From Candidatus Woesearchaeota archaeon (lineage in GTDB: Archaea; Nanobdellota; Nanobdellia; Woesearchaeales; GW2011-AR4): DNA of 56,085 nt. The stretch covers positions 98,940 through 155,024 of the forward strand of contig JACPBQ010000004.1 of NCBI GenBank assembly GCA_016180235.1, written 5' to 3'. The position numbers and the translations under genes are program-made. Each line of letters starts with the position of its first letter. The first letter of the stretch is position 1. A model generated the notes under the pieces. It saw nothing but the letters and a program-made list of their open reading frames with translations. It had not been told where the DNA came from and did not search any database. Shown here piece by piece: positions 1 to 56,085 of the stretch.

Positions 1-759
1 GAGCAGACAATAAATATGGTTTTCGGGGCTGGGGAAGACCTGCAGCCGGATATTTATACAGGATATATCAGAGTAAAGTCCGGGAGCAAGGAAAAAACAG
101 TCAATACCATAGTGGAGGTGGACTCAGCAAAACCATTGTTTGATGTTGATGTCGAGGTATTGCCGGAATATAAAAGCATATTTCCCGGAGAAGATATATT
201 TATAGAAGTGTCTTTGTTCAATGTAAGGGGCTTTGGAAGAGTGGATGTTGTGCTTGAATATTCTATCAAAGATTTTGAAGGCAATGTAGCAGCAAAAGAG
301 GAAGAGACAGTTGCAGTGGAGACTGAAGCAAAGTTTGTAAGGGAGATGCTGGCTCCATCAAGCCTGGGGCCGGGAACTTATGTAGCATCGGTAAAGGTTA
401 CTTTTGAGAACTCTATTGGCATAGGCTCGGATGTTTTCGAGGTCAAGGCAAAAACTATCAGGCTGTATCCGATAGCCATAAAGGACCTTACAACCCAATT
501 ATTAATCGGAATTTTGGCTGTTGTAGCCATTTCAATATTCTTAGCTTATCGCTTCATGCCAAGGGGAAAACCAGCTCCAAAAACAAAGGAAGAAGAGGCA
601 AAAATGATAAAGGAAGAGGGCAAATTGCAGAAGCTTGAGAAGGAACTGGAAGCCATGGAAAAAGCATTTAAATCCGGGCTTATATCCGAGGAATCTTACT
701 TAAATAGCAAGGAGAGGATTGGGAAGGAGATTGATAAGCTGAGAAAACATGGCATGTAA
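1..759 (+). CDS. C-terminal part of a membrane-anchored surface protein (5' end outside window)
   Basis: The frame is open from base 1, so this is the C-terminal end of a longer protein and the ATG at 16 is not its start. The visible part has an Ig/CARDB-like beta domain (starting near LFDVDVEVLP, with GPGTYVASVKVTF near its end), one transmembrane helix (LIGILAVVAISIFLAYRF) and a highly charged cytoplasmic coiled-coil tail of about 60 residues. The beta domain plus anchor is homologous by eye to the C-termini of the proteins at 1554-2138 and 8762-24913, with the shared order D-V-x-V/L, P-G, V-x-V-x-Y-x-I-x-D, AVE, G-x-Y-V-x-V. It probably holds a large extracellular protein in the membrane. 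The upstream domains and the function are unknown. Confidence 0.75.
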   Translation, partial: EQTINMVFGAGEDLQPDIYTGYIRVKSGSKEKTVNTIVEVDSAKPLFDVDVEVLPEYKSIFPGEDIFIEVSLFNVRGFGRVDVVLEYSIKDFEGNVAAKEEETVAVETEAKFVREMLAPSSLGPGTYVASVKVTFENSIGIGSDVFEVKAKTIRLYPIAIKDLTTQLLIGILAVVAISIFLAYRFMPRGKPAPKTKEEEAKMIKEEGKLQKLEKELEAMEKAFKSGLISEESYLNSKERIGKEIDKLRKHGM

Positions 760-776
760 AAATTCCATTTCTGATA

Positions 777-1199
777 TTACATTTTCTTGTCTTTCAGCAG
801 GCCATAGAAGCAGTATGCTGCAATAACGCCCACAACCATAAGGGTGACGTGGAACTCGTATTCAACCAGCAGAAAGCCCAGAGAATCAAGCCCTATATGG
901 AGATGCAGATTGTCATGAGGCCACCAGGATACCAGAAGCCATGAGATGGAAAAATACAGTAATATTGCGCGATTCCTGTTCTTGAAGGATGTCTTCCTAA
1001 TCCACGGCCATCCGAGTATGATAAAAGCAAAACCGGCACCAAAAGCCAATGCCTCTGTAACCGCAAGCAGCTTATAGAAAGGCAGCTGGCTGGGGGTGAC
1101 ATTTATATCTATGGAAGGGGGCCAGAGCACAGGATTCAACAGGTATGCAGGAATGCCGAATATGAGCGTTATCAGCAACGCCTTAACCCAGGTTTTCAT
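777..1199 (-). CDS. four-helix integral membrane protein, paralogue of 4409-4837
   Basis: The protein has 140 residues and four predicted membrane helices. It aligns over its whole length with the protein at 4409-4837; identical blocks include FSISWLLVSWW, EYEFHVTLM and AFIILGWP. The paralogue begins at the Met matching MKTWVKAL, so I place the start at 1199 rather than the upstream in-frame Met at 1226. Conserved Trp, His, Asp and Glu residues (SWWPHD-x-x-H-x-H, EYEFH) lie near the membrane face and could bind a metal or proton, but this is inference. It is the last gene of a likely three-gene operon (1554-2138, 1230-1541, 777-1199; gaps of 12 and 30 bases). I do not recognise the family. 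Confidence 0.75.
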   Translation of the reverse strand: MKTWVKALLITLIFGIPAYLLNPVLWPPSIDINVTPSQLPFYKLLAVTEALAFGAGFAFIILGWPWIRKTSFKNRNRAILLYFSISWLLVSWWPHDNLHLHIGLDSLGFLLVEYEFHVTLMVVGVIAAYCFYGLLKDKKM

Positions 1200-1229
1200 T
1201 TTTTTCGTTAGAGCGTATAACCCCATAAG

Positions 1230-1541
1230 CTATTTCCTATATTTAACCTTCTTGTGGCCGTCATGGACTTCTTTGACTTTTCTGTTTATTATTACGGCAG
1301 TTGCCAATATTACCGCAAGAAAGGTCGTGTCCAGAACATCAAACAGCAGCATTCCAGGGCTTATAAGCTCTAATGAGGTCAAAAGAGCTACAGTCATAAG
1401 TATAAAATAAAGCGAGAATGCCAAAAACATGATTTTCCATCCCTGGTTAAACTTGCCTTTTACCCTTCTTATTGTGTCAAATATGACAAACAGCAGAACC
1501 AAAAGAATGACCATCCTGATTATGATAAATTCTATCGGCAT
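1230..1541 (-). CDS. small three-helix membrane protein, unknown function
   Basis: The protein has 103 residues and three hydrophobic segments (residues about 4-22, 34-56 and 66-86) separated by short basic loops, ending in a Lys/His-rich cytoplasmic tail. It starts 12 bases after the stop of the gene upstream on the same strand, with GAGG about nine bases before the ATG. It is therefore probably co-transcribed with the accessory protein before it and the four-helix protein after it. No catalytic motif is visible and I do not recognise the family. A small membrane partner of the neighbouring protein is the simplest reading. Confidence 0.65.
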   Translation of the reverse strand: MPIEFIIIRMVILLVLLFVIFDTIRRVKGKFNQGWKIMFLAFSLYFILMTVALLTSLELISPGMLLFDVLDTTFLAVILATAVIINRKVKEVHDGHKKVKYRK

Positions 1542-1553
1542 TTTTTATCCTCA

Positions 1554-2138
1554 TTATTTCATAATATGCTCTATGTCATACTTCTCGTGCTCTTTTATTA
1601 TCCTGCTCACCCTCCTGTTCTGTATCCATAGCAGGACAAAGAATATTATAAGCATGATTAATATTATCAATAATAAAATAGCTTCCCTGTTTCCAAAAGT
1701 TATTTCAGTTGGCTCTGCAACGACATTGAATGTGTCCTTCTCTGACTTTCTCTTGTCTTTGTAACTCACTTCCACATCCACAAGATAAGGCCCCGGATCA
1801 AGAGTCCTGTGTATGTTCAATGTGTCTGTTACTGTTGCTGTCTTTTCAACTGCAAAAGTCCTTGATTTCTGGAATACCTGTATGCCCCTGTTGTCTGTTA
1901 TTGTGTAGCTTATCGCCACGTCCAGAATCTCCTTTTCACCCGTGTCTATCCTTGTGGATACCCTTATGTCATCGCCAGGCTTTATTTCTCTCGACAAAGG
2001 GTATAGATCAACATTAACCCCGACATTGTCCTCTGCTATCGCAAAAGATGTCAGGAAATTTGTGTTTTGATTCAGAAAAAAGAGCGATGCAACTGCTATA
2101 ATAACTACTAACACGGTAATTGCTATGCCTCTTTTCAT
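1554..2138 (-). CDS. membrane-anchored exported protein with the shared C-terminal beta domain
   Basis: From the Met at 2138 the protein has 194 residues. It has an N-terminal signal-anchor (KRGIAITVLVVIIAVASLFFL), an extracellular Ig/CARDB-like domain (NVDLYPLSREIKPGDDIRVS to GPYLVDVEVSYKD), a second transmembrane helix (AILLLIILIMLIIFFVLLW) and a short basic cytoplasmic tail. The frame stays open 49 codons further upstream, but those residues are low-complexity and charged, and a typical signal segment begins at 2138, so I prefer that start. The beta domain matches the C-terminal modules of the proteins at 1-759 and 8762-24913. It heads the operon with 1230-1541 and 777-1199. It probably acts in assembly or anchoring of surface proteins; no enzyme motif is visible. 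Confidence 0.7.
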   Translation of the reverse strand: MKRGIAITVLVVIIAVASLFFLNQNTNFLTSFAIAEDNVGVNVDLYPLSREIKPGDDIRVSTRIDTGEKEILDVAISYTITDNRGIQVFQKSRTFAVEKTATVTDTLNIHRTLDPGPYLVDVEVSYKDKRKSEKDTFNVVAEPTEITFGNREAILLLIILIMLIIFFVLLWIQNRRVSRIIKEHEKYDIEHIMK

Positions 2139-2440
2139 TGCGCTTCTTTGCTTATCTTTGTTTAACTTACTTTTAAACTTTTCCTTATCAGAATGTTCGG
2201 ATTTTGCCAAAGCTTGATTAATTTTTGACAGCAACAATATATATTTTCCTAAAAATAATATCCAAAAGTTAAGTTTGGCCCCCAAACCCGGTTACATGAA
2301 AGCAGAAATAAGAGTATGCTGTCAAAAAGTTAAAAATCGACCATTAAGTCAAAAATTTTCTTTACCAGGGGGGCAAACTCCATTTTAGGGAACTTTATCT
2401 GGTTTATCGGGAACAGGTGCATTACAGGGCTGCCGGCATA

Positions 2441-2449
2441 TTTATATAA
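2441..2449 (+). promoter_or_regulatory. TATA-like box upstream of a 42-codon ORF
   Basis: TTTATATAA lies about 28 bases before the ATG at 2473, the spacing expected for an archaeal TATA box serving a leaderless transcript. It could instead give the gene at 2621 a long leader. Confidence 0.4.
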
Positions 2450-2472
2450 ATTTCCATAAATTGCGGCTTTCC

Positions 2473-2601
2473 ATGAAGATTTTTAACATTTTGATAAATT
2501 TCCGATTAATTTTTGATAAAAGCGGATATTCCAATCAAAATGACAGGAAAATTCCAGCTGAAGCAGCCTACCGGCAGAAAAATAAAAAGTTATATAAATA
2601 A
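2473..2601 (+). CDS. possible 42-residue small protein
   Basis: This ORF begins with MKIFNILINF and is basic throughout. Its only support is the TATA-like box about 28 bases upstream; no domain is recognisable. Its stop codon overlaps the TATA box of the next gene. It may be spurious or a leader ORF. Confidence 0.2.
   Translation: MKIFNILINFRLIFDKSGYSNQNDRKIPAEAAYRQKNKKLYK
2590..2600 (+). promoter_or_regulatory. TATA box for the gene at 2621
   Basis: TTATATAAATA is centred about 26 bases before the ATG at 2621, typical of archaeal leaderless promoters. This decides the start at 2621 over an in-frame ATT-type start at 2513. Confidence 0.6.
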
Positions 2602-2620
2602 TAAAAAAAAGACTGACAGC

Positions 2621-3415
2621 ATGGATGCAAAGACAAAAACTGCATTGATCATAACTTCCGCAATACTGATTCTTGATATGGTATTATACAAATTAAAGCC
2701 CCTGGGAGAGAATTTTTATATCATATCCGACTGGGCAGTTGTAATTTTTGCATTTGCTGCAGTGGCTTTGGGATATTATGCATACAGGCTTCACGGCATC
2801 AAAACATCATACGGCGAGGCCCTGCTGTTCCTTGTCTTGGGAAGCTTATTCTGGGCATTCGGAGAGCTTTTCTGGGCATTGCTTGAGACTGTGCTGAAAA
2901 TGGAGCCTTTCCCGTCAATAGCCGATATGTTCTGGTATGCCGGCTATTTTTTATTTGGCATGGGGCTTTATTACATCTGGAAAGCAACAAGAACGTCTGT
3001 ACCTGGGCATAGGGTGATTGCGGCTGTCCTGACTGTCCTGGCTGCCCTTGCAATATCGATATTCTACGGAGTCTTCCCCTCTATAATCGACCCAGGGCTT
3101 ACATTAATGGAAAAAATTGTGACAATTGGCTATGTAGCCCTTGATTTTATGATAATAGTCTGGGAAATAATAATAATTGTATCGCTGCTTGGCAGGGAAC
3201 TCATCAAGCCGTGGGTTGTGATACTGATAGCGGGCTTTGTCACGACTTTTGCAGACATAATGTTTGCTCAGATTGCCAGCTTATATGAAAGCGGCTCCTT
3301 TTTCGGGGTTTTGTGGGATGTACAATATATCCTGATGGCATTCGGGTTTTTTTACTACAGGCAGGCTATGAGCGGGATGCCAAAAAAGGCTGTTAAGAAG
3401 AAAATAGCCAAATAA
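2621..3415 (+). CDS. polytopic membrane protein, unknown function
   Basis: The protein has 264 residues and about eight hydrophobic helices, starting MDAKTKTAL. The arrangement resembles the membrane sensor or helical-bundle proteins found in many archaea. It has conserved-looking aromatic and acidic positions (FWAFGELFWALLE, DMFWYAGYFLFGMGLYY, DVQYILMAFGFFYY) and a basic C-terminal tail (KKAVKKKIAK). The start follows from the TATA box at 2590-2600. It converges with the coiled-coil gene 3425-4330. No catalytic motif or fused output domain is visible, so function remains open. Confidence 0.65.
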   Translation: MDAKTKTALIITSAILILDMVLYKLKPLGENFYIISDWAVVIFAFAAVALGYYAYRLHGIKTSYGEALLFLVLGSLFWAFGELFWALLETVLKMEPFPSIADMFWYAGYFLFGMGLYYIWKATRTSVPGHRVIAAVLTVLAALAISIFYGVFPSIIDPGLTLMEKIVTIGYVALDFMIIVWEIIIIVSLLGRELIKPWVVILIAGFVTTFADIMFAQIASLYESGSFFGVLWDVQYILMAFGFFYYRQAMSGMPKKAVKKKIAK

Positions 3416-3424
3416 AGCAGGCCC

Positions 3425-4330
3425 TCATTTCTTAATAATGTCCTGAAACATCAAGAAATCATCTGTCGTCAGCTTTTTACCTGCCTTGAACTTCTCTTCT
3501 ATTTCTTTTTCCTTGCTTTGGATGAGCATCATTTCTCCCAGTTTTCTCTTTTCCTCTTCCTGTAAAGTGAATTTGTTGATTTTCTCCCTTATGCCGCTCA
3601 TTTTAGCCAGATTTTCCTTCAGCTGGCCGTTTATGCCAGTAAATCCACTTTTTGCAATAACGAAATTCCTGAACGCTTCTTCCTCTTTTGCTTTCAGCCC
3701 ATCAACTTCTTTTGATGCTTTTAATAGTTCCTCGTGCAGGGCCTGGCTTTGCTTTGCAAGCTCCTGGATTTCATCATGGGCGTTATTTGCATCTTTCCTG
3801 CTTTCATTTATTTCTCTGCTGAGGGCTTTTATTTTTTCCAGGATTCCCATGGAATCTGATACATCGAGAAGGGATTTTTTGAGGGCTTTGACCTTTTTGG
3901 AGAGCTGCTTTTCCTTGTCAAAAGGCATAACCTCTGTCTCAAGCTTCAATTCCAGCTTTTCAATATCGCCTTTAAGCATGTAAGGGTCTCTTATCCTGGA
4001 TTTTGACAGCAGCTTCTTTTTTTCGTCATTGAGCTTTTTGAATTCAGAAATCTTCTTTCCGGTTTCTCCTGAAAAGGCATTTCGCTTTTCCTTCAGCTCT
4101 TTCACTTTTTTTGTCAAGGAGTCCCGTTTTTCCCTGCTTTCCCTCATTATGCTTATTTTTTCCCTTATAAGCTTGTAATATTCTTCTTTTTTGGAGAACC
4201 AGAGCTCTTTTTCATAGTTAATACTGTTAAGATCTTTCCTTAGGGAGATTATCTGATTTTTAAGAATGTCGAGCTGCCTGAAAAGGTCTTTTTTTGACTC
4301 AGTCTTTGCACTGCTTTCAGCGGCTTCCAT
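3425..4330 (-). CDS. coiled-coil protein (archaeal DUF7121-like)
   Basis: The protein has 301 residues, almost entirely heptad-patterned coiled coil rich in Lys, Glu and Leu, with no hydrophobic segment, so it is probably cytoplasmic. The middle, with KVKELKEKRNAF and then RDPYMLKGDIEKLELKLET, resembles a conserved segment of a widespread archaeal coiled-coil family that is sometimes mislabelled phosphoserine phosphatase; no phosphatase motif is present here. The C-terminal end (KKLTTDDFLMFQDIIKK) is a short possibly globular motif. The family name is from memory and is the least certain part; coiled-coil architecture is clear. Confidence 0.7.
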   Translation of the reverse strand: MEAAESSAKTESKKDLFRQLDILKNQIISLRKDLNSINYEKELWFSKKEEYYKLIREKISIMRESREKRDSLTKKVKELKEKRNAFSGETGKKISEFKKLNDEKKKLLSKSRIRDPYMLKGDIEKLELKLETEVMPFDKEKQLSKKVKALKKSLLDVSDSMGILEKIKALSREINESRKDANNAHDEIQELAKQSQALHEELLKASKEVDGLKAKEEEAFRNFVIAKSGFTGINGQLKENLAKMSGIREKINKFTLQEEEKRKLGEMMLIQSKEKEIEEKFKAGKKLTTDDFLMFQDIIKK

Positions 4331-4408
4331 TTTAGTTCATTTAAAACAATGAATATAAAAATATTGTTAATTAATAATCTGTGAGGTTGAAGTTACCTAA
4401 AGAGAATC

Positions 4409-4837
4409 TTATTTTGCCTTCCTTTCATTTTTCAGGAAGCCGAAGAAAGAATATGCAAGCAACAATCCTGCAATCATAAGGGTAACGTGGAACTCATACT
4501 CTATCAGCAGAAGTCCCAATGGCTCCATGGCATTGTGACGGTGGAAGGCGTCATGCGACCACCAGGAAACAAGGAGCCATGAAATGGAAAAATATGCAAA
4601 TATTGCATTAATCCTGTTTTTCAGGGAAAATTTCCTTACCAACGGCCAGCCTAAAATAATGAAAGCCATGCCAAGGCCGAAAAACAGGGCTTCTATAACT
4701 TCCAGCAAGACATAAAACGGCTCTTGCGCCTGGGTAGGAACCATCTCAGAAGAAGTGGGCCAAATCATGGGCGCTAGAAAGTATGCAGGGACTCCAAAGA
4801 TTATTGTTATCAACAATGCTTTGAGCCAGGCTTTCAT
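4409..4837 (-). CDS. four-helix integral membrane protein, paralogue of 777-1199
   Basis: The protein has 142 residues and four membrane helices and is a full-length paralogue of the protein at 777-1199; by eye roughly half the residues are identical, including FSISWLLVSWW, EYEFHVTLM and AFIILGWP. The His/Asp set (SWWSHD-x-x-H-x-H) and EYEFH are retained in both copies, which suggests they matter for function. Unlike its paralogue it stands alone, with a 92-base gap to the coiled-coil gene. I do not recognise the family. Confidence 0.75.
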   Translation of the reverse strand: MKAWLKALLITIIFGVPAYFLAPMIWPTSSEMVPTQAQEPFYVLLEVIEALFFGLGMAFIILGWPLVRKFSLKNRINAIFAYFSISWLLVSWWSHDAFHRHNAMEPLGLLLIEYEFHVTLMIAGLLLAYSFFGFLKNERKAK

Positions 4838-4932
4838 TACTGCTATAATCGCATTAACTGCTTATAAATTTTATTATTTTAAGAAATAAAAAAGGCCTTA
4901 AGCTAAGTAATTATTCCAAAAATCAAAGAAAT

Positions 4933-4951
4933 GGATAAAAAATATTTATCC
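4933..4951 (-). terminator. hairpin and U-run at the end of the stalk operon
   Basis: GGATAAA (4933-4939) and TTTATCC (4945-4951) form a 7-bp stem around a 5-base loop that overlaps the rpl12 stop codon. Read on the minus strand, the loop and 3' arm are T-rich. It could be a terminator or a 3'-end stabiliser; AT-rich sequence makes chance pairing possible. Confidence 0.4.
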
Positions 4952-5257
4952 GAACAATGCTCCCAATCCAGCGGCTGCCTGATCTTCCGATTTCTTCTCT
5001 TCCTCTACTTTTTTCTTGGTGTCATGCTTCCCTGGATGCTCTGCTGCAGCTGGAGCTGCCACTGGCGCTACTGCTACCGGCATAGCTGCCTTCTCAATTG
5101 CTTCGTCAATGTTCACTCCTTCCAAAGCAGATACCAAAGCCTTGACTCGAGCTTCTTCCACTTTTGTTCCTGCCGCTTCCAGCACTTTCTTGACATGTGC
5201 CTCATCTACCTTATGCCCTGCCTTGTGCAGCAACATTGCTGCGTATATGTATTCCAT
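4946..5257 (-). CDS. rpl12: large ribosomal subunit stalk protein P1 (archaeal L12)
   Basis: This protein forms the flexible lateral stalk that recruits translational GTPases and binds as dimers to L10/P0. It has 103 residues, the usual archaeal length. The N-terminal helical dimerisation domain begins [19 protein letters not shown] and runs to about residue 60. An Ala/Pro-rich hinge and a charged segment follow, then the canonical factor-binding end GLGALFG. A strong Shine-Dalgarno sequence GGAGGT (5265-5270) lies seven bases before the ATG. It is the last gene of rpl1-rpl10-rpl12, separated from rpl10 by 331 bases of structured leader, so its higher stoichiometry may be set by separate translational or promoter control. 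Confidence 0.97.
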
Positions 5258-5264
5258 CTTGTTT

Positions 5265-5313
5265 ACCTCCGAATTTTATGAGGAGGTTTGGAAACTTTGT
5301 TTCCGCTACCTCC
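5265..5313 (-). promoter_or_regulatory. rpl12 leader: alternative hairpin versus Shine-Dalgarno
   Basis: In transcript order there is GGAGGU (5313-5308), an inner perfect stem GGAAAC/GUUUCC (5304-5299 with 5295-5290), ACCUCC (5287-5282), and then the true Shine-Dalgarno GGAGGU (5270-5265). The ACCUCC arm can pair with either GGAGGU copy. Pairing with the first leaves the ribosome site free; pairing with the second hides it. This two-state arrangement is seen directly in the sequence; its regulatory role is inferred. Confidence 0.6.
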
Positions 5314-5317
5314 AAAT

Positions 5318-5380
5318 TTATTTTTTATTTTCCATTGAATTTGTGTTTATATTATCGCTAACAATTATTTGTGTGGTCAT
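5318..5380 (-). promoter_or_regulatory. 20-codon upstream ORF before rpl12
   Basis: The ORF starts MTTQIIVSDNINTN and its stop ends five bases before the rpl12 leader hairpin. It resembles the 14-codon upstream ORF before rpl10 (6888-6932), with no indel in the shared 14 codons. It has no Shine-Dalgarno sequence. It may be a leader peptide, or the sequence may be conserved for a promoter or RNA reason. Confidence 0.4.
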
Positions 5381-5438
5381 TCATTTAATTTTACAATTTT
5401 ATCTTGTTGAGCATTGAAATAAAAATAATTTTTATCCT

Positions 5439-5487
5439 GCGTTTTTGCTCTCTTGCCTTGTTAACGCAAAAACGCACGCAAAAACGC
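5439..5487. repeat. inverted plus direct 10-bp repeats in the rpl10-rpl12 spacer
   Basis: GCGTTTTTGC (5439-5448) is followed by two copies of its complement, GCAAAAACGC (5466-5475 and 5478-5487). In the transcript either upstream copy can pair with the single downstream copy, giving two alternative 10-bp hairpins. It may be a transcription terminator/antiterminator or an RNA processing site. Confidence 0.55.
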
Positions 5488-5588
5488 CGGGTATGATTTT
5501 TTATTTATTGCGCTTAATTTTAAATTGCATATCACTTTAATCATAATCAAATAATTGTGAATTTGTTTGTGAGCCTTATTGGCATTTT

Positions 5589-6875
5589 TTATTTCCTCAA
5601 AGTGCCTTTTTTCAAGAGCTCTTTTGCCAAGCCTTCCACTCTTTTCTGCTCCTCTTCCTCTTTTTTCCTTTTCAAATCTTCCTCAATCTGAGCCTCTTTT
5701 TCGTCGAACTCTGATTGTTTATTTGCTTTCTCCGTTATTTCCCTGGCTTCCTTATCCAGCTCCTCCAATTCTTCCTTAAGGAGCTCGTCCTCTTCTTCTT
5801 TTACAGGCTCTTCTTGCTTTGACTCAACTTTTTCCGGTTCCGCCAGCTTTTCTTTTTTTACCTCTGGCTCAATTTCAGCTTTTTTTTCTGCCGGTTTTTC
5901 TGCATACCTCGTTTCTTTTTTATGCTCTTCTGCCGGCTCTTTTGCTTCTTTGGGCTTAGGCTCTTCTTGTTTTATTTCCTGCTTTGGCTCTTCTGCCTTG
6001 TGCTTTCCTTTAAGCTTTTCAACAGTCTCTATATTAGCCGTTCCTTTCAGGCTCAGCATTGACCTTTCCGCCTTTGCCAATAATTCATTGATTATTTCCT
6101 TGTCAATAATATTTTGCGACAAGCCTAAAGCTTTTGCGTCGGTGAATGCTTTTCCGATCAGCAGTTTTGCGTTATCCTTTGTCACATAAGTTATATTAAA
6201 AGCAAGGTTAAAGCCCTGCAGAGCTGCAAGGTTTACGCTGCTTATGTACTGCTGCTCATCAACATCAAGTATCTCCTTCTGGTAGATTACGCCGTTTTCA
6301 TAAGCAACCATCATGCTGAGGCCGACTTCCATGGGCTTTATGCCAAGCCTTGTAAGGACATCAGCCACTTTTCCGGTTATCTTTTCCCCTTTCTTTGCAA
6401 CTACAGAGTCTTCCTTTACAGCTACCTTTCCAGATTCTACGCCGACTTTAAGCCCTATACTGCTAAACTCGCTTATAACCGGGCCCGGAGCAAAAGGAGT
6501 CGGGCCTTTAGGAATGATGATATCATTAGGCGCTGTCTGGCCGGCCTTTGCAGGAGCAGGAGTCTTGCTTTTCCTTAAAATTCTTGCAAGCCTGAAGGGG
6601 CTTTCTTTTGTAAAAATAAGAGCCGGCATGCCAACAAAATATTTTTCAAGCTCCTCTATGCCATTCCTGTCAGGCTTTATCTTTTCAAGAGCAACTTTCA
6701 TGATGGTCTTCTTTGTCATGAACAGCTCAACTTTGTTTCTTAATTCGGCCCTCATTGCCTGCAGCTGCGGCCCGGGAAGGTTTTCCATGTTCACAACTCC
6801 GACTATAGGATACTCCCTGCTCAGCTTAACAATATCATTTACTGTTTTTTTCTTGAAGTCTGATACATGCGCCAT
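5589..6875 (-). CDS. rpl10: large ribosomal subunit protein L10 (P0) with a long charged tail
   Basis: This is the base of the ribosomal stalk. It binds 23S rRNA with L11 and carries dimers of P1. Residues 1-110 form the rRNA-binding domain (PIVGVVNMENLPGPQLQAMR, TKKTIMKVALEK). The archaeal insertion domain follows (PAPAKAGQTAPNDIIIPKGP to about 195), then the helical spine to about residue 297. The last 130 residues are a Lys/Glu repeat-like tail ending EGLAKELLKKGTLRK. The usual archaeal P0 end, matching the GLGALFG of P1, is absent. No Shine-Dalgarno precedes the ATG; a 14-codon upstream ORF stops 12 bases before it, suggesting reinitiation or a promoter in the spacer. Confidence 0.95.
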   Translation of the reverse strand: MAHVSDFKKKTVNDIVKLSREYPIVGVVNMENLPGPQLQAMRAELRNKVELFMTKKTIMKVALEKIKPDRNGIEELEKYFVGMPALIFTKESPFRLARILRKSKTPAPAKAGQTAPNDIIIPKGPTPFAPGPVISEFSSIGLKVGVESGKVAVKEDSVVAKKGEKITGKVADVLTRLGIKPMEVGLSMMVAYENGVIYQKEILDVDEQQYISSVNLAALQGFNLAFNITYVTKDNAKLLIGKAFTDAKALGLSQNIIDKEIINELLAKAERSMLSLKGTANIETVEKLKGKHKAEEPKQEIKQEEPKPKEAKEPAEEHKKETRYAEKPAEKKAEIEPEVKKEKLAEPEKVESKQEEPVKEEEDELLKEELEELDKEAREITEKANKQSEFDEKEAQIEEDLKRKKEEEEQKRVEGLAKELLKKGTLRK

Positions 6876-6887
6876 TTTATTTGAGCA

Positions 6888-6932
6888 TTAGTTTGTTTTT
6901 ATCCTATCGTTTCCAATCATTTGTTCGGTCAT
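6888..6932 (-). promoter_or_regulatory. 14-codon upstream ORF before rpl10
   Basis: MTEQMIGNDRIKTN is encoded just before rpl10 and resembles the upstream ORF of rpl12; 8 of 14 residues match. Surrounding bases over about 60 positions are roughly four-fifths identical in the two leaders. Both contain AUUG-(4 bases)-CGAU, a small stem with a GAAA loop here and UUAG there. The function is unproven. Confidence 0.4.
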
Positions 6933-7020
6933 TCTTTAATTTCACTTTAAATCTTATTATGCAACGAAAAAACTTTGTTTTTTCTGGGTTTTTTAACAAA
7001 AACCATTGAAAAATATTTTT

Positions 7021-7896
7021 TTATTCCCCGATTTCTTTTTTCGGCTCTTTGCTCTTTTTCGGTTTCTGGGCTTTTTCTTTAGCCTTGTTTTCACTTGCTT
7101 CTTCCGGCTTTGATTCCTGCTTTGGTTTTTCCAACGCGGTTGGCACCGGACTTCGTCCTGGCACTTCTTTTGTTCCAGGCTTTTTGCCTTCCTTTTTCTT
7201 TGGCTTTCCTTTTTTGCCTTTTGTTTCAGCTTCCTGCTGCCTGGTTTCTTCTCCTACTACAAATGCAGGCCCCATCGTGAGCTTGAGCATGACATTCTTG
7301 ACATTATGCTTTTCATTAGGAAGAATGTGTATCACAGAATTGTAAATTGTCAATATGTTATCTATAATCTCATCTTCATTGCTGTTTTCCTTTCCAACCA
7401 TGCACTTTATGCAGGGCTCGTTTTTTGCCGCTATCTTCACTGTTTTCACAAGCTTTTCATATAACGGCCTTAAGTTTGCGTTAGGAGGCAAAACACCGCC
7501 AATCTTCGGGTTCGGCATCTTTCCCCTTGGCCCAAAAACCCTGCCAAAGGCTGTGGCTATCTGCGGCATTATATTTGCCTGCGCAATGAAGAAATCGTGC
7601 CTGTTTGCCAGTTTTTTAAGCTCCTTTTTATCCTTGTATCTTGCAAAACTTTCTGCAAGGATTACTTCGTCACAGACTTCTTTTGCCTGCTTTTCAAGCT
7701 CAGGACCCACTAAAGCGCACACAGAAACTTTTTTTCCGCTGTGATGCAAAGCCACGAAAGTGTTTAGCTGCTGCTCCTGTTTCTTAATATCAATGTCTTT
7801 TAGGTTTATGATTAGGTCTATGCTCTGCATGAAGTTCCTTTTAGGAGAAGTCTCTTTTACAGTCTTTAATGTTTTTGCTACTAATGCCTTGTCCAT
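7021..7896 (-). CDS. rpl1: large ribosomal subunit protein L1 with a basic C-terminal extension
   Basis: L1 builds the mobile stalk at the ribosomal E site and in many archaea represses its own operon by binding a leader that mimics 23S rRNA. AGGAGG stands about five bases before the ATG at 7896, so I choose this start over the upstream in-frame Met at 7926. The core of about 217 residues has the usual length and motifs (FGPRGKMPNPKIGGVLPPNA, GKENSNEDEIIDNI, KLTMGPAFVV). It is followed by a 74-residue Lys/Glu/Pro-rich tail that the family usually lacks. It is the first gene of rpl1-rpl10-rpl12; L11 is not in this window. Confidence 0.96.
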   Translation of the reverse strand: MDKALVAKTLKTVKETSPKRNFMQSIDLIINLKDIDIKKQEQQLNTFVALHHSGKKVSVCALVGPELEKQAKEVCDEVILAESFARYKDKKELKKLANRHDFFIAQANIMPQIATAFGRVFGPRGKMPNPKIGGVLPPNANLRPLYEKLVKTVKIAAKNEPCIKCMVGKENSNEDEIIDNILTIYNSVIHILPNEKHNVKNVMLKLTMGPAFVVGEETRQQEAETKGKKGKPKKKEGKKPGTKEVPGRSPVPTALEKPKQESKPEEASENKAKEKAQKPKKSKEPKKEIGE

Positions 7897-7910
7897 CTTC
7901 CCTCCTACTT

Positions 7911-7974
7911 GTGCGTACCCGCACACCAGTGTATAGGGGTGTCTGCGACACCCCGAGACTGTTCAATGTAGTCT
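7911..7974 (-). promoter_or_regulatory. rpl1 leader with three consecutive hairpins
   Basis: In transcript order the stems are AGACU/AGUCU (7956-7974, 9-base loop), GGGGUGUC/GACACCCC (7936-7954, perfect 8 bp, loop GCA) and GUGCG/CGCAC (7911-7924, 4-base loop). They lie between the TATA box at 8003-8012 and the AGGAGG of rpl1. Autoregulation by L1 through its leader is known in archaea and bacteria; whether these stems match an L1 site is not established here. Confidence 0.6.
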
Positions 7975-8002
7975 TAACGGGTTTTATTTGGGAAAGCCGG
8001 AG

Positions 8003-8012
8003 TATATTTAAA
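8003..8012 (-). promoter_or_regulatory. TATA box of the rpl1 operon
   Basis: TTTAAATATA on the minus strand would place the transcript start near 7978-7985, just before the first leader hairpin. It is the only good TATA match close to rpl1. Confidence 0.55.
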
Positions 8013-8043
8013 GTTAATTGTTTTTAATTTTCATAAATATAAT

Positions 8044-8244
8044 CTTATATGATAAGTTTTTTTACTTTTTTAATAGGATAAATTACATATTTAATAATAA
8101 TTAATACTTATATGATAAGATATATTGATTAAATATTCTGATATTTTGAGTCTTTTATTATACTAGTATCATAAAATCCTGTTCTAAATCGTATTTTATA
8201 TGTAAAAAATAGTAAATTTTATAAATAAATACTTATATAATAAG
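8044..8244. promoter_or_regulatory. three palindromic operator-like sites, CTTATATRATAAG
   Basis: CTTATATGATAAG occurs at 8044-8056 and 8107-8119, and CTTATATAATAAG at 8232-8244. Each has arms CTTAT/ATAAG around three bases. Start-to-start spacings are 63 and 125 bases, close to 6 and 12 helical turns. The last copy includes a TATA-like core about 30 bases before the TTG start of the HTH gene. They lie between the rpl1 promoter and the regulator gene, so autoregulation by the HTH protein is the natural guess. Confidence 0.55.
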
Positions 8245-8271
8245 AATTTTTATAAGAAAAGAGGTCGTATA

Positions 8272-8769
8272 TTGGCTGATAAGGGTACTCATAAGAGTAG
8301 AGAGGAGCTTCTTTCTAGTTTTGACAGCCTGAGCAGGGATGAAAAAATAGAGCTGATTGCTTCTTTGATGCTTTCCCTCAAGGAAAAAGCTTCCAGGGAT
8401 TCTGTGCCGGTCTCTATTTTTGACAATGACAAACTGAGCATCCTTGAAGCCCTTGTCAAGTATATGAAGGAGAACCTCAAGATGAGGTTTGTTTTGATCG
8501 GCTCAATGCTAAAAAGAAGCGACAAGACAATATGGACCACATACCAAAAATCAAGGCAGAAAATGCCCATGCCTTTTTCTTCATCTGTTTCTGACATCAA
8601 TATCCCAACAGAAAAATTCTCCAACAGGAAATTCACCACTTTCGAAATACTTGTTGACCATCTGAAATCAATCAATCTGACAAACCATGAGATAGGCGTA
8701 AGGCTGCACAGGGATGACAGGACAATATGGTCTGTGTACGACAGGACAAAGAAAAAGAAAAATGGCTAA
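8272..8769 (+). CDS. tandem helix-turn-helix DNA-binding regulator
   Basis: The protein has 165 residues. After an N-terminal helical segment of about 45 residues come two similar units, SIFDNDKLSILEALVKYMK to SDKTIWTTYQKSR and KFTTFEILVDHLKSINLTN to DDRTIWSVYDRTK. Each contains a helix-turn-helix ending in an R/K-x-x-x-T-I-W-x-x-Y recognition-helix pattern. Proteins of this kind are common in DPANN genomes and are presumed transcription factors. The start is TTG with GAGG seven bases upstream. Its end overlaps the adhesin start by eight bases, so the two are probably translated together. The palindromes at 8044-8244 are likely targets. Confidence 0.75.
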   Translation: MADKGTHKSREELLSSFDSLSRDEKIELIASLMLSLKEKASRDSVPVSIFDNDKLSILEALVKYMKENLKMRFVLIGSMLKRSDKTIWTTYQKSRQKMPMPFSSSVSDINIPTEKFSNRKFTTFEILVDHLKSINLTNHEIGVRLHRDDRTIWSVYDRTKKKKNG

Positions 8770-11700
8770 AATACCAATATTCCACAGGGAAGTAGAGCAC
8801 AAGATTCTGCTAGAGGCACTTGCAGTATTTTCCATATTTGCCCTGCTATTAGCTGGAGTTTATGTCATGGAGCCGGCAATAACAGGGTTTGCCACAGTAA
8901 CGAAGCATCTTAATTATACGGATGTCTTGAGCCTGGAATTCAATGAATCCGGAGAATACTCATGGAATATCCAGAATATTGGAGACCTAAAAAGCATAAA
9001 GATAGACGGAAGCAAGAATAAGCAGGGCAATGCTAAGGTCTATATCGAAAATAATGGAATTAAATATCTGGTGTTTGACAGCTCTCAGCTGGTCAAGAAA
9101 TCCGGAGGCATATTCGGGATTACGGGCTTTGCTGTTTTAGAGATTGATGAGATAAGTGCAGAAGTTGATGGGACTTTAACGCAGGAGCAGGAGGATTTGC
9201 TGAACTTATTGATTTCCGACATAAATGACACAAGGAACGATGTTGAGATTGAGATAGAGGCTGAGGAAGGGGAAGTGCAGACAGATGCTGTTGGAGTTAC
9301 GAGCCAGCAAAATGAGCTGGTCAATGATTTATCATCATTACTGGAAAATGCAGCTGAAAAGATAAAGATAAAGGTTGAGGCAGAGTTTGAGAAGGAAGAG
9401 GAAGGTGATGATGAAGAACCAGAGGAGGAGCAAAACAATGCTCCAATATGGAACTCCGATATAGATTCGTTTGATGTTAATTCAACAACAGCAATCAACC
9501 TTAATGAGCATTATTATGACGCGGATAATGACACTTTAACTTACAGCTCCAGCAGTGTTGAAAATGTTTCAATAACAATAAATGACGGAATAATTGCTTT
9601 AGCCCCTGATGATGAGATTGATGACACTAAACCTGTTACTTTTGCGGCTTATGACGGCATTAACATAACTTACAAGACGGTTTCATTGGTGATTTATACT
9701 ATAAAAGATATTCCAATAAATGAGACCAATGAGACTACTATAAACGAAACAACAAGCAATGAAACAGCGGAAAAAATAATCAATATCAGCCTTGAATACG
9801 GGGATGATGAGTCCTATGATGCCGATAATGACGGGATAGAAGAGCTAAACGGAGTAATAGACTTCAAAACTGCCAATACAGAATTTAGCTGGGAAGCCGA
9901 TAAGGACAAATTATGCACTCGATATGAGGTAAGCTCTTTAGACAACGAAGAAAGCACTTTCCTATGCTATGGCTCCGGAAACTGCTGCGCATTTGTCGAG
10001 CTTGCAAGCTCAAGAGAGCCGTGGAATGATTCATTGTATCTGACTTACGGAGGCTATGGAAGCACTTTTGACAATATTGTATATGCCCAGGTGCTGCATG
10101 TTGACTATAATTTGAGCCTGGAGAATCCTTATACCGATATTGCCTATTCCTCCTGGGCCAATTTAAGCGCTGGATTCGAGAAGGATCTTATTGAGTTTGA
10201 GAATGTATGTGTGGATACTTGCCTGGTTTCAGGATTCAATTCCAGCAGCTATAAGATAATAGTTGAGATTGAGAATACAACCCTGAAGATTGACAATATA
10301 GACTATTCAATCGAGCAGAGGATTACCAATGACAATCCAGCATTAATAAAAAATATCGATAATATAAGCCTGGTTGAAAATACGAATTATACCCTTGATT
10401 TATCCGGGTATTTCCTTGACAACGACAATGATACCTTGGTTTATTCCAATTTTGAAACGGCTAATATATCAATCAGGTTTGAAAATAATCTTGCCTATAT
10501 AATTCCGGATATTGGCTTTATCGGGAACAGGTTTACTTACATAACTGCAAACGATTCTTATGGAAGTGTTGCTTCAAACATCTTTAAGATAGAGGTAAAT
10601 GCCTCAGGCACTCCAAGAGTCCAATTAGGAAAGCCTGTAAGGTGGAAAGAGACTATTTTAATCAATGCAACCAATGAGACAGTAAAATTATCCATACCCA
10701 AGGCAGCATCCAACATAACTTTAATTGGATCCCTGAATGAAACGGCAAGAACAATACAGGACAATGAGATAAAGGTCATTGACAAAGGCAAGAATAAGAC
10801 CAAGGACATATTTGAGAAGGGGAAGGAGCTTGACAAGGTAAAGAGGAAGATAAGCATACTGGAAGAGGCCAGGAATGATGAAGCGGAAAAAGTTGTCATA
10901 GAGGATGAGGAAGTCAGGAAGGAAGAGATTGACAGCAAGATATCGGAGCTGGAAAGCGATGAGACAGAGCTTGAAAATGAATTGGCAGGGACTTCCCTGA
11001 TTGCAGGGGCAGTTGTTGCTGAAGTTATTACGGAAGAAATTCCGTCCAATGAGACTATAATTGAGATAAACGAGACTATTGATTCAGTTACAATAGAATA
11101 TATAACAGAGCCGCCATATGCAATAGAAAAAGGCATTAACGATAATTTAAAACAGATAAAGATAATATCCGAAACGGGCTATACTGATGTTCTTGCGTTT
11201 ACGGATATTAAGGAAAGCAATAAAGATGCAATCAAGCTGTATTGGGTCAAGGATACAGGGAAAGAGGAGCTTGCTGATATTGATTATTTAGACACTAATT
11301 TGGACGGCTTAATTGACAGGCTGGAATGGGTTATTCCGCATTTGTCAAATCAAACTTTTGAGGTTTCTATTGATATTTTGAATATACAGTCATATCCCAC
11401 TGTTGGTGGAAACTGGACTGTAAGGTTCAATACTACTGGGGTAGGGAATTTAACAATATTGGGCAGCAATGGGACAACTTACTCGGAATTATACAATGAT
11501 AATGAGGCAACAATTGATGATTTGGTTCCATTGGCGCTATTATGCAATGACTATGAATACTATGACAGAAATAATTTAATCAATAATTTCAATTTCTACA
11601 TTATACTGAAGAATAATTCCAAAGTTGATTTAGCTGACACTATTGGGAAATCACTTAATATTTCTGGAATCTATGTTGAGGACTATTCATGCAACGGGAC

Positions 11701-14700
11701 AGGATACTGGACTTCACAAGTATTGACAGAAGGAGTGCACACGCAGCAGTTTAACTTTTCCGGGCAGATTGCCTATGCGAATAATTTCGCTTCTGTTGTA
11801 GGGACTACATCAAACCTATCTAACAAGTTTGTTGATGATGACAGCACTGACTTTGAGCAAGGAAACTTATCGAACAATACTATAACAGGAACACCTTATT
11901 TCCTCAAGCTGCAGCAAAAAGACTCATTATCCTACCAGACGTTGGTAAATGGGGCAGCAGATGAATTTGAAGACCAGACCGGGACAAGCGCAGACAATTC
12001 AACAGGGGAGACGTATGATGCGACGAGTGATTACTACACTAGTTCACCAGGCACGGGGACTTATGCCTCGACTGATGAGGTCCCTGACATGACATCTGCC
12101 ACTGCTCCAAGCGGAGAAGTTACGTCCTCAACAGCAGGGAGATGCGGAGAAGGATTCTGCAATTGGAATATGTTTGATGATGATCCAGATGTTTTCTTTG
12201 GTGCAACAACACCAACACTTCCTGTATGGGTGCAGTACCAGTTCCCATCGGCAAAAATCATTGGAAGATACACCCTTACGAGCAGAACTGGTGCGGCTGA
12301 GCAAATGGCTTCTGCATGGGATTTCTCGGGATCCAATGATGGCTCAACATGGACTAACTTGGATACCCAAAGTGGGATAACATCCTGGACGGGGGGAGAC
12401 AAAAAAACATTCACAACCGCCTCGACAGGAAGCTTTACCTACTACAGGATAAACGTATCTGCAATGCAGGCCTCCACTTCTCTCAGCATCGCGGAGATGG
12501 AAATGCTCAATTTCACCCCAGACTCCCCCAATAATATGTCTCTTGTTTCAAACATATTCCCCGCATCATCACAGCCGGATTCAGCGACAATAGACATATG
12601 GGAGGAAGATATTGATGCGGTAACGCTGAACACTGATTTGAAAGCCTATGTATCAAGGGATGCCGGAACGACATGGTCACAGGCTACGCTTGCAGCCAAT
12701 AGAAATGAGAATGTGACCACTGGAAGGCTTTTGAGGGGAACTGCTGACTTGTCATCGCAGCCATCCGGCACTTCAATGAAGTGGAACTTGACTGTCAATA
12801 ACAGCAAGGAATTAAGAATACATGGTGTTGGGTTGACGTGGGGCGAGAACGGAATCAACATGAGCGTTGCCCTGGATTTTGCCACTGCAACGACTTATTA
12901 TAAATCTGGAAATTTCACTTCAAGGGCATTTGATGCCAACAAAACAGTCAACTGGACTTACATTAGCTGGCAGAATTTAACCCCGGTAAAAACAAACTTA
13001 ACATTATACACAAGGACTTCGGCAGATAATGCAACATGGAGCGCATGGCGGCAGCACGGGACAAGCCCGAGCCCGATAAATTCAAACAACAGGTACATAC
13101 AATACAAGGCTGTATTGAATACTTCTGACACTTCTGTAACACCGTTGCTGCTGAATGCCACGCTTAACTACTCCGTAATAAGCAACCTTTCCATATGGGA
13201 TGATACTGACACTCTGGTAAGAGTTGTTACGCAGCCAATAGCGTTCTATGCGAACTTTACTGATTTTGTGAATACAATAAACGGAAGCGGGATCAACTGC
13301 TCAATCACTTTCAATGACACCGGAACATTCATTGCGCCAGTAAACATGTCATTTGATCCGAGCAATGGATTGTATTCATACAACCACAGCTCAGCAAATC
13401 CGGGAACATTCATTGCCAATGTAACGTGCGATGCAACTGTTTTGGGCTATAATCTAGTGCAGGTGCTGGAGCAGTACACTGTCTATCCGAGCCTGAATAT
13501 AACTGTTAATTTGAATGTCACTTTAACTACTGCTTCACAGCCAATTGCCGTTTCCGGGCATATCAACCTGAGCAATGGGACGAATGTTTCAAATAATGTT
13601 ATACGTGTTTTCCTGAATGAGAGCGAACTGCTGAATCCGCATAATGTGACTGATGACTCTGACACAGACTTTAATAAAGGAGTTTTGAATACAACGAAAG
13701 TATTCGGAAGCGGAGGCAGCGCCAACATCTCATTATTGGAAAGCCATGCTGTTGTGTTTGACGGAGCTAATGATTTTTTGACAAGAGGAGCTGATTTAAC
13801 GGGAAATGCTGATGGTAAATTAGGAACGGTTTCCGTTTGGGTTAAATTCAACAATGTTAATGGAGTTTATCAGCGCATTTATGATTCACAGGGAACTATT
13901 AGCAATATCCAGATGGATACAGACAACACCATTAGATTTTATTTCGGTTCTGGGACAATACAAGCTTTCTCAGCAACAAAGTATAATAATAACTCTGGAT
14001 GGATTCACATTCTTGCTTCGTGGAATTTAAACGTTCCAGTGTTCAATCTTTACATTAATGATGTGGATGATGAGGCTGCTGGAAGTACAGAAACAAATGC
14101 AAACATTGACTACACCCGCATAGAGCACACAATCGGAGCGGCAGATGAAGGCACTCCAAAACTCGATGGAAGCTTGTCACAATTATATATGAATTTTGCA
14201 GAATACTTAAACATAAGCAACGAAAGCAACAGAAGAAAATTCATAGATGAGAATGGAAACCCTGTAGATTTAGGCTGGAATGGATCATTGCCGACAGGTA
14301 CTGCTCCTATTATTTTCCTTAATGGCACATCAGATTCGTTTATTACGAATAAAGGTAGTGGTGGTGGATTTATTGATAACGGGACTTTAACCAATTCAAC
14401 CGACAAATATTTTGCAAAGAACGGAACTGGAAGAAAAGGCAACTTCACTTCCCAGGCATTTGACTCTGGAAATTTAGTGAACTGGACTTATATTTCATGG
14501 GAGCAGGAAGCTCCATACCAGAAGGAGATTGGGAGGGCTACTGGAGACAATAATGATGCTACTTTAGAGGATCCTTACATCAACACTTCTGGTTTAGTGT
14601 TGTTGATGCACTTTAATAATGAATCCGTATTTTCAGAGAATACAACTCTGGCTTACGACTTTAGCGCAGATGCAAATTCCGGGAAGACTGAAATCAATAA

Positions 14701-17700
14701 TGGGACAATTTACAATGGCGCTTACAGCAATATAACTGACAGAAAATTTGGAAACGCTTCCATTAATTTAGACGGCAGCGATGACCAGGTCAATATTTCG
14801 AATGAAGGCTATTACGATACTTTGAGCAACTTTACTGTCTCTGCATGGGTGCTTACACACAAGACCGGAGCCCAGGTTATTGCAACTAAAAGCAGCGTGA
14901 ATAATGGAAATGGATGGGAATTGAGATTAAGCGGTACAAACGGATTCTTTTCAGGAATGTTTACTTCCTCAGGCAACCAGGTAACAAACACCCCTGCCAG
15001 TCCGGTTTTAAGCACAAACAGATGGTATCACGTTGCTGCTGTGTATGATGAAACTTCAAAGACCATAAAGAATTATTTGGATGGGGCTGATTATGGGACA
15101 ACAGGAAGCGAAGAAGGGACGTTTACCGGAATAACAGAAAATGATGCCCAAATAAGCATCGGAAGAAGGCCAGACGGCTCATATTGGGACGGCCTGATAG
15201 ATGAGCTGGCAATCTGGAACCGCAGCCTGTCAGCAGATGAAATCCTAAAACTATACAAAAGAGGAGCTTTAGAACTAAACATCTCTACAAGGACAAGCGA
15301 TGATAATGTAACTTACTCTGAATGGAGCCCGGTTTATAGCAACGAAACCCTGTCTTATATAAGCCAGAATACAACTGCAAGGTATCTGCAGTACAAGGCT
15401 ATATTCTCAACTCAGGATGCGAGTTATACTCCGATACTGAATAATATAACAATCAACTATACAGGCTTGTTCACAGACTCTTTCGGCAACTATAACTTTA
15501 CGTTTAATGCGCCTGCTGCTACGGGCGCTTATGCTATAAAGGTAAATTCAACTTGGGATTCAACAATACCCGGGGAGAATTCACAGACCTTGACTGTAGT
15601 TTCAGTTCCTGTTATCCAGAATATCTACACAATACCAACATATCCCAGGAAGGATGAGAATGTGACTTTCTATGTTAATGTCTCGGATGAGGACAGCAAT
15701 ATTTTGAGCGTTAATTTTACCGTTTTGCATCCGAACGGAAGCTTAGTTTATAATTATACCAATGGAAGCAATAATGGAAATGACCAGAACTGGAACGTAA
15801 CATTTAATGTTTCACAATATGGAACTTACAGGTGGAATGTTTCTGTTTATGATGGAAGTGGGTTTGTTGTCAATTCAACTGCACAGACTATAATACTGAT
15901 GGAATTGACTGCTGCCCTGAATGACACTGCTGTTTTATCAGCTACACAAGACGCTGTTTATGTTTCCGGGCACATTAATTTGAGCAATGGGACGAATGTC
16001 AGCAATAATTTAGTCAATGTTTACCAGAATGGTGGATTGTTAAGTACCAATATTACTGAATTTTACCATAATAAGACTGATGACAGTGATAGTGATTTTA
16101 ATAGGAGCACTGATAAAAATGCAACATCTGTGAGAGGAACCGGAGGGGCAGCAAATGTTACCTTAGCAGACTGGGACTATGATCCGGATGGCAATTTAAG
16201 CGCTAATTTAACTGCTTACTGGAAATTAGATGAAACATCCAGCAACAGAACTGATTATAAAGGAAGCAATAACTTAAGAGACATAAATACAGTAACAAGC
16301 AATCCTGGAGTAAGGGAAAATGCTGCCCAGTTTACAGCATCTAACAGCGAGTTTTTAAACACTTCAGATAATGCTGATTTAAGCACTGGAGATATTGATT
16401 TTACGATTGCTGCTTGGGTATATGCGGATTCTTTTTCAGCTTCTGGCAGGTCTATAGCTTCAAAAGGCGATGAGAACAGCCAGCAGGAATGGAACTTAAG
16501 ATTGGACGGCGCAGATAAGCCAACATTTGCAATTTCATCCACAGGGGGCACTGAAACTGCTAGTGTTGCATGGGCAGACGCGCTCACAGCAGGAAGGTGG
16601 TATTTCATTGTTGCCTGGCATGATTCTGCAGGCAATACAATAAACTTAGATGTCAACAATAATGGAGCTGTCAGCGCTGCATCCGGAACAGGCCCAAGTG
16701 ACCGTGCAGGCGCATTTGTAATAGGAAAGACTGATGGTTTTGCAGTTTGGGACGGCAGAATTGATGAAGTCGGCTTCTGGAAAAGAATTTTAACTCAAAA
16801 AGAAAGAAGCATACTATACAACGGCACAAACGTCTCAAGTTACCCATATGTTTCTGGCAACACTTTCAAACCATATAAAGGCAACTTTACATCTCAAGCA
16901 CTTGATGCCGGAGGTGTTGGAAACTGGACTTACATTTCCTGGAGCCAGGAAGCTCCTTATGGAAAAGAGATTGGAAGGGCTAATTTAGATAATAATAATG
17001 CTCCTAAGGATTCTGGGCATATTAACACTTCCAAATTAATATTGCTGATGCACTTCAACAACGAGACAGGGGAGAATAACAGCAGGTTCAAGGATTACAG
17101 CGTTGAGGTTAATACAGAAATGGCAGGAAATAAGCCGAATAACGGCACCTGCGATCCGGCTAAAAATACGTGCCCGGTTTACAACTCTTCCATCAGAAAA
17201 CTTGGGGATTATTCAGTTACATTCAATGGAAAAAATGGTGTAAGGATAAACATAAGCAACAGCACAAACATAAGCGGCTCTACTGTCAATACTGTTGCAC
17301 TGTGGTTTTACCCCAGAGATTATGCGGCAAACGCATTAGTGGGCCAGAATCTGTTTAGTTCGAGGGTCACTTCCGGGGCAGGAGTTCCGGGAGGAGGACT
17401 TGGAATCCAGATTGACTGGATGAACTCAAATTCTCAAGGCACTAGCTGCTGGATTGGGACAAGTGGATGGGCCAATGCAAACTATGCTGCTGCGAATACA
17501 GAACTAAATGAATGGCACCATCTTGTATGTGTGTATGACGGAAGCAGGATAACAATGTATATTGATGGAACTAATGTCTCCAGCGCTGCCCAGAGCGGAG
17601 GCTTGGCTACTGGATTCTATACCACATGGATGGCCAGTAATGCTATTGATGAGTCTCCATTTAACGGCTCCATTGATGAGGTTGCGATGTGGAACAGAAG

Positions 17701-20700
17701 CTTAAGCACGAATGAAGTATTAAAATTATACAAAAGAGGAGTTTTAAGGCTGAATATCAGCACAAGAACAAGCAATGACAATGCAATATGGTCGGAATGG
17801 ACTCCTTATGACAATGAGACATCTCCTATAACAAGAAACCAAAGCGCAAGGTATCTGCAGTATTTAGCTAAGTTTAATACAACAGATGGCAAGTATACTC
17901 CTGTTTTGCACAATATAACAATTAATTACACTGGCTTATTTACAGACTCTTACGGCAACTATAACTTTACGTTTAATGCGCCTGCTGCTACGGGCGCTTA
18001 TGCAATAAAGGTAAATGCCACATGGGCTGATACTATACCTGGAGAAAACACTGTTAATCTGGAGGTTGTTACCTTGCCCACAAATATAATAATAAATGCT
18101 TCTCCATTAATACAGGGCTTCGGGCAGAATGTAACTTTGACAGCGAATGTTACTGACAATGCTGCGCAGGTTGACAATGTCCTGGTGGAAGTAAAGGCAA
18201 ACGGGATAACAACCCTTAATTTCTCAATGGCGCTGCAGGCAGATGAATTGTGGAAGTACAACTTCACCGACTTCACAAATGGGACTTATGCCTTCAGGGT
18301 ATATACGAACAGCTCAGGATTATTCACCAACAGCAGCAACAAGACCTTTGACATGTTTGTCAATTTGACAATCCAGGTAAGGACTGTAAACGACAATTAC
18401 GGCTCCAATGAATTTGTCAATTTGACTGATCCTCCGGGATTAGAAGAAGATTTGGGCTATAATAGCCAAAACAATAACATTGGTTTGGCCATTGACAACC
18501 AGAACAATAATTACCAACTGAAAGACAATGTAGCTGCTGATAAGATTATACAAAAAACAGCAGAAGCAAGCATAGCTGAAAAAATAAAGCCAGTAAAAAA
18601 CAGCTATTATTCATTGTTATTAATATTACTGGTTTCCGTCTTATTGAATGTAAGCATAATAGGAATAAACATAGCCAATAAAGGAAGCATTAACCTGCCA
18701 TTATTGATATTAATCAATTTGCTGCTATTAGTCCCTATTGTTTATGCATTCTCCGGAAGCGGAAATGACTACACAGTAGGCATAGCAAACACACCATATG
18801 TATCGGTGCATGATGCCAATGCGTCGGGATATAATATAAGCTTCCAGCTCAATGAAGAAGCGTATGGGAGGGATAATGCAAGCAGAATAAATGCAACCCT
18901 TGGGCAGATTTACATATCGGCAGGGGTACCGGTGCAGCCCACATCAACAGGCTTTGACGGCTCAACAACGGACTTTTCCGGGCAGCCAAACCTGCAGAGC
19001 GTGTGCAATGCTGTTTTTGAAAATACCTCGGCAGGAAAGATAGAATACATAAGCTGCCTAAATGCAGAGGGAATGGACATAAGCAGCAACATATTCATAA
19101 GGAAGAATTATGCTGAGGTTAAAGCCAGGAATTTGCATTCAACCTTCAACAGGAGCGCAAACATAACCTTAACCGGGCTTGATAATCTGGGATACCCGAA
19201 GATACTGAAAGATAATGCAGAGTGCACTGACTGCAGCGTATTGAGCTGGGATTCAGATACAGGAGTAGTTAAGTTCAACGTAAGCTCGTTCAGCATCTAT
19301 AATGCCACAGAGGCAAACCAGAGCAAGATACAGAATAATGGCACTACAAACGCAACTGTCTACCTGCTGATCAAAGTCCAGTTCTACAACAAAACAAGCA
19401 GCGTATGGGTGGACAATACTGTAATGGTAAATGACAGCAGCCCCAGGACGCTGTACAGCAACGGAACACTGGTTAAATTTGACTCATTATTTAACGGCAG
19501 ATGGAACACGAGCGCGAATGCAAGCTATGGAGGCGGCACTTACAGGGTGTTTGCCGCTGCAACTGATGAGAATGACATAGTGCTGCAGAATCTGGATGGA
19601 GACAACATTTCGGCAGTTTTCAACTTTACCATAAACTTCGGAAATCCGAGGATTAATTTCACTGCTCCAACACCAACAAACAACTCAAGAGCAATAGGCA
19701 ATGTGCACGTTATAAATGTCAGCGTTGTAGGAGGAGGAAGCACGGCAATAGACACATGCACGCTGGAAATCAACAACGGAACTATAGAAGTCAATAACGG
19801 AAGCTATGCCGCACAGAACCTTACAATGGAGCTTATAGGAAGCAACTGCAATGTCACAATAAACACTCTTGACGGCTATAACTATACATTAAAGGCGTAT
19901 GTGAACGACACGACAGGAAACCAAAACTCAACAGAAAACCTGACATTCAGGGAAAACACAATGCCGGAAATACCGACATTATTAAAGCCCCTTAACAACT
20001 CGAGAATCTCGGCAAACAGCGTAGTGCTGAACTATACGGCCCAGGACAATGATACAGACTCAATAATATATAATGTGTACTTTGATACCAATGCAAATCC
20101 CGCAGATCTTGTATACAGGGGGACATCAAAGACATTCGTAGTTGACACAGGCAGCACAGGGACATACTTCTGGAAGGCGCAGGCAGATGACACTTACGAG
20201 AACTCAAGCAACTCTACAGTGTTCCAGTTCACCAAGAACACTGCGCCTCCAACGCCATTCGTCATAACCCCGAACCTTACAGGAATAAAGCTCAGGGGAG
20301 GGCAAACCTACAACATAAGCTGGGACAATTCAACAAGCGATGCTGATGGGGACACAGTAAAAATTAACCTGCTCTATTCCACTGATTCCGGGGTTACTTT
20401 CCCTAACGGGATTGCGTCCGGAAGGACAAATAACGGGACTTATGACTGGCTAGTGCCATCAATAGACACCGACAAGGCGAGAGTCCAGGCTGTTGCCAAC
20501 GACAGCGTTGAATTTTCAAGCGACGCAAGCGATAACGACTTCATAATTGACAGTACTCCGCCCGTTATAACCCTGGACAATCCTGTCAATGGCAGCGGCT
20601 TCACTAACGGGACCTTCATCAACCTTACAATCACAGACCTATTGAGCGGGGTGTCAAATGTAAGCTGGAATAATGGCAGCTTTAATGCGCCAAACAGGAC

Positions 20701-23700
20701 AGACTTCAACGGGACATTTGACATAAATACTTCCGGATGGGCAGTAGGCGAGGTAAATATAACAGTTTACGCGAATGACTCTGCAGGAAACTTGATTTCA
20801 GCCTACTACAGGTTCAATATTACCGATGTAAGGCCGGTAGTCCAGTATAATGTTCCGGCAGCAAACCAGAAGATAGGTGGAACTATAAGGGTCAATGTAA
20901 CAGGAACCTCTGATTTAGATGACGCACCTTTTGTCAATTTCACCTATGATGGCGCAGCGCAAAATTTCACAATGACACAGGCAGGCACAGACTATTACTA
21001 TGACTTCGACACTACAACCGTCTCAGACGGCCTGCTGAAATTGAGCGTATACGGTAACGACACAAGCGGAAGAGTTGTGAGGGAGGACAGATACTCAACC
21101 ATAGACAATACAGGCCCGGCAATAAGGCTGGACAGCCCATTAAATGACACATGGAAGAACTCGAGCGTGAAATTCCTCTTTACACCGAATGATGCGAGCG
21201 GCATAACAACATGCTCATTGGTTATAAACGGCACCACAAACCGCAGCACAGTATCCATACTAAACGGGCTGAGCAACAACTTCAGCAATATCGAATTCGG
21301 GGAGGGAATATTCACCTGGACCATAAACTGCACAGATGAGGTCTCAAACACAGGCACAAATGCATCCGGAAGGGCTGTAAAGATAGACACTATAAGGCCG
21401 GTAATAACTCTTATAGACCCGCCTAATGGAAGCTCAATAAGGGCAAACAAGACCATTAATTTCACTGTAACAGACACAGGTGCAGGCGTAGGGAATGTGA
21501 CATGGAGCAACAATTACCTTCTTGATGTAACAAGCCTAATAGACGCGTATGCAATAAACACGAGCGAATTCCCTGAAGGAAAGACCAATGTAAGCATAAG
21601 GGCAAATGACAGCGCCGGCAATATAGAGAGGATGCTGCTTGAGTTTATCATTGACTTTACTCCGCCAATCGCGGAGTTCAACAGGCCAGGGGCAAACGAG
21701 ATTGTGAGGGGAATATTCAGGGTCAATATAACTGCGACAGACGCATTAAGCAATGTCTCCGGGTTAACTTTTGCGTTCAACGGCAGCAGCAATTTCACAA
21801 TGAACAGGACTTCTCCTGAGATAACATCGGATTACTTCTTTGACTGGAACACCACAAATACAACAGACAAGCAGTATATAATGAAGATTTACGGGAATGA
21901 CACGGCAAACAACGTCAAATTTGAGAACAGATTTGCTATAGTTGACAATACTGCGCCTGCAATAAAGATAAACAGCCCGGCAAACAATTCCTACAGCAAT
22001 ACTGCCTCAAACAGCTTCCAGTTTATCCCGTATGAGCTAAATGAGCTTGGCAGCTGCACTCTTTTCATCAACGGCACCGTAAATGCCACAACCACGAGCC
22101 TTGACAGGAATATGACAAATACCATAACCGCAACACTGGGGGATGGCGTCTACAGGTGGACAGTAAGCTGCAATGACACTGCCGTGGACACTTTTGGCAT
22201 ACATAATACCGGAAGCAATGACACAAATTTCACAATCACCGTAGATACAGCATTTCCAACAGTTAACGCCACCATCAATAACACTTCTCCTAAAATTAAC
22301 GAAGTTATAAACATAAGCGCAAACATAACAGATGAGACCGGGCTTTCAAGCGCAAACATAACAATAAACTTCTCAACAGGAAGAGTGTATATGAATTATA
22401 CTTTATCCGGCACTTCCCAAACAATAAGCAATGCAACAAGAATAACAGACTCAAGAGGCCATGTATTGAATATAACTGTTTATGCGACTGATACAAGCAA
22501 TAATGTAAAGCAGAACTCAACACTTATAACAGTTGCGGATACTTTAGGCTTCATAAGAATTGGGCTTAATTCCTCAACGATAAGGGCAAATGACATAGTA
22601 AATGTCTCAGGAAACATAACAGAGGAAGACGCAGATGTCTCATTTGGCATGGCTGCCAATAACCAGACCGGAGCAATGGTAAACACCACTTTTGCAGGGT
22701 CTGGTACAAGGTTTAACTTTTCAAATGCTGTTACTGTAACCCTGAAAAGGAATAATGTGATAAATTTTACTGTATTTTACAATGATACCAGCGGAACAAC
22801 AATACAAAACTCAACTTTGCTTACAGTTGCAGATACCGCTCCAACATTTGAGCTAGCGAATAACAACACAAATGCAAAAATGGATGAGGTTGTGCAGCTA
22901 TCGGCTATGGTGAATGATTCTGACACTTTGAGCATGGTTATTGCTTCATGGAACGGGACAAATGGGGTTTGGATCAATATAAGCAACACTACATCGCTTT
23001 CTGCTGGAATCAATTATAGCGTAAACAGGAGCGTTGGATTGATAAGGGGCGATGTCATTGGATGGCTGTTCTATGCAAATGACAGCGTTGTAAACGCATT
23101 TACTGCATCTTCCACCAACACGTTTGTTGTTGCTGATACTGCAACTATATTTACTTTAGCAAACAATAATACAAATGCAAAAATGGATGAGGTTGTGCAG
23201 CTATCGGCTTTAGTTCAGGATAATGATGCTGTAAGCATGGTTATTGCTTCATGGAACGGGACAAATGGAGCTTGGAGAAATATAAGCAATAGCACATCAT
23301 TATCCACAAATATAAATTACTCAGTTAATGCGAGCGTTGGCTTGGTAAGAGGAAATGTCATTGGATGGCTGTTTTATTCCAATGACAGCGCTGTGAGCAC
23401 ATTTAATGCTTCGGCAATTAATACTTTCGTGGTTGGTGATACCGCTCCAACATTTGAGCTAGCGAATAACAACACAAATGCAAAAATAAATGAGGTTGTG
23501 CAATTGTCTTCCATGACTAATGACAGCGATGCATTGAGCATGGTTATAGCCTCTTGGAATGGCAGTTCTACAGGAGCATGGATTAATGTAAGCAATACAA
23601 CCTCAAGTTCAACAGGAATAAATTATACTGTTAATTTTTCAGTTGGATTGGCAAGAGGCCAGGTTGTTGGCTGGCTATTTTATTCCAATGACAGCGTTGT

Positions 23701-24913
23701 AAACATCTTCAATTCGTCAATTATAAACACATTTACAGTAGCCAATACAGCGCCAAATGCAAGCAATATAGCCAATGAAACAATAATAACCACGGGAACG
23801 AACCTTACCTTAAACTTCTCATCGGCATCTGATGCTGATTCGGATACAATATACTACCTTATATTTTATAATTCAAGCAGTGATGCGATACTGCTAACTA
23901 ATCTTACAGCACAAAGGAGCTTTACCACTAACCTAACAGCCAATGCTAATTACAGCATTTTCATAAACACCACAGATTATTTTAGTGCTCCTATAATGGG
24001 CAGTTTATTTAATTTTGAGTTTAATGCCACAATCACAACACCACCAATATCGGAAGAACCAAGCGGAGGAGGTGATACCGGCGGAGGCGGCGGTGGAGGG
24101 GGCGGAGGAGCCGCAGGCGGAGGCGGCGGAGGCGCTATAATAAGCCAGGAGGAAGATTTCAGCGTCAGCCCAGGCAGCATCAAGACAAAACTTGTATTGG
24201 GAGAAAGCAGCGAACAAACACTTACAATAACAAATACAGGTGATGCTGACCTTACTGTCTTGCTGTCTGTGGACGGTGTCAGAGATTACCTGTTCCTGTC
24301 AGACAGTTCATTGAGCCTTGATGCCGGACAGTCTGCTGATGTCACCATAAATTTCATAGGAAAGAAGGTGGGAAGCTTCACAGGAAGGATACTTGCAAGG
24401 GCAGATGGCATCGAGAAGGAGATTCCGGTCATAATAGAATCCATATCAGAGAAAGTATTGTTTGATGCGAAGCTCGACATACCCACAGCTTACGCTGTTG
24501 TAAGCCCCGGAGGCACCTTAAAGAGCCAGATAACGCTTCTTAATGTGGGAGCTCCGGAAAAAGTGGATGTTGTTGTCACTTATCTGATCAAAGACTTAAG
24601 GGGAAATGTTGTTTACCAGGAAACAGAGACGTTTGCGGTTGAGAAGCAGGCATCTTTAGCAAAATCATTCAAAATTCCGGAAAGCCTCGAGGAAGGAAGC
24701 TATGTTGCAATAATGGAAGTAAGGTATGCTGACAGCTTTGCTGTTTCCTCGCAATTGTTCGAGGTAAAGGAGAAAAAGAGCATAACCGAGCAGATAGTGG
24801 CAAAGAATACAGCTTTAACCATGGCCATGGCGCTTGTGCTCATAGTATTTGTCATTGTTATGCTGTCCAGGCTCATTCCAAAGAAAAAAGCAAATGACAA
24901 GAGAAGAAAATAA
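8762..24913 (+). CDS. giant multidomain adhesin-like surface protein (5,383 residues)
   Basis: A membrane-anchored extracellular protein with a signal-anchor (residues about 14-35) and many N-glycosylation sequons. In order: acidic linker and cadherin-like repeats (about 215-620); a coiled coil (about 663-743); a discoidin (F5/8 type C)-like domain (about 1100-1250); four LamG-like jelly-roll domains (about 1660-1820, 1960-2170, 2476-2690, 2760-2993; pattern I-D-E-[LV]-x-x-W-[NK]-R); a hydrophobic hairpin (about 3280-3335); many Ig-like modules; three 101-residue repeats (about 4690-4992); a poly-Gly hinge (about 5100-5126); a CARDB/Ig-like domain; a C-terminal membrane helix (about 5350-5372) and a basic tail. 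The Met at 8762 gives the signal-anchor and overlaps the HTH gene. LamG and discoidin domains bind glycans, so a role in contact with a host or neighbour cell is likely but inferred. Confidence 0.9.
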   Translation: MAKIPIFHREVEHKILLEALAVFSIFALLLAGVYVMEPAITGFATVTKHLNYTDVLSLEFNESGEYSWNIQNIGDLKSIKIDGSKNKQGNAKVYIENNGIKYLVFDSSQLVKKSGGIFGITGFAVLEIDEISAEVDGTLTQEQEDLLNLLISDINDTRNDVEIEIEAEEGEVQTDAVGVTSQQNELVNDLSSLLENAAEKIKIKVEAEFEKEEEGDDEEPEEEQNNAPIWNSDIDSFDVNSTTAINLNEHYYDADNDTLTYSSSSVENVSITINDGIIALAPDDEIDDTKPVTFAAYDGINITYKTVSLVIYTIKDIPINETNETTINETTSNETAEKIINISLEYGDDESYDADNDGIEELNGVIDFKTANTEFSWEADKDKLCTRYEVSSLDNEESTFLCYGSGNCCAFVELASSREPWNDSLYLTYGGYGSTFDNIVYAQVLHVDYNLSLENPYTDIAYSSWANLSAGFEKDLIEFENVCVDTCLVSGFNSSSYKIIVEIENTTLKIDNIDYSIEQRITNDNPALIKNIDNISLVENTNYTLDLSGYFLDNDNDTLVYSNFETANISIRFENNLAYIIPDIGFIGNRFTYITANDSYGSVASNIFKIEVNASGTPRVQLGKPVRWKETILINATNETVKLSIPKAASNITLIGSLNETARTIQDNEIKVIDKGKNKTKDIFEKGKELDKVKRKISILEEARNDEAEKVVIEDEEVRKEEIDSKISELESDETELENELAGTSLIAGAVVAEVITEEIPSNETIIEINETIDSVTIEYITEPPYAIEKGINDNLKQIKIISETGYTDVLAFTDIKESNKDAIKLYWVKDTGKEELADIDYLDTNLDGLIDRLEWVIPHLSNQTFEVSIDILNIQSYPTVGGNWTVRFNTTGVGNLTILGSNGTTYSELYNDNEATIDDLVPLALLCNDYEYYDRNNLINNFNFYIILKNNSKVDLADTIGKSLNISGIYVEDYSCNGTGYWTSQVLTEGVHTQQFNFSGQIAYANNFASVVGTTSNLSNKFVDDDSTDFEQGNLSNNTITGTPYFLKLQQKDSLSYQTLVNGAADEFEDQTGTSADNSTGETYDATSDYYTSSPGTGTYASTDEVPDMTSATAPSGEVTSSTAGRCGEGFCNWNMFDDDPDVFFGATTPTLPVWVQYQFPSAKIIGRYTLTSRTGAAEQMASAWDFSGSNDGSTWTNLDTQSGITSWTGGDKKTFTTASTGSFTYYRINVSAMQASTSLSIAEMEMLNFTPDSPNNMSLVSNIFPASSQPDSATIDIWEEDIDAVTLNTDLKAYVSRDAGTTWSQATLAANRNENVTTGRLLRGTADLSSQPSGTSMKWNLTVNNSKELRIHGVGLTWGENGINMSVALDFATATTYYKSGNFTSRAFDANKTVNWTYISWQNLTPVKTNLTLYTRTSADNATWSAWRQHGTSPSPINSNNRYIQYKAVLNTSDTSVTPLLLNATLNYSVISNLSIWDDTDTLVRVVTQPIAFYANFTDFVNTINGSGINCSITFNDTGTFIAPVNMSFDPSNGLYSYNHSSANPGTFIANVTCDATVLGYNLVQVLEQYTVYPSLNITVNLNVTLTTASQPIAVSGHINLSNGTNVSNNVIRVFLNESELLNPHNVTDDSDTDFNKGVLNTTKVFGSGGSANISLLESHAVVFDGANDFLTRGADLTGNADGKLGTVSVWVKFNNVNGVYQRIYDSQGTISNIQMDTDNTIRFYFGSGTIQAFSATKYNNNSGWIHILASWNLNVPVFNLYINDVDDEAAGSTETNANIDYTRIEHTIGAADEGTPKLDGSLSQLYMNFAEYLNISNESNRRKFIDENGNPVDLGWNGSLPTGTAPIIFLNGTSDSFITNKGSGGGFIDNGTLTNSTDKYFAKNGTGRKGNFTSQAFDSGNLVNWTYISWEQEAPYQKEIGRATGDNNDATLEDPYINTSGLVLLMHFNNESVFSENTTLAYDFSADANSGKTEINNGTIYNGAYSNITDRKFGNASINLDGSDDQVNISNEGYYDTLSNFTVSAWVLTHKTGAQVIATKSSVNNGNGWELRLSGTNGFFSGMFTSSGNQVTNTPASPVLSTNRWYHVAAVYDETSKTIKNYLDGADYGTTGSEEGTFTGITENDAQISIGRRPDGSYWDGLIDELAIWNRSLSADEILKLYKRGALELNISTRTSDDNVTYSEWSPVYSNETLSYISQNTTARYLQYKAIFSTQDASYTPILNNITINYTGLFTDSFGNYNFTFNAPAATGAYAIKVNSTWDSTIPGENSQTLTVVSVPVIQNIYTIPTYPRKDENVTFYVNVSDEDSNILSVNFTVLHPNGSLVYNYTNGSNNGNDQNWNVTFNVSQYGTYRWNVSVYDGSGFVVNSTAQTIILMELTAALNDTAVLSATQDAVYVSGHINLSNGTNVSNNLVNVYQNGGLLSTNITEFYHNKTDDSDSDFNRSTDKNATSVRGTGGAANVTLADWDYDPDGNLSANLTAYWKLDETSSNRTDYKGSNNLRDINTVTSNPGVRENAAQFTASNSEFLNTSDNADLSTGDIDFTIAAWVYADSFSASGRSIASKGDENSQQEWNLRLDGADKPTFAISSTGGTETASVAWADALTAGRWYFIVAWHDSAGNTINLDVNNNGAVSAASGTGPSDRAGAFVIGKTDGFAVWDGRIDEVGFWKRILTQKERSILYNGTNVSSYPYVSGNTFKPYKGNFTSQALDAGGVGNWTYISWSQEAPYGKEIGRANLDNNNAPKDSGHINTSKLILLMHFNNETGENNSRFKDYSVEVNTEMAGNKPNNGTCDPAKNTCPVYNSSIRKLGDYSVTFNGKNGVRINISNSTNISGSTVNTVALWFYPRDYAANALVGQNLFSSRVTSGAGVPGGGLGIQIDWMNSNSQGTSCWIGTSGWANANYAAANTELNEWHHLVCVYDGSRITMYIDGTNVSSAAQSGGLATGFYTTWMASNAIDESPFNGSIDEVAMWNRSLSTNEVLKLYKRGVLRLNISTRTSNDNAIWSEWTPYDNETSPITRNQSARYLQYLAKFNTTDGKYTPVLHNITINYTGLFTDSYGNYNFTFNAPAATGAYAIKVNATWADTIPGENTVNLEVVTLPTNIIINASPLIQGFGQNVTLTANVTDNAAQVDNVLVEVKANGITTLNFSMALQADELWKYNFTDFTNGTYAFRVYTNSSGLFTNSSNKTFDMFVNLTIQVRTVNDNYGSNEFVNLTDPPGLEEDLGYNSQNNNIGLAIDNQNNNYQLKDNVAADKIIQKTAEASIAEKIKPVKNSYYSLLLILLVSVLLNVSIIGINIANKGSINLPLLILINLLLLVPIVYAFSGSGNDYTVGIANTPYVSVHDANASGYNISFQLNEEAYGRDNASRINATLGQIYISAGVPVQPTSTGFDGSTTDFSGQPNLQSVCNAVFENTSAGKIEYISCLNAEGMDISSNIFIRKNYAEVKARNLHSTFNRSANITLTGLDNLGYPKILKDNAECTDCSVLSWDSDTGVVKFNVSSFSIYNATEANQSKIQNNGTTNATVYLLIKVQFYNKTSSVWVDNTVMVNDSSPRTLYSNGTLVKFDSLFNGRWNTSANASYGGGTYRVFAAATDENDIVLQNLDGDNISAVFNFTINFGNPRINFTAPTPTNNSRAIGNVHVINVSVVGGGSTAIDTCTLEINNGTIEVNNGSYAAQNLTMELIGSNCNVTINTLDGYNYTLKAYVNDTTGNQNSTENLTFRENTMPEIPTLLKPLNNSRISANSVVLNYTAQDNDTDSIIYNVYFDTNANPADLVYRGTSKTFVVDTGSTGTYFWKAQADDTYENSSNSTVFQFTKNTAPPTPFVITPNLTGIKLRGGQTYNISWDNSTSDADGDTVKINLLYSTDSGVTFPNGIASGRTNNGTYDWLVPSIDTDKARVQAVANDSVEFSSDASDNDFIIDSTPPVITLDNPVNGSGFTNGTFINLTITDLLSGVSNVSWNNGSFNAPNRTDFNGTFDINTSGWAVGEVNITVYANDSAGNLISAYYRFNITDVRPVVQYNVPAANQKIGGTIRVNVTGTSDLDDAPFVNFTYDGAAQNFTMTQAGTDYYYDFDTTTVSDGLLKLSVYGNDTSGRVVREDRYSTIDNTGPAIRLDSPLNDTWKNSSVKFLFTPNDASGITTCSLVINGTTNRSTVSILNGLSNNFSNIEFGEGIFTWTINCTDEVSNTGTNASGRAVKIDTIRPVITLIDPPNGSSIRANKTINFTVTDTGAGVGNVTWSNNYLLDVTSLIDAYAINTSEFPEGKTNVSIRANDSAGNIERMLLEFIIDFTPPIAEFNRPGANEIVRGIFRVNITATDALSNVSGLTFAFNGSSNFTMNRTSPEITSDYFFDWNTTNTTDKQYIMKIYGNDTANNVKFENRFAIVDNTAPAIKINSPANNSYSNTASNSFQFIPYELNELGSCTLFINGTVNATTTSLDRNMTNTITATLGDGVYRWTVSCNDTAVDTFGIHNTGSNDTNFTITVDTAFPTVNATINNTSPKINEVINISANITDETGLSSANITINFSTGRVYMNYTLSGTSQTISNATRITDSRGHVLNITVYATDTSNNVKQNSTLITVADTLGFIRIGLNSSTIRANDIVNVSGNITEEDADVSFGMAANNQTGAMVNTTFAGSGTRFNFSNAVTVTLKRNNVINFTVFYNDTSGTTIQNSTLLTVADTAPTFELANNNTNAKMDEVVQLSAMVNDSDTLSMVIASWNGTNGVWINISNTTSLSAGINYSVNRSVGLIRGDVIGWLFYANDSVVNAFTASSTNTFVVADTATIFTLANNNTNAKMDEVVQLSALVQDNDAVSMVIASWNGTNGAWRNISNSTSLSTNINYSVNASVGLVRGNVIGWLFYSNDSAVSTFNASAINTFVVGDTAPTFELANNNTNAKINEVVQLSSMTNDSDALSMVIASWNGSSTGAWINVSNTTSSSTGINYTVNFSVGLARGQVVGWLFYSNDSVVNIFNSSIINTFTVANTAPNASNIANETIITTGTNLTLNFSSASDADSDTIYYLIFYNSSSDAILLTNLTAQRSFTTNLTANANYSIFINTTDYFSAPIMGSLFNFEFNATITTPPISEEPSGGGDTGGGGGGGGGGAAGGGGGGAIISQEEDFSVSPGSIKTKLVLGESSEQTLTITNTGDADLTVLLSVDGVRDYLFLSDSSLSLDAGQSADVTINFIGKKVGSFTGRILARADGIEKEIPVIIESISEKVLFDAKLDIPTAYAVVSPGGTLKSQITLLNVGAPEKVDVVVTYLIKDLRGNVVYQETETFAVEKQASLAKSFKIPESLEEGSYVAIMEVRYADSFAVSSQLFEVKEKKSITEQIVAKNTALTMAMALVLIVFVIVMLSRLIPKKKANDKRRK
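15485..18003 (+). repeat. 50-bp exact direct repeat between LamG units
   Basis: Bases 15485-15534 and 17954-18003 look identical over 50 bp (beginning GGCAACTATAACTTTACG) inside otherwise diverged coding sequence following LamG units 2 and 4. This points to recent duplication or gene conversion within the adhesin gene; about 2.5 kb separate the copies. Confidence 0.8.
22832..23740 (+). repeat. three tandem 303-bp units (101 residues each)
   Basis: Units start at 22832, 23135 and 23438, exactly 303 bases apart. Each encodes D-T-A, then N-N-N-T-N-A-K, E-V-V-Q-L-S, S-M-V-I-A-S-W-N-G and G-W-L-F-Y-x-N-D-S. Blocks of 40 or more bases are identical between units 1 and 3, so expansion is recent. 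More diverged relatives precede them. Confidence 0.9.
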
Positions 24914-24920
24914 AAAGATT

Positions 24921-24955
24921 TAAATATACAGATGTAAATCTAAATATACAGATGT
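24921..24955 (+). repeat. 20-bp direct repeat across the wHTH-MNT promoter and start
   Basis: TAAATATACAGATGT occurs at 24921-24935 and 24941-24955. The first copy overlaps the TATA-like TTTAAATATA; the second contains the start codon at 24952. This is a plausible autoregulatory operator for the wHTH protein; a short promoter duplication is the alternative. Confidence 0.55.
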
Positions 24956-25497
24956 CAAAAAAAATAGATAATGGAAGAATATTAACGCTGTTTTTCAACG
25001 AGCCGCAGAGGGAATTTCATATAAGGGAAGCTGCAAAATTAACCGGAATAAATCCTATGACAGCCACAAAGTACCTCGAAGGGTTTGCAAAAGACGGCCT
25101 GCTGAGCAGGAAAAATGAAAGGGGCTTTGTGCTATATTCAGCCAATACGGAAGACAGGTTATTCAAAGAGGAAAAGAGGCACTATAACTTCATAAAAATA
25201 ATAAAATCCGGATTGATTGAACATCTGGAATATGAATTGAATCATCCTGAAAGCATCATCCTTTTTGGCTCTTTTGCAAAAGCTGAGAATATTCCTGGAA
25301 GCGACATAGATATTTTTATTCTGGGGGCGGCAAAAAAGCAGATTATACTGGACAAATTTGAAAATAGATTAGGGGCTAAAATACAGCTTTTTGTGCATTC
25401 AAAAAAAGAGCTTAATGAAATGAAAAAGAAAAGCAAAGAGCTCGTAAACAACATAATCAATGGAGCGAAGCTGTCAGGATTTATAGAGGTGGTTTAG
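24952..25497 (+). CDS. winged-helix DNA-binding protein fused to a minimal nucleotidyltransferase (MNT)
   Basis: The protein has 181 residues. Residues 1-65 form a winged helix-turn-helix (FHIREAAKLTGINPMTATKYL, wing around RKNERGFVLYS). Residues 90-181 form a nucleotidyltransferase fold with the signature GSFAKAENIPGSDIDIFI, giving GS and the DxD metal pair. MNT proteins paired with HEPN proteins form toxin-antitoxin modules in which MNT can AMPylate and inactivate the HEPN RNase. The start lies about 25 bases after a TATA-like box and no leader is apparent. Only a TAG separates it from the in-frame HEPN coding sequence. Confidence 0.85.
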   Translation: MSKKIDNGRILTLFFNEPQREFHIREAAKLTGINPMTATKYLEGFAKDGLLSRKNERGFVLYSANTEDRLFKEEKRHYNFIKIIKSGLIEHLEYELNHPESIILFGSFAKAENIPGSDIDIFILGAAKKQIILDKFENRLGAKIQLFVHSKKELNEMKKKSKELVNNIINGAKLSGFIEVV

Positions 25498-25923
25498 ATA
25501 AACTTCGATGATTTTATAAAAAGAGGCCAGGTTAAAAAAGGAGAAAAGGATATTCAGCTGGCAAGGGCATTGCTGTATGCTGCGAAACAGGATCTCGAAT
25601 TCCTGAGAAGCCTGGAAATAACGGATTTGTCTTCCAGAAAAATATTTTCCAATTACTATGATGTGCTAAGAGCCATAACAGAGGCGATTGCCGCTTTAGA
25701 TGGATATAAAGTATATTCTCATGAAGCCTTCACTTATTATTTTAAAGAGAACAAGAAAGAGGAGAATGCTGCATTGAAATTTGACAGGCTTAGGAAACTG
25801 CGCAATAATGTAAATTATTACGGAAAAACCATTTCAAAAGAAGAGTCAAAAGAACACAAAGAAGAGATTCTGAAGCTTGTTAAGGATTTAGAGCATAAAT
25901 ACCTTTTAATATTAAAAGAATGA
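25498..25923 (+). CDS. HEPN-domain protein, apparent ATA start
   Basis: HEPN proteins are all-alpha and often act as RNases or as MNT partners. The C-terminal signature RKLRNNVNYYGK is HEPN-like, but the histidine of the catalytic R-x4-6-H motif is replaced by Tyr/Asn, so RNase activity is doubtful. The reading frame with protein-like sequence (NFDDFIKRGQVKKGEKDIQLA) extends upstream of the first TTG (25570) to directly after the TAG of the MNT gene. The only codon in start position is ATA at 25498, preceded by GAGGTGG seven bases upstream. Either ATA initiates, an ATG mutated, or the UAG is read through, since the frames are the same. Its stop overlaps the next ATG (ATGA). Confidence 0.75.
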   Translation: MNFDDFIKRGQVKKGEKDIQLARALLYAAKQDLEFLRSLEITDLSSRKIFSNYYDVLRAITEAIAALDGYKVYSHEAFTYYFKENKKEENAALKFDRLRKLRNNVNYYGKTISKEESKEHKEEILKLVKDLEHKYLLILKE

Positions 25924-26297
25924 ATAAGCCAAAAAGAAAAAAATTGGTTTTAGTGGCTGCTGTTTCTATAGTTATTGTTATTTTAGTGGCTGCTGTTTTG
26001 CTTAAAATATCCAAGAAAGGGGGAATTGAGGTTGCGGAGCTTGAAATAAAAGAAATTACCGGCAATACTGTTGAGGAAAGGCTTGCGATGCATGCTGATA
26101 TAAGCAATGCAAAAATAACCAGGATAACAAATGCCAGCGATTTAAAGATGAGATACAGCGCAATATTCAAGGATGCAGAAGACGGAGACTATATTGCCGA
26201 GCTGCCGGACAGGCTATTGGTTTATGATTTTGAGCATGATGAGATTATAGCAGAATTTGGGATCCAGAGCATTGATTTGGGCGAGATAGGTGGTTGA
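25920..26297 (+). CDS. small membrane-anchored protein, third gene of the HEPN/MNT operon
   Basis: The protein has 125 residues: a basic N-terminus, one transmembrane helix (LVLVAAVSIVIVILVAAVLL) and an acidic extracellular domain of about 90 residues (ITRITNASDLKMRY, EDGDYIAELPDRLLVYDFEHDEIIAEF). The ATG overlaps the HEPN stop by four bases, so translation is probably coupled. I have no family name. Either a passenger gene or a membrane effector or sensor of the cassette is possible. Confidence 0.7.
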   Translation: MNKPKRKKLVLVAAVSIVIVILVAAVLLKISKKGGIEVAELEIKEITGNTVEERLAMHADISNAKITRITNASDLKMRYSAIFKDAEDGDYIAELPDRLLVYDFEHDEIIAEFGIQSIDLGEIGG

Positions 26298-26512
26298 GAA
26301 AAACTACTATTAATTTACTATTAATTTTTTAGCTATAAATCCATCATCAGTATACTATTATAATAATATTAAATTTTTTAATATAACTATTAATTTTTAT
26401 TTGATTAATTATAATTTACTACTATTAGCTTGAAATTTTTCCAAATATTTTCGAAATATTTATATATTAATATACAAATTAGTATACTAATTTTAATATT
26501 ATTTTACTACTA
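26298..26512 (+). promoter_or_regulatory. AT-rich regulatory spacer before the AbrB-like gene
   Basis: No gene is visible. The 11-bp unit ACTATTAATTT occurs in direct tandem at 26306-26316 and 26317-26327 and again at 26386-26396. A perfect 12-bp palindrome TTAGTATACTAA lies at 26479-26490, just after the TATA-like sequence around 26458-26468, and a related AGTATACT at 26349-26356. The ATG follows at 26513. These look like operator sites, possibly for the AbrB-like product itself. Confidence 0.45.
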
Positions 26513-26674
26513 ATGGTCAAGATAACATTCACAGGAAAGCAATATGTCGTAACTATCCCGAAAGACATGGTGGACTTGATGGGATGGGACAAGAGCACAG
26601 AGGTAATAATCTCAAAGTATCCTGACAAGGATTTTCTTTTTGTTGAGCAGATAAAAAAGAGAAAAAGCCAATGA
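26513..26674 (+). CDS. AbrB/SpoVT-type DNA-binding protein
   Basis: The protein has only 53 residues: MVKITFTGKQYVVTIPKDMV, then LMGWDKSTEVIISKYPDKD. This matches the swapped-hairpin AbrB fold (Q-Y-V-V-T-I-P-K, followed by G-W-x-K-x-x-x-V-I-I). Such proteins act as dimers or tetramers, as antitoxins or transition-state regulators. Its stop overlaps the ATG of the next gene (ATGA at 26671-26674), so it is co-translated with a surface protein rather than with a toxin gene. It probably autoregulates through the repeats upstream. Confidence 0.8.
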   Translation: MVKITFTGKQYVVTIPKDMVDLMGWDKSTEVIISKYPDKDFLFVEQIKKRKSQ

Positions 26675-27900
26675 TAAAGATAATAAATGCCAATAGCGGG
26701 AAAATAAAAGCAAACGATAGTACAGATAAGACAATAATTAACCAAGAAGACTATAAAATTCCCTCCAATAAACAAAAAATGATTAGGCTTGAAAATAATA
26801 GGATCATAGTAAATAAAAATATTGTTTTTTTAATCGGCATTTTTTTAATATTGGCCGCTTCTGTTGTTGCCCAGCAAACACTGCCTACATTAATTTCACT
26901 GCAGGGCAAATTGACAAACACTTCCACTGGAACGACTATAGTGACTGCCGACTTAAGGGTAAATATTTCAGACACTTCCGGGGCAACTGTGTGGAACGAG
27001 ACATTTTTAGGAGGAGTGAGCAACGGCTTCTTTGACCTTTTATTGGGAAGCAACATAGATAATCCATTAAGCCTGACTTTTAACCAGGACTATAATATCA
27101 GCATATATGTCGGAACTTCTGGAACGCAGATTGGAGGTTCTTACAGATTCAGGAGCGGTGTTGGAGGAATTAATCCAAGCAATATAACTGCCGGGAATTT
27201 CAGCGCTTTGGGGAATTTCTCTTTTGGCGGCAGCTTGTTTGTGGACAAGACCAATAACAGGGTTGGGATTGGGACGACAGCTCCTAGCTCTTCATTGGAT
27301 GTAAATGGAAATGTTGATTTGGGAGCAACTTCCGGAACTTTATTTGTTGATTCGGCAAATGCAAGGGTTGGGATTGGGACAACCGGACCAAGTGATGTTT
27401 TGGATGTTATTGGCAGCGCGAGATTTTCGAGAAGCCTGAATGCTTCTGAGATAAATGCTACTAAATTAAGGATTAATAATAATTTATTTGCCAATGGCAG
27501 CAGGGTTGGGATTGGGACATCTGCTCCAGGAACGATACTGGAAGTAAGCGGAAACATCTCAACAACACCATCAAACACCAGCGTAGTGAAGAGTTCGGGC
27601 TTTATCTCCAACATAGGCGGCTTACTATCAAATTTCGGCTCTGCTGATGGCGGCTTTTATTTCATCAATAATGAAAACGGAGCGATGAGTCTTGTTACTG
27701 CCGGAGCAGACAGGATAAGAATAGACCAGAATGGCAACACAGGAATAGGCACAAATGCCCCGACAAAAAAACTAAGCGTGAACGGGACTACAAATGCATT
27801 GACAGTTGATCCATCTGCAAAAGACCCCACAATAAACACGACGGGGCAGAACATAACGATATCAAGCAGCTCAGGAAGCGTCATAATACAGCTTGGATAA
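26671..27900 (+). CDS. repeat-rich surface/fibre-like protein
   Basis: The protein has 409 residues. A polar N-terminal 45 residues precede a signal-anchor (IVFLIGIFLILAASVVA), then a beta domain (ISLQGKLTNTSTGTTIVTADLRV, typical of proteins preceding fibre repeats), then several copies of R-V-G-I-G-T-x-x-P-x-x-x-L-D-V-x-G-x, known from phage tail-fibre-like and cell-surface proteins with S74-peptidase ends. No S74 catalytic domain follows here. The protein ends SGSVIIQLG, shared with the tiny next gene. The frame also has a Met at 26779 close to the signal-anchor, a possible alternative start. It is likely a trimeric surface fibre (inference). Confidence 0.75.
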   Translation: MIKIINANSGKIKANDSTDKTIINQEDYKIPSNKQKMIRLENNRIIVNKNIVFLIGIFLILAASVVAQQTLPTLISLQGKLTNTSTGTTIVTADLRVNISDTSGATVWNETFLGGVSNGFFDLLLGSNIDNPLSLTFNQDYNISIYVGTSGTQIGGSYRFRSGVGGINPSNITAGNFSALGNFSFGGSLFVDKTNNRVGIGTTAPSSSLDVNGNVDLGATSGTLFVDSANARVGIGTTGPSDVLDVIGSARFSRSLNASEINATKLRINNNLFANGSRVGIGTSAPGTILEVSGNISTTPSNTSVVKSSGFISNIGGLLSNFGSADGGFYFINNENGAMSLVTAGADRIRIDQNGNTGIGTNAPTKKLSVNGTTNALTVDPSAKDPTINTTGQNITISSSSGSVIIQLG

Positions 27901-27902
27901 AG

Positions 27903-27910
27903 TTTATATA
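27903..27910 (+). promoter_or_regulatory. TATA box for the gene at 27936
   Basis: TTTATATA is centred about 30 bases before the ATG at 27936, directly after the previous stop codon. This supports independent expression of the 47-residue membrane protein and the gene behind it. Confidence 0.5.
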
Positions 27911-27935
27911 GGATTTTAACAGCATATACTATAAA

Positions 27936-28079
27936 ATGAAGAGAACAAGCAAGGACAGGGTAATAATTACCTTAAGCCTGGTAATAGTGCTGCTGCTGGT
28001 ATTAATTATATTTTTGTTTATATATTTTAACACAGGCATCACAAGTTCTGATGGCAGCATAATAGTCCAGCTGGGGTAA
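27936..28079 (+). CDS. 47-residue single-span membrane protein
   Basis: A basic start (MKRTSKDR), one transmembrane helix (VIITLSLVIVLLLVLIIFLF) and a short extracellular tail ending DGSIIVQLG make up the whole protein. The end nearly repeats that of the preceding surface protein (SGSVIIQLG). A TATA box and a two-base gap to the next gene support it as real. It could be a membrane docking or assembly partner for the fibre protein; this is inference. Confidence 0.6.
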   Translation: MKRTSKDRVIITLSLVIVLLLVLIIFLFIYFNTGITSSDGSIIVQLG

Positions 28080-28081
28080 AA

Positions 28082-28780
28082 ATGGGGATAAGAATAAAAA
28101 AGAGGAATATTTTATTTTCATTAATGGCCTTGATTTTAATTTCCGGCCTGTTTTTGGCTTTAAAGGCAAACTATGCTGCCGCGGTGTGCTCAGGATCAGA
28201 CTTATGGTCGCTCAAGATATATGACCCCAGCAGAAACTTAGTCAGAAATTCTTCTATAATCACAATTACACCTACTGGAGGCGTTGAATGCGATACACCA
28301 ACGACTGTTAGTACAAACTTAGATGTATCGTGTCAGACAAGCGGGACCTATGTGGCAAATGTAACATGCTATGGCTGCGCCGTTATGTCGAATGTTGCTG
28401 ACACAAATGTTATAACTTGCCAGGCTCCTAATGCCAACAGGCTTATAATCAAAAATTCTACTGGAGGCAACATAGCAGCATTCGATGAGAAAGGATACGT
28501 ATATTTAAGAGGCTTTAACTATTCAAACCAGGCAGTCCTAAACCCAAATCAGAACAGCTATGTGTTCATGAATAATACCGGAAAGGTTGTGGCTTATATA
28601 AACAGCAGCGGAGACCTTATGCTTGCCGGCTCAGTATCAATGTCACAGGCGACTGTAAGCGCGCCATTGAACAGCTTTATAATAAGAAACGATACAAGGA
28701 AAGACGTTGCATACATAGACAGTTCAGGCAACCTGGTCCTCAGCGGGGTAATATACCACAACTGGACGGACACAATATAA
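28082..28780 (+). CDS. secreted repeat protein
   Basis: The protein has 232 residues: a basic N-terminus and hydrophobic signal segment (residues about 9-33, ending at YAAA), a Cys-containing beta domain (about 35-115), then three repeats of about 35-50 residues with the pattern [IV]-[IM]-x-N-x-T-x-x-x-[IV]-A-[YF]-[IF]-x-x-x-G-x-[LV]-x-L-[AS]-G (near residues 120, 160 and 200). Related repeats occur in surface proteins of DPANN archaea and in some bacterial fibre proteins. It starts two bases after the small membrane gene and probably shares its promoter. Confidence 0.7.
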   Translation: MGIRIKKRNILFSLMALILISGLFLALKANYAAAVCSGSDLWSLKIYDPSRNLVRNSSIITITPTGGVECDTPTTVSTNLDVSCQTSGTYVANVTCYGCAVMSNVADTNVITCQAPNANRLIIKNSTGGNIAAFDEKGYVYLRGFNYSNQAVLNPNQNSYVFMNNTGKVVAYINSSGDLMLAGSVSMSQATVSAPLNSFIIRNDTRKDVAYIDSSGNLVLSGVIYHNWTDTI

Positions 28781-28807
28781 ATTAAAATTTGAATTTTGCT
28801 ACAGAAA

Positions 28808-29308
28808 TCAGCTTATTCTTTTGGCTCTATCAATCAGGCTCAGCATCTTTTCCTTAGTCAGCTCATGGCCCGTGTCATTTTTCCACAGCCTGTAGGCTTT
28901 TTCAAGGTTAAAAATAATATCTTCAAAAATCCTGAAATCCCCATAGGCCCTTATTGAGAACATAAGCTCGACCCATCCAGTCAGATCATTTTTATTATAG
29001 CTCAGAGATTTCATAAAGCAGCCTATGGACTTGTTAAAATCACCCATTATATAGTACATATTTCCCAGCAAAGAAAAATGGTCTGAAATTTGCTTATTAT
29101 TGCCATTATTTGATTTAATCAGCATAGTTAATATATTTATGGCTTTATTAATGGCTGTTTTCAGCTCATCATCTTTATTGTAAAATCTTTGCAGCAAGTC
29201 ATAGGAAAATATCTCATTCCATTTTGACTCAAGATTTATTTCAAGCCTGTTTGTGGAAAAGCCCAGATAATTTTCCAGTTCATTTATTTGAGATTCTATT
29301 TGGTTCAT
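28808..29308 (-). CDS. TPR-like helical repeat protein
   Basis: The protein has 166 residues, soluble and all-helical. One clear tetratricopeptide unit is DHFSLLGNMYYIMGDFNKS followed by SIGCFMKSLSYNKND; flanking helices are probably degenerate TPR. It follows the DUF483-like gene after six bases on the same strand, so the two are very likely co-transcribed. TPR proteins act as adaptors, so it may assemble the neighbouring Cys-rich and radical SAM proteins, which is inference from proximity only. Confidence 0.65.
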   Translation of the reverse strand: MNQIESQINELENYLGFSTNRLEINLESKWNEIFSYDLLQRFYNKDDELKTAINKAINILTMLIKSNNGNNKQISDHFSLLGNMYYIMGDFNKSIGCFMKSLSYNKNDLTGWVELMFSIRAYGDFRIFEDIIFNLEKAYRLWKNDTGHELTKEKMLSLIDRAKRIS

Positions 29309-29314
29309 TTTTGA

Positions 29315-30313
29315 CTAGTCAAAATTTATGGCAAACCATTCCGGCTTTTTTTCAATGGTTTTCAAGGCCGAGTTATCATCCCTTATCATTATTTTGCCTT
29401 TGGATATTATAATGTTGTTTCCTTCTCCAACATAATCAAAAAAATCGATTGCGTCTTCCGGACGCGCCGTGTTTTGAAAATATTGGCATCTTTTGTAGTC
29501 TATACTAAAATTATCATCGTGCTTTGCCATAAAGCCGTCGAATAGTATAAAATTCCTCTCAGAAAATACAAGAAGCGGCTTTTTCAGGGCTTCAGCTGCC
29601 TTTTCAACAAAATCCGGCTCAACATCCATGATTTTTTCCTCTACTTTCTTCGCAAACATAATCGTTTCCTGGCAGCGATATGAACATGGCAAATGGTGGA
29701 TGAGCGAATATGTGTGGTCCATTAAAAAATTGTTGCAATAATAAGATCCTCTGGCTTTCCTGTTTATTGCAGGGGTATTTTTAAGAGTCTCGTAAGGATT
29801 GCTGTACAAGTGCCAGTTGTTGTATTTTCTGAAGAAATCAATGCAGCAGTTAGGGAATCCCAGGCATCTGCCAAACCTTATATGGTCTATGTAAGGCTTG
29901 TTTGTCGCCCTGTTGTTTATGACAGCGGGGTACCAGCCGAATTTCTTTGCCTCCAAAGCCATGCTTCTGGTTTTTGAGACAAAGACATGGACATTCCCAT
30001 TATCTATATTTTTGCCAAATTTTATTCCTTTTGCATAGGTGGTAGTAATGTTTTCACCACCTATTATTCCTTTCTTCCCGTCTTTTGGAGCGATAAAAAT
30101 GATGTCAGGGACCACTTCCAAGCCATATTTGCTGCACATATCGGCATATTCTTGATATTTATCAGCACTAACCCAGTCATCGAATAGCGGCTTGACCCCC
30201 AGCGCAACTGCAGCAAACATGGGGTATTGCAATGAGCCATTAACGTCATAGTACTCCCTGCCAAATTTCTTAGGGATGTATGGATTTAGTATGTTGGAAA
30301 CCAAGAGTGCCAT
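29315..30313 (-). CDS. Cys-rich DUF483-like protein
   Basis: The protein has 332 residues from the Met at 30313, which has GGGGGT five bases upstream; an in-frame Met at 30343 adds ten hydrophobic residues. The central region has the patterns C-L-G-F-P-N-C-C-I-D-F-F and H-L-P-C-S-Y-R-C, which I recall from the archaeal/bacterial DUF483 family. The conserved Cys and His residues suggest metal or iron-sulphur binding. There is no clear membrane segment apart from the optional N-terminus. It lies beside genes typical of peptide maturation. The exact family assignment is from memory. Confidence 0.6.
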   Translation of the reverse strand: MALLVSNILNPYIPKKFGREYYDVNGSLQYPMFAAVALGVKPLFDDWVSADKYQEYADMCSKYGLEVVPDIIFIAPKDGKKGIIGGENITTTYAKGIKFGKNIDNGNVHVFVSKTRSMALEAKKFGWYPAVINNRATNKPYIDHIRFGRCLGFPNCCIDFFRKYNNWHLYSNPYETLKNTPAINRKARGSYYCNNFLMDHTYSLIHHLPCSYRCQETIMFAKKVEEKIMDVEPDFVEKAAEALKKPLLVFSERNFILFDGFMAKHDDNFSIDYKRCQYFQNTARPEDAIDFFDYVGEGNNIIISKGKIMIRDDNSALKTIEKKPEWFAINFD

Positions 30314-30461
30314 TATTACCCCCAATAAGCTATAAAATAACATATAAATATTTAATGTTTATAAATATTTTTCATATGCGCCAAAACCGGCATAATTTGG
30401 TAATTTTTATTTTTACCGGATTTCCAGAAGATTTTTAAAAAACAAGCCTTTGCCAACAGGC

Positions 30462-31694
30462 ATGCAGGAGCTAAAAAAGATATATTTCACAAAAGAGAAT
30501 GCTACTTCCTTATACAACAATTATGCCAAGCTTGCGTTCTGCGATGCTGTAAGGCTTTTGATGCGGAAAGCCCCATTAGACCAGGAAGAAAAGGATATTT
30601 TGGTCATAGCTACCGGCGAAGTTAATGACATAGAAAATTTCTACAGAAAATCCCACATAATCTACCTTTCCAACAGAATTTTATTGGAAAATGATATTAA
30701 AAAAATAGAGGCTTTAAAAAAACAATTAATTTTTGAGCTTGCCGTAGGCATTTTAGACCTGGGTTTAGAGAAAAAAGTTTTTTATCCAAATGAAGACAAA
30801 AGCCTTTTTTCACTGTACCTTAACCAGAAAGTTAATGCTAAGTTTGATTCCATTGCGAAGAACGGCAAAGTTTATGCTTTTTATAAGAATGGCAAGGAGG
30901 CCTTAAGGCTGGAAAAAAACAGACAATGCACCATAACAGAAAATGTTGATTTTCTTGAGAAAGACAAGAATCCGTTTAATGAAAACAATGACCATCCTGA
31001 TGCGCCTGTTTTTACCCCTTATGACCTGAAAAATATCCCAAAAGAAGAGTGGGTAAGGCAGTTTAGGGAAGCTTACAGCCTAATTAAGGAAAAAGTCCCT
31101 GAAATTTATGATGAAATCCATAATTTTCTCGATGCTATTGTCCCCCATGGCTATGAAAAGGGCAAGCAGCTCTCTTCCAGCTATTCAAAAAGCCCGGGAA
31201 TACTCTACCTGTCCTACACTGACAAAGACATTACCCAGGCAGAAGCAATAATCCATGAAGTTCACCACACCATCTTTAATGTCATTGCGTGGAAATATAT
31301 TCTTGCCAACAATGACAGATCGTTAAAGTACTATTCCGCTTACAGGCCTGATGCAAGGCACATACACGGCTGCTTTATCGGGCTGCATGCCTTTGTGGCT
31401 GTGCAGAATTTTTACAGGAGATTAATAGAGAGCAATGGAGATGCAAAAAATATTGAAGCATTTTTTACTTTTTACCTGAAAAATGCAAAAGTTATTGCTG
31501 TTCTTGAGAAATATGCCGATTTTACCGATGAAGGGAATTTATTATTCAACGACATAAAGACAAAATATTTCTATGATAAGGAATTTTTTTATGCGCTAAA
31601 AAATATACATAGCGCGATTTATGACGAGATTCTCCAGAAAGTTAATGAGCATCTTGAAGAGGCGAAAAAAAGGAATAAAATACTCCTACACTGA
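30462..31694 (+). CDS. HExxH protein resembling RiPP-associated peptide hydroxylases
   Basis: The protein has 410 residues. The motif H265-E-V-H-H269 sits in EAIIHEVHHTIFN. About 40 residues later comes S-A-Y-R-P-D-A-R-H-I-H-G-C-F-I-G-L-H-A-F-V-A-V, matching the R-x-D-x-R-x-x-H-G-x-x-x-x-x-x-A-F signature of the mod_HExxH domain found in bacterial RiPP clusters. Members studied there are iron/2-oxoglutarate peptide beta-hydroxylases rather than proteases. I start at 30462 because a TATA-like TTTTTAAAA (30432-30440) lies about 25 bases before; an in-frame TTG at 30450 is possible. It converges with the tandem radical SAM gene, two bases apart. Confidence 0.75.
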   Translation: MQELKKIYFTKENATSLYNNYAKLAFCDAVRLLMRKAPLDQEEKDILVIATGEVNDIENFYRKSHIIYLSNRILLENDIKKIEALKKQLIFELAVGILDLGLEKKVFYPNEDKSLFSLYLNQKVNAKFDSIAKNGKVYAFYKNGKEALRLEKNRQCTITENVDFLEKDKNPFNENNDHPDAPVFTPYDLKNIPKEEWVRQFREAYSLIKEKVPEIYDEIHNFLDAIVPHGYEKGKQLSSSYSKSPGILYLSYTDKDITQAEAIIHEVHHTIFNVIAWKYILANNDRSLKYYSAYRPDARHIHGCFIGLHAFVAVQNFYRRLIESNGDAKNIEAFFTFYLKNAKVIAVLEKYADFTDEGNLLFNDIKTKYFYDKEFFYALKNIHSAIYDEILQKVNEHLEEAKKRNKILLH

Positions 31695-31696
31695 TC

Positions 31697-33793
31697 CTAC
31701 AGCAAAAGAGCATCTGATAATCTTATCTGCGGTTCCATCGTTTTATTTTTTAGCATACCCTCATTGTTTTCTTTAAAGTTTTGATTCTGAATTTTAAATG
31801 AATCTGCTTTGCTTTTTACCGCCAATTGCAGGATTTCCTGAGGATCCCTGTCGAATACAGGCCTTGCTTCTTTGTAGCCATGGATCATGACATAATTGGA
31901 GTTTATCCCGGGGCAGATAGTTTTCAAATTGCACTCAGAGCATTGCGGCGCATAGAAAAATTCGCTCTTCCCCTCTTCTTTTTTCCATAATGGCTTTAAT
32001 TTTAAAAAAGATTCATAATCATAATCAGATTTTATCCTTAAGAAGCTGCAAACTCTCGTTTCATCAAACAAATGCCTTCTTAAATTGCTCTGATAATGCT
32101 CAAAACCCCGCAAATGACAAAGAGGCATTTTTTCTATGCGGAACGTGCAATTGCTCCCAATAATGTACTCAAAAGCTTCATGGATATATTTTTCTGATTC
32201 TGTAAAAGTAGGGACAGTCCATTTATTTTCCCATGCATTATAGATTGGATCTATAAAATTAAAGCTGAAATGCCTTATAAAAGGAAAATTTTTTCTGATA
32301 AATTGAATATGGCTCTTAAGATGCCTGTAATTGCTTTTTTGTATAACAATTGTTATATGGGTTGAAATATTGTACTTTCCCAGATTCTCCAGGCTTTTTA
32401 ACGTGTTATCATAAGTATGGGGGGCTTGTGATAATTCCCCAAAAAGCTCCCTGTCAGATGCATGAAAAGAAACATTCACTTTCAGAATTTCCCTGAATCT
32501 TGAAAGCATTTTTACCCTATCCTCCGTATGGAGAGTTGAGCCATTTGTCTGGATAGTTATTTCGTCAAAATCAAGCGATTGCGCAAGCTCCAAAATTTCC
32601 GCTAAATCCCTCTTAAGTGTCGGCTCACCGCCAGTTATCATCAAATCTGTCACGCCCTCATCTTTCATTTTGAGCATTCTTTTTTTAATTTCATCAAAAC
32701 CTAATTCCCCGCCTTTGGGGGGATTAGAGCAGAAGACGCACCTTTGGTTGCAGAACCTGTTAATTTCCAGCCTTCCGAGATTATGCTTTTTGATATTGCC
32801 GGAATAAGATTTTTCATTTTGCTTTTGGTTAGAACCATTGCTATTGTTTTCAAAACTAAGCTGATTCCTGATAAGCCCTATATATTTCTCTGGATCCTTT
32901 GTTAAAGGCATAAGCTCGTCAGTTCCATAAAGAGCTGCATAAGAGGCTTCTATGCCGGAGCAGTATTTATCAAACGAGCAGGACTTGCATTTTTCCGGCT
33001 TAATTTTATTGTAATTTGACATAAGGCTCTGATGGGCTTTTTCACCAGCCAGAGCATAATTGCGCAGCTCTCCGGAAAATTGCTCAAATCCATTCAAAAA
33101 GCACGGAGGAATGCCCAAGGTGGGGGAAGTAAAGAGGCCGATAGATTTTTTTGCGCAAAGCTCAAAAGCATTTAAAATATATGGCTGGGCTTCCGTATAG
33201 GACGGCGTTAAATCACAGCTTTTCTTATTTTCCTCGAAAGGCCGCACGAAACTTAAATTAATGTTCCTGATATTTGGGAAGATTCTGTGAATGAAATCAA
33301 TGAATATTGGCAAGTCTTTGTAATTCAATTTTGTTATTGTATGCAGGATAGCATCAAATTTTATTCCAACTTCGATTATATTCTTCATGCCTTTTATGGT
33401 TTCAATGAATGTGCCTGGTGCCTGAGTTATTGCATCTGAAATTTCGGCTTTATGGGAGTGTATAGAAACAATGCACCTGTCCAAGCCGCTATTTTTTAAT
33501 TCATTGGCATAGTCAACATCCGATAAACGAACGGCATTTGTTTCCAATACAGTTTCCTTTACCCCTATTGATTTTGCATACCTTATAAGTCCCGGCAGAT
33601 CTCCTAATGTTGTCGCTTCACCTCCTCCGCTAAATAGAACAGAATTTCCCTCATAAGCGGCTTTTTCTATCCTTTTCCTGATAGCGTCTTCTGTTGTTTC
33701 CGTCATTTTTCCTTCTTTAATCCAGTTCTGTGCCTGACAGAAGAAGCAGCTTTGGTTGCATTTGTTGTATATCTGCAAATTGACTTGAACCAT
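31697..33793 (-). CDS. tandem double radical SAM protein
   Basis: The protein has 698 residues and contains two complete radical SAM modules of similar sequence. Module 1 has C12-x3-C16-x2-C19, the GGGEAT loop near 56-61 and auxiliary cysteines C269, C272 and C278. Module 2 has C348-x3-C352-x2-C355, ITGGEPT and a second Cys set (CSECNLKTICPG). Shared blocks QAP-[GH]-T-[FY] and C-[FH]-L-x-G-F-E-[QH]-[FY] show an internal duplication. SPASM-like auxiliary clusters are typical of peptide-modifying radical SAM enzymes. The protein is soluble. Upstream lies a 40-codon ORF with a third CxxxCxxC; downstream the HExxH gene converges. Confidence 0.85.
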   Translation of the reverse strand: MVQVNLQIYNKCNQSCFFCQAQNWIKEGKMTETTEDAIRKRIEKAAYEGNSVLFSGGGEATTLGDLPGLIRYAKSIGVKETVLETNAVRLSDVDYANELKNSGLDRCIVSIHSHKAEISDAITQAPGTFIETIKGMKNIIEVGIKFDAILHTITKLNYKDLPIFIDFIHRIFPNIRNINLSFVRPFEENKKSCDLTPSYTEAQPYILNAFELCAKKSIGLFTSPTLGIPPCFLNGFEQFSGELRNYALAGEKAHQSLMSNYNKIKPEKCKSCSFDKYCSGIEASYAALYGTDELMPLTKDPEKYIGLIRNQLSFENNSNGSNQKQNEKSYSGNIKKHNLGRLEINRFCNQRCVFCSNPPKGGELGFDEIKKRMLKMKDEGVTDLMITGGEPTLKRDLAEILELAQSLDFDEITIQTNGSTLHTEDRVKMLSRFREILKVNVSFHASDRELFGELSQAPHTYDNTLKSLENLGKYNISTHITIVIQKSNYRHLKSHIQFIRKNFPFIRHFSFNFIDPIYNAWENKWTVPTFTESEKYIHEAFEYIIGSNCTFRIEKMPLCHLRGFEHYQSNLRRHLFDETRVCSFLRIKSDYDYESFLKLKPLWKKEEGKSEFFYAPQCSECNLKTICPGINSNYVMIHGYKEARPVFDRDPQEILQLAVKSKADSFKIQNQNFKENNEGMLKNKTMEPQIRLSDALLL

Positions 33794-33822
33794 TTTATGA
33801 ATTAAAACTGACTAATATTCCA

Positions 33823-33945
33823 TCATATTTTGATTTTTACTGATTTTTCTTTGTTGGATTTTTGTCTAATTGGAACAGAATCTGCACAGAAACGGCAATT
33901 TAGATTGCATAAATTATTCATTTTAACTGCATAATTGCCACCCAT
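33823..33945 (-). CDS. 40-residue ORF with a radical SAM-type CxxxCxxC motif
   Basis: The ORF reads MGGNYAVKMNNLCNLNCRFC and then ADSVPIRQ plus a basic end. The core looks exactly like the N-terminal cluster motif of a radical SAM protein but nothing follows. A TATA box at 33974-33986 puts the ATG near the transcript start, and the ORF ends 29 bases before the tandem radical SAM gene. It may be the remnant of a third module or a real mini-protein; a remnant is more likely. Confidence 0.5.
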   Translation of the reverse strand: MGGNYAVKMNNLCNLNCRFCADSVPIRQKSNKEKSVKIKI

Positions 33946-33973
33946 TTTTGTGAAATAGAAATGTATTCCTTAG

Positions 33974-33986
33974 TTTATATATATTT
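33974..33986 (-). promoter_or_regulatory. TATA box for the radical SAM transcript
   Basis: AAATATATATAAA on the minus strand lies about 30 bases before the ATG at 33945 and is the best promoter candidate for both the mini-ORF and the tandem radical SAM gene. Confidence 0.5.
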
Positions 33987-34033
33987 CGGTAATTTAGAAA
34001 TTAACTTCGGAAGTCAAAATTGTTTTTTATATC

Positions 34034-35528
34034 TTAGGTGTATTTCTCCGGAGTGAGTTTTGCAACGCCAGCTTCAGCTGATAAAACCCATAATGATCCA
34101 TTGAAGTATGCAACGTCTCTTATTCTTCTACCCATTATTTCATATGTCCTCATATCTGTATTTTCTTTAATCGTCTCATTGCTAAAATAAAAAATTTCAC
34201 TGTCAATGATAGTGTCATTTTCTATAATAAAGCGATGAACATGCCGACCTTGTAATCCTGCTACAAACAAATTATTGTACCAGGGATGGTTTTTGTCTTT
34301 TACAAAAACAGCTCCTCCCGGTGCAAGAGACCAATCAATAGTACAAAATACCGGGAACGTGAAATTTCTATCTTTATAATGTAATCCATCATCTTGACAA
34401 TCAACAAAACCCCATCCATAATTTGCTCCTTTCTGAATTATATTTATTTCGTCTTTTCTTGTGGATCCATGTTCTGTGGCGAATAGTTTTTTTTTATTCT
34501 GGATGCCAAGCAAGGCCCTGGGGGTTTCTATGTCCATATGAAAAGACATAGCTATTATTAAATGGATTATCAGCAGGTATTGAACCATCCAAATTCATCC
34601 GTAATATCTTTCCTCCAAGAAAACTGAGATTTTGTGATTGTATTGGTTGGTCTGTGTCTCCTGTAGTTGCATACAATTTATTATCCGGACCAATAGCTAT
34701 TCTTCCGCCTGCATGATGAGAGGTACCTGGGATTTTATCAAGTAAAACGACCTCATTACGTAATAAATCATTGCTGTAAGTGAAGCGTGAGATTCTGTTA
34801 AAAATCCTGTCTTTTCCAGAGATATTATCATATGAATAAGTGTATAGCATGTATATGTACCTATTCTCTGAGTAATATGATATATCAATCGCAAGGCCCA
34901 GTAATCCTGCATTCTGGTCAGTGATTACAGGAATTTTCGCTATGGTGTGTATGTATTTATTATGGTAATGTTTTAGAGCACCCCCCCTAGTTGTTGCTAA
35001 AAATGTGCCATCGGGTAAGAATTCAATATCCCAGCCAGATTGCACTGAATTACCAGTGTATACTTTTAAATTTGTGATGTCGGCATTCGTTTCATTTATG
35101 TTTATAGGCAGTACTGTTACAGAATATTTTTCATTTGTAATCTTTGCCCTTATATGGTTTGCATATGTTGAAATTAAATTTATGAGATTTAAGTCCTCTG
35201 TGGTATTATCACATTTTAAATCATTTAAAGCATTTATTTCAGGAATCCAGTGATTGCAGTTTTTTATGGTATGCCTTATTTTTTTTGTGGTACATTTTAA
35301 AGGTGGAGGCACTCCAGAACAATCAGTAACTGTTTTTTCAAATACAGAAAAATTGAATTCATTGGAAAGCTTCACGCTATCGTTAGTTTTATTACATTTT
35401 CCCGAACAATCTAAAACTAACCTCTCTTCTTGGGGAGAAACTTGAAATTTTAAAATTATATAAAAAATTAGCACTAAAGCGGATAATAGGAGTATAAAAA
35501 ATAGAAATTTTTTCTGAATAGATCCCAT
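34034..35528 (-). pseudogene. membrane-anchored PQQ-type aldose/glucose dehydrogenase with a frameshift
   Basis: The two frames together give one beta-propeller of the soluble PQQ-dependent sugar dehydrogenase family. The N-terminus is a signal-anchor (KKFLFFILLLSALVLIFYIIL) and a linker; the first frame then covers W-D-I-E-F-L-P-D-G, S-H-H-A-G-G-R-I-A-I-G-P-D (catalytic His region) and SYGHRNPQGLAWHPE, then TAA near 34494. The second frame continues with KKKLFATEHG, DEINIIQKGANYGWGFVD and TYEIMGRRIRDVAYFNGSL. Skipping the T of the TAA gives HPEKKKLFATEHG, the exact family spacing. Possible causes are mutation, assembly error or recoding. If functional, it oxidises sugars outside the cell with PQQ. 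Confidence 0.8.
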
Positions 35529-35687
35529 ATTAAATAAATATTTTTAGGCTTTCTAAAGATTTTTTTTTTAGGTTAATTAAACAAGTTTAATCTTATAATA
35601 TTTTTGATTTATAAACTTTTGGTTTATTCTTCAAAATGATTTTATAAAGTAGTAAAGCTTTTATTGTAAAGCCAATTAACTTAAAAC

Positions 35688-35972
35688 ATGAAAACCAAAG
35701 AAGAGATTGAGGATGAGCTTAAAATTCTGGATAAAACCAGAGAAAATCTTAAAAATAAATTTGACATGTTTAATAAAGACTTGAATAATGTTAATTCAGA
35801 TGACTTTGTTGATGCCATTCTAAACGGGCTAACAACAATTGTCAAGTATTATACCTTGTGCTGGGTTATTGAGAAATCTGATAATGAGAAATTGCAGCTT
35901 TTGCAAAAAAAAATCAAGAAAGAGTACATAGAACCGCTTTCAATGCTAATTAAGGAACAGCTTAAAAAATGA
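35688..35972 (+). CDS. small helical protein of unknown function
   Basis: The protein has 94 residues and is charged and helical, with a coiled-coil N-terminal half (EEIEDELKILDKTRENLKNKF) and a second amphipathic part with two aromatic-rich turns (IVKYYTLCWVIEK). There is no membrane segment or recognisable motif. It stands alone between a gene leaving to the left and one converging from the right (21-base gap to 35994). Confidence 0.6.
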   Translation: MKTKEEIEDELKILDKTRENLKNKFDMFNKDLNNVNSDDFVDAILNGLTTIVKYYTLCWVIEKSDNEKLQLLQKKIKKEYIEPLSMLIKEQLKK

Positions 35973-35993
35973 CTATAATCAAATATGCTGCCG

Positions 35994-37607
35994 CTATTTG
36001 TCTTTTTCCGAGATAATTCTGTAAAATGTGTATTTTTTTGATTTTTCCTGATAGAACTTAAATGGAGCCAAATTAAATTTTGATTTCATGGTCTTGCATC
36101 CGATATCAAATTCATGGATATCCAGGTCCAAGCAGGTGTAATCCTCAAAAAACAGAATGCATTGATTTTTTTCAATAATTTCTTTTTGCTTTTCCTCATT
36201 TTTTAGAAATAAGCTTAGATCCAAAATATTCAAATCAGTGGTTGATTCCAGAATAGCAGGAAGATTTGCAATTATTAAGCAGTTATTTGGAATGTCTTTT
36301 TCAGCTTTTTCCGGGATTATCGACTCCAATTTTTGGGCTGAATTTGAATATAGAGAGGATGCCTGAAAAGAATAAGGAATGAATAAAATTACTAACAAGA
36401 CAGTCATAAAGATGAAAATTATACTTTTGATATTAATTCTCTTTTTTTCATTTGCAAATGAATCTGAGATGAACAATATCCCATAAGCTGCTAGCATCGA
36501 AGTTACGGGATAAAAGCCCATGAAAAAGCGCGTCTTTGCTGAAATATCGGTATTTCCGCCTAAAGTCTGGAACCATGAAAAGAAATAAACAAACCATAAA
36601 AGCAAAAACCATGACAGCAGGAATAAAGCCCCGTTTTTTTCTTTTTTGAATAAATAAAAAAATCCTGCAATAAAGAGCAAAGTAAACAGCAGGGGCTGAA
36701 ACTTATCATTAAAAATATATTTCCCGTAATTAATTGAATTGCCATACAGATTATCGAGCCCAAAATTTTTTCCCTGTAGTTTGCCTTCAGTATCGCTGGC
36801 TACCCAGTTTGTTGACAGCTTTGCATCCAGTACATTAAGGCTGTCCGGAGCAATTAATACCAAAAGCACCAGCCATGGCAATAAAAATTTGTGATTAAAT
36901 TTAATTGACTTTTTATCGAAAAGAAACAGCCCAAATAAAAATAGCAGCGGAAAAATCCAGTTTTCCGGCCTGATCTGCGAGACAAATGCCAGGCTTATAA
37001 CGCTCAGCCAGAGCAGCGGCATGGTTCTTTTCCTGTAATATAAAAAACAGAAAAACAATGCCAGGGTAATGAAAAACAATGATGCGATATTGGATTCCGC
37101 AGCTGCAGACCATCTTATATGCGCTGCAAACAGGGAGAAGACTAAGGAAGAAACCAAGCTGACATTTTGGCTCTTTGTTATGATGTAAGCCAAAAAAAAC
37201 AACGAAAAGACAGTTAAAGAACCCAAAAAAATTGAGGCATAAATTGCAACCCAATTGCTGGTCCCGAACAATAAGAATGAAACAGATAAAATGAAGGGCC
37301 ATCCTATTGACTTCGGATACCAGCCAGTGCTGTCAAAATTAAGCATGTCTTTGCCTGCTTTCATGTACCATGGCTCATCAACATACATTATGTGCTGATG
37401 CGGCGGCATATAAACACGAATTAATAAAGCCAAAAAGAATATTGCTATTAAAGCCGCCCAAGTCTTAGTATCAATTTTTTTAATAATTTCAATAATTGAT
37501 CTTCTGTTAATACAGATTAATATTACCAAAAACAAAAAATTGATCCATATAAATAAAGGAATAAGCTTATACGCATAGAGACTTGCATTGCTTATTATGC
37601 TTAGCAT
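35994..37607 (-). CDS. GT39/ArnT-like membrane glycosyltransferase
   Basis: The protein has 537 residues and about 11-13 membrane helices, then a C-terminal soluble domain of about 110 residues. The first large loop has M-Y-V-D-E-P-W-Y (Asp near residue 78), the acidic pair that binds the lipid-linked sugar donor in PMT/ArnT-type GT-C enzymes. GWYPKSIGWPFILS also fits. Such enzymes transfer a sugar from a dolichyl- or polyprenyl-phosphate to protein or lipid on the outer face. It is downstream of the 113-residue membrane gene (34-base gap) and probably in the sulfatase operon. Confidence 0.8.
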   Translation of the reverse strand: MLSIISNASLYAYKLIPLFIWINFLFLVILICINRRSIIEIIKKIDTKTWAALIAIFFLALLIRVYMPPHQHIMYVDEPWYMKAGKDMLNFDSTGWYPKSIGWPFILSVSFLLFGTSNWVAIYASIFLGSLTVFSLFFLAYIITKSQNVSLVSSLVFSLFAAHIRWSAAAESNIASLFFITLALFFCFLYYRKRTMPLLWLSVISLAFVSQIRPENWIFPLLFLFGLFLFDKKSIKFNHKFLLPWLVLLVLIAPDSLNVLDAKLSTNWVASDTEGKLQGKNFGLDNLYGNSINYGKYIFNDKFQPLLFTLLFIAGFFYLFKKEKNGALFLLSWFLLLWFVYFFSWFQTLGGNTDISAKTRFFMGFYPVTSMLAAYGILFISDSFANEKKRINIKSIIFIFMTVLLVILFIPYSFQASSLYSNSAQKLESIIPEKAEKDIPNNCLIIANLPAILESTTDLNILDLSLFLKNEEKQKEIIEKNQCILFFEDYTCLDLDIHEFDIGCKTMKSKFNLAPFKFYQEKSKKYTFYRIISEKDK

Positions 37608-37641
37608 GTTGGTTTTACTGGTATTATGATAAAATAGAGCT

Positions 37642-37983
37642 TTATATGCAGCTATATATTAAATTCGCATTCGACTTTCCTGAAGGGGCACCAATATGCA
37701 TTTTGATATTGCTATCCGAGTTTTTTGGCATTATCTGGTTATTCAGGCTATATTCCCCAATTAACGTTTTGATTATAAACGAACAGTTCTTTTCCTGGCC
37801 AGTCGGATTTTTAATGTCGAATACTGCATATTCATTACCTTCGATGTGCTCAAATTTCAGTTTACCTGCAGTTACAACATTATTATTGACTTTAAATTCC
37901 AGGAACCAGACTATCATAATAACCAAAATTATAATTCCTAATGCAATTAAAATTTTTCTATAGTTTAATTGTAGTTTTTTCAT
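37642..37983 (-). CDS. small membrane-anchored beta protein
   Basis: The protein has 113 residues from the Met at 37983: one N-terminal membrane helix (ILIALGIIILVIMIVWFLEF) and an extracellular beta-rich domain of about 75 residues with two cysteines. The frame extends to 38025 but that stretch overlaps the end of the sulfatase gene. Its first 40 residues match those encoded by the truncated gene at 40639-40839, also in DNA sequence. Function unknown; it may be an accessory of the glycosyltransferase after it or the sulfatase before it. Confidence 0.65.
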   Translation of the reverse strand: MKKLQLNYRKILIALGIIILVIMIVWFLEFKVNNNVVTAGKLKFEHIEGNEYAVFDIKNPTGQEKNCSFIIKTLIGEYSLNNQIMPKNSDSNIKMHIGAPSGKSNANLIYSCI

Positions 37984-38024
37984 TTTAACTTTTAATGATA
38001 AAAATGCCAAAGACCATTTTTCCA

Positions 38025-40565
38025 TTAACTTGCGTAGCCTAAAGCTTTCAATTGGTCGAGTGTTTCATCTGACTTTGCGGATAAACCACCAATGTCATCA
38101 TGATACAATTCTGAGAGCCTTTTTTCTATTAATTCTATAGTTTCAGGTGATTTATTAATGAGATTATTTTGTTCTGAAGGATCATCAAATACGTTAAACA
38201 ATTTAAAAGCAGTTCCATTCGGAAGCATTTCTAGTTTATATTTTCCTAATTTTACTATTGTGCCATTAACTTCTGCAAGCTGAATCCTATCATCTTCTAA
38301 AATTCCAAATAGATTCTTGCCTCTTATATTATCGTTATATCTTATTCCCAATGTATCAATTATTGCAGGAAAAATATCAATATTCATAACAGGCTCTTCA
38401 ATTATTTGGTGCTCATTATTCGGCAAATGGAATATCAGCGGTGTATGGAGCGTTCCATAATGGCCATTATTGTGGTCAAATACGTTATGCTCACCAAGGC
38501 TTTCTCCATGATCCGATGTTATGATTATTATAGTACTATCTGACAAATCTAAAAATTCAAGATATCTTAATAAAAACCCGAATGCGTTATCAGCTTCCTT
38601 AATATTTCCATCGTAACTTGCTTTGTACTGATCAATAATTGTTTTCGTCAGATTTAGCTTCTTTCCGAATATAACATATTTTTCAATGGGTTCTTTTTTT
38701 GAATAATAATCTAAAAGGTATTCCAGCTTATTTTCGAATCCTTTTTCTTTAATTTTTAGATTAGATGCATATAATGTTGGATTATTATATGGATTTTCAT
38801 AAAACTCCTCAAAAATTTCTTTTTCTGGGTCATAAGGAGAATGCGGCTGCCTTAAATGAACCCATAAGAAAAATGGTTTTTTTGTGTTATTAATAGCATT
38901 AAAAACTCTCAAAATTGTTTCGTTTCCTTTTTCCGGAGCCTGATAAGTTTCATCAAAAAAATCAAAACCCCGATCTAATCCGTATTTTGACTCCGCATAT
39001 TCATGGGCAACCACAGCTTTCGTAGAATAATTGTGTTTTTTAAGGATTTCAGCAATTGTTATTTCCCCTGGCTTTAAAATTATTCCATCCTTAAGAATAT
39101 TATCTTTGGCGGGAAACTTAGATGTAAATAATGAAGGAAGAGAGCATGATGTAGAGCCGCATTGGCTCAAAGAGTCTCTAAAGACATATGATGTCTTGGC
39201 AAATTTGTCTATATTTGGACTAGTATTCTTGCCGTATCCGTAGATTCCAAGATGATCTGCCCTAAGGGCATCAAAAGATATCAGAATAACATTGCAATTA
39301 CTGCAAATATAACTCTCATCAGCCTGCGGCTTTAAAAAAATAGTGGAATTACTGCTATAACTTGATTGATTTTTAGCCAATAAAGCATCGATTTTTTCTT
39401 TTGGCAGCCTGGTTATTCTGTAGAATCTTTCTCTTTTTACTTGTGCATTTATTTCCGGATTAAGCCATTCCCACACTATATTCCCATTTTTGGTAACTTC
39501 AAAAGCATGGCCTTCCATAGATTCCCCAATCAAGGTATTTCCATTAGGCAGCTTTTGAGCGGAGCCAGCTATTCGAGAAAAAAAGGACTCAGGTGGATTT
39601 GACTCATACTTCCATAAAATCTTCTTTTTAATAGGGTCTAATTCTATGACTCTGCTGTAACCTCTCAACTCCCCATTATCAAATATAAGTATATTTCCAT
39701 TATCCAGCATCCTTGGCATATGGACAAAATCCAGTTTTCCATGACCCCAGCTCCAGACAATTTCTTTAGTATCCTTATCTAGTATAACAATCAAATCAAA
39801 AAAAGACAAGCTGACCAGCCAGTTGCCTTTTTGAAAGCGCTTATCTTTTTTGCCAATTTCTGTATCAGGCAAAGATTGAACAGAATTAATATGGTAGTAG
39901 TCATAGAAAAACCGTCCGCTTTTATTATGGATTTTATTATATATAGATGAATCAAAGATAAATTTTGGCAAGTCTAGTTTAGAAGGCATATGGAATTTTT
40001 TTATGTAATTTAAGTTTTCAAAAGTTGACCAATTAGAGAGTAATTTCCCATCAGCAGATAGTTCGTATATAGTATCGAATGTAACATTCATTCCTTTATA
40101 CTCATGAGTTTCTCTGGAGATTGTCATTATATTTCCTTCAGAAGTTTCTATTAATTCGTGATGTGAAAACAAATCTTTTCTCCAGATTAAATTTGAATCC
40201 CAGCCATACCTTCCAATTGTTACATTGGTAATTCCTACAATATCATTGTTGTCTAAGATCAAAACCATTGATAAATTTTGCCAAGAATGCACTATATTCC
40301 CATCCATATCCATCAATTTGTTAGAATATAAGTTATAGCCATTAAATGAATTGGAGATATTATACCTTATAACTCCAAACTGGCTTTTGTTTATTTTTTC
40401 CTGATTTGAGGAATTTTCCGATTTAATATTCTTGAAGGTTACTGCATCAACAACCATATTATCATTCCAAATTATGCCATAAACTTTATAATTCCAGAAT
40501 TTAACGCCTAAAAAAAAGACTATGATAAAAATAATTGTTATGAAAACTTTAGTTTTTTTCTTCAT
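38025..40565 (-). CDS. arylsulfotransferase-like propeller fused to a sulfatase
   Basis: The protein has 846 residues with an N-terminal membrane anchor (residues 6-22). Residues about 60-415 form an arylsulfotransferase (ASST)-type beta-propeller: YYHINSVQSLPD, DKDTKEIVWSWG, MLDNGNILIFDNG, SRVIELD and AQKLPNGNTLIGE. Residues about 420-846 are an alkaline-phosphatase-superfamily sulfatase: NVILISFDALRADHLGIYGY, the nucleophile region S-C-S-L-P-S, ITSDHGESLGEHNVFDHNNG and a C-terminal substrate strand. The residue at the C-x-P-S nucleophile position is Ser. An enzyme that both moves and removes sulfate (or a related group) on surface glycans is suggested, but specificity is unknown. Confidence 0.85.
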   Translation of the reverse strand: MKKKTKVFITIIFIIVFFLGVKFWNYKVYGIIWNDNMVVDAVTFKNIKSENSSNQEKINKSQFGVIRYNISNSFNGYNLYSNKLMDMDGNIVHSWQNLSMVLILDNNDIVGITNVTIGRYGWDSNLIWRKDLFSHHELIETSEGNIMTISRETHEYKGMNVTFDTIYELSADGKLLSNWSTFENLNYIKKFHMPSKLDLPKFIFDSSIYNKIHNKSGRFFYDYYHINSVQSLPDTEIGKKDKRFQKGNWLVSLSFFDLIVILDKDTKEIVWSWGHGKLDFVHMPRMLDNGNILIFDNGELRGYSRVIELDPIKKKILWKYESNPPESFFSRIAGSAQKLPNGNTLIGESMEGHAFEVTKNGNIVWEWLNPEINAQVKRERFYRITRLPKEKIDALLAKNQSSYSSNSTIFLKPQADESYICSNCNVILISFDALRADHLGIYGYGKNTSPNIDKFAKTSYVFRDSLSQCGSTSCSLPSLFTSKFPAKDNILKDGIILKPGEITIAEILKKHNYSTKAVVAHEYAESKYGLDRGFDFFDETYQAPEKGNETILRVFNAINNTKKPFFLWVHLRQPHSPYDPEKEIFEEFYENPYNNPTLYASNLKIKEKGFENKLEYLLDYYSKKEPIEKYVIFGKKLNLTKTIIDQYKASYDGNIKEADNAFGFLLRYLEFLDLSDSTIIIITSDHGESLGEHNVFDHNNGHYGTLHTPLIFHLPNNEHQIIEEPVMNIDIFPAIIDTLGIRYNDNIRGKNLFGILEDDRIQLAEVNGTIVKLGKYKLEMLPNGTAFKLFNVFDDPSEQNNLINKSPETIELIEKRLSELYHDDIGGLSAKSDETLDQLKALGYAS

Positions 40566-40638
40566 CTAATTAAGAGATTTAAAACTATTTAAATAGATTA
40601 TTATATTCAAAATAGATGTGTCTCCAAATATAGCCAAA

Positions 40639-40839
40639 TTATGGATTTGCTTTGCTGAGAAAAATATTTTTGGTTGACGTTTTTTGAAGATATTTTTTCC
40701 TATAGTAAATATTGTTATTAACTTTAAATTCCAGGAACCATAATACCAGAATAACAAAGATTGCAATTACTAATGCAATTGAAATTTTCCTATAATTTAA
40801 TTGCCGCTTTTTATCAAATTTTTTTGTTGCTTTAGCCAT
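40639..40839 (-). pseudogene. truncated copy of the small membrane protein at 37642-37983
   Basis: The first 45 residues (RQLNYRKISIAL, then WFLEFKVNNN) match the 113-residue protein, and the DNA is clearly similar too. After KVNNN the sequence turns into unrelated Lys-rich residues and ends at 66. The ATG directly follows the stop of the gene at 40840. It is most likely a decayed duplicate, though a 66-residue membrane peptide could still be made. Confidence 0.65.
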
Positions 40840-41418
40840 TTAACAACTGACTGATATTAAAGATTTTTCGTATTCGGAGAGTTTCTTGTAAAGCGGCACA
40901 AACAGTTCAATCTGATAAAGCTCATCGGTCTCATTACAATGAATATAATATAGCATGCTCGTGTATCTGATTAAATCTAATGAACATGCGCCGTAGATAA
41001 AACGATCAGATGCGTAAAGAATGTAATAGTCAAAGGGTGAATTTTCAATAGTTCTTGGCTTAAATTCCTCTTCACATTTTATTATGTTTGATAAATGTCC
41101 CGGATAAGGGGAATCCATATTCCTGTAAATGGAATTAATTAAAAAAATTTTACCTGAAATATAATCCATACTTTGATTAAAATCAAGGTTATTTAATACT
41201 TTTATTTTAAGAATGACATCTTCGTATCTGCCGTTAAACGCTTTGAAATCCTGCCCGTAAGATACATCTTCCAAATTGAATTTTTTTATGAAGTTGTTGG
41301 ATATTTGAAGCTCGTAAGCATTGTTGTTTGCAGACCTATAATCTAAGTATAATAAAACTAGAAAAGGTATAAATAACAACGACACTAAGGGCATATATTT
41401 CTTATACTTCTTATTCAT
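40840..41418 (-). CDS. membrane-anchored protein of unknown function
   Basis: The protein has 192 residues: a basic N-terminus, one hydrophobic helix (residues 9-25, MPLVSLLFIPFLVLLYL) and an extracellular domain of about 165 residues with five cysteines (KCEEEF, GACSLDL, HCNETDELY, terminal VSC) and aromatic-rich strands. No family is recognised. It is probably the first gene of the minus-strand group 41418-35994, facing away from the gene at 41529. Confidence 0.65.
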   Translation of the reverse strand: MNKKYKKYMPLVSLLFIPFLVLLYLDYRSANNNAYELQISNNFIKKFNLEDVSYGQDFKAFNGRYEDVILKIKVLNNLDFNQSMDYISGKIFLINSIYRNMDSPYPGHLSNIIKCEEEFKPRTIENSPFDYYILYASDRFIYGACSLDLIRYTSMLYYIHCNETDELYQIELFVPLYKKLSEYEKSLISVSC

Positions 41419-41528
41419 CTTATTATCCTATGGAAATAGCAGGTTAATTTAAATATATTATTATATAAACTGCGGTATCCTTAAAATTTATGGTGTAGTA
41501 TCCTTGCCTAGGATTAATAATAATCAAT

Positions 41529-42971
41529 ATGGTTAAAGAAAAAAAGAAACAAAATAAACTGAAAAAAGAGTTGATTTTACTTGTTATAGCAGTCATTTTA
41601 GCCGCATATTATCTAAATCAACCAAATTTTAAATGCAAAACAGAGAATGATATTAAACAAGATGAGTGCTTTGCAGAACTTGCATATAAAAATAGTAATG
41701 AGGACTATTGCAGGCAGATTAATGATAATTTAATAAAGGATGCTTGCTATCTTAGTCTTATTGTTGAAGGTATTTATAATTCATCATATATATGCAGTGA
41801 ATTAGACAATAGATATTTACAGTATGTCTGCTTGAGAATTTCTCCAAGACCACATATGAAAGAGTTCATTTCAAAAAGGTCTGTAACAAAGGATATTGAT
41901 ATTCAAGGCATGGATTGCCAAGATTATAATCGCTTCAATAAGGTTGTATGCTTATATGTCAAGGCCGCAGAAAATGCAAAAACAAATTTATCAAAAGCTG
42001 AAAGCTTATGTGATAGCATAAGTAACAAAACAATTAGGGATGAATGCTATTTTTATATTATAACTTCTTTAATAATAGGGTCTAATAATATCTCAAAGAA
42101 AAAAGAATTTCTGATTGACTATTGTCAGGACATCAAAACCAATAATTGGAAATCGGAATGCTTTTATGTCATAGCTGATGAATTGTCATTTCAAAAGCCT
42201 GATGGTTTTATTAAGGGAGCGGCTGATGCATGTTTAAATTCAACTAAGTATAAAGATTTCAAGTGCTATAACCACGTGGCTCTAAATCTTAATTTTAATG
42301 AAGGAAATCAATTTTGCAATTTTGCGGATGAAAGCAATAAAATTAGCTGCTATGTTGGGATAGGGCATAATTTAGCAATAAACTTCAACGACTACAACGA
42401 GGCATTTGGAGAATGCAGAAAAATAAATAATAAGTTTAATGAAACATGTTTGATTACTTATGCTGCTAAAACCGGTGCTCTTATAGTAAAATGGGAGAAA
42501 GATTTAGTTAAGGCTAATGAAAACTGCTTAAAATTGCCTAAAAAATATGACAGCATATGTTTTATTGGAATAGGTAACGAAGCATCAAAATTATTTAATT
42601 TTCAAATTTCTAAGATTTTGGATAATATTGAATTAATAAGAGAAGAACACAAAAAAGATTTTGCAGTTGGAGTTGGGTGGAGCTATTCAAGAGAGTTTAG
42701 AGAGAATAATATCAATAAATTACAATTAAAAGAGGCGATGAGTTCAATTCCTCAGGAATTTAATGAGGACTTCTTCTATGGATTTGGAGGATTTGTTTCA
42801 TTTAAATCAAAATATAATGACACAAAAATAAATGAAACGTGCTTAAGCATAGCAAATGATTTTAAAGATGAGTGTATAAGAGGAAAAGATGCATGGCATA
42901 ACTTTTCGTTTTATTTGGATGGAGATTTCTTATTATATCCGCGGTATTATCTTAATGATTTGAAAAAGTAG
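41529..42971 (+). CDS. membrane-anchored Cys-pair helical repeat protein
   Basis: The protein has 480 residues: a Lys-rich N-terminus, one anchor helix (LILLVIAVILAAYYL) and an extracellular part with about nine helical-hairpin repeats. Each has one Cys in the first helix and a second in the next (for example C-D-S-I-S-N-K-T-I-R-D-E-C-Y), spaced about 12-16 residues. The pairs probably form disulfides stabilising a solenoid outside the cell. I do not recognise a named family. The solenoid suggests protein or glycan binding. It is followed at 43 bases by the TPR lipoprotein. Confidence 0.7.
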   Translation: MVKEKKKQNKLKKELILLVIAVILAAYYLNQPNFKCKTENDIKQDECFAELAYKNSNEDYCRQINDNLIKDACYLSLIVEGIYNSSYICSELDNRYLQYVCLRISPRPHMKEFISKRSVTKDIDIQGMDCQDYNRFNKVVCLYVKAAENAKTNLSKAESLCDSISNKTIRDECYFYIITSLIIGSNNISKKKEFLIDYCQDIKTNNWKSECFYVIADELSFQKPDGFIKGAADACLNSTKYKDFKCYNHVALNLNFNEGNQFCNFADESNKISCYVGIGHNLAINFNDYNEAFGECRKINNKFNETCLITYAAKTGALIVKWEKDLVKANENCLKLPKKYDSICFIGIGNEASKLFNFQISKILDNIELIREEHKKDFAVGVGWSYSREFRENNINKLQLKEAMSSIPQEFNEDFFYGFGGFVSFKSKYNDTKINETCLSIANDFKDECIRGKDAWHNFSFYLDGDFLLYPRYYLNDLKK

Positions 42972-43014
42972 AAACCGAAAATTATTTAAAATGATAAGCT
43001 GAGAATAGATTAAC

Positions 43015-44277
43015 ATGAATTGCAAAGAAAAAGTGATAATATCTTCTATTCTTATTCTACTATTAATTCTGACGTCTTGTAGTCAAACAAAGGAAGAAAA
43101 TGAATGGGCGCACGTAAAATTGAAAGAATGGGATAAGAAAAACCAAGAGATTGATTCTACAGAAATTAGCTTAAACAATATGCTCAAAATAAACCCCAAC
43201 AATGATTCGACATACCTAGAATTAGGAAAATTGTATTTAAGCAAGCGGAAGCAGACAGGAATAGGCTATCAGCTCAAAAAAGAGTTGGACTTCAATGGAA
43301 ATGATGAAAACTATTCAAAAATTAAGGAATTAAATACAGAAAAAGCTGAAGAAATGTTTAATAAATCTTTGGAGATAAATCCGAATAATGATAATGCATT
43401 TGTATGGTTGGCCGAAATCTATAACTGGAAAGGGAAATTTAAAGAAGCTCAAAGTATGCATGAAAAGGCTTTGGAGATAAATCCGAATAATGATGAAGCC
43501 CTAACTTGGCTAGGTTACCCTTTTGGAACAAATAAAAGCTTGGAAGAATCGGAGATTATTCTAAAAAAAGCTTTGGAGATAAATCCGAATAATGAATGGA
43601 CATATATAGGATTGGCAAAGGTTAATCTGCTGAGAGGCCAATTAGAAGAAGCAGAGAGATTGTATGAAATAGCAAAGAAGATAAACCCAAATGTCTATGG
43701 AGCATATAACCAATTAGGACAAGTCTACATTAGACAAAATAGGCTGGAATTGGCAGAAAATACGCTTAAAATTGCAAGAGGCATAAATCCAGACAATGAA
43801 GATGCTTATAATGGGTTGGGAAATCTTTATCTTTTACAAAATAAACTTGAAGAATCGGAAAAAATGTATAAAAAGGCTTTAGAAATAAACCCCAATATAG
43901 ATACGTTCATAGGCTTTGGTGCTTTGTATAAAAAACAAGAAAAACTTAATGAAGCTGAGGGGATATTAAAAAAGGCTTTGGAGATAGATTCCAATAATGC
44001 TGGGGCATATTCTTCTTTGGGAGAGGTTTACTTAAAACAAGGTAGAATAGATGAGGCAGAAAAGGCATTTAATGAGGCTTTAGGGAGAAATCCTATTAAT
44101 TATGGATCATATGTAGGATTATGGAGCATCTATCTTAAACAAGATAGGCTGGAAGAGGCTAAGGATATTCTTAAGAAAATGTTAGAAATCTATCCAAATA
44201 ATGAATTTGCACGTTCACAATTAGAGAATTTAGAACAGGATATGCCATTATTAATAAATGATAGTTTAAGGTATTAA
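43015..44277 (+). CDS. TPR-repeat lipoprotein
   Basis: The protein has 420 residues. A signal peptide ends in the lipobox L-T-S-C (Cys near residue 22), so it is probably lipid-anchored outside the membrane. From about residue 45 on there are some ten tetratricopeptide repeats with the typical phrase [AL]-L-E-I-N-P-N-N. Three repeats share the same 21-base stretch (GAGATAAATCCGAATAATGA and flanking bases), showing recent expansion. TPR solenoids bind protein partners; neighbouring surface enzymes are candidates. Confidence 0.8.
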   Translation: MNCKEKVIISSILILLLILTSCSQTKEENEWAHVKLKEWDKKNQEIDSTEISLNNMLKINPNNDSTYLELGKLYLSKRKQTGIGYQLKKELDFNGNDENYSKIKELNTEKAEEMFNKSLEINPNNDNAFVWLAEIYNWKGKFKEAQSMHEKALEINPNNDEALTWLGYPFGTNKSLEESEIILKKALEINPNNEWTYIGLAKVNLLRGQLEEAERLYEIAKKINPNVYGAYNQLGQVYIRQNRLELAENTLKIARGINPDNEDAYNGLGNLYLLQNKLEESEKMYKKALEINPNIDTFIGFGALYKKQEKLNEAEGILKKALEIDSNNAGAYSSLGEVYLKQGRIDEAEKAFNEALGRNPINYGSYVGLWSIYLKQDRLEEAKDILKKMLEIYPNNEFARSQLENLEQDMPLLINDSLRY

Positions 44278-44297
44278 GACTGCAATATGACATCCTC

Positions 44298-44314
44298 CTG
44301 GGACTAAAGCCCAG
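44298..44314. repeat. small hairpin with ACTAAAG loop
   Basis: CTGGG/CCCAG around ACTAAAG lies before the sulfatase at 44374. It resembles the hairpin at 50765-50780 (shared CTAAAGCCC). Such hairpins occur at ends of IS200/IS605-type elements, but no transposase is nearby. Confidence 0.35.
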
Positions 44315-44373
44315 AATATCTCTCATAGGGAAGAATAAAGAATTTTATATTGAACGCCAGAAAAATATCGGAT

Positions 44374-45984
44374 ATGAGAACGAAAATAAAGCTAAAAAAA
44401 TACAACTACTTTAAAGATATTGCAGCGGTTATAATTATTTCAGCAATATTATATCTAATAAGTTTAGGAATATTAAAAGATATTACTTATATTACCAGTG
44501 ATATTACTTATATTACCAATGATTTGTTATACACCATAAAAAATTTTGAAGTTACGAAGAAAAATATTGAGATACCAACGTGCCAAGAATGCAATATAAT
44601 ACTTATTTCTCTTGATACTTTAAGAGCGGATCGTCTTGGAATTTATGGATATGGATTAAATACGAGCCCTAATATTGATAAATTTGCAGAAGAAAATATT
44701 GTTTTCAAAGAAGCATTTGCGAATGGATACTTTACTATTCCTAGTCATATGTCTATCTTTACCTCGCTTTATCCCATTACACATAAAATAAATAACCCAG
44801 CAAGTAAAGAAACCGAACAACTCAATAAGTTAGGAAAAGAACACAAAACAATTGCAGAAATTTTAAAGGAAAATAATTATAAAACTAGTTGGTTGGGCAC
44901 TTTAACCAGCTCATACCTTGATTTGAATAGGGGGTTTGAAAGAGGTTTTGATTATTTTTATGAAAAAATATTTAGTAAGCAGAATGGATTTAATAAAAAT
45001 ATATTTTCTGAGGTTATTAGAAATAATAATAATGAAAAGTTTTTTTGGTTTGTCCACTCCTCCATAAATCATGCACCTTATACATATCCAGAGCAATTTA
45101 ATTATAAATTTTCAAATTCTGGTTATATAGGAAAATTGCCAAAAAATTTTAGTATAATTGATGAAATTTGGTTTGATAAAATAAAAAAAGAGTTTAGGGA
45201 AAATCCTAAAACTTTATTTGACAAACTTGGATTATTGCCTGAGCAAGAAAAGGTGTTCATTGATGCTATAAATTCTAATGACTTGGAAAAATTTAGAGCT
45301 TTAATTGGGGATATAGGAGAAAATAGATTATTTGTAGCTACCGGTTTGTGGGCTAATTTTGTGTATTACGAAACTGTATGGAATAACATGTCCGAAGAGG
45401 ATATTATTCAGCTATCTGGAAGCTATAATAATGGAGTATATTATATGGATTATCTCCTTGAGGAATTTTTTACAGAACTAAAAAAACAGGATTTATGGGA
45501 CAATACTATAATAATCATCACATCAGACCATGGTGAAGAACTCTATGAACATAAAGGATTTGATCACGGTAATTTTTACGATCATACTGTTCATATTCCA
45601 TTGATTATAAGAGTCCCTGGAGTTAAAACAAAAATAGAAATTGAACAATTAGCCCAGAGTATAGATATTTTACCCACTATTCTTGATTTATTGAAAATAG
45701 AAATCCCACAACAAATGCAAGGCAAGAGTTTAATTAATATAAGAAATAATGATAATAAAAAAAATCAGTATGTTTATGGTTATTCATTAGGTGATTATTA
45801 TATTAGATCAGAAAAATGGAAATATATGCTAAATAATGATGGAAGCGAAGAACTATACTTTCTTTTGAATGATTCTAAAGAACAAAATAACCTGATTGAA
45901 AAAAATAGCATAATTTTAAAAAGGATAAAAAACAAATTAAAGCATGATTTGGAAAGATGGATTACAAGTCAGAATAAAAAATAG
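44374..45984 (+). CDS. membrane-anchored sulfatase-family hydrolase/transferase
   Basis: The protein has 536 residues with an N-terminal membrane helix (IAAVIIISAILYLISLGIL). The catalytic domain has NIILISLDTLRADRLGIYGY (first metal-binding Asp), T-I-P-S-H at the nucleophile position, ITSDHGEELYEHKGFDHGN (second metal site) and a C-terminal KWKYMLN-type strand. It is a close paralogue of the sulfatase half of 38025-40565. Thr instead of Cys at the nucleophile speaks against a formylglycine sulfatase and for a phosphodiesterase or phosphotransferase-like enzyme. A TATA-like TTTTATATT about 27 bases upstream supports the start at 44374. Confidence 0.8.
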   Translation: MRTKIKLKKYNYFKDIAAVIIISAILYLISLGILKDITYITSDITYITNDLLYTIKNFEVTKKNIEIPTCQECNIILISLDTLRADRLGIYGYGLNTSPNIDKFAEENIVFKEAFANGYFTIPSHMSIFTSLYPITHKINNPASKETEQLNKLGKEHKTIAEILKENNYKTSWLGTLTSSYLDLNRGFERGFDYFYEKIFSKQNGFNKNIFSEVIRNNNNEKFFWFVHSSINHAPYTYPEQFNYKFSNSGYIGKLPKNFSIIDEIWFDKIKKEFRENPKTLFDKLGLLPEQEKVFIDAINSNDLEKFRALIGDIGENRLFVATGLWANFVYYETVWNNMSEEDIIQLSGSYNNGVYYMDYLLEEFFTELKKQDLWDNTIIIITSDHGEELYEHKGFDHGNFYDHTVHIPLIIRVPGVKTKIEIEQLAQSIDILPTILDLLKIEIPQQMQGKSLINIRNNDNKKNQYVYGYSLGDYYIRSEKWKYMLNNDGSEELYFLLNDSKEQNNLIEKNSIILKRIKNKLKHDLERWITSQNKK

Positions 45985-46044
45985 AAGCTCTGTATTAGAG
46001 AGACTTCATAAATTATTTATATTTTGATAAAGTATAAATTAATG

Positions 46045-48042
46045 TTACGGATTATCAAAAATCTCTTCCAGGGGCTTGCCATCAACAAATTCAGGTATTT
46101 CTAATCCAAGAAGATTCATTATTGTGGGATATTGGTGTATTTGCTCTAAAGGCCCCTTAATTTCATATCCTTTTTTTACTCCTGGCCCCATTATTATGAA
46201 GGGTGTCCACATAGCTTTTTCATCAGGAAGCACGGCTTGCTTATATCCAGTTTCCAAAGGAGTGTCAAATACTGCCAAATTTTCCGTCATTTCCTCGTTC
46301 CAGCCGTATCCAATTTCATTTGCCACAATTAAATCCCCAACCCTATCTTTCGGCAAATCCAGGAATTTTTCAACATCTTCCCATTTTGTAACTGTAGCAA
46401 TGGGCTTTTTGCCGTTTTCGTCTTGCAAATTTATTAGAATATCAATTACTTTGTTTCTTAAATTCTCATATTCCTGGCCTGATGCTCTTTTATAGTCGCC
46501 TGCAAGACCGTTTGGATTAATATAAATATTATCCATCTTAAGGTATATTACCTTTGAATTGTTCCAGTCGATTATTGGCTCTCCTGTTTCCTTGTTTATT
46601 TCAAATTTTAAGAGTCCTTCTTTGGCAAAAAGATTATTGAGCCTAACCCACTTATCCAAAGGTGCAGCTCCATGATCAGAGCTTAAAACAATTAGGGTAT
46701 TTTCATCCGCATTCTCCATTATTTCTCCTACCATATTATCCAATTGCTTGTACATCCATTTTACTTCTCCCATTAACTGCTCGCGCTCTTCTTCTGTTAC
46801 TTTGTTATATCTGGCGCTTTGAGGATCTATATAGCCAAGCCACCATCTGCTCGTGAGCATCTGATTTGGACTGTAAACATCATGTATAACAACATCGGGC
46901 TCGTATTTTGACATCATAAAAGGTATAGCTGCCGTGTGCCATCTGAAAGACAGGTTCATTTCCTGCAAAAAAGTTTTTTTATCTTCAGGATAATAGATTA
47001 GTTGAGCTGGAAAATTGTCAACAAAGTCTATCATCGGGCCTATGCTTGCCACAAGCTCATCAGAAACCTCCGATGGCTGGGTTATGTAGTCATTGAGATT
47101 GCTAAAAAAAACCCTTACTCTAAAAAACCCACCATCATCCAGTATTATAGGATGAAACATCATATCAGATTCTATTTCGAGATTCTGCCAATTCAGAAAT
47201 AGCTGATGCCAGCTGCTCCATTCTTGTTCTTTAAGATCCGCTAATACTGTCTTCTTATCAAATGAAAATATTATTCCGTCATAATTGATTTTGCTGTCAT
47301 CAGTTGAGTCATAAATATAGCCGTATATTTTTTTTCCCCATGCTACCATTTCAATTTCCAAAGCTGGGCTAAAAGAACTTGGAATGTTTTGCCATTCTTC
47401 TGCTGGTTTGGAATCAATATATTTTGTCAATTCCGGCCCGAAAAAAAACAGCCTGGAGCCTCTTCCCTGCTTAACTCTCTGAGTATTATTCCCTCTTGAC
47501 TCAAAATTGACAGAATAAATATCCGCTCCCCAGCCGCCCCATCTGCCTCTGATTACTATGCCTCGCCCTATTTCTGGAGGGGTAGAGCCTGGTGTTGATA
47601 AAACAAGCACTTTTTTGCCGTCTGTTTCTAAAGTTGACCATATTGCCGGCACTTTTCTGGCAGTTGAACTAAATCCACCTATTGCTACTTTGTCCAAAGG
47701 CCTGCCTTCTATATGCATTGGCCCATCTGCTACCCCATGAGTTTTCGGATACGAGCCTGTAAGCAAAGTCGCAAAATTAACCGGAGTATGTGTCGGAAAC
47801 ACAGGAACTGAATACCCATATGCCCCATTATCCATCATTTTCTTTATATTAGGCAACTCTCCATTTTGTGCCCATTCATAAATATTAAACAAATCAGGCT
47901 CTGCTCTCATACCATCCGGAATAAACCAATAAAGTTTTTCAGGCTTTTTGAATTTGTTTTCTTCGGGTTGTATCTGACAAGAATTCAATCCTAAAATTAT
48001 TATTAAGAACAATATTACAATTATTAGTTTTCTAATTCCCAT
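46045..48042 (-). CDS. type I phosphodiesterase/nucleotide pyrophosphatase-family lipoprotein
   Basis: The protein has 665 residues from the Met at 48042, where a signal peptide with lipobox L-N-S-C begins (MGIRKLIIVILFLIIILG). The catalytic part has WFIPDGMRAEP (first Asp), F-P-T-H-T-P (Thr nucleophile), HGVADGPMH and VLSSDHGAAPLDK, all alkaline-phosphatase-superfamily signatures of the phosphodiesterase (PF01663) branch. A large insertion (about residues 165-330) is beta-rich. It probably cleaves phosphodiester bonds in surface glycans or lipids; substrate unknown. A Met at 48087 in the same frame is less likely because it would bury the signal. Confidence 0.8.
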   Translation of the reverse strand: MGIRKLIIVILFLIIILGLNSCQIQPEENKFKKPEKLYWFIPDGMRAEPDLFNIYEWAQNGELPNIKKMMDNGAYGYSVPVFPTHTPVNFATLLTGSYPKTHGVADGPMHIEGRPLDKVAIGGFSSTARKVPAIWSTLETDGKKVLVLSTPGSTPPEIGRGIVIRGRWGGWGADIYSVNFESRGNNTQRVKQGRGSRLFFFGPELTKYIDSKPAEEWQNIPSSFSPALEIEMVAWGKKIYGYIYDSTDDSKINYDGIIFSFDKKTVLADLKEQEWSSWHQLFLNWQNLEIESDMMFHPIILDDGGFFRVRVFFSNLNDYITQPSEVSDELVASIGPMIDFVDNFPAQLIYYPEDKKTFLQEMNLSFRWHTAAIPFMMSKYEPDVVIHDVYSPNQMLTSRWWLGYIDPQSARYNKVTEEEREQLMGEVKWMYKQLDNMVGEIMENADENTLIVLSSDHGAAPLDKWVRLNNLFAKEGLLKFEINKETGEPIIDWNNSKVIYLKMDNIYINPNGLAGDYKRASGQEYENLRNKVIDILINLQDENGKKPIATVTKWEDVEKFLDLPKDRVGDLIVANEIGYGWNEEMTENLAVFDTPLETGYKQAVLPDEKAMWTPFIIMGPGVKKGYEIKGPLEQIHQYPTIMNLLGLEIPEFVDGKPLEEIFDNP

Positions 48043-48092
48043 GAAAGGCAAAACAGCAATAAGTTTATAAAAATTTCCATTTATCAAAAATT

Positions 48093-48402
48093 ATGAATGC
48101 CTCGATTGGGATAATGGCTTAAATAAAGAGGGATATAAGAAAACTTCATAAATCTTTATTTGAGCAAAGGCCTAAACAAGCAAGGATAAAAGAGATAATT
48201 GCAGTTTCATCAGGAAGTACAGGTATGACAAGTAAAATCATTAAAGATTTTTCTGGAAAAAATAAAGTTAATTATACAAAGAAGAAAAGATAAAGCATCG
48301 GTAGTTAATAAATTCATAAAAAATGACCACATAATAACAGATAATTTTGCATTGGGATTAACCGATTTAAAAACTGATATTTATACTCTACAATCCGAGT
48401 GA
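48093..48402 (+). pseudogene. decayed family 2 glycosyltransferase
   Basis: MNASIGIMA is followed by a TAA, but the frame continues with protein-like sequence matching the intact glycosyltransferase at 49584 (SIGIMA, K-E-I-I, G-S-T-x-x-T-S-K-I). A frame change near 48290 lets the match continue with K-A-x-x-N-x-F to a TGA at 48400. At least one stop and one frameshift and loss of the C-terminal two-thirds make it non-functional. It shows that this gene family duplicated and decayed here. Confidence 0.7.
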
Positions 48403-48481
48403 ATCAAAAAATTTTTAAGCTATGAAGCTTAGAGCATAATAATATCTTAATTATTGATGATAATCAAAACAATTAAAGAGC

Positions 48482-49402
48482 ATGAGAGTGTCAATAATAA
48501 TTATAACCCGCAACAGAAAAAATATGCTCATAAATTGCATAAAAAATTTAATGAGCCAGAACTGCAACAAAAAAATTTATGAAATAATAATAGTTGATGA
48601 TGGCAGTTCCGATGGTACGTCACATTTTGTTTTAAACTTAATAAAAAAAAATAAGAACATTAAACTCATAATCAACAAAAAAAATAGGGGTATTGCTTAT
48701 AGCAGGAATAGGGGGCTGGAAAAAGCTAAAGGGGATATTATTGCCTTTACTGATGATGATTGTATTGTTGAAAAAGACTGGATAAATAAAATTGAAAAGG
48801 CATTTAAAAAAACTAAGTCTAGTGCAGTAGGAGGATCTATTGTAAATCCGACAAATCATTATATAGCATGGTCTCAATATCTACTAAATTTTTCATCATG
48901 GCTTCCAAGAGGAACCGACAGATATGTGAAAGATATTCCCACTGCTAATATAGCTTACCGCAAACGAGCAATAGAAAATAAATTTTTTCCAGAATATCTT
49001 GGTGAAGGGGGGTATGAGGATTCTATATTCAATTTTGATCTTTACAAAAACAATAAAAAAATTCTTTTTTGCCCTAACATACGGATTTGGCATTTTACTT
49101 GGGATGAAGATTATGGCTTAAAAAAGTTTTTCAAAATACAAAAAAAGGCCGCAATAGGCTTTGCATTAGGCGGTTATAAAGTACATGGAAAAATAGGAAG
49201 AATTCTTATAAAATTTAAGTTTTTAAACTTATTTTGCCCTAGAATTTTTATGGTCTTTTTAAGGTGTTTTAGGTACGGATATCTCATAAGATTTCTGTTT
49301 TGCTTTCCGCTGATACTACTTGGAGAACTTTATAGAGGAATTATAATCATTGTAGCAAATAGCAATAAGCTTAATCAAAATAAAGGGCTATTCATAGTAT
49401 AA
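48482..49402 (+). CDS. family 2 glycosyltransferase
   Basis: The protein has 306 residues of the GT-A fold: VSIIIITRNRKNML at the start, IIIVDDGSSDGT, NRGIAYSRNRGLEKAKGDIIAFTDDDC (D-D-D metal motif near residue 97) and an acceptor loop with GEGGYEDSIF near 175. The C-terminal 80 residues are basic and hydrophobic, suggesting membrane attachment. It would move a sugar from a nucleotide donor to a lipid-linked or surface glycan. It belongs to the same subfamily as 50799-51713 and 52492-53334. Confidence 0.85.
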   Translation: MRVSIIIITRNRKNMLINCIKNLMSQNCNKKIYEIIIVDDGSSDGTSHFVLNLIKKNKNIKLIINKKNRGIAYSRNRGLEKAKGDIIAFTDDDCIVEKDWINKIEKAFKKTKSSAVGGSIVNPTNHYIAWSQYLLNFSSWLPRGTDRYVKDIPTANIAYRKRAIENKFFPEYLGEGGYEDSIFNFDLYKNNKKILFCPNIRIWHFTWDEDYGLKKFFKIQKKAAIGFALGGYKVHGKIGRILIKFKFLNLFCPRIFMVFLRCFRYGYLIRFLFCFPLILLGELYRGIIIIVANSNKLNQNKGLFIV

Positions 49403-49583
49403 AAATGAACTGACAACGCCTAAAAGTAGGAATCTAGACAAAAAGAAGCCTCATTCTTTGCCATGTTGGGAAAGGCACCAAGAATACCAACTTTGAGTTT
49501 TAATATAGGGCCTCAATTGTGGTCCGTAGTTATATCACCTATATAGCGGAAAATTTTTATAGGCACATCCAATATTTTATCCT

Positions 49584-50447
49584 ATGGAAGTTTCTATTGG
49601 TATAATGGCTTACAACGAAGAAAGAAATATCGGAAATCTAATAAAAAATTTATTACATCAAAAGCTCAATTTTGTAAAAGAGATAATAGTCATAGATGAC
49701 GGGAGCACAGATGGAACATCGAAAATAGTATCCAAATTTCTAAAAAATAAAAAGATAAAGTTAGTAAATCTTAAAAGAAGAGGCGGTAAAGTTAAAGCAA
49801 TAAACCTTTTTCTCAGGATGGCGAAGTCTAGTATACTCATTATAGAAAGCGCTGATACCCTGCCAAGAAAAAATTCAATTAGGATTTTATGTGAATGCTT
49901 GAAAAATCCAAAAATAGGGATAGTCGGTGCACATGCGATACCTATAAACAAAATAAAAGATTTTGCAAATTTTTTTGGTGCATTCACATATAGGCTCCAT
50001 CATGAAATCGCATTGAAAGAGCCAAAATTTGGGGAGCTTATAGCTTTCAGAAACCTCCTCAAAAAGATCCCAAATACCGCAGTAGATGAAGAGTATATAG
50101 CAATGCTGATTAGAAAAAGAGGGTATATATTAAAATATTGCCCCAATGCTATCTTCTATAACAAGCAACCAGATTCCATAAAAGAGATCATTTCAAGAAG
50201 AAGCAGAAATGTTGCAGGACATTTGAGACTTATGAAAAAAGGTTATGTAACATCAACACATAAATTTACAAATATTATAGGTGCGTTGATAAAAAATTTT
50301 CAGTTAAAGTCTATTCACTATATTTTTTTGGCTATTTTGCTGGAGATATATATCAGGATTGTAGGTTATTGCCGATATTACTGCTCAAAAAAAGATAATA
50401 TTTTATGGAAAGTTTCTGAATCTACAAAAAGCTTGCCCATTAGGTAA
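49584..50447 (+). CDS. family 2 glycosyltransferase
   Basis: The protein has 287 residues. It has VSIGIMAYNEERNI, IIVIDDGSTDGTSKIV, RRGGKVKAINLFLRMAKSSI, then E-S-A-D (in place of D-x-D, near residue 93), GIVGAHAIPIN and AVDEEYIAMLIRKRGY. The C-terminus has one hydrophobic stretch (YIFLAILLEIYIRIVGY) that may hold it to the membrane. It resembles dolichyl-phosphate or polysaccharide GT2 enzymes more than its neighbours. The pseudogene at 48093 is its decayed relative. Confidence 0.82.
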   Translation: MEVSIGIMAYNEERNIGNLIKNLLHQKLNFVKEIIVIDDGSTDGTSKIVSKFLKNKKIKLVNLKRRGGKVKAINLFLRMAKSSILIIESADTLPRKNSIRILCECLKNPKIGIVGAHAIPINKIKDFANFFGAFTYRLHHEIALKEPKFGELIAFRNLLKKIPNTAVDEEYIAMLIRKRGYILKYCPNAIFYNKQPDSIKEIISRRSRNVAGHLRLMKKGYVTSTHKFTNIIGALIKNFQLKSIHYIFLAILLEIYIRIVGYCRYYCSKKDNILWKVSESTKSLPIR

Positions 50448-50798
50448 ATTTAAATTACATCCTACAAAATGGCCTATCATTTGATGCCATCTGCTAATTA
50501 ATCAAAAACTTTTTAAATTTGCGGATAATAAGAAATTTATGAATAAAAGGAGCATCTCATTAATATTTCTGTTTTTGCCATTAATGTTACTGATAATTTT
50601 AGCCAGTCGTAATGTAAAAGAGGAAAATTCAGAAGTTGGTTGAGAACCTAAAAAGAGCCAAGGATAAAAATAAAAGAGAATTTGGCAGAGAGAATACTTA
50701 ATGACGTATCGCGCTCAAATTTAAGTAAGAATGTTAGAAATAACTTACGGAGGTAAAGGCGCCATTGGGCTAAAGCCCAAAGTGCCATTTAAATGTAA
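50448..50798 (+). other. spacer with a 34-codon membrane ORF and a hairpin
   Basis: Two small ORFs lie here. Bases 50539-50643 encode MNKRSISLIFLFLPLMLLII plus 14 more residues, a single membrane helix, with TATA-like TTTTTAAATTT at about 50510-50520; it may be the stub of a lost membrane-anchored protein. Bases 50731-50802 encode 23 residues whose stop overlaps the ATG of the next gene (ATGA) and include a GGAGGT and the hairpin at 50765-50780. Neither is convincing alone. Confidence 0.35.
50765..50780. repeat. hairpin TTGGGC-TAAA-GCCCAA
   Basis: This is a perfect 6-bp stem with a TAAA loop, extendable through GGCGC/GTGCC with one G-U pair. It lies 19 bases before the ATG of the glycosyltransferase at 50799 and resembles the hairpin at 44298-44314. 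Confidence 0.45.
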
Positions 50799-51713
50799 AT
50801 GAAAAAAAAGATATCTGTAATTATACCTACCTACAATAGAATAAAAAAACTAGAAAGATGCATAAATAGTATATTATCCCAAAGATATGCTAAAAAAATG
50901 TATGAAATAATTATAATTGACGATGGGGGTTCTGATGGAACAAAAATTTTTGCTGGGAATTTAATCAAAAAATATGATAACATCAAGATTATAACAAATA
51001 AAAGCAACAAAGGCCCCGCCTATTCAAGAAATATTGGCATTAAAAATGCAAGAGGGGATATTATAGCCCTTACAGATGATGATTGTGTTGTGAATAAAGA
51101 CTGGCTGAAACAAATTGACTTTAGCCATAAAAAAAATTCAAATGAGTTTGCAATAGGCGGCAGAATACTAGGCTCAAATCCAGATACCATATTCCATAAG
51201 TTTAGAGATTTTGTTACAGAGTACACATTGAAAAGAAGCTTAATAAAAAAGAATAATTATAATTATATGCCCACCTGCAATATTTCTTACAAAAAAGATG
51301 TATTCAAGAAAATTGGTTATTTTGATGAGTCCTTCAAGTTGGCATCTGGAGAGGATGTGGACATTAATTTAAGATTACTAAAAATCGGCAAATCTGTTTA
51401 TTTGGATAAAAAAATCTTAGTTTATCATGATTATCCAATGTCTGTAAAAGGCTTAATAAAAAAATCCTACTCATATGGATTATACATACCATTAATAAGA
51501 AAAAATCATCCAAAGCTAAATTTATTTGTTCCTAAAAATATTTATTCAACTATACTTTTTCTGGTAGCTTTTCCTATTTCAATCTCCTCAAAAATTTTTT
51601 CGGTAAATGGCCTCATTAATAAATTTAAGCTCTTTCCCTACATAATAATTGATGAATTGGCCTTTCGCTTCGGGGTTACAATAGGACTGTATAAACTAAA
51701 ATATAAGAACTAG
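50799..51713 (+). CDS. family 2 glycosyltransferase
   Basis: The protein has 304 residues. GT-A motifs are ISVIIPTYNRIKKLERC, IIIIDDGGSDGT, NKGPAYSRNIGIKNARGDIIALTDDDC (D-D-D near residue 90) and ASGEDVDINLRLLKIG (acceptor-side acidic motif near 187). The C-terminal 70 residues contain one hydrophobic helix (ILFLVAFPISISS), indicating membrane association. It is a close relative of 48482-49402 and is followed after 18 bases by the deacetylase-like gene, so the two probably act together. Confidence 0.87.
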   Translation: MKKKISVIIPTYNRIKKLERCINSILSQRYAKKMYEIIIIDDGGSDGTKIFAGNLIKKYDNIKIITNKSNKGPAYSRNIGIKNARGDIIALTDDDCVVNKDWLKQIDFSHKKNSNEFAIGGRILGSNPDTIFHKFRDFVTEYTLKRSLIKKNNYNYMPTCNISYKKDVFKKIGYFDESFKLASGEDVDINLRLLKIGKSVYLDKKILVYHDYPMSVKGLIKKSYSYGLYIPLIRKNHPKLNLFVPKNIYSTILFLVAFPISISSKIFSVNGLINKFKLFPYIIIDELAFRFGVTIGLYKLKYKN

Positions 51714-51731
51714 GACAGGGTCATACAAAAA

Positions 51732-52508
51732 ATGAGAGTTATAATAAGAGATGATGATATTAATTTCTTTACAAATCCGAAGCTGGTTAATAAGATATAT
51801 GGAAACTGTTTTGAAAATGGAGTTAAAATATGTTTTGGCGTTACGCCTTTACAGTATGCTATTGGTGGAAAATTGAGAAAGGACATACCAGAAAACATCC
51901 CAAATAAAAATTTCGATATTTCTAAAAATAAGGATTTATGCAAATTATTGAAAAATCTATCGTTAGAGGGAAATGAAATATGTATGCATGGGATAAACCA
52001 CAAAATAGGAGAAGAGAACATTTTTGAGAACGCTGGCATCGAGAATAAATTTAATGAAGGAATAAATATCATCAAAAAGGCTTGCAAGTTCAAGGTAAAG
52101 ACCTATATAGCCCCATTTAATGTCATATCAGACCTCGGAATAAATTTTCTTAACAGAAAAAAGATTAATATTGCCTGCAGTTTTGACAATCATTACAAAG
52201 ATTACTTTTTCCCGCTCAAACAATTTTATTTTAGAAATGTGATCAAAAATAATGGAAGCAAAATTTTCCTTTCTGACGAATGCCTCTTTGGCTTCAGTTT
52301 AAGCAAATATAAAAACCCGAAAATTTGCTATGAATATGCTAAAAAAAAATTTAATTTATTTTACAGGCTTAATAAGCCATTCATAATAATCAACCATCAT
52401 TGGGATTTTTTTGATGATTATTTTATGATAAAATATTGGAATGATTTTATTAGCTGGATTTTAACAAAAAAAAATGTTCAATTCACTACTTTCAGAGATT
52501 TTGCATAG
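51732..52508 (+). CDS. NodB-fold polysaccharide deacetylase-like protein
   Basis: The protein has 258 residues and no signal peptide, so it is probably cytoplasmic. It begins VIIRDDDINFF, matching the first metal-binding Asp motif. CMHGINHKIG gives the H-x3-H metal pair, and TYIAPFNVISDLG matches the third conserved block. It could deacetylate an N-acetylated sugar intermediate during glycan assembly. The last 17 bases overlap the end of the convergent glycosyltransferase gene. Confidence 0.72.
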   Translation: MRVIIRDDDINFFTNPKLVNKIYGNCFENGVKICFGVTPLQYAIGGKLRKDIPENIPNKNFDISKNKDLCKLLKNLSLEGNEICMHGINHKIGEENIFENAGIENKFNEGINIIKKACKFKVKTYIAPFNVISDLGINFLNRKKINIACSFDNHYKDYFFPLKQFYFRNVIKNNGSKIFLSDECLFGFSLSKYKNPKICYEYAKKKFNLFYRLNKPFIIINHHWDFFDDYFMIKYWNDFISWILTKKNVQFTTFRDFA

Positions 52509-53334
52509 CAGCAGCTTTTTTAGAGCCGACATAAGACCCCAGATTATATGACAAATCCTGCAATAATCTAAAAAACAAAAAAAATAATCCGTGATTCTTG
52601 AAAAATTTGGCATAGGTATAGCCGTGCACTTGAATTTCATCCATAACTCTAACATTTTTATTCCTTATTTTGTTCCATTTGCCATATTTATAATATTTTT
52701 TTATAAAAGATATTAATGAATTGGGATAATAATGATTTATTATAGCTCTTGGTTCATAGCAAACATCTTTTTTGCTTTTAATTATCCTATGGCATATATC
52801 GACATCAGCTCCAGATTTTAGTGACTCGTTAAATAGCCCAACTTTATCTAAAACACTTTTTCTAATGGCCATATTTCCGGCCCCAAAATACGGGGCTTTG
52901 CAGCTAAAAGAAATATCCTGAGTGTTGCAGAATCTATCGCAATATTTTTGAAAGCTGTTGTTTAAAAGCAGGCTTCTGGTTTTGCCTCCGACAATTTTTG
53001 CATTTTTATTTTGAAATGACTTGTTAAGATAAAAAAGCCATTTTCTGCCGGCAACGCAATCAGAATCTGTAAATGCCACTATCTGGCCTTTGGCACTCTT
53101 TATTCCGGAATTCCTCGCATAGTAGGCTCCTTTTTTTCGCTCTTTTAGGATTTTTATTCGATTTTCAAATCTTTTAAGAATATTAAGCGTGTTATCAGTT
53201 GAGCCGTTATCGACTACTATAATCTCATATTTATTTTTTTGGTAGCTTTGATTAATAAGAGAATATATGCAATTAGCTATGGTTTTTTCCGCGTTAAAAG
53301 CTGGAATAACTATGCTAATAAAATGCACCTTCAT
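52492..53334 (-). CDS. family 2 glycosyltransferase
   Basis: The protein has 280 residues from the Met at 53334 (an in-frame Met at 53346 adds four residues). It has ISIVIPAFNAEKTI, EIIVVDNGSTDNT, KGAYYARNSGIKSAKGQIVAFTDSDC (D-S-D metal motif), GAGNMAIRKSVLDKVGLF and SGADVDICHRII. The C-terminus is basic with an aromatic stretch. It belongs to the same subfamily as the plus-strand glycosyltransferases but is divergently arranged with the aminotransferase gene (50 bases apart). Confidence 0.87.
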   Translation of the reverse strand: MKVHFISIVIPAFNAEKTIANCIYSLINQSYQKNKYEIIVVDNGSTDNTLNILKRFENRIKILKERKKGAYYARNSGIKSAKGQIVAFTDSDCVAGRKWLFYLNKSFQNKNAKIVGGKTRSLLLNNSFQKYCDRFCNTQDISFSCKAPYFGAGNMAIRKSVLDKVGLFNESLKSGADVDICHRIIKSKKDVCYEPRAIINHYYPNSLISFIKKYYKYGKWNKIRNKNVRVMDEIQVHGYTYAKFFKNHGLFFLFFRLLQDLSYNLGSYVGSKKAAAMQNL

Positions 53335-53384
53335 ATTGCTTACCAAGGATAACTAATTTATATATCTTGTCAATACCTGCTTTT

Positions 53385-54488
53385 ATGGGAGTTTCCTATA
53401 ACAATTACAAAAGAATGAATGAATTCCTGAGGCAGGACATTAAGAAAGAACTTGAAATTCTGCTTTCTTTAGACAATGATTATGCGCTTTTTAAGTATCA
53501 ATATGAAAATGAAAAACAAATAGGGAAAATGCTTGGTAGTGGCTATTCTGTAGGCACATCTTCAGGAACTGCCGCTTTGCAATTCTGCCTTGTAGGCTTG
53601 GGAATAGGTGAAAATGACGAGGTAATAACCGTACCTCATACTTACATAGCAACTTTGCTGCCTATATCAAATACTGGCGCTATTCCGGTTTTAGCTGATG
53701 TTTTAGGTGATACTATGCTGATTGACCCAGATAAAATAGAAGAAAGAATAACGGAAAAAACCAAAGCTATAATGCCAGTGCATCTTTACGGGCAGATGGC
53801 AAATATGGACAAAATTAGAAAAATAGGAGAAAGGCATAATCTTATGGTTATAGAAGATGCTGCACAGGCACACCTGGGAAGGTATGGTGGAAAATTGCCA
53901 GGAAACAAAAGCCATGCTGCTTGCTATAGTTTTTATTTAAACAAAGTTTTAGGAGGTATTAGCAATGGAGGAATAGTTATAACAAAGAGCAGAAAACTTC
54001 AAGATAAAATAAGAATTTTAAGAAACCCAGAGTCTAATGACCCCCTTGTTTTGAAAAGTTTAAGGACTCCGGCTTATCTTGATTGGGAGCAGATTGCTTT
54101 CATTAAATGCAAAATTAAGCACTTAAGAGAATGGTTAGAGCGAAGAAGGGAAATTGCAAAAATGTATAACGAAGAACTTGCCCATTTGCCTATAATTCTG
54201 CCAAAAGAGGATAAAAAAGCCTACCATGTTTACAGGGATTTTGTGATAAGGGCAAATAAAAGGGACAAGTTAGTTAAGTACCTTTCAAGGAAAGGCATAG
54301 AAACAAATATACATTATGAACAACCCGTGCATTTATCTTTAACTTACAAATATCTTGGATATAAAAAAGGCGACTTTCCTGTAAGCGAAAGCATCTGCCA
54401 ACAGGCCATATCCTTGCCAGTAAATCCTTTTCTTGCAAACGACGAGATTTTTTATACAATTAGAAAAATAAAGGATTTTTTTAAATAG
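53385..54488 (+). CDS. DegT/DnrJ/EryC1/StrS-family sugar aminotransferase
   Basis: The protein has 367 residues. PLP-dependent enzymes of this family put an amino group on a keto-sugar nucleotide. Seen here: SYSVGTSSGTAALQFCLVGLG, DEVITVPHTYIATLLPI, HLYGQMANMDKI, VIEDAAQAHLG, and the Schiff-base Lys in CYSFYLNKVLGG. The C-terminal part has NIHYEQPVHLS and ISLPVNPFL. The TATA-like TTTATATATC about 25 bases before 53385 supports that start over an in-frame TTG at 53367. The product would feed amino-sugar donors to the neighbouring glycosyltransferases. Confidence 0.9.
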   Translation: MGVSYNNYKRMNEFLRQDIKKELEILLSLDNDYALFKYQYENEKQIGKMLGSGYSVGTSSGTAALQFCLVGLGIGENDEVITVPHTYIATLLPISNTGAIPVLADVLGDTMLIDPDKIEERITEKTKAIMPVHLYGQMANMDKIRKIGERHNLMVIEDAAQAHLGRYGGKLPGNKSHAACYSFYLNKVLGGISNGGIVITKSRKLQDKIRILRNPESNDPLVLKSLRTPAYLDWEQIAFIKCKIKHLREWLERRREIAKMYNEELAHLPIILPKEDKKAYHVYRDFVIRANKRDKLVKYLSRKGIETNIHYEQPVHLSLTYKYLGYKKGDFPVSESICQQAISLPVNPFLANDEIFYTIRKIKDFFK

Positions 54489-54494
54489 ATTGAT

Positions 54495-55415
54495 TTAATT
54501 ATAAATAAAAGGCAGGCTTCTATTATCTCCATGCTGCATTTTCATTTCTTCGGCTATTTTTTCCTTTTTGTCAGAAGACCATATCTGGTCAAAAGTATAA
54601 TTATTTAAATCGCCTATTGGCTCCTTTTTTCTGCACAGGAAGACTTTCCCGTCAATCCCTATAAAAACTCTTTTTGCTGAGCAATTACATGATATATATT
54701 TTCCAGAATATTGAGTTATAAGTTTTTCTATATATTTACTATTAGTTTCTATTCCAAGATTTAATATTTTCTCAGATTGAATTTTTATTGAATTTATCAT
54801 ATCTTGGTTATAATTTGGCTCGTCTATATCGGACTTATATCTATTCTGATGGCAGTTTATCTTTTCCATAGTCTTAAACAGGAAAGGTATGCCCAAAGAT
54901 TTGCATTGAATTGCTGTATCAAATATTTCTTTATAGTTTAAAGGAGTAACTGTAAGCTTGAGGCTTAGTTTTACTTTTGAAAAAAGTTTTTTTATTTTTT
55001 CTGCTGTTTCTAATAATCTTTTCTGTGAGCCATCAACTCTTCTTACAGAATCATGGGAATAAACCCCATCATAGCTTATCGTAACTGAAGTCATACTTTG
55101 GTCTGAATTAGCAAGAAAATTAAGTATCCTGTCCGTAAAATATCCATTAGTGCTTATATTAACATGTGATTTTGGAGAGTATTTTCTAGCAAGGCTATAA
55201 TAATCCTTTAAATTATGTATAAGAAAAGGCTCACCTCCAGTCAGGGCTATTGTTTGAACATTATTTAATACCTTATTTTTTAACAAGTTTTCAAAAAGAT
55301 TCAGGCTAAACATCTTTTTGTTTGGCTCTGCCCAGATGCCGCACATTACACAGCGCAGATTGCATAAGTTCGTCAGCTCGTACATGACCAAATTTGGCTT
55401 ATTTAAAAAAAGCAT
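54495..55415 (-). CDS. radical SAM/SPASM-type enzyme
   Basis: The protein has 306 residues from the Met at 55415. The cluster motif is C-N-L-R-C-V-M-C near residue 20, then LTGGEPFLIHNL and VTISYDGVYSHD. The C-terminal CNCSAKRVFIGIDGKVFLC plus PIGDLNNYTFDQIWSSDK is a shortened SPASM-like auxiliary site. Such enzymes modify peptides or sugars. It converges with the aminotransferase (six-base gap), so a sugar-modifying role, such as dehydrogenation or epimerisation in the glycan pathway, is as likely as peptide work. Confidence 0.82.
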   Translation of the reverse strand: MLFLNKPNLVMYELTNLCNLRCVMCGIWAEPNKKMFSLNLFENLLKNKVLNNVQTIALTGGEPFLIHNLKDYYSLARKYSPKSHVNISTNGYFTDRILNFLANSDQSMTSVTISYDGVYSHDSVRRVDGSQKRLLETAEKIKKLFSKVKLSLKLTVTPLNYKEIFDTAIQCKSLGIPFLFKTMEKINCHQNRYKSDIDEPNYNQDMINSIKIQSEKILNLGIETNSKYIEKLITQYSGKYISCNCSAKRVFIGIDGKVFLCRKKEPIGDLNNYTFDQIWSSDKKEKIAEEMKMQHGDNRSLPFIYN

Positions 55416-55521
55416 ATAATACCGCATTATAATAGATGTTTAATAATTTTCCTATAATTTAAATTAAAATAAATTTTCATAAGTTAAATATTTATATAAC
55501 TTAAGATAAGAATAACATAGA

Positions 55522-56085
55522 ATGCCACTACAATTAAGTTTACAAATAAAAAATAAGATTGAAGAATTATTATTCCTGTACAATTTCTTCAGGTACAATT
55601 CCGGGCATTTTACAAAATTTAATTTTGCCAATGATATCCTGAGCATATTCAATCTCGTAAAATACTCATTTGCACACATATCAATTAGAAATGTTAGGCT
55701 GGAAGCATCTAGCGTATGTCAGCTAAGATGCCCTGCATGCACTACAGGAAATAGGAGGAACAAAGAAGGAGTTATAGGGTGGGGAATCCTAAAATTTACT
55801 GATTTTAAAAAATTCATCGATAATAATCCATCTGTAAAAAATATAGAGCTTTCCAATTATGGAGAGATATTCCTTAATAGAGATTTAAAAAACATCATAA
55901 AATATGCCTATGAGAAAGGCGTGTTTTTATCAGCAGGTAATGGTGTTAATCTTAACAACATAAGCGAGGAAATTATTGAATGCCTTGTCAAATACAAATT
56001 TAAACACTTATTGGTTTCAATAGACGGGGCAAGCAATGACACATACAAGATTTACAGGATAGGTGGTGATTTTGACAGGGTAATT
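55522..56085 (+). CDS. radical SAM enzyme, 3' end outside window
   Basis: The first 188 residues are visible and the frame is open to the last base. After a helical lead of about 55 residues comes V-R-L-E-A-S-S-V-C-Q-L-R-C-P-A-C (4Fe-4S motif near residues 68-75), then ELSNYGEIFLNRDLKNIIKY, matching the GGEP-region of the family, and LLVSIDGASNDTYKIYR. A TATA-like TATTTATATAA about 30 bases before the ATG supports the start. It is divergent from the other radical SAM gene. Confidence 0.82.
   Translation, partial: MPLQLSLQIKNKIEELLFLYNFFRYNSGHFTKFNFANDILSIFNLVKYSFAHISIRNVRLEASSVCQLRCPACTTGNRRNKEGVIGWGILKFTDFKKFIDNNPSVKNIELSNYGEIFLNRDLKNIIKYAYEKGVFLSAGNGVNLNNISEEIIECLVKYKFKHLLVSIDGASNDTYKIYRIGGDFDRVI

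Follow-up and report, generated by a model that had tools for sequence, protein, structure and literature searches.

The locus between positions 28808 and 33986 of a Candidatus Woesearchaeota genome raises the question of what an HExxH protein does beside a tandem radical SAM enzyme in a DPANN archaeon. The preliminary description of this DNA, made from a window of 56,085 nucleotides (the whole stretch that was analysed, to which all positions refer unless another genome or contig is named), had proposed that the HExxH protein, the double radical SAM protein, a DUF483-like protein and a TPR protein act together on a peptide or a surface protein. All four genes lie where it had placed them, and the features of the locus are collected in Table 1.

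Table 1. Features of the locus in the window; L100 is a second Woesearchaeota genome, described in the text.
Feature	Position	Strand	Basis
Secreted fibre-like surface protein, repeats of type NRVGIGTTAPSSSLDVNG, C-terminus GSVIIQLG; candidate substrate or partner	26671..27900	+	67% identical to L100 566-1300
Secreted protein, N-terminal Cys-containing domain and repeats of about 20 residues, C-terminus IYHNWTDTI; candidate substrate or partner	28082..28780	+	45% identical to L100 1363-2094
Small TPR protein, 166 aa	28808..29308	-	TPR_1 22.2 bits, below cut-off, E=1e-4; 51% identical to L100 2087-2584
DUF483-like protein, 342 aa, conserved GxPxCC motif and second Cys pair	29315..30343	-	PF04467 20.5 bits; 54% identical to L100 2586-3698
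Alpha-ketoglutarate/Fe(II)-type HExxH peptide hydroxylase (predicted activity), 410 aa	30462..31694	+	TIGR04267, profile and fold matches
HEVHH predicted iron-binding motif, residues 265-269	31254..31268	+	H265, E266 and H269 invariant in 26 relatives
R-x-D-x-R signature, residues 295-299	31344..31358	+	R295, D297 and R299 invariant in 26 relatives; also in SjiH and ChlH
Tandem double radical SAM protein of 698 aa; both HxsC-like modules carry a separate C-terminal Cys group	31697..33793	-	Two Pfam Radical_SAM domains
First CxxxCxxC motif, residues 12-19	33737..33760	-	Read from sequence
Second CxxxCxxC motif, residues 348-355	32729..32752	-	Read from sequence
40-codon remnant of a further HxsC-like radical SAM gene	33823..33945	-	20/31 identical to start of L100:9332-10264, E=1e-12, CxxxCxxC kept
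TATA-box-like sequence TATATATAAA upstream of the remnant	33974..33983	-	Read from sequence

Concerning the HExxH protein, the open reading frame as listed runs from a TTG, at 30450-31694, and the ATG at 30462 is the start common to its archaeal relative (MQEL), with which the length of 410 residues given earlier is confirmed. The HMM search that had been advised as a check matches the protein to the TIGR04267 (mod_HExxH) model with 68.4 bits (E=7e-19, cut-off 40), and both signatures noticed at the outset, HEVHH and R-x-D-x-R, are present with their key residues invariant among the relatives. Its sequence profile retrieves SjiH (E=5e-90) and ChlH (E=1e-18), and its AlphaFold model (pLDDT 80), compared with the PDB through Foldseek, matches SjiH (1e-12) and ChlB-HExxH (5e-10) with probability 1.00 and TM values of 0.48-0.61; these are the only significant PDB folds, the next match having E=0.6. 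By family model and predicted fold, the 30462-31694 product is a member of the alpha-ketoglutarate-type HExxH family and not a zinc protease. The latter identity, which the preliminary description had named as the outcome that would speak against its proposal, could be suspected from the HExxH motif itself and from the published likening of the family fold to zincins (PMC12636437). Nevertheless, an ordinary zinc metalloprotease, such as a leader-processing one, is extremely improbable, given the TIGR04267 score above cut-off, a Pfam search with no match and no peptidase family among the domains, the invariant R-x-D-x-R signature, and PDB matches by sequence or fold significant for SjiH and ChlB-HExxH alone (BepA, a zinc protease, gives E=1.5); this candidate was rejected on the family model and the predicted fold. 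As a single query against the contigs the HExxH protein found no relative, and the same search with an alignment gave the Black Sea locus described below together with 41 distant actinobacterial relatives; in the rest of the phylum only weak matches were obtained. Where bacterial relatives usually carry His or Gln in the GLL[H/Q]G motif, both archaeal proteins have Ile or Leu, a difference that bears on which residue would serve as third metal ligand.

The same genes do occur together elsewhere, which bears directly on the earlier remark that genes never co-occurring would count against a joint function. A second copy of the block, with order (surface protein, surface protein, TPR, DUF483-like, HExxH, radical SAM) and orientation kept, is found in one other Woesearchaeota genome, from the Black Sea and belonging to another genus of the same family (L100). 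Conservation of the entire block across genera, with proteins about 50% identical, shows that its arrangement is not due to chance. The extent given at first has to be widened, as the two secreted-protein genes to the left (26671-28780) also belong to the conserved block. The convergent transcription of the HExxH and radical SAM genes was correctly described, and yet it is a weak argument against joint action, being conserved in L100, with a 4-base overlap there. Genes adjacent by descent only, that is, an acquired HExxH enzyme with a substrate of its own beside a separately working HxsC-like/DUF483/TPR module, would agree with the presence of HExxH in just 2 of the 353 genomes of the order Woesearchaeales (these two), with the distant, actinobacterial nature of the other relatives and with an HExxH gene transcribed against both its neighbours. 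We consider this quite improbable, since order and orientation are kept at that identity while the genes flanking 26671-33945 differ or are rearranged between the two genomes.

The double radical SAM protein holds, as had been claimed, two complete modules in one chain, each with a Radical_SAM domain and a CxxxCxxC motif followed by a C-terminal CxxCx5C group. Its best NCBIfam families are HxsC4 (NF038332, 173.7 bits of a 500 cut-off) and HxsC (TIGR03977, 169.4 of 267.9), and because these scores fall below the curated cut-offs the protein is named HxsC-like only. The two halves align end to end with the HxsC-like enzyme of an Hxs core in the same genome (E=3e-35 and 1e-26), and the C-terminal module is 62% identical to its L100 counterpart. 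The remnant upstream has an intact orthologue in L100 (L100:9332-10264), located two genes upstream of the radical SAM gene, and the TATA-box-like TATATATAAA may be the promoter of the radical SAM transcript.

The DUF483-like and TPR proteins are both present as described, though their PF04467 and TPR_1 scores fall below the cut-offs; the former is termed DUF483-like because 20.5 bits lie under the Pfam gathering cut-off of 25, and its relative in a further genome (G040) reaches 30.3 bits, above it. In several other genomes of the order, DUF483-like genes adjoin genes for HxsC-like radical SAM enzymes or form fusions with them, and no HxsC-like neighbour occurs at 13 ordinary DUF483 loci. In G086 and G040, relatives of the TPR protein are encoded next to a DUF483-like or an HxsC-like gene. 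DUF483 thus gains a functional context, as neighbour of or fusion partner to HxsC-like enzymes. A structure prediction for the DUF483-like protein (pLDDT 45, shallow alignment) was too low to use, sequence search gave no related solved structure, and no paper was found carrying the term DUF483 in title or abstract. For both proteins we infer a role within the module, the small TPR protein possibly being a docking partner.

Where, then, is the peptide? The preliminary description recognised no precursor in the stretch, and a six-frame scan of the window for HxS repeats or precursors was also empty, because the Hxs system with its precursor is encoded 34 kb away, outside the window. The neighbourhood comparison advised for a conserved small ORF gave none in the gaps relative to the syntenic L100 beyond the radical SAM remnant; on this comparison, together with the six-frame scan, an independent RiPP locus carrying a small precursor of its own was rejected. 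The Hxs core of the same genome (C9:164972-170331) comprises HxsA, HxsB, an HxsC-like enzyme, three HxsD-like proteins and an A24 peptidase. HxsA, encoded at C9:164972-165571 beside HxsB/C/D, has a core with His-x-Ser repeats SHSSHSSHSSHSSHSS (HxsA3 score 35.5 bits against a cut-off of 65), and HxsB reaches 356.4 bits, below its cut-off of 370; the L100 genome has HxsB twice, at 437 and 429 bits, both above that value. In both genomes a Peptidase_S74 domain forms the C-terminal end of the HxsA repeat precursor; the two precursors are 67% identical, and among the HxsA surveyed this domain was seen only in them. Of the 36 genomes of the family, 4 have full HxsB and 2 have HExxH, the latter two being among the former (probability by chance 0.0095), a co-occurrence that may partly reflect shared descent, both HExxH genomes belonging to one family. 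Across the order, HxsB exceeds its cut-off in 39 of 193 genomes and Hxs loci hold HxsC-like arrays; most Hxs genomes lack the HExxH locus, so HExxH is not essential to Hxs. The gene identities, the HExxH motif with its predicted fold, the block shared with L100 and its joint occurrence with an Hxs system are taken here as established.

A different substrate is offered by the two linked secreted proteins (26671-27900 and 28082-28780), whose side chains the module would hydroxylate or crosslink before export; HxsA would then not be the module's substrate, and Hxs would serve the same cell envelope independently. Both belong to the block, the 26671 protein being its first gene product and most conserved member (67%), and full-length orthologues of the 28082 protein accompany the HExxH block in both genomes and occur in these alone. 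In G321 the secreted pair adjoins an A24 peptidase gene (the homologue of the 26671 protein on contig C32). An HExxH gene was not detected in the G321 genome, which counts against this substrate, although the contig ends at that point and truncates the 28082 orthologue. The 28082 protein is not confined to HExxH genomes, this idea being rejected on the truncated G321 orthologue and on its repeats, which are widespread (61 of 338 genomes). As the secreted pair is convergent with the TPR and DUF483 genes rather than co-directional, the radical SAM modules are HxsC-like, and the two proteins show no likeness to known RiPP precursors and lack an HxsA leader, we regard this substrate as unlikely, if still worth considering.

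We lean, by slightly more than even chances, towards the locus being an accessory module for tailoring within a peptide-maturation system of the His-Xaa-Ser (Hxs) type; its HExxH enzyme would beta-hydroxylate the repeat peptide, plausibly on His. The earlier proposal of joint action gains from conserved synteny, from the HxsC-like modules and from the fact that both genomes encode an Hxs system that includes a repeat precursor; the locus, however, looks like a satellite of that system and not a stand-alone one. We infer its substrate, order of steps and product as follows. HxsA would consist, when first made, of a pilin-like leader rich in lysine, a core of His-x-Ser repeats and, at its C-terminus, an S74 chaperone domain, and would be bound with help from the HxsD-like, DUF483-like and TPR proteins; HxsB and the HxsC-like radical SAM enzymes, including the double one, would modify the repeat core; the HExxH enzyme, with iron, 2-oxoglutarate and O2, would next act on the core so modified, adding beta-hydroxyl groups to residues there, plausibly His. 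The leader would be taken off by the A24 peptidase, S74 would help trimers to assemble and may release itself by self-cleavage, and the mature product would be displayed with the co-conserved fibre proteins.

Counted in favour of the Hxs module were the HExxH identity, the HxsC-like modules, the Hxs core of the same genome, the block in L100, the HxsB co-occurrence, the HxsA-S74 distribution and the DUF483-like/HxsC-like adjacency. Counted against it were the window without precursor or HxS repeat, the distance of the core, the HExxH-free Hxs genomes, the possible shared descent and the Ile/Leu at GLL[H/Q]G, and also that radical SAM enzymes are O2-sensitive and HExxH hydroxylases O2-requiring. 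The fullest version of the idea, a new kind of modified archaeal surface fibre with hydroxylated histidines on a radical-SAM-modified His-x-Ser peptide, pilin-type leader export and trimerisation through a self-cleaving S74 chaperone, is rather doubtful.

In sequence terms, the pairing of a predicted HExxH hydroxylase with HxsC-like enzymes suggests a so far unstudied route for the chemical modification of a surface peptide. HExxH hydroxylases have been characterised only recently, and in the literature found from bacteria alone; here HExxH and Hxs are joined in a small-genome DPANN archaeon. The Hxs literature found describes no Hxs product and, by title, includes nothing on archaea. In one DPANN order, Hxs-type loci that include a prepilin-type peptidase of their own are common, and this opens a little-known class of surface chemistry to testing; the present locus singles out a candidate precursor and a minimal gene set for heterologous expression.

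Among known systems, ChlBH acts on a RiPP precursor that a radical SAM enzyme has already crosslinked, beta-hydroxylating its Asp and His, and PflC, PosC and BpmH are HExxH enzymes of the same family in RiPP clusters (PMC12636437). With the RiPP-pathway enzymes ChlBH/ChlH (Chlorogloeopsis, PDB 8s5f) and SjiH (PDB 22nu, 22ob) the locus protein has in common the HExxH and R-x-D-x-R motifs, the overall fold (predicted here) and the radical SAM partnership, but it is archaeal, about 15-20% identical, has an HxsC-like partner and carries Ile or Leu at the H/Q of GLL[H/Q]G. PflC and PosC, in contrast, act on Gln/Asn-rich precursors in Pseudomonas clusters with an MNIO enzyme, with no HxsC-like partner described. 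The actinobacterial HEXXH proteins beside FxsB (e.g. on a plasmid of Nocardia sp. NBC_01327) are likewise stand-alone HExxH proteins next to a radical SAM peptide maturase, their FxsB being annotated as cyclophane-forming, whereas here an HxsC-like double enzyme is accompanied by DUF483-like and TPR proteins. Finally, the Hxs system HxsA-D (NCBIfam TIGR03976-TIGR03979, NF038309, NF038332) is mirrored by the HxsA-, HxsB-, HxsC- and HxsD-like proteins of this genome and by the HxsC-like double radical SAM enzyme; from that system the set of this genome differs in scores below the curated cut-offs and in its additional A24 prepilin-type peptidase, S74 domain on HxsA, double radical SAM, DUF483-like, TPR and HExxH proteins.

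The four genes that the preliminary description had combined into a possible archaeal RiPP-like maturation locus (HExxH, double radical SAM, DUF483-like and TPR) were all confirmed as real; the window that holds them comes from a contig of 437 kb, the whole genome measuring 1.04 Mb. The HExxH protein has 410 residues, its start being placed at ATG 30462 because the protein of the sole close relative of the locus, found in one Woesearchaeota genome of the same family, begins with an identical MQEL. It passes the family model TIGR04267 with 68 bits (cut-off 40). The alternative that it is an ordinary zinc protease, which the motif would also fit, was weighed with sequence profiles and predicted folds. 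A profile of 26 relatives matched in the PDB SjiH (22nu, E=5e-90) and ChlH (8s5f, E=1e-18) and nothing else, while an AlphaFold model built from the same alignment (pLDDT 80) matched SjiH-Ni (E=1e-12) and the HExxH domain of ChlB-HExxH (E=5e-10), each with probability 1.00, the next match reaching only E=0.6. These matches rule out the protease reading. Residues H265, E266, H269, R295, D297 and R299 are invariant in all 26 aligned sequences. A reservation is that the [H/Q] position of GLL[H/Q]G, a possible metal ligand and mostly His or Gln in the bacterial relatives, is Ile or Leu in both archaeal proteins.

Each module of the double radical SAM protein has its own CxxxCxxC and C-terminal Cys group. 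In NCBIfam the protein scores best with HxsC4 and HxsC, but far under both cut-offs, and it was therefore not filed as HxsC. When aligned with the HxsC-like enzyme from this genome's own Hxs core, both halves match over their full length (E=3e-35 and 1e-26), and on sequence similarity the protein is HxsC-like. The window DUF483-like and TPR proteins score slightly under the Pfam cut-offs, the assignments being borne out by relatives. DUF483-like genes adjoin HxsC-like genes in G040, G086, G139 and L100, the related Black Sea contig. In G043 and G083 they lie near such genes, and three further surveyed genomes (G072, G033 and G120) have the two fused; none of 13 ordinary DUF483 loci has an HxsC-like neighbour within 1.5 kb.

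The doubt that these genes might never co-occur elsewhere is answered by L100 (JADHVG010000024.1), where the block recurs with identical gene order and orientation. Identities are 67% and 45% for the homologues of the secreted proteins starting at 26671 and 28082, 51% for TPR, 54% for DUF483-like, 52% for HExxH and 62% over one module for radical SAM. Beyond 26671-33945 the genes differ or are rearranged, hence this block is a unit and not part of a general collinearity. L100 has an additional membrane TPR gene ahead of HExxH and, upstream of its radical SAM gene, a second DUF483-like gene and a further HxsC-like gene. A short remnant in the window, which retains CxxxCxxC and has a TATA-like sequence upstream, resembles the latter gene, so that a longer ancestral block has probably been shortened here.

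The window itself encodes no gene with HxS repeats, consistent with the earlier failure to recognise a precursor; HxsA lies about 10 kb past its right end, in a core 34 kb from the HExxH gene that comprises HxsA, three HxsD-like genes, HxsB (356 bits, under the cut-off of 370), HxsC-like and an archaeal A24 prepilin-type peptidase. In this HxsA a pilin-like leader rich in lysine is combined with HxS repeats and a Peptidase_S74 domain (PF13884, 64.8 bits). Directly after the repeats stands a Ser-Asp-x-x-Leu-Lys motif, kept in both HxsA-S74 proteins; in S74 domains generally this motif has a catalytic role. The genome of L100 encodes HxsB twice, and its HxsA-S74 shares 67% identity with the HxsA described here. 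The other surveyed Hxs loci contain no further HxsA with S74, and across 193 genomes there is no other full-length match, one HxsA of G086 being truncated by the end of its contig.

The HExxH protein is present in 2 of 353 order genomes, this one and that of L100. Of 193 order genomes, 55 have an HxsB match at E<1e-20 (39 above cut-off), and full HxsB occurs in 4 of 36 family genomes, both HExxH genomes among them (hypergeometric chance 0.0095). Since the genomes are related this statistic is suggestive, not strong, that HExxH goes together with the Hxs system. In a survey with custom profiles the core HxsA-HxsB-HxsD-HxsD-A24 recurs across the order, often with HxsC-like arrays, the loose HxsC threshold possibly taking in other radical SAM proteins. 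Loci with the A24 peptidase and such arrays (up to about nine genes) are frequent within this DPANN order, and the leaders of their HxsA proteins have in common KKKISSFLxxEEGKISK and, after it, a hydrophobic stretch. In G423 a second HxsA-like protein of 463 residues, with the same leader and a long different C-terminal part, adjoins its own HxsB, HxsD and A24 peptidase.

Coordinates of the features described (window positions unless a contig or locus is given)
Feature	Position	Strand	Remarks
Double radical SAM protein	31697-33793	minus	two complete modules
Radical SAM remnant, 40 codons	33823-33945		65% identical to start of further L100 HxsC-like gene
Complete Hxs core	G000:C9:164972-170331 (= L048:9973-15332)		~10 kb past window right end
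DUF483-like fused C-terminal to HxsC-like radical SAM domain	L051:8888-10717, L059:3727-5508, L201:1941-3692		
Hxs loci with A24/HxsC-like arrays	L050, L051, L052/L053, L061, L062, L064, L066, L196, L201, others		
Second HxsA-like protein (G423)	L149:7270-8661		463 residues
Membrane peptide	27936-28079		47 residues
Fibre-like proteins	26671-27900; L150:5533-6510		
Glucose/sorbosone dehydrogenase-like gene	34034-35528	minus	split over two overlapping frames
Surface protein	8714-24913	plus	5,399 residues
Arylsulfotransferase-like/sulfatase protein	38025-40565	minus	

Concerning function, HxsA-S74 would be bound via its leader, and its repeat core modified by HxsB and the HxsC-like enzymes and then hydroxylated by the HExxH enzyme. 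ChlBH, an alpha-ketoglutarate-dependent iron enzyme, acts on a RiPP precursor whose cyclophane crosslink has already been installed, beta-hydroxylating its Asp and His (PMC12636437). As it accepts His, and about one third of the HxsA core is His, this residue seems the most attractive target. The A24 peptidase would remove the leader, and S74 would help trimer formation and may cleave itself. The two secreted proteins of the block could be partners in display or the actual substrates; in the surveyed genome G321 homologues of the pair adjoin an A24 peptidase gene.

Among other features, the membrane peptide and the fibre-like proteins share a C-terminal GS[VI]I[IV][QR]LG, which may serve in anchoring or sorting. 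The split of the dehydrogenase-like gene looks like a frameshift or sequencing error. The large surface protein has several laminin-G-like and Ig-like domains, and an arylsulfotransferase-like and a sulfatase domain are joined in one protein.

In the open-licence literature, a scope that makes absence weak evidence, no paper was found that combines HExxH with Hxs, places them in an archaeon, or describes a double HxsC-like enzyme, a DUF483 partner or an S74-tailed precursor. Taken separately, the HExxH hydroxylases as a family and the Hxs system are both known kinds, and NCBIfam holds models for HxsA3, HxsA4, HxsC4 and HxsD-like proteins, hence variant Hxs systems are known to its curators.
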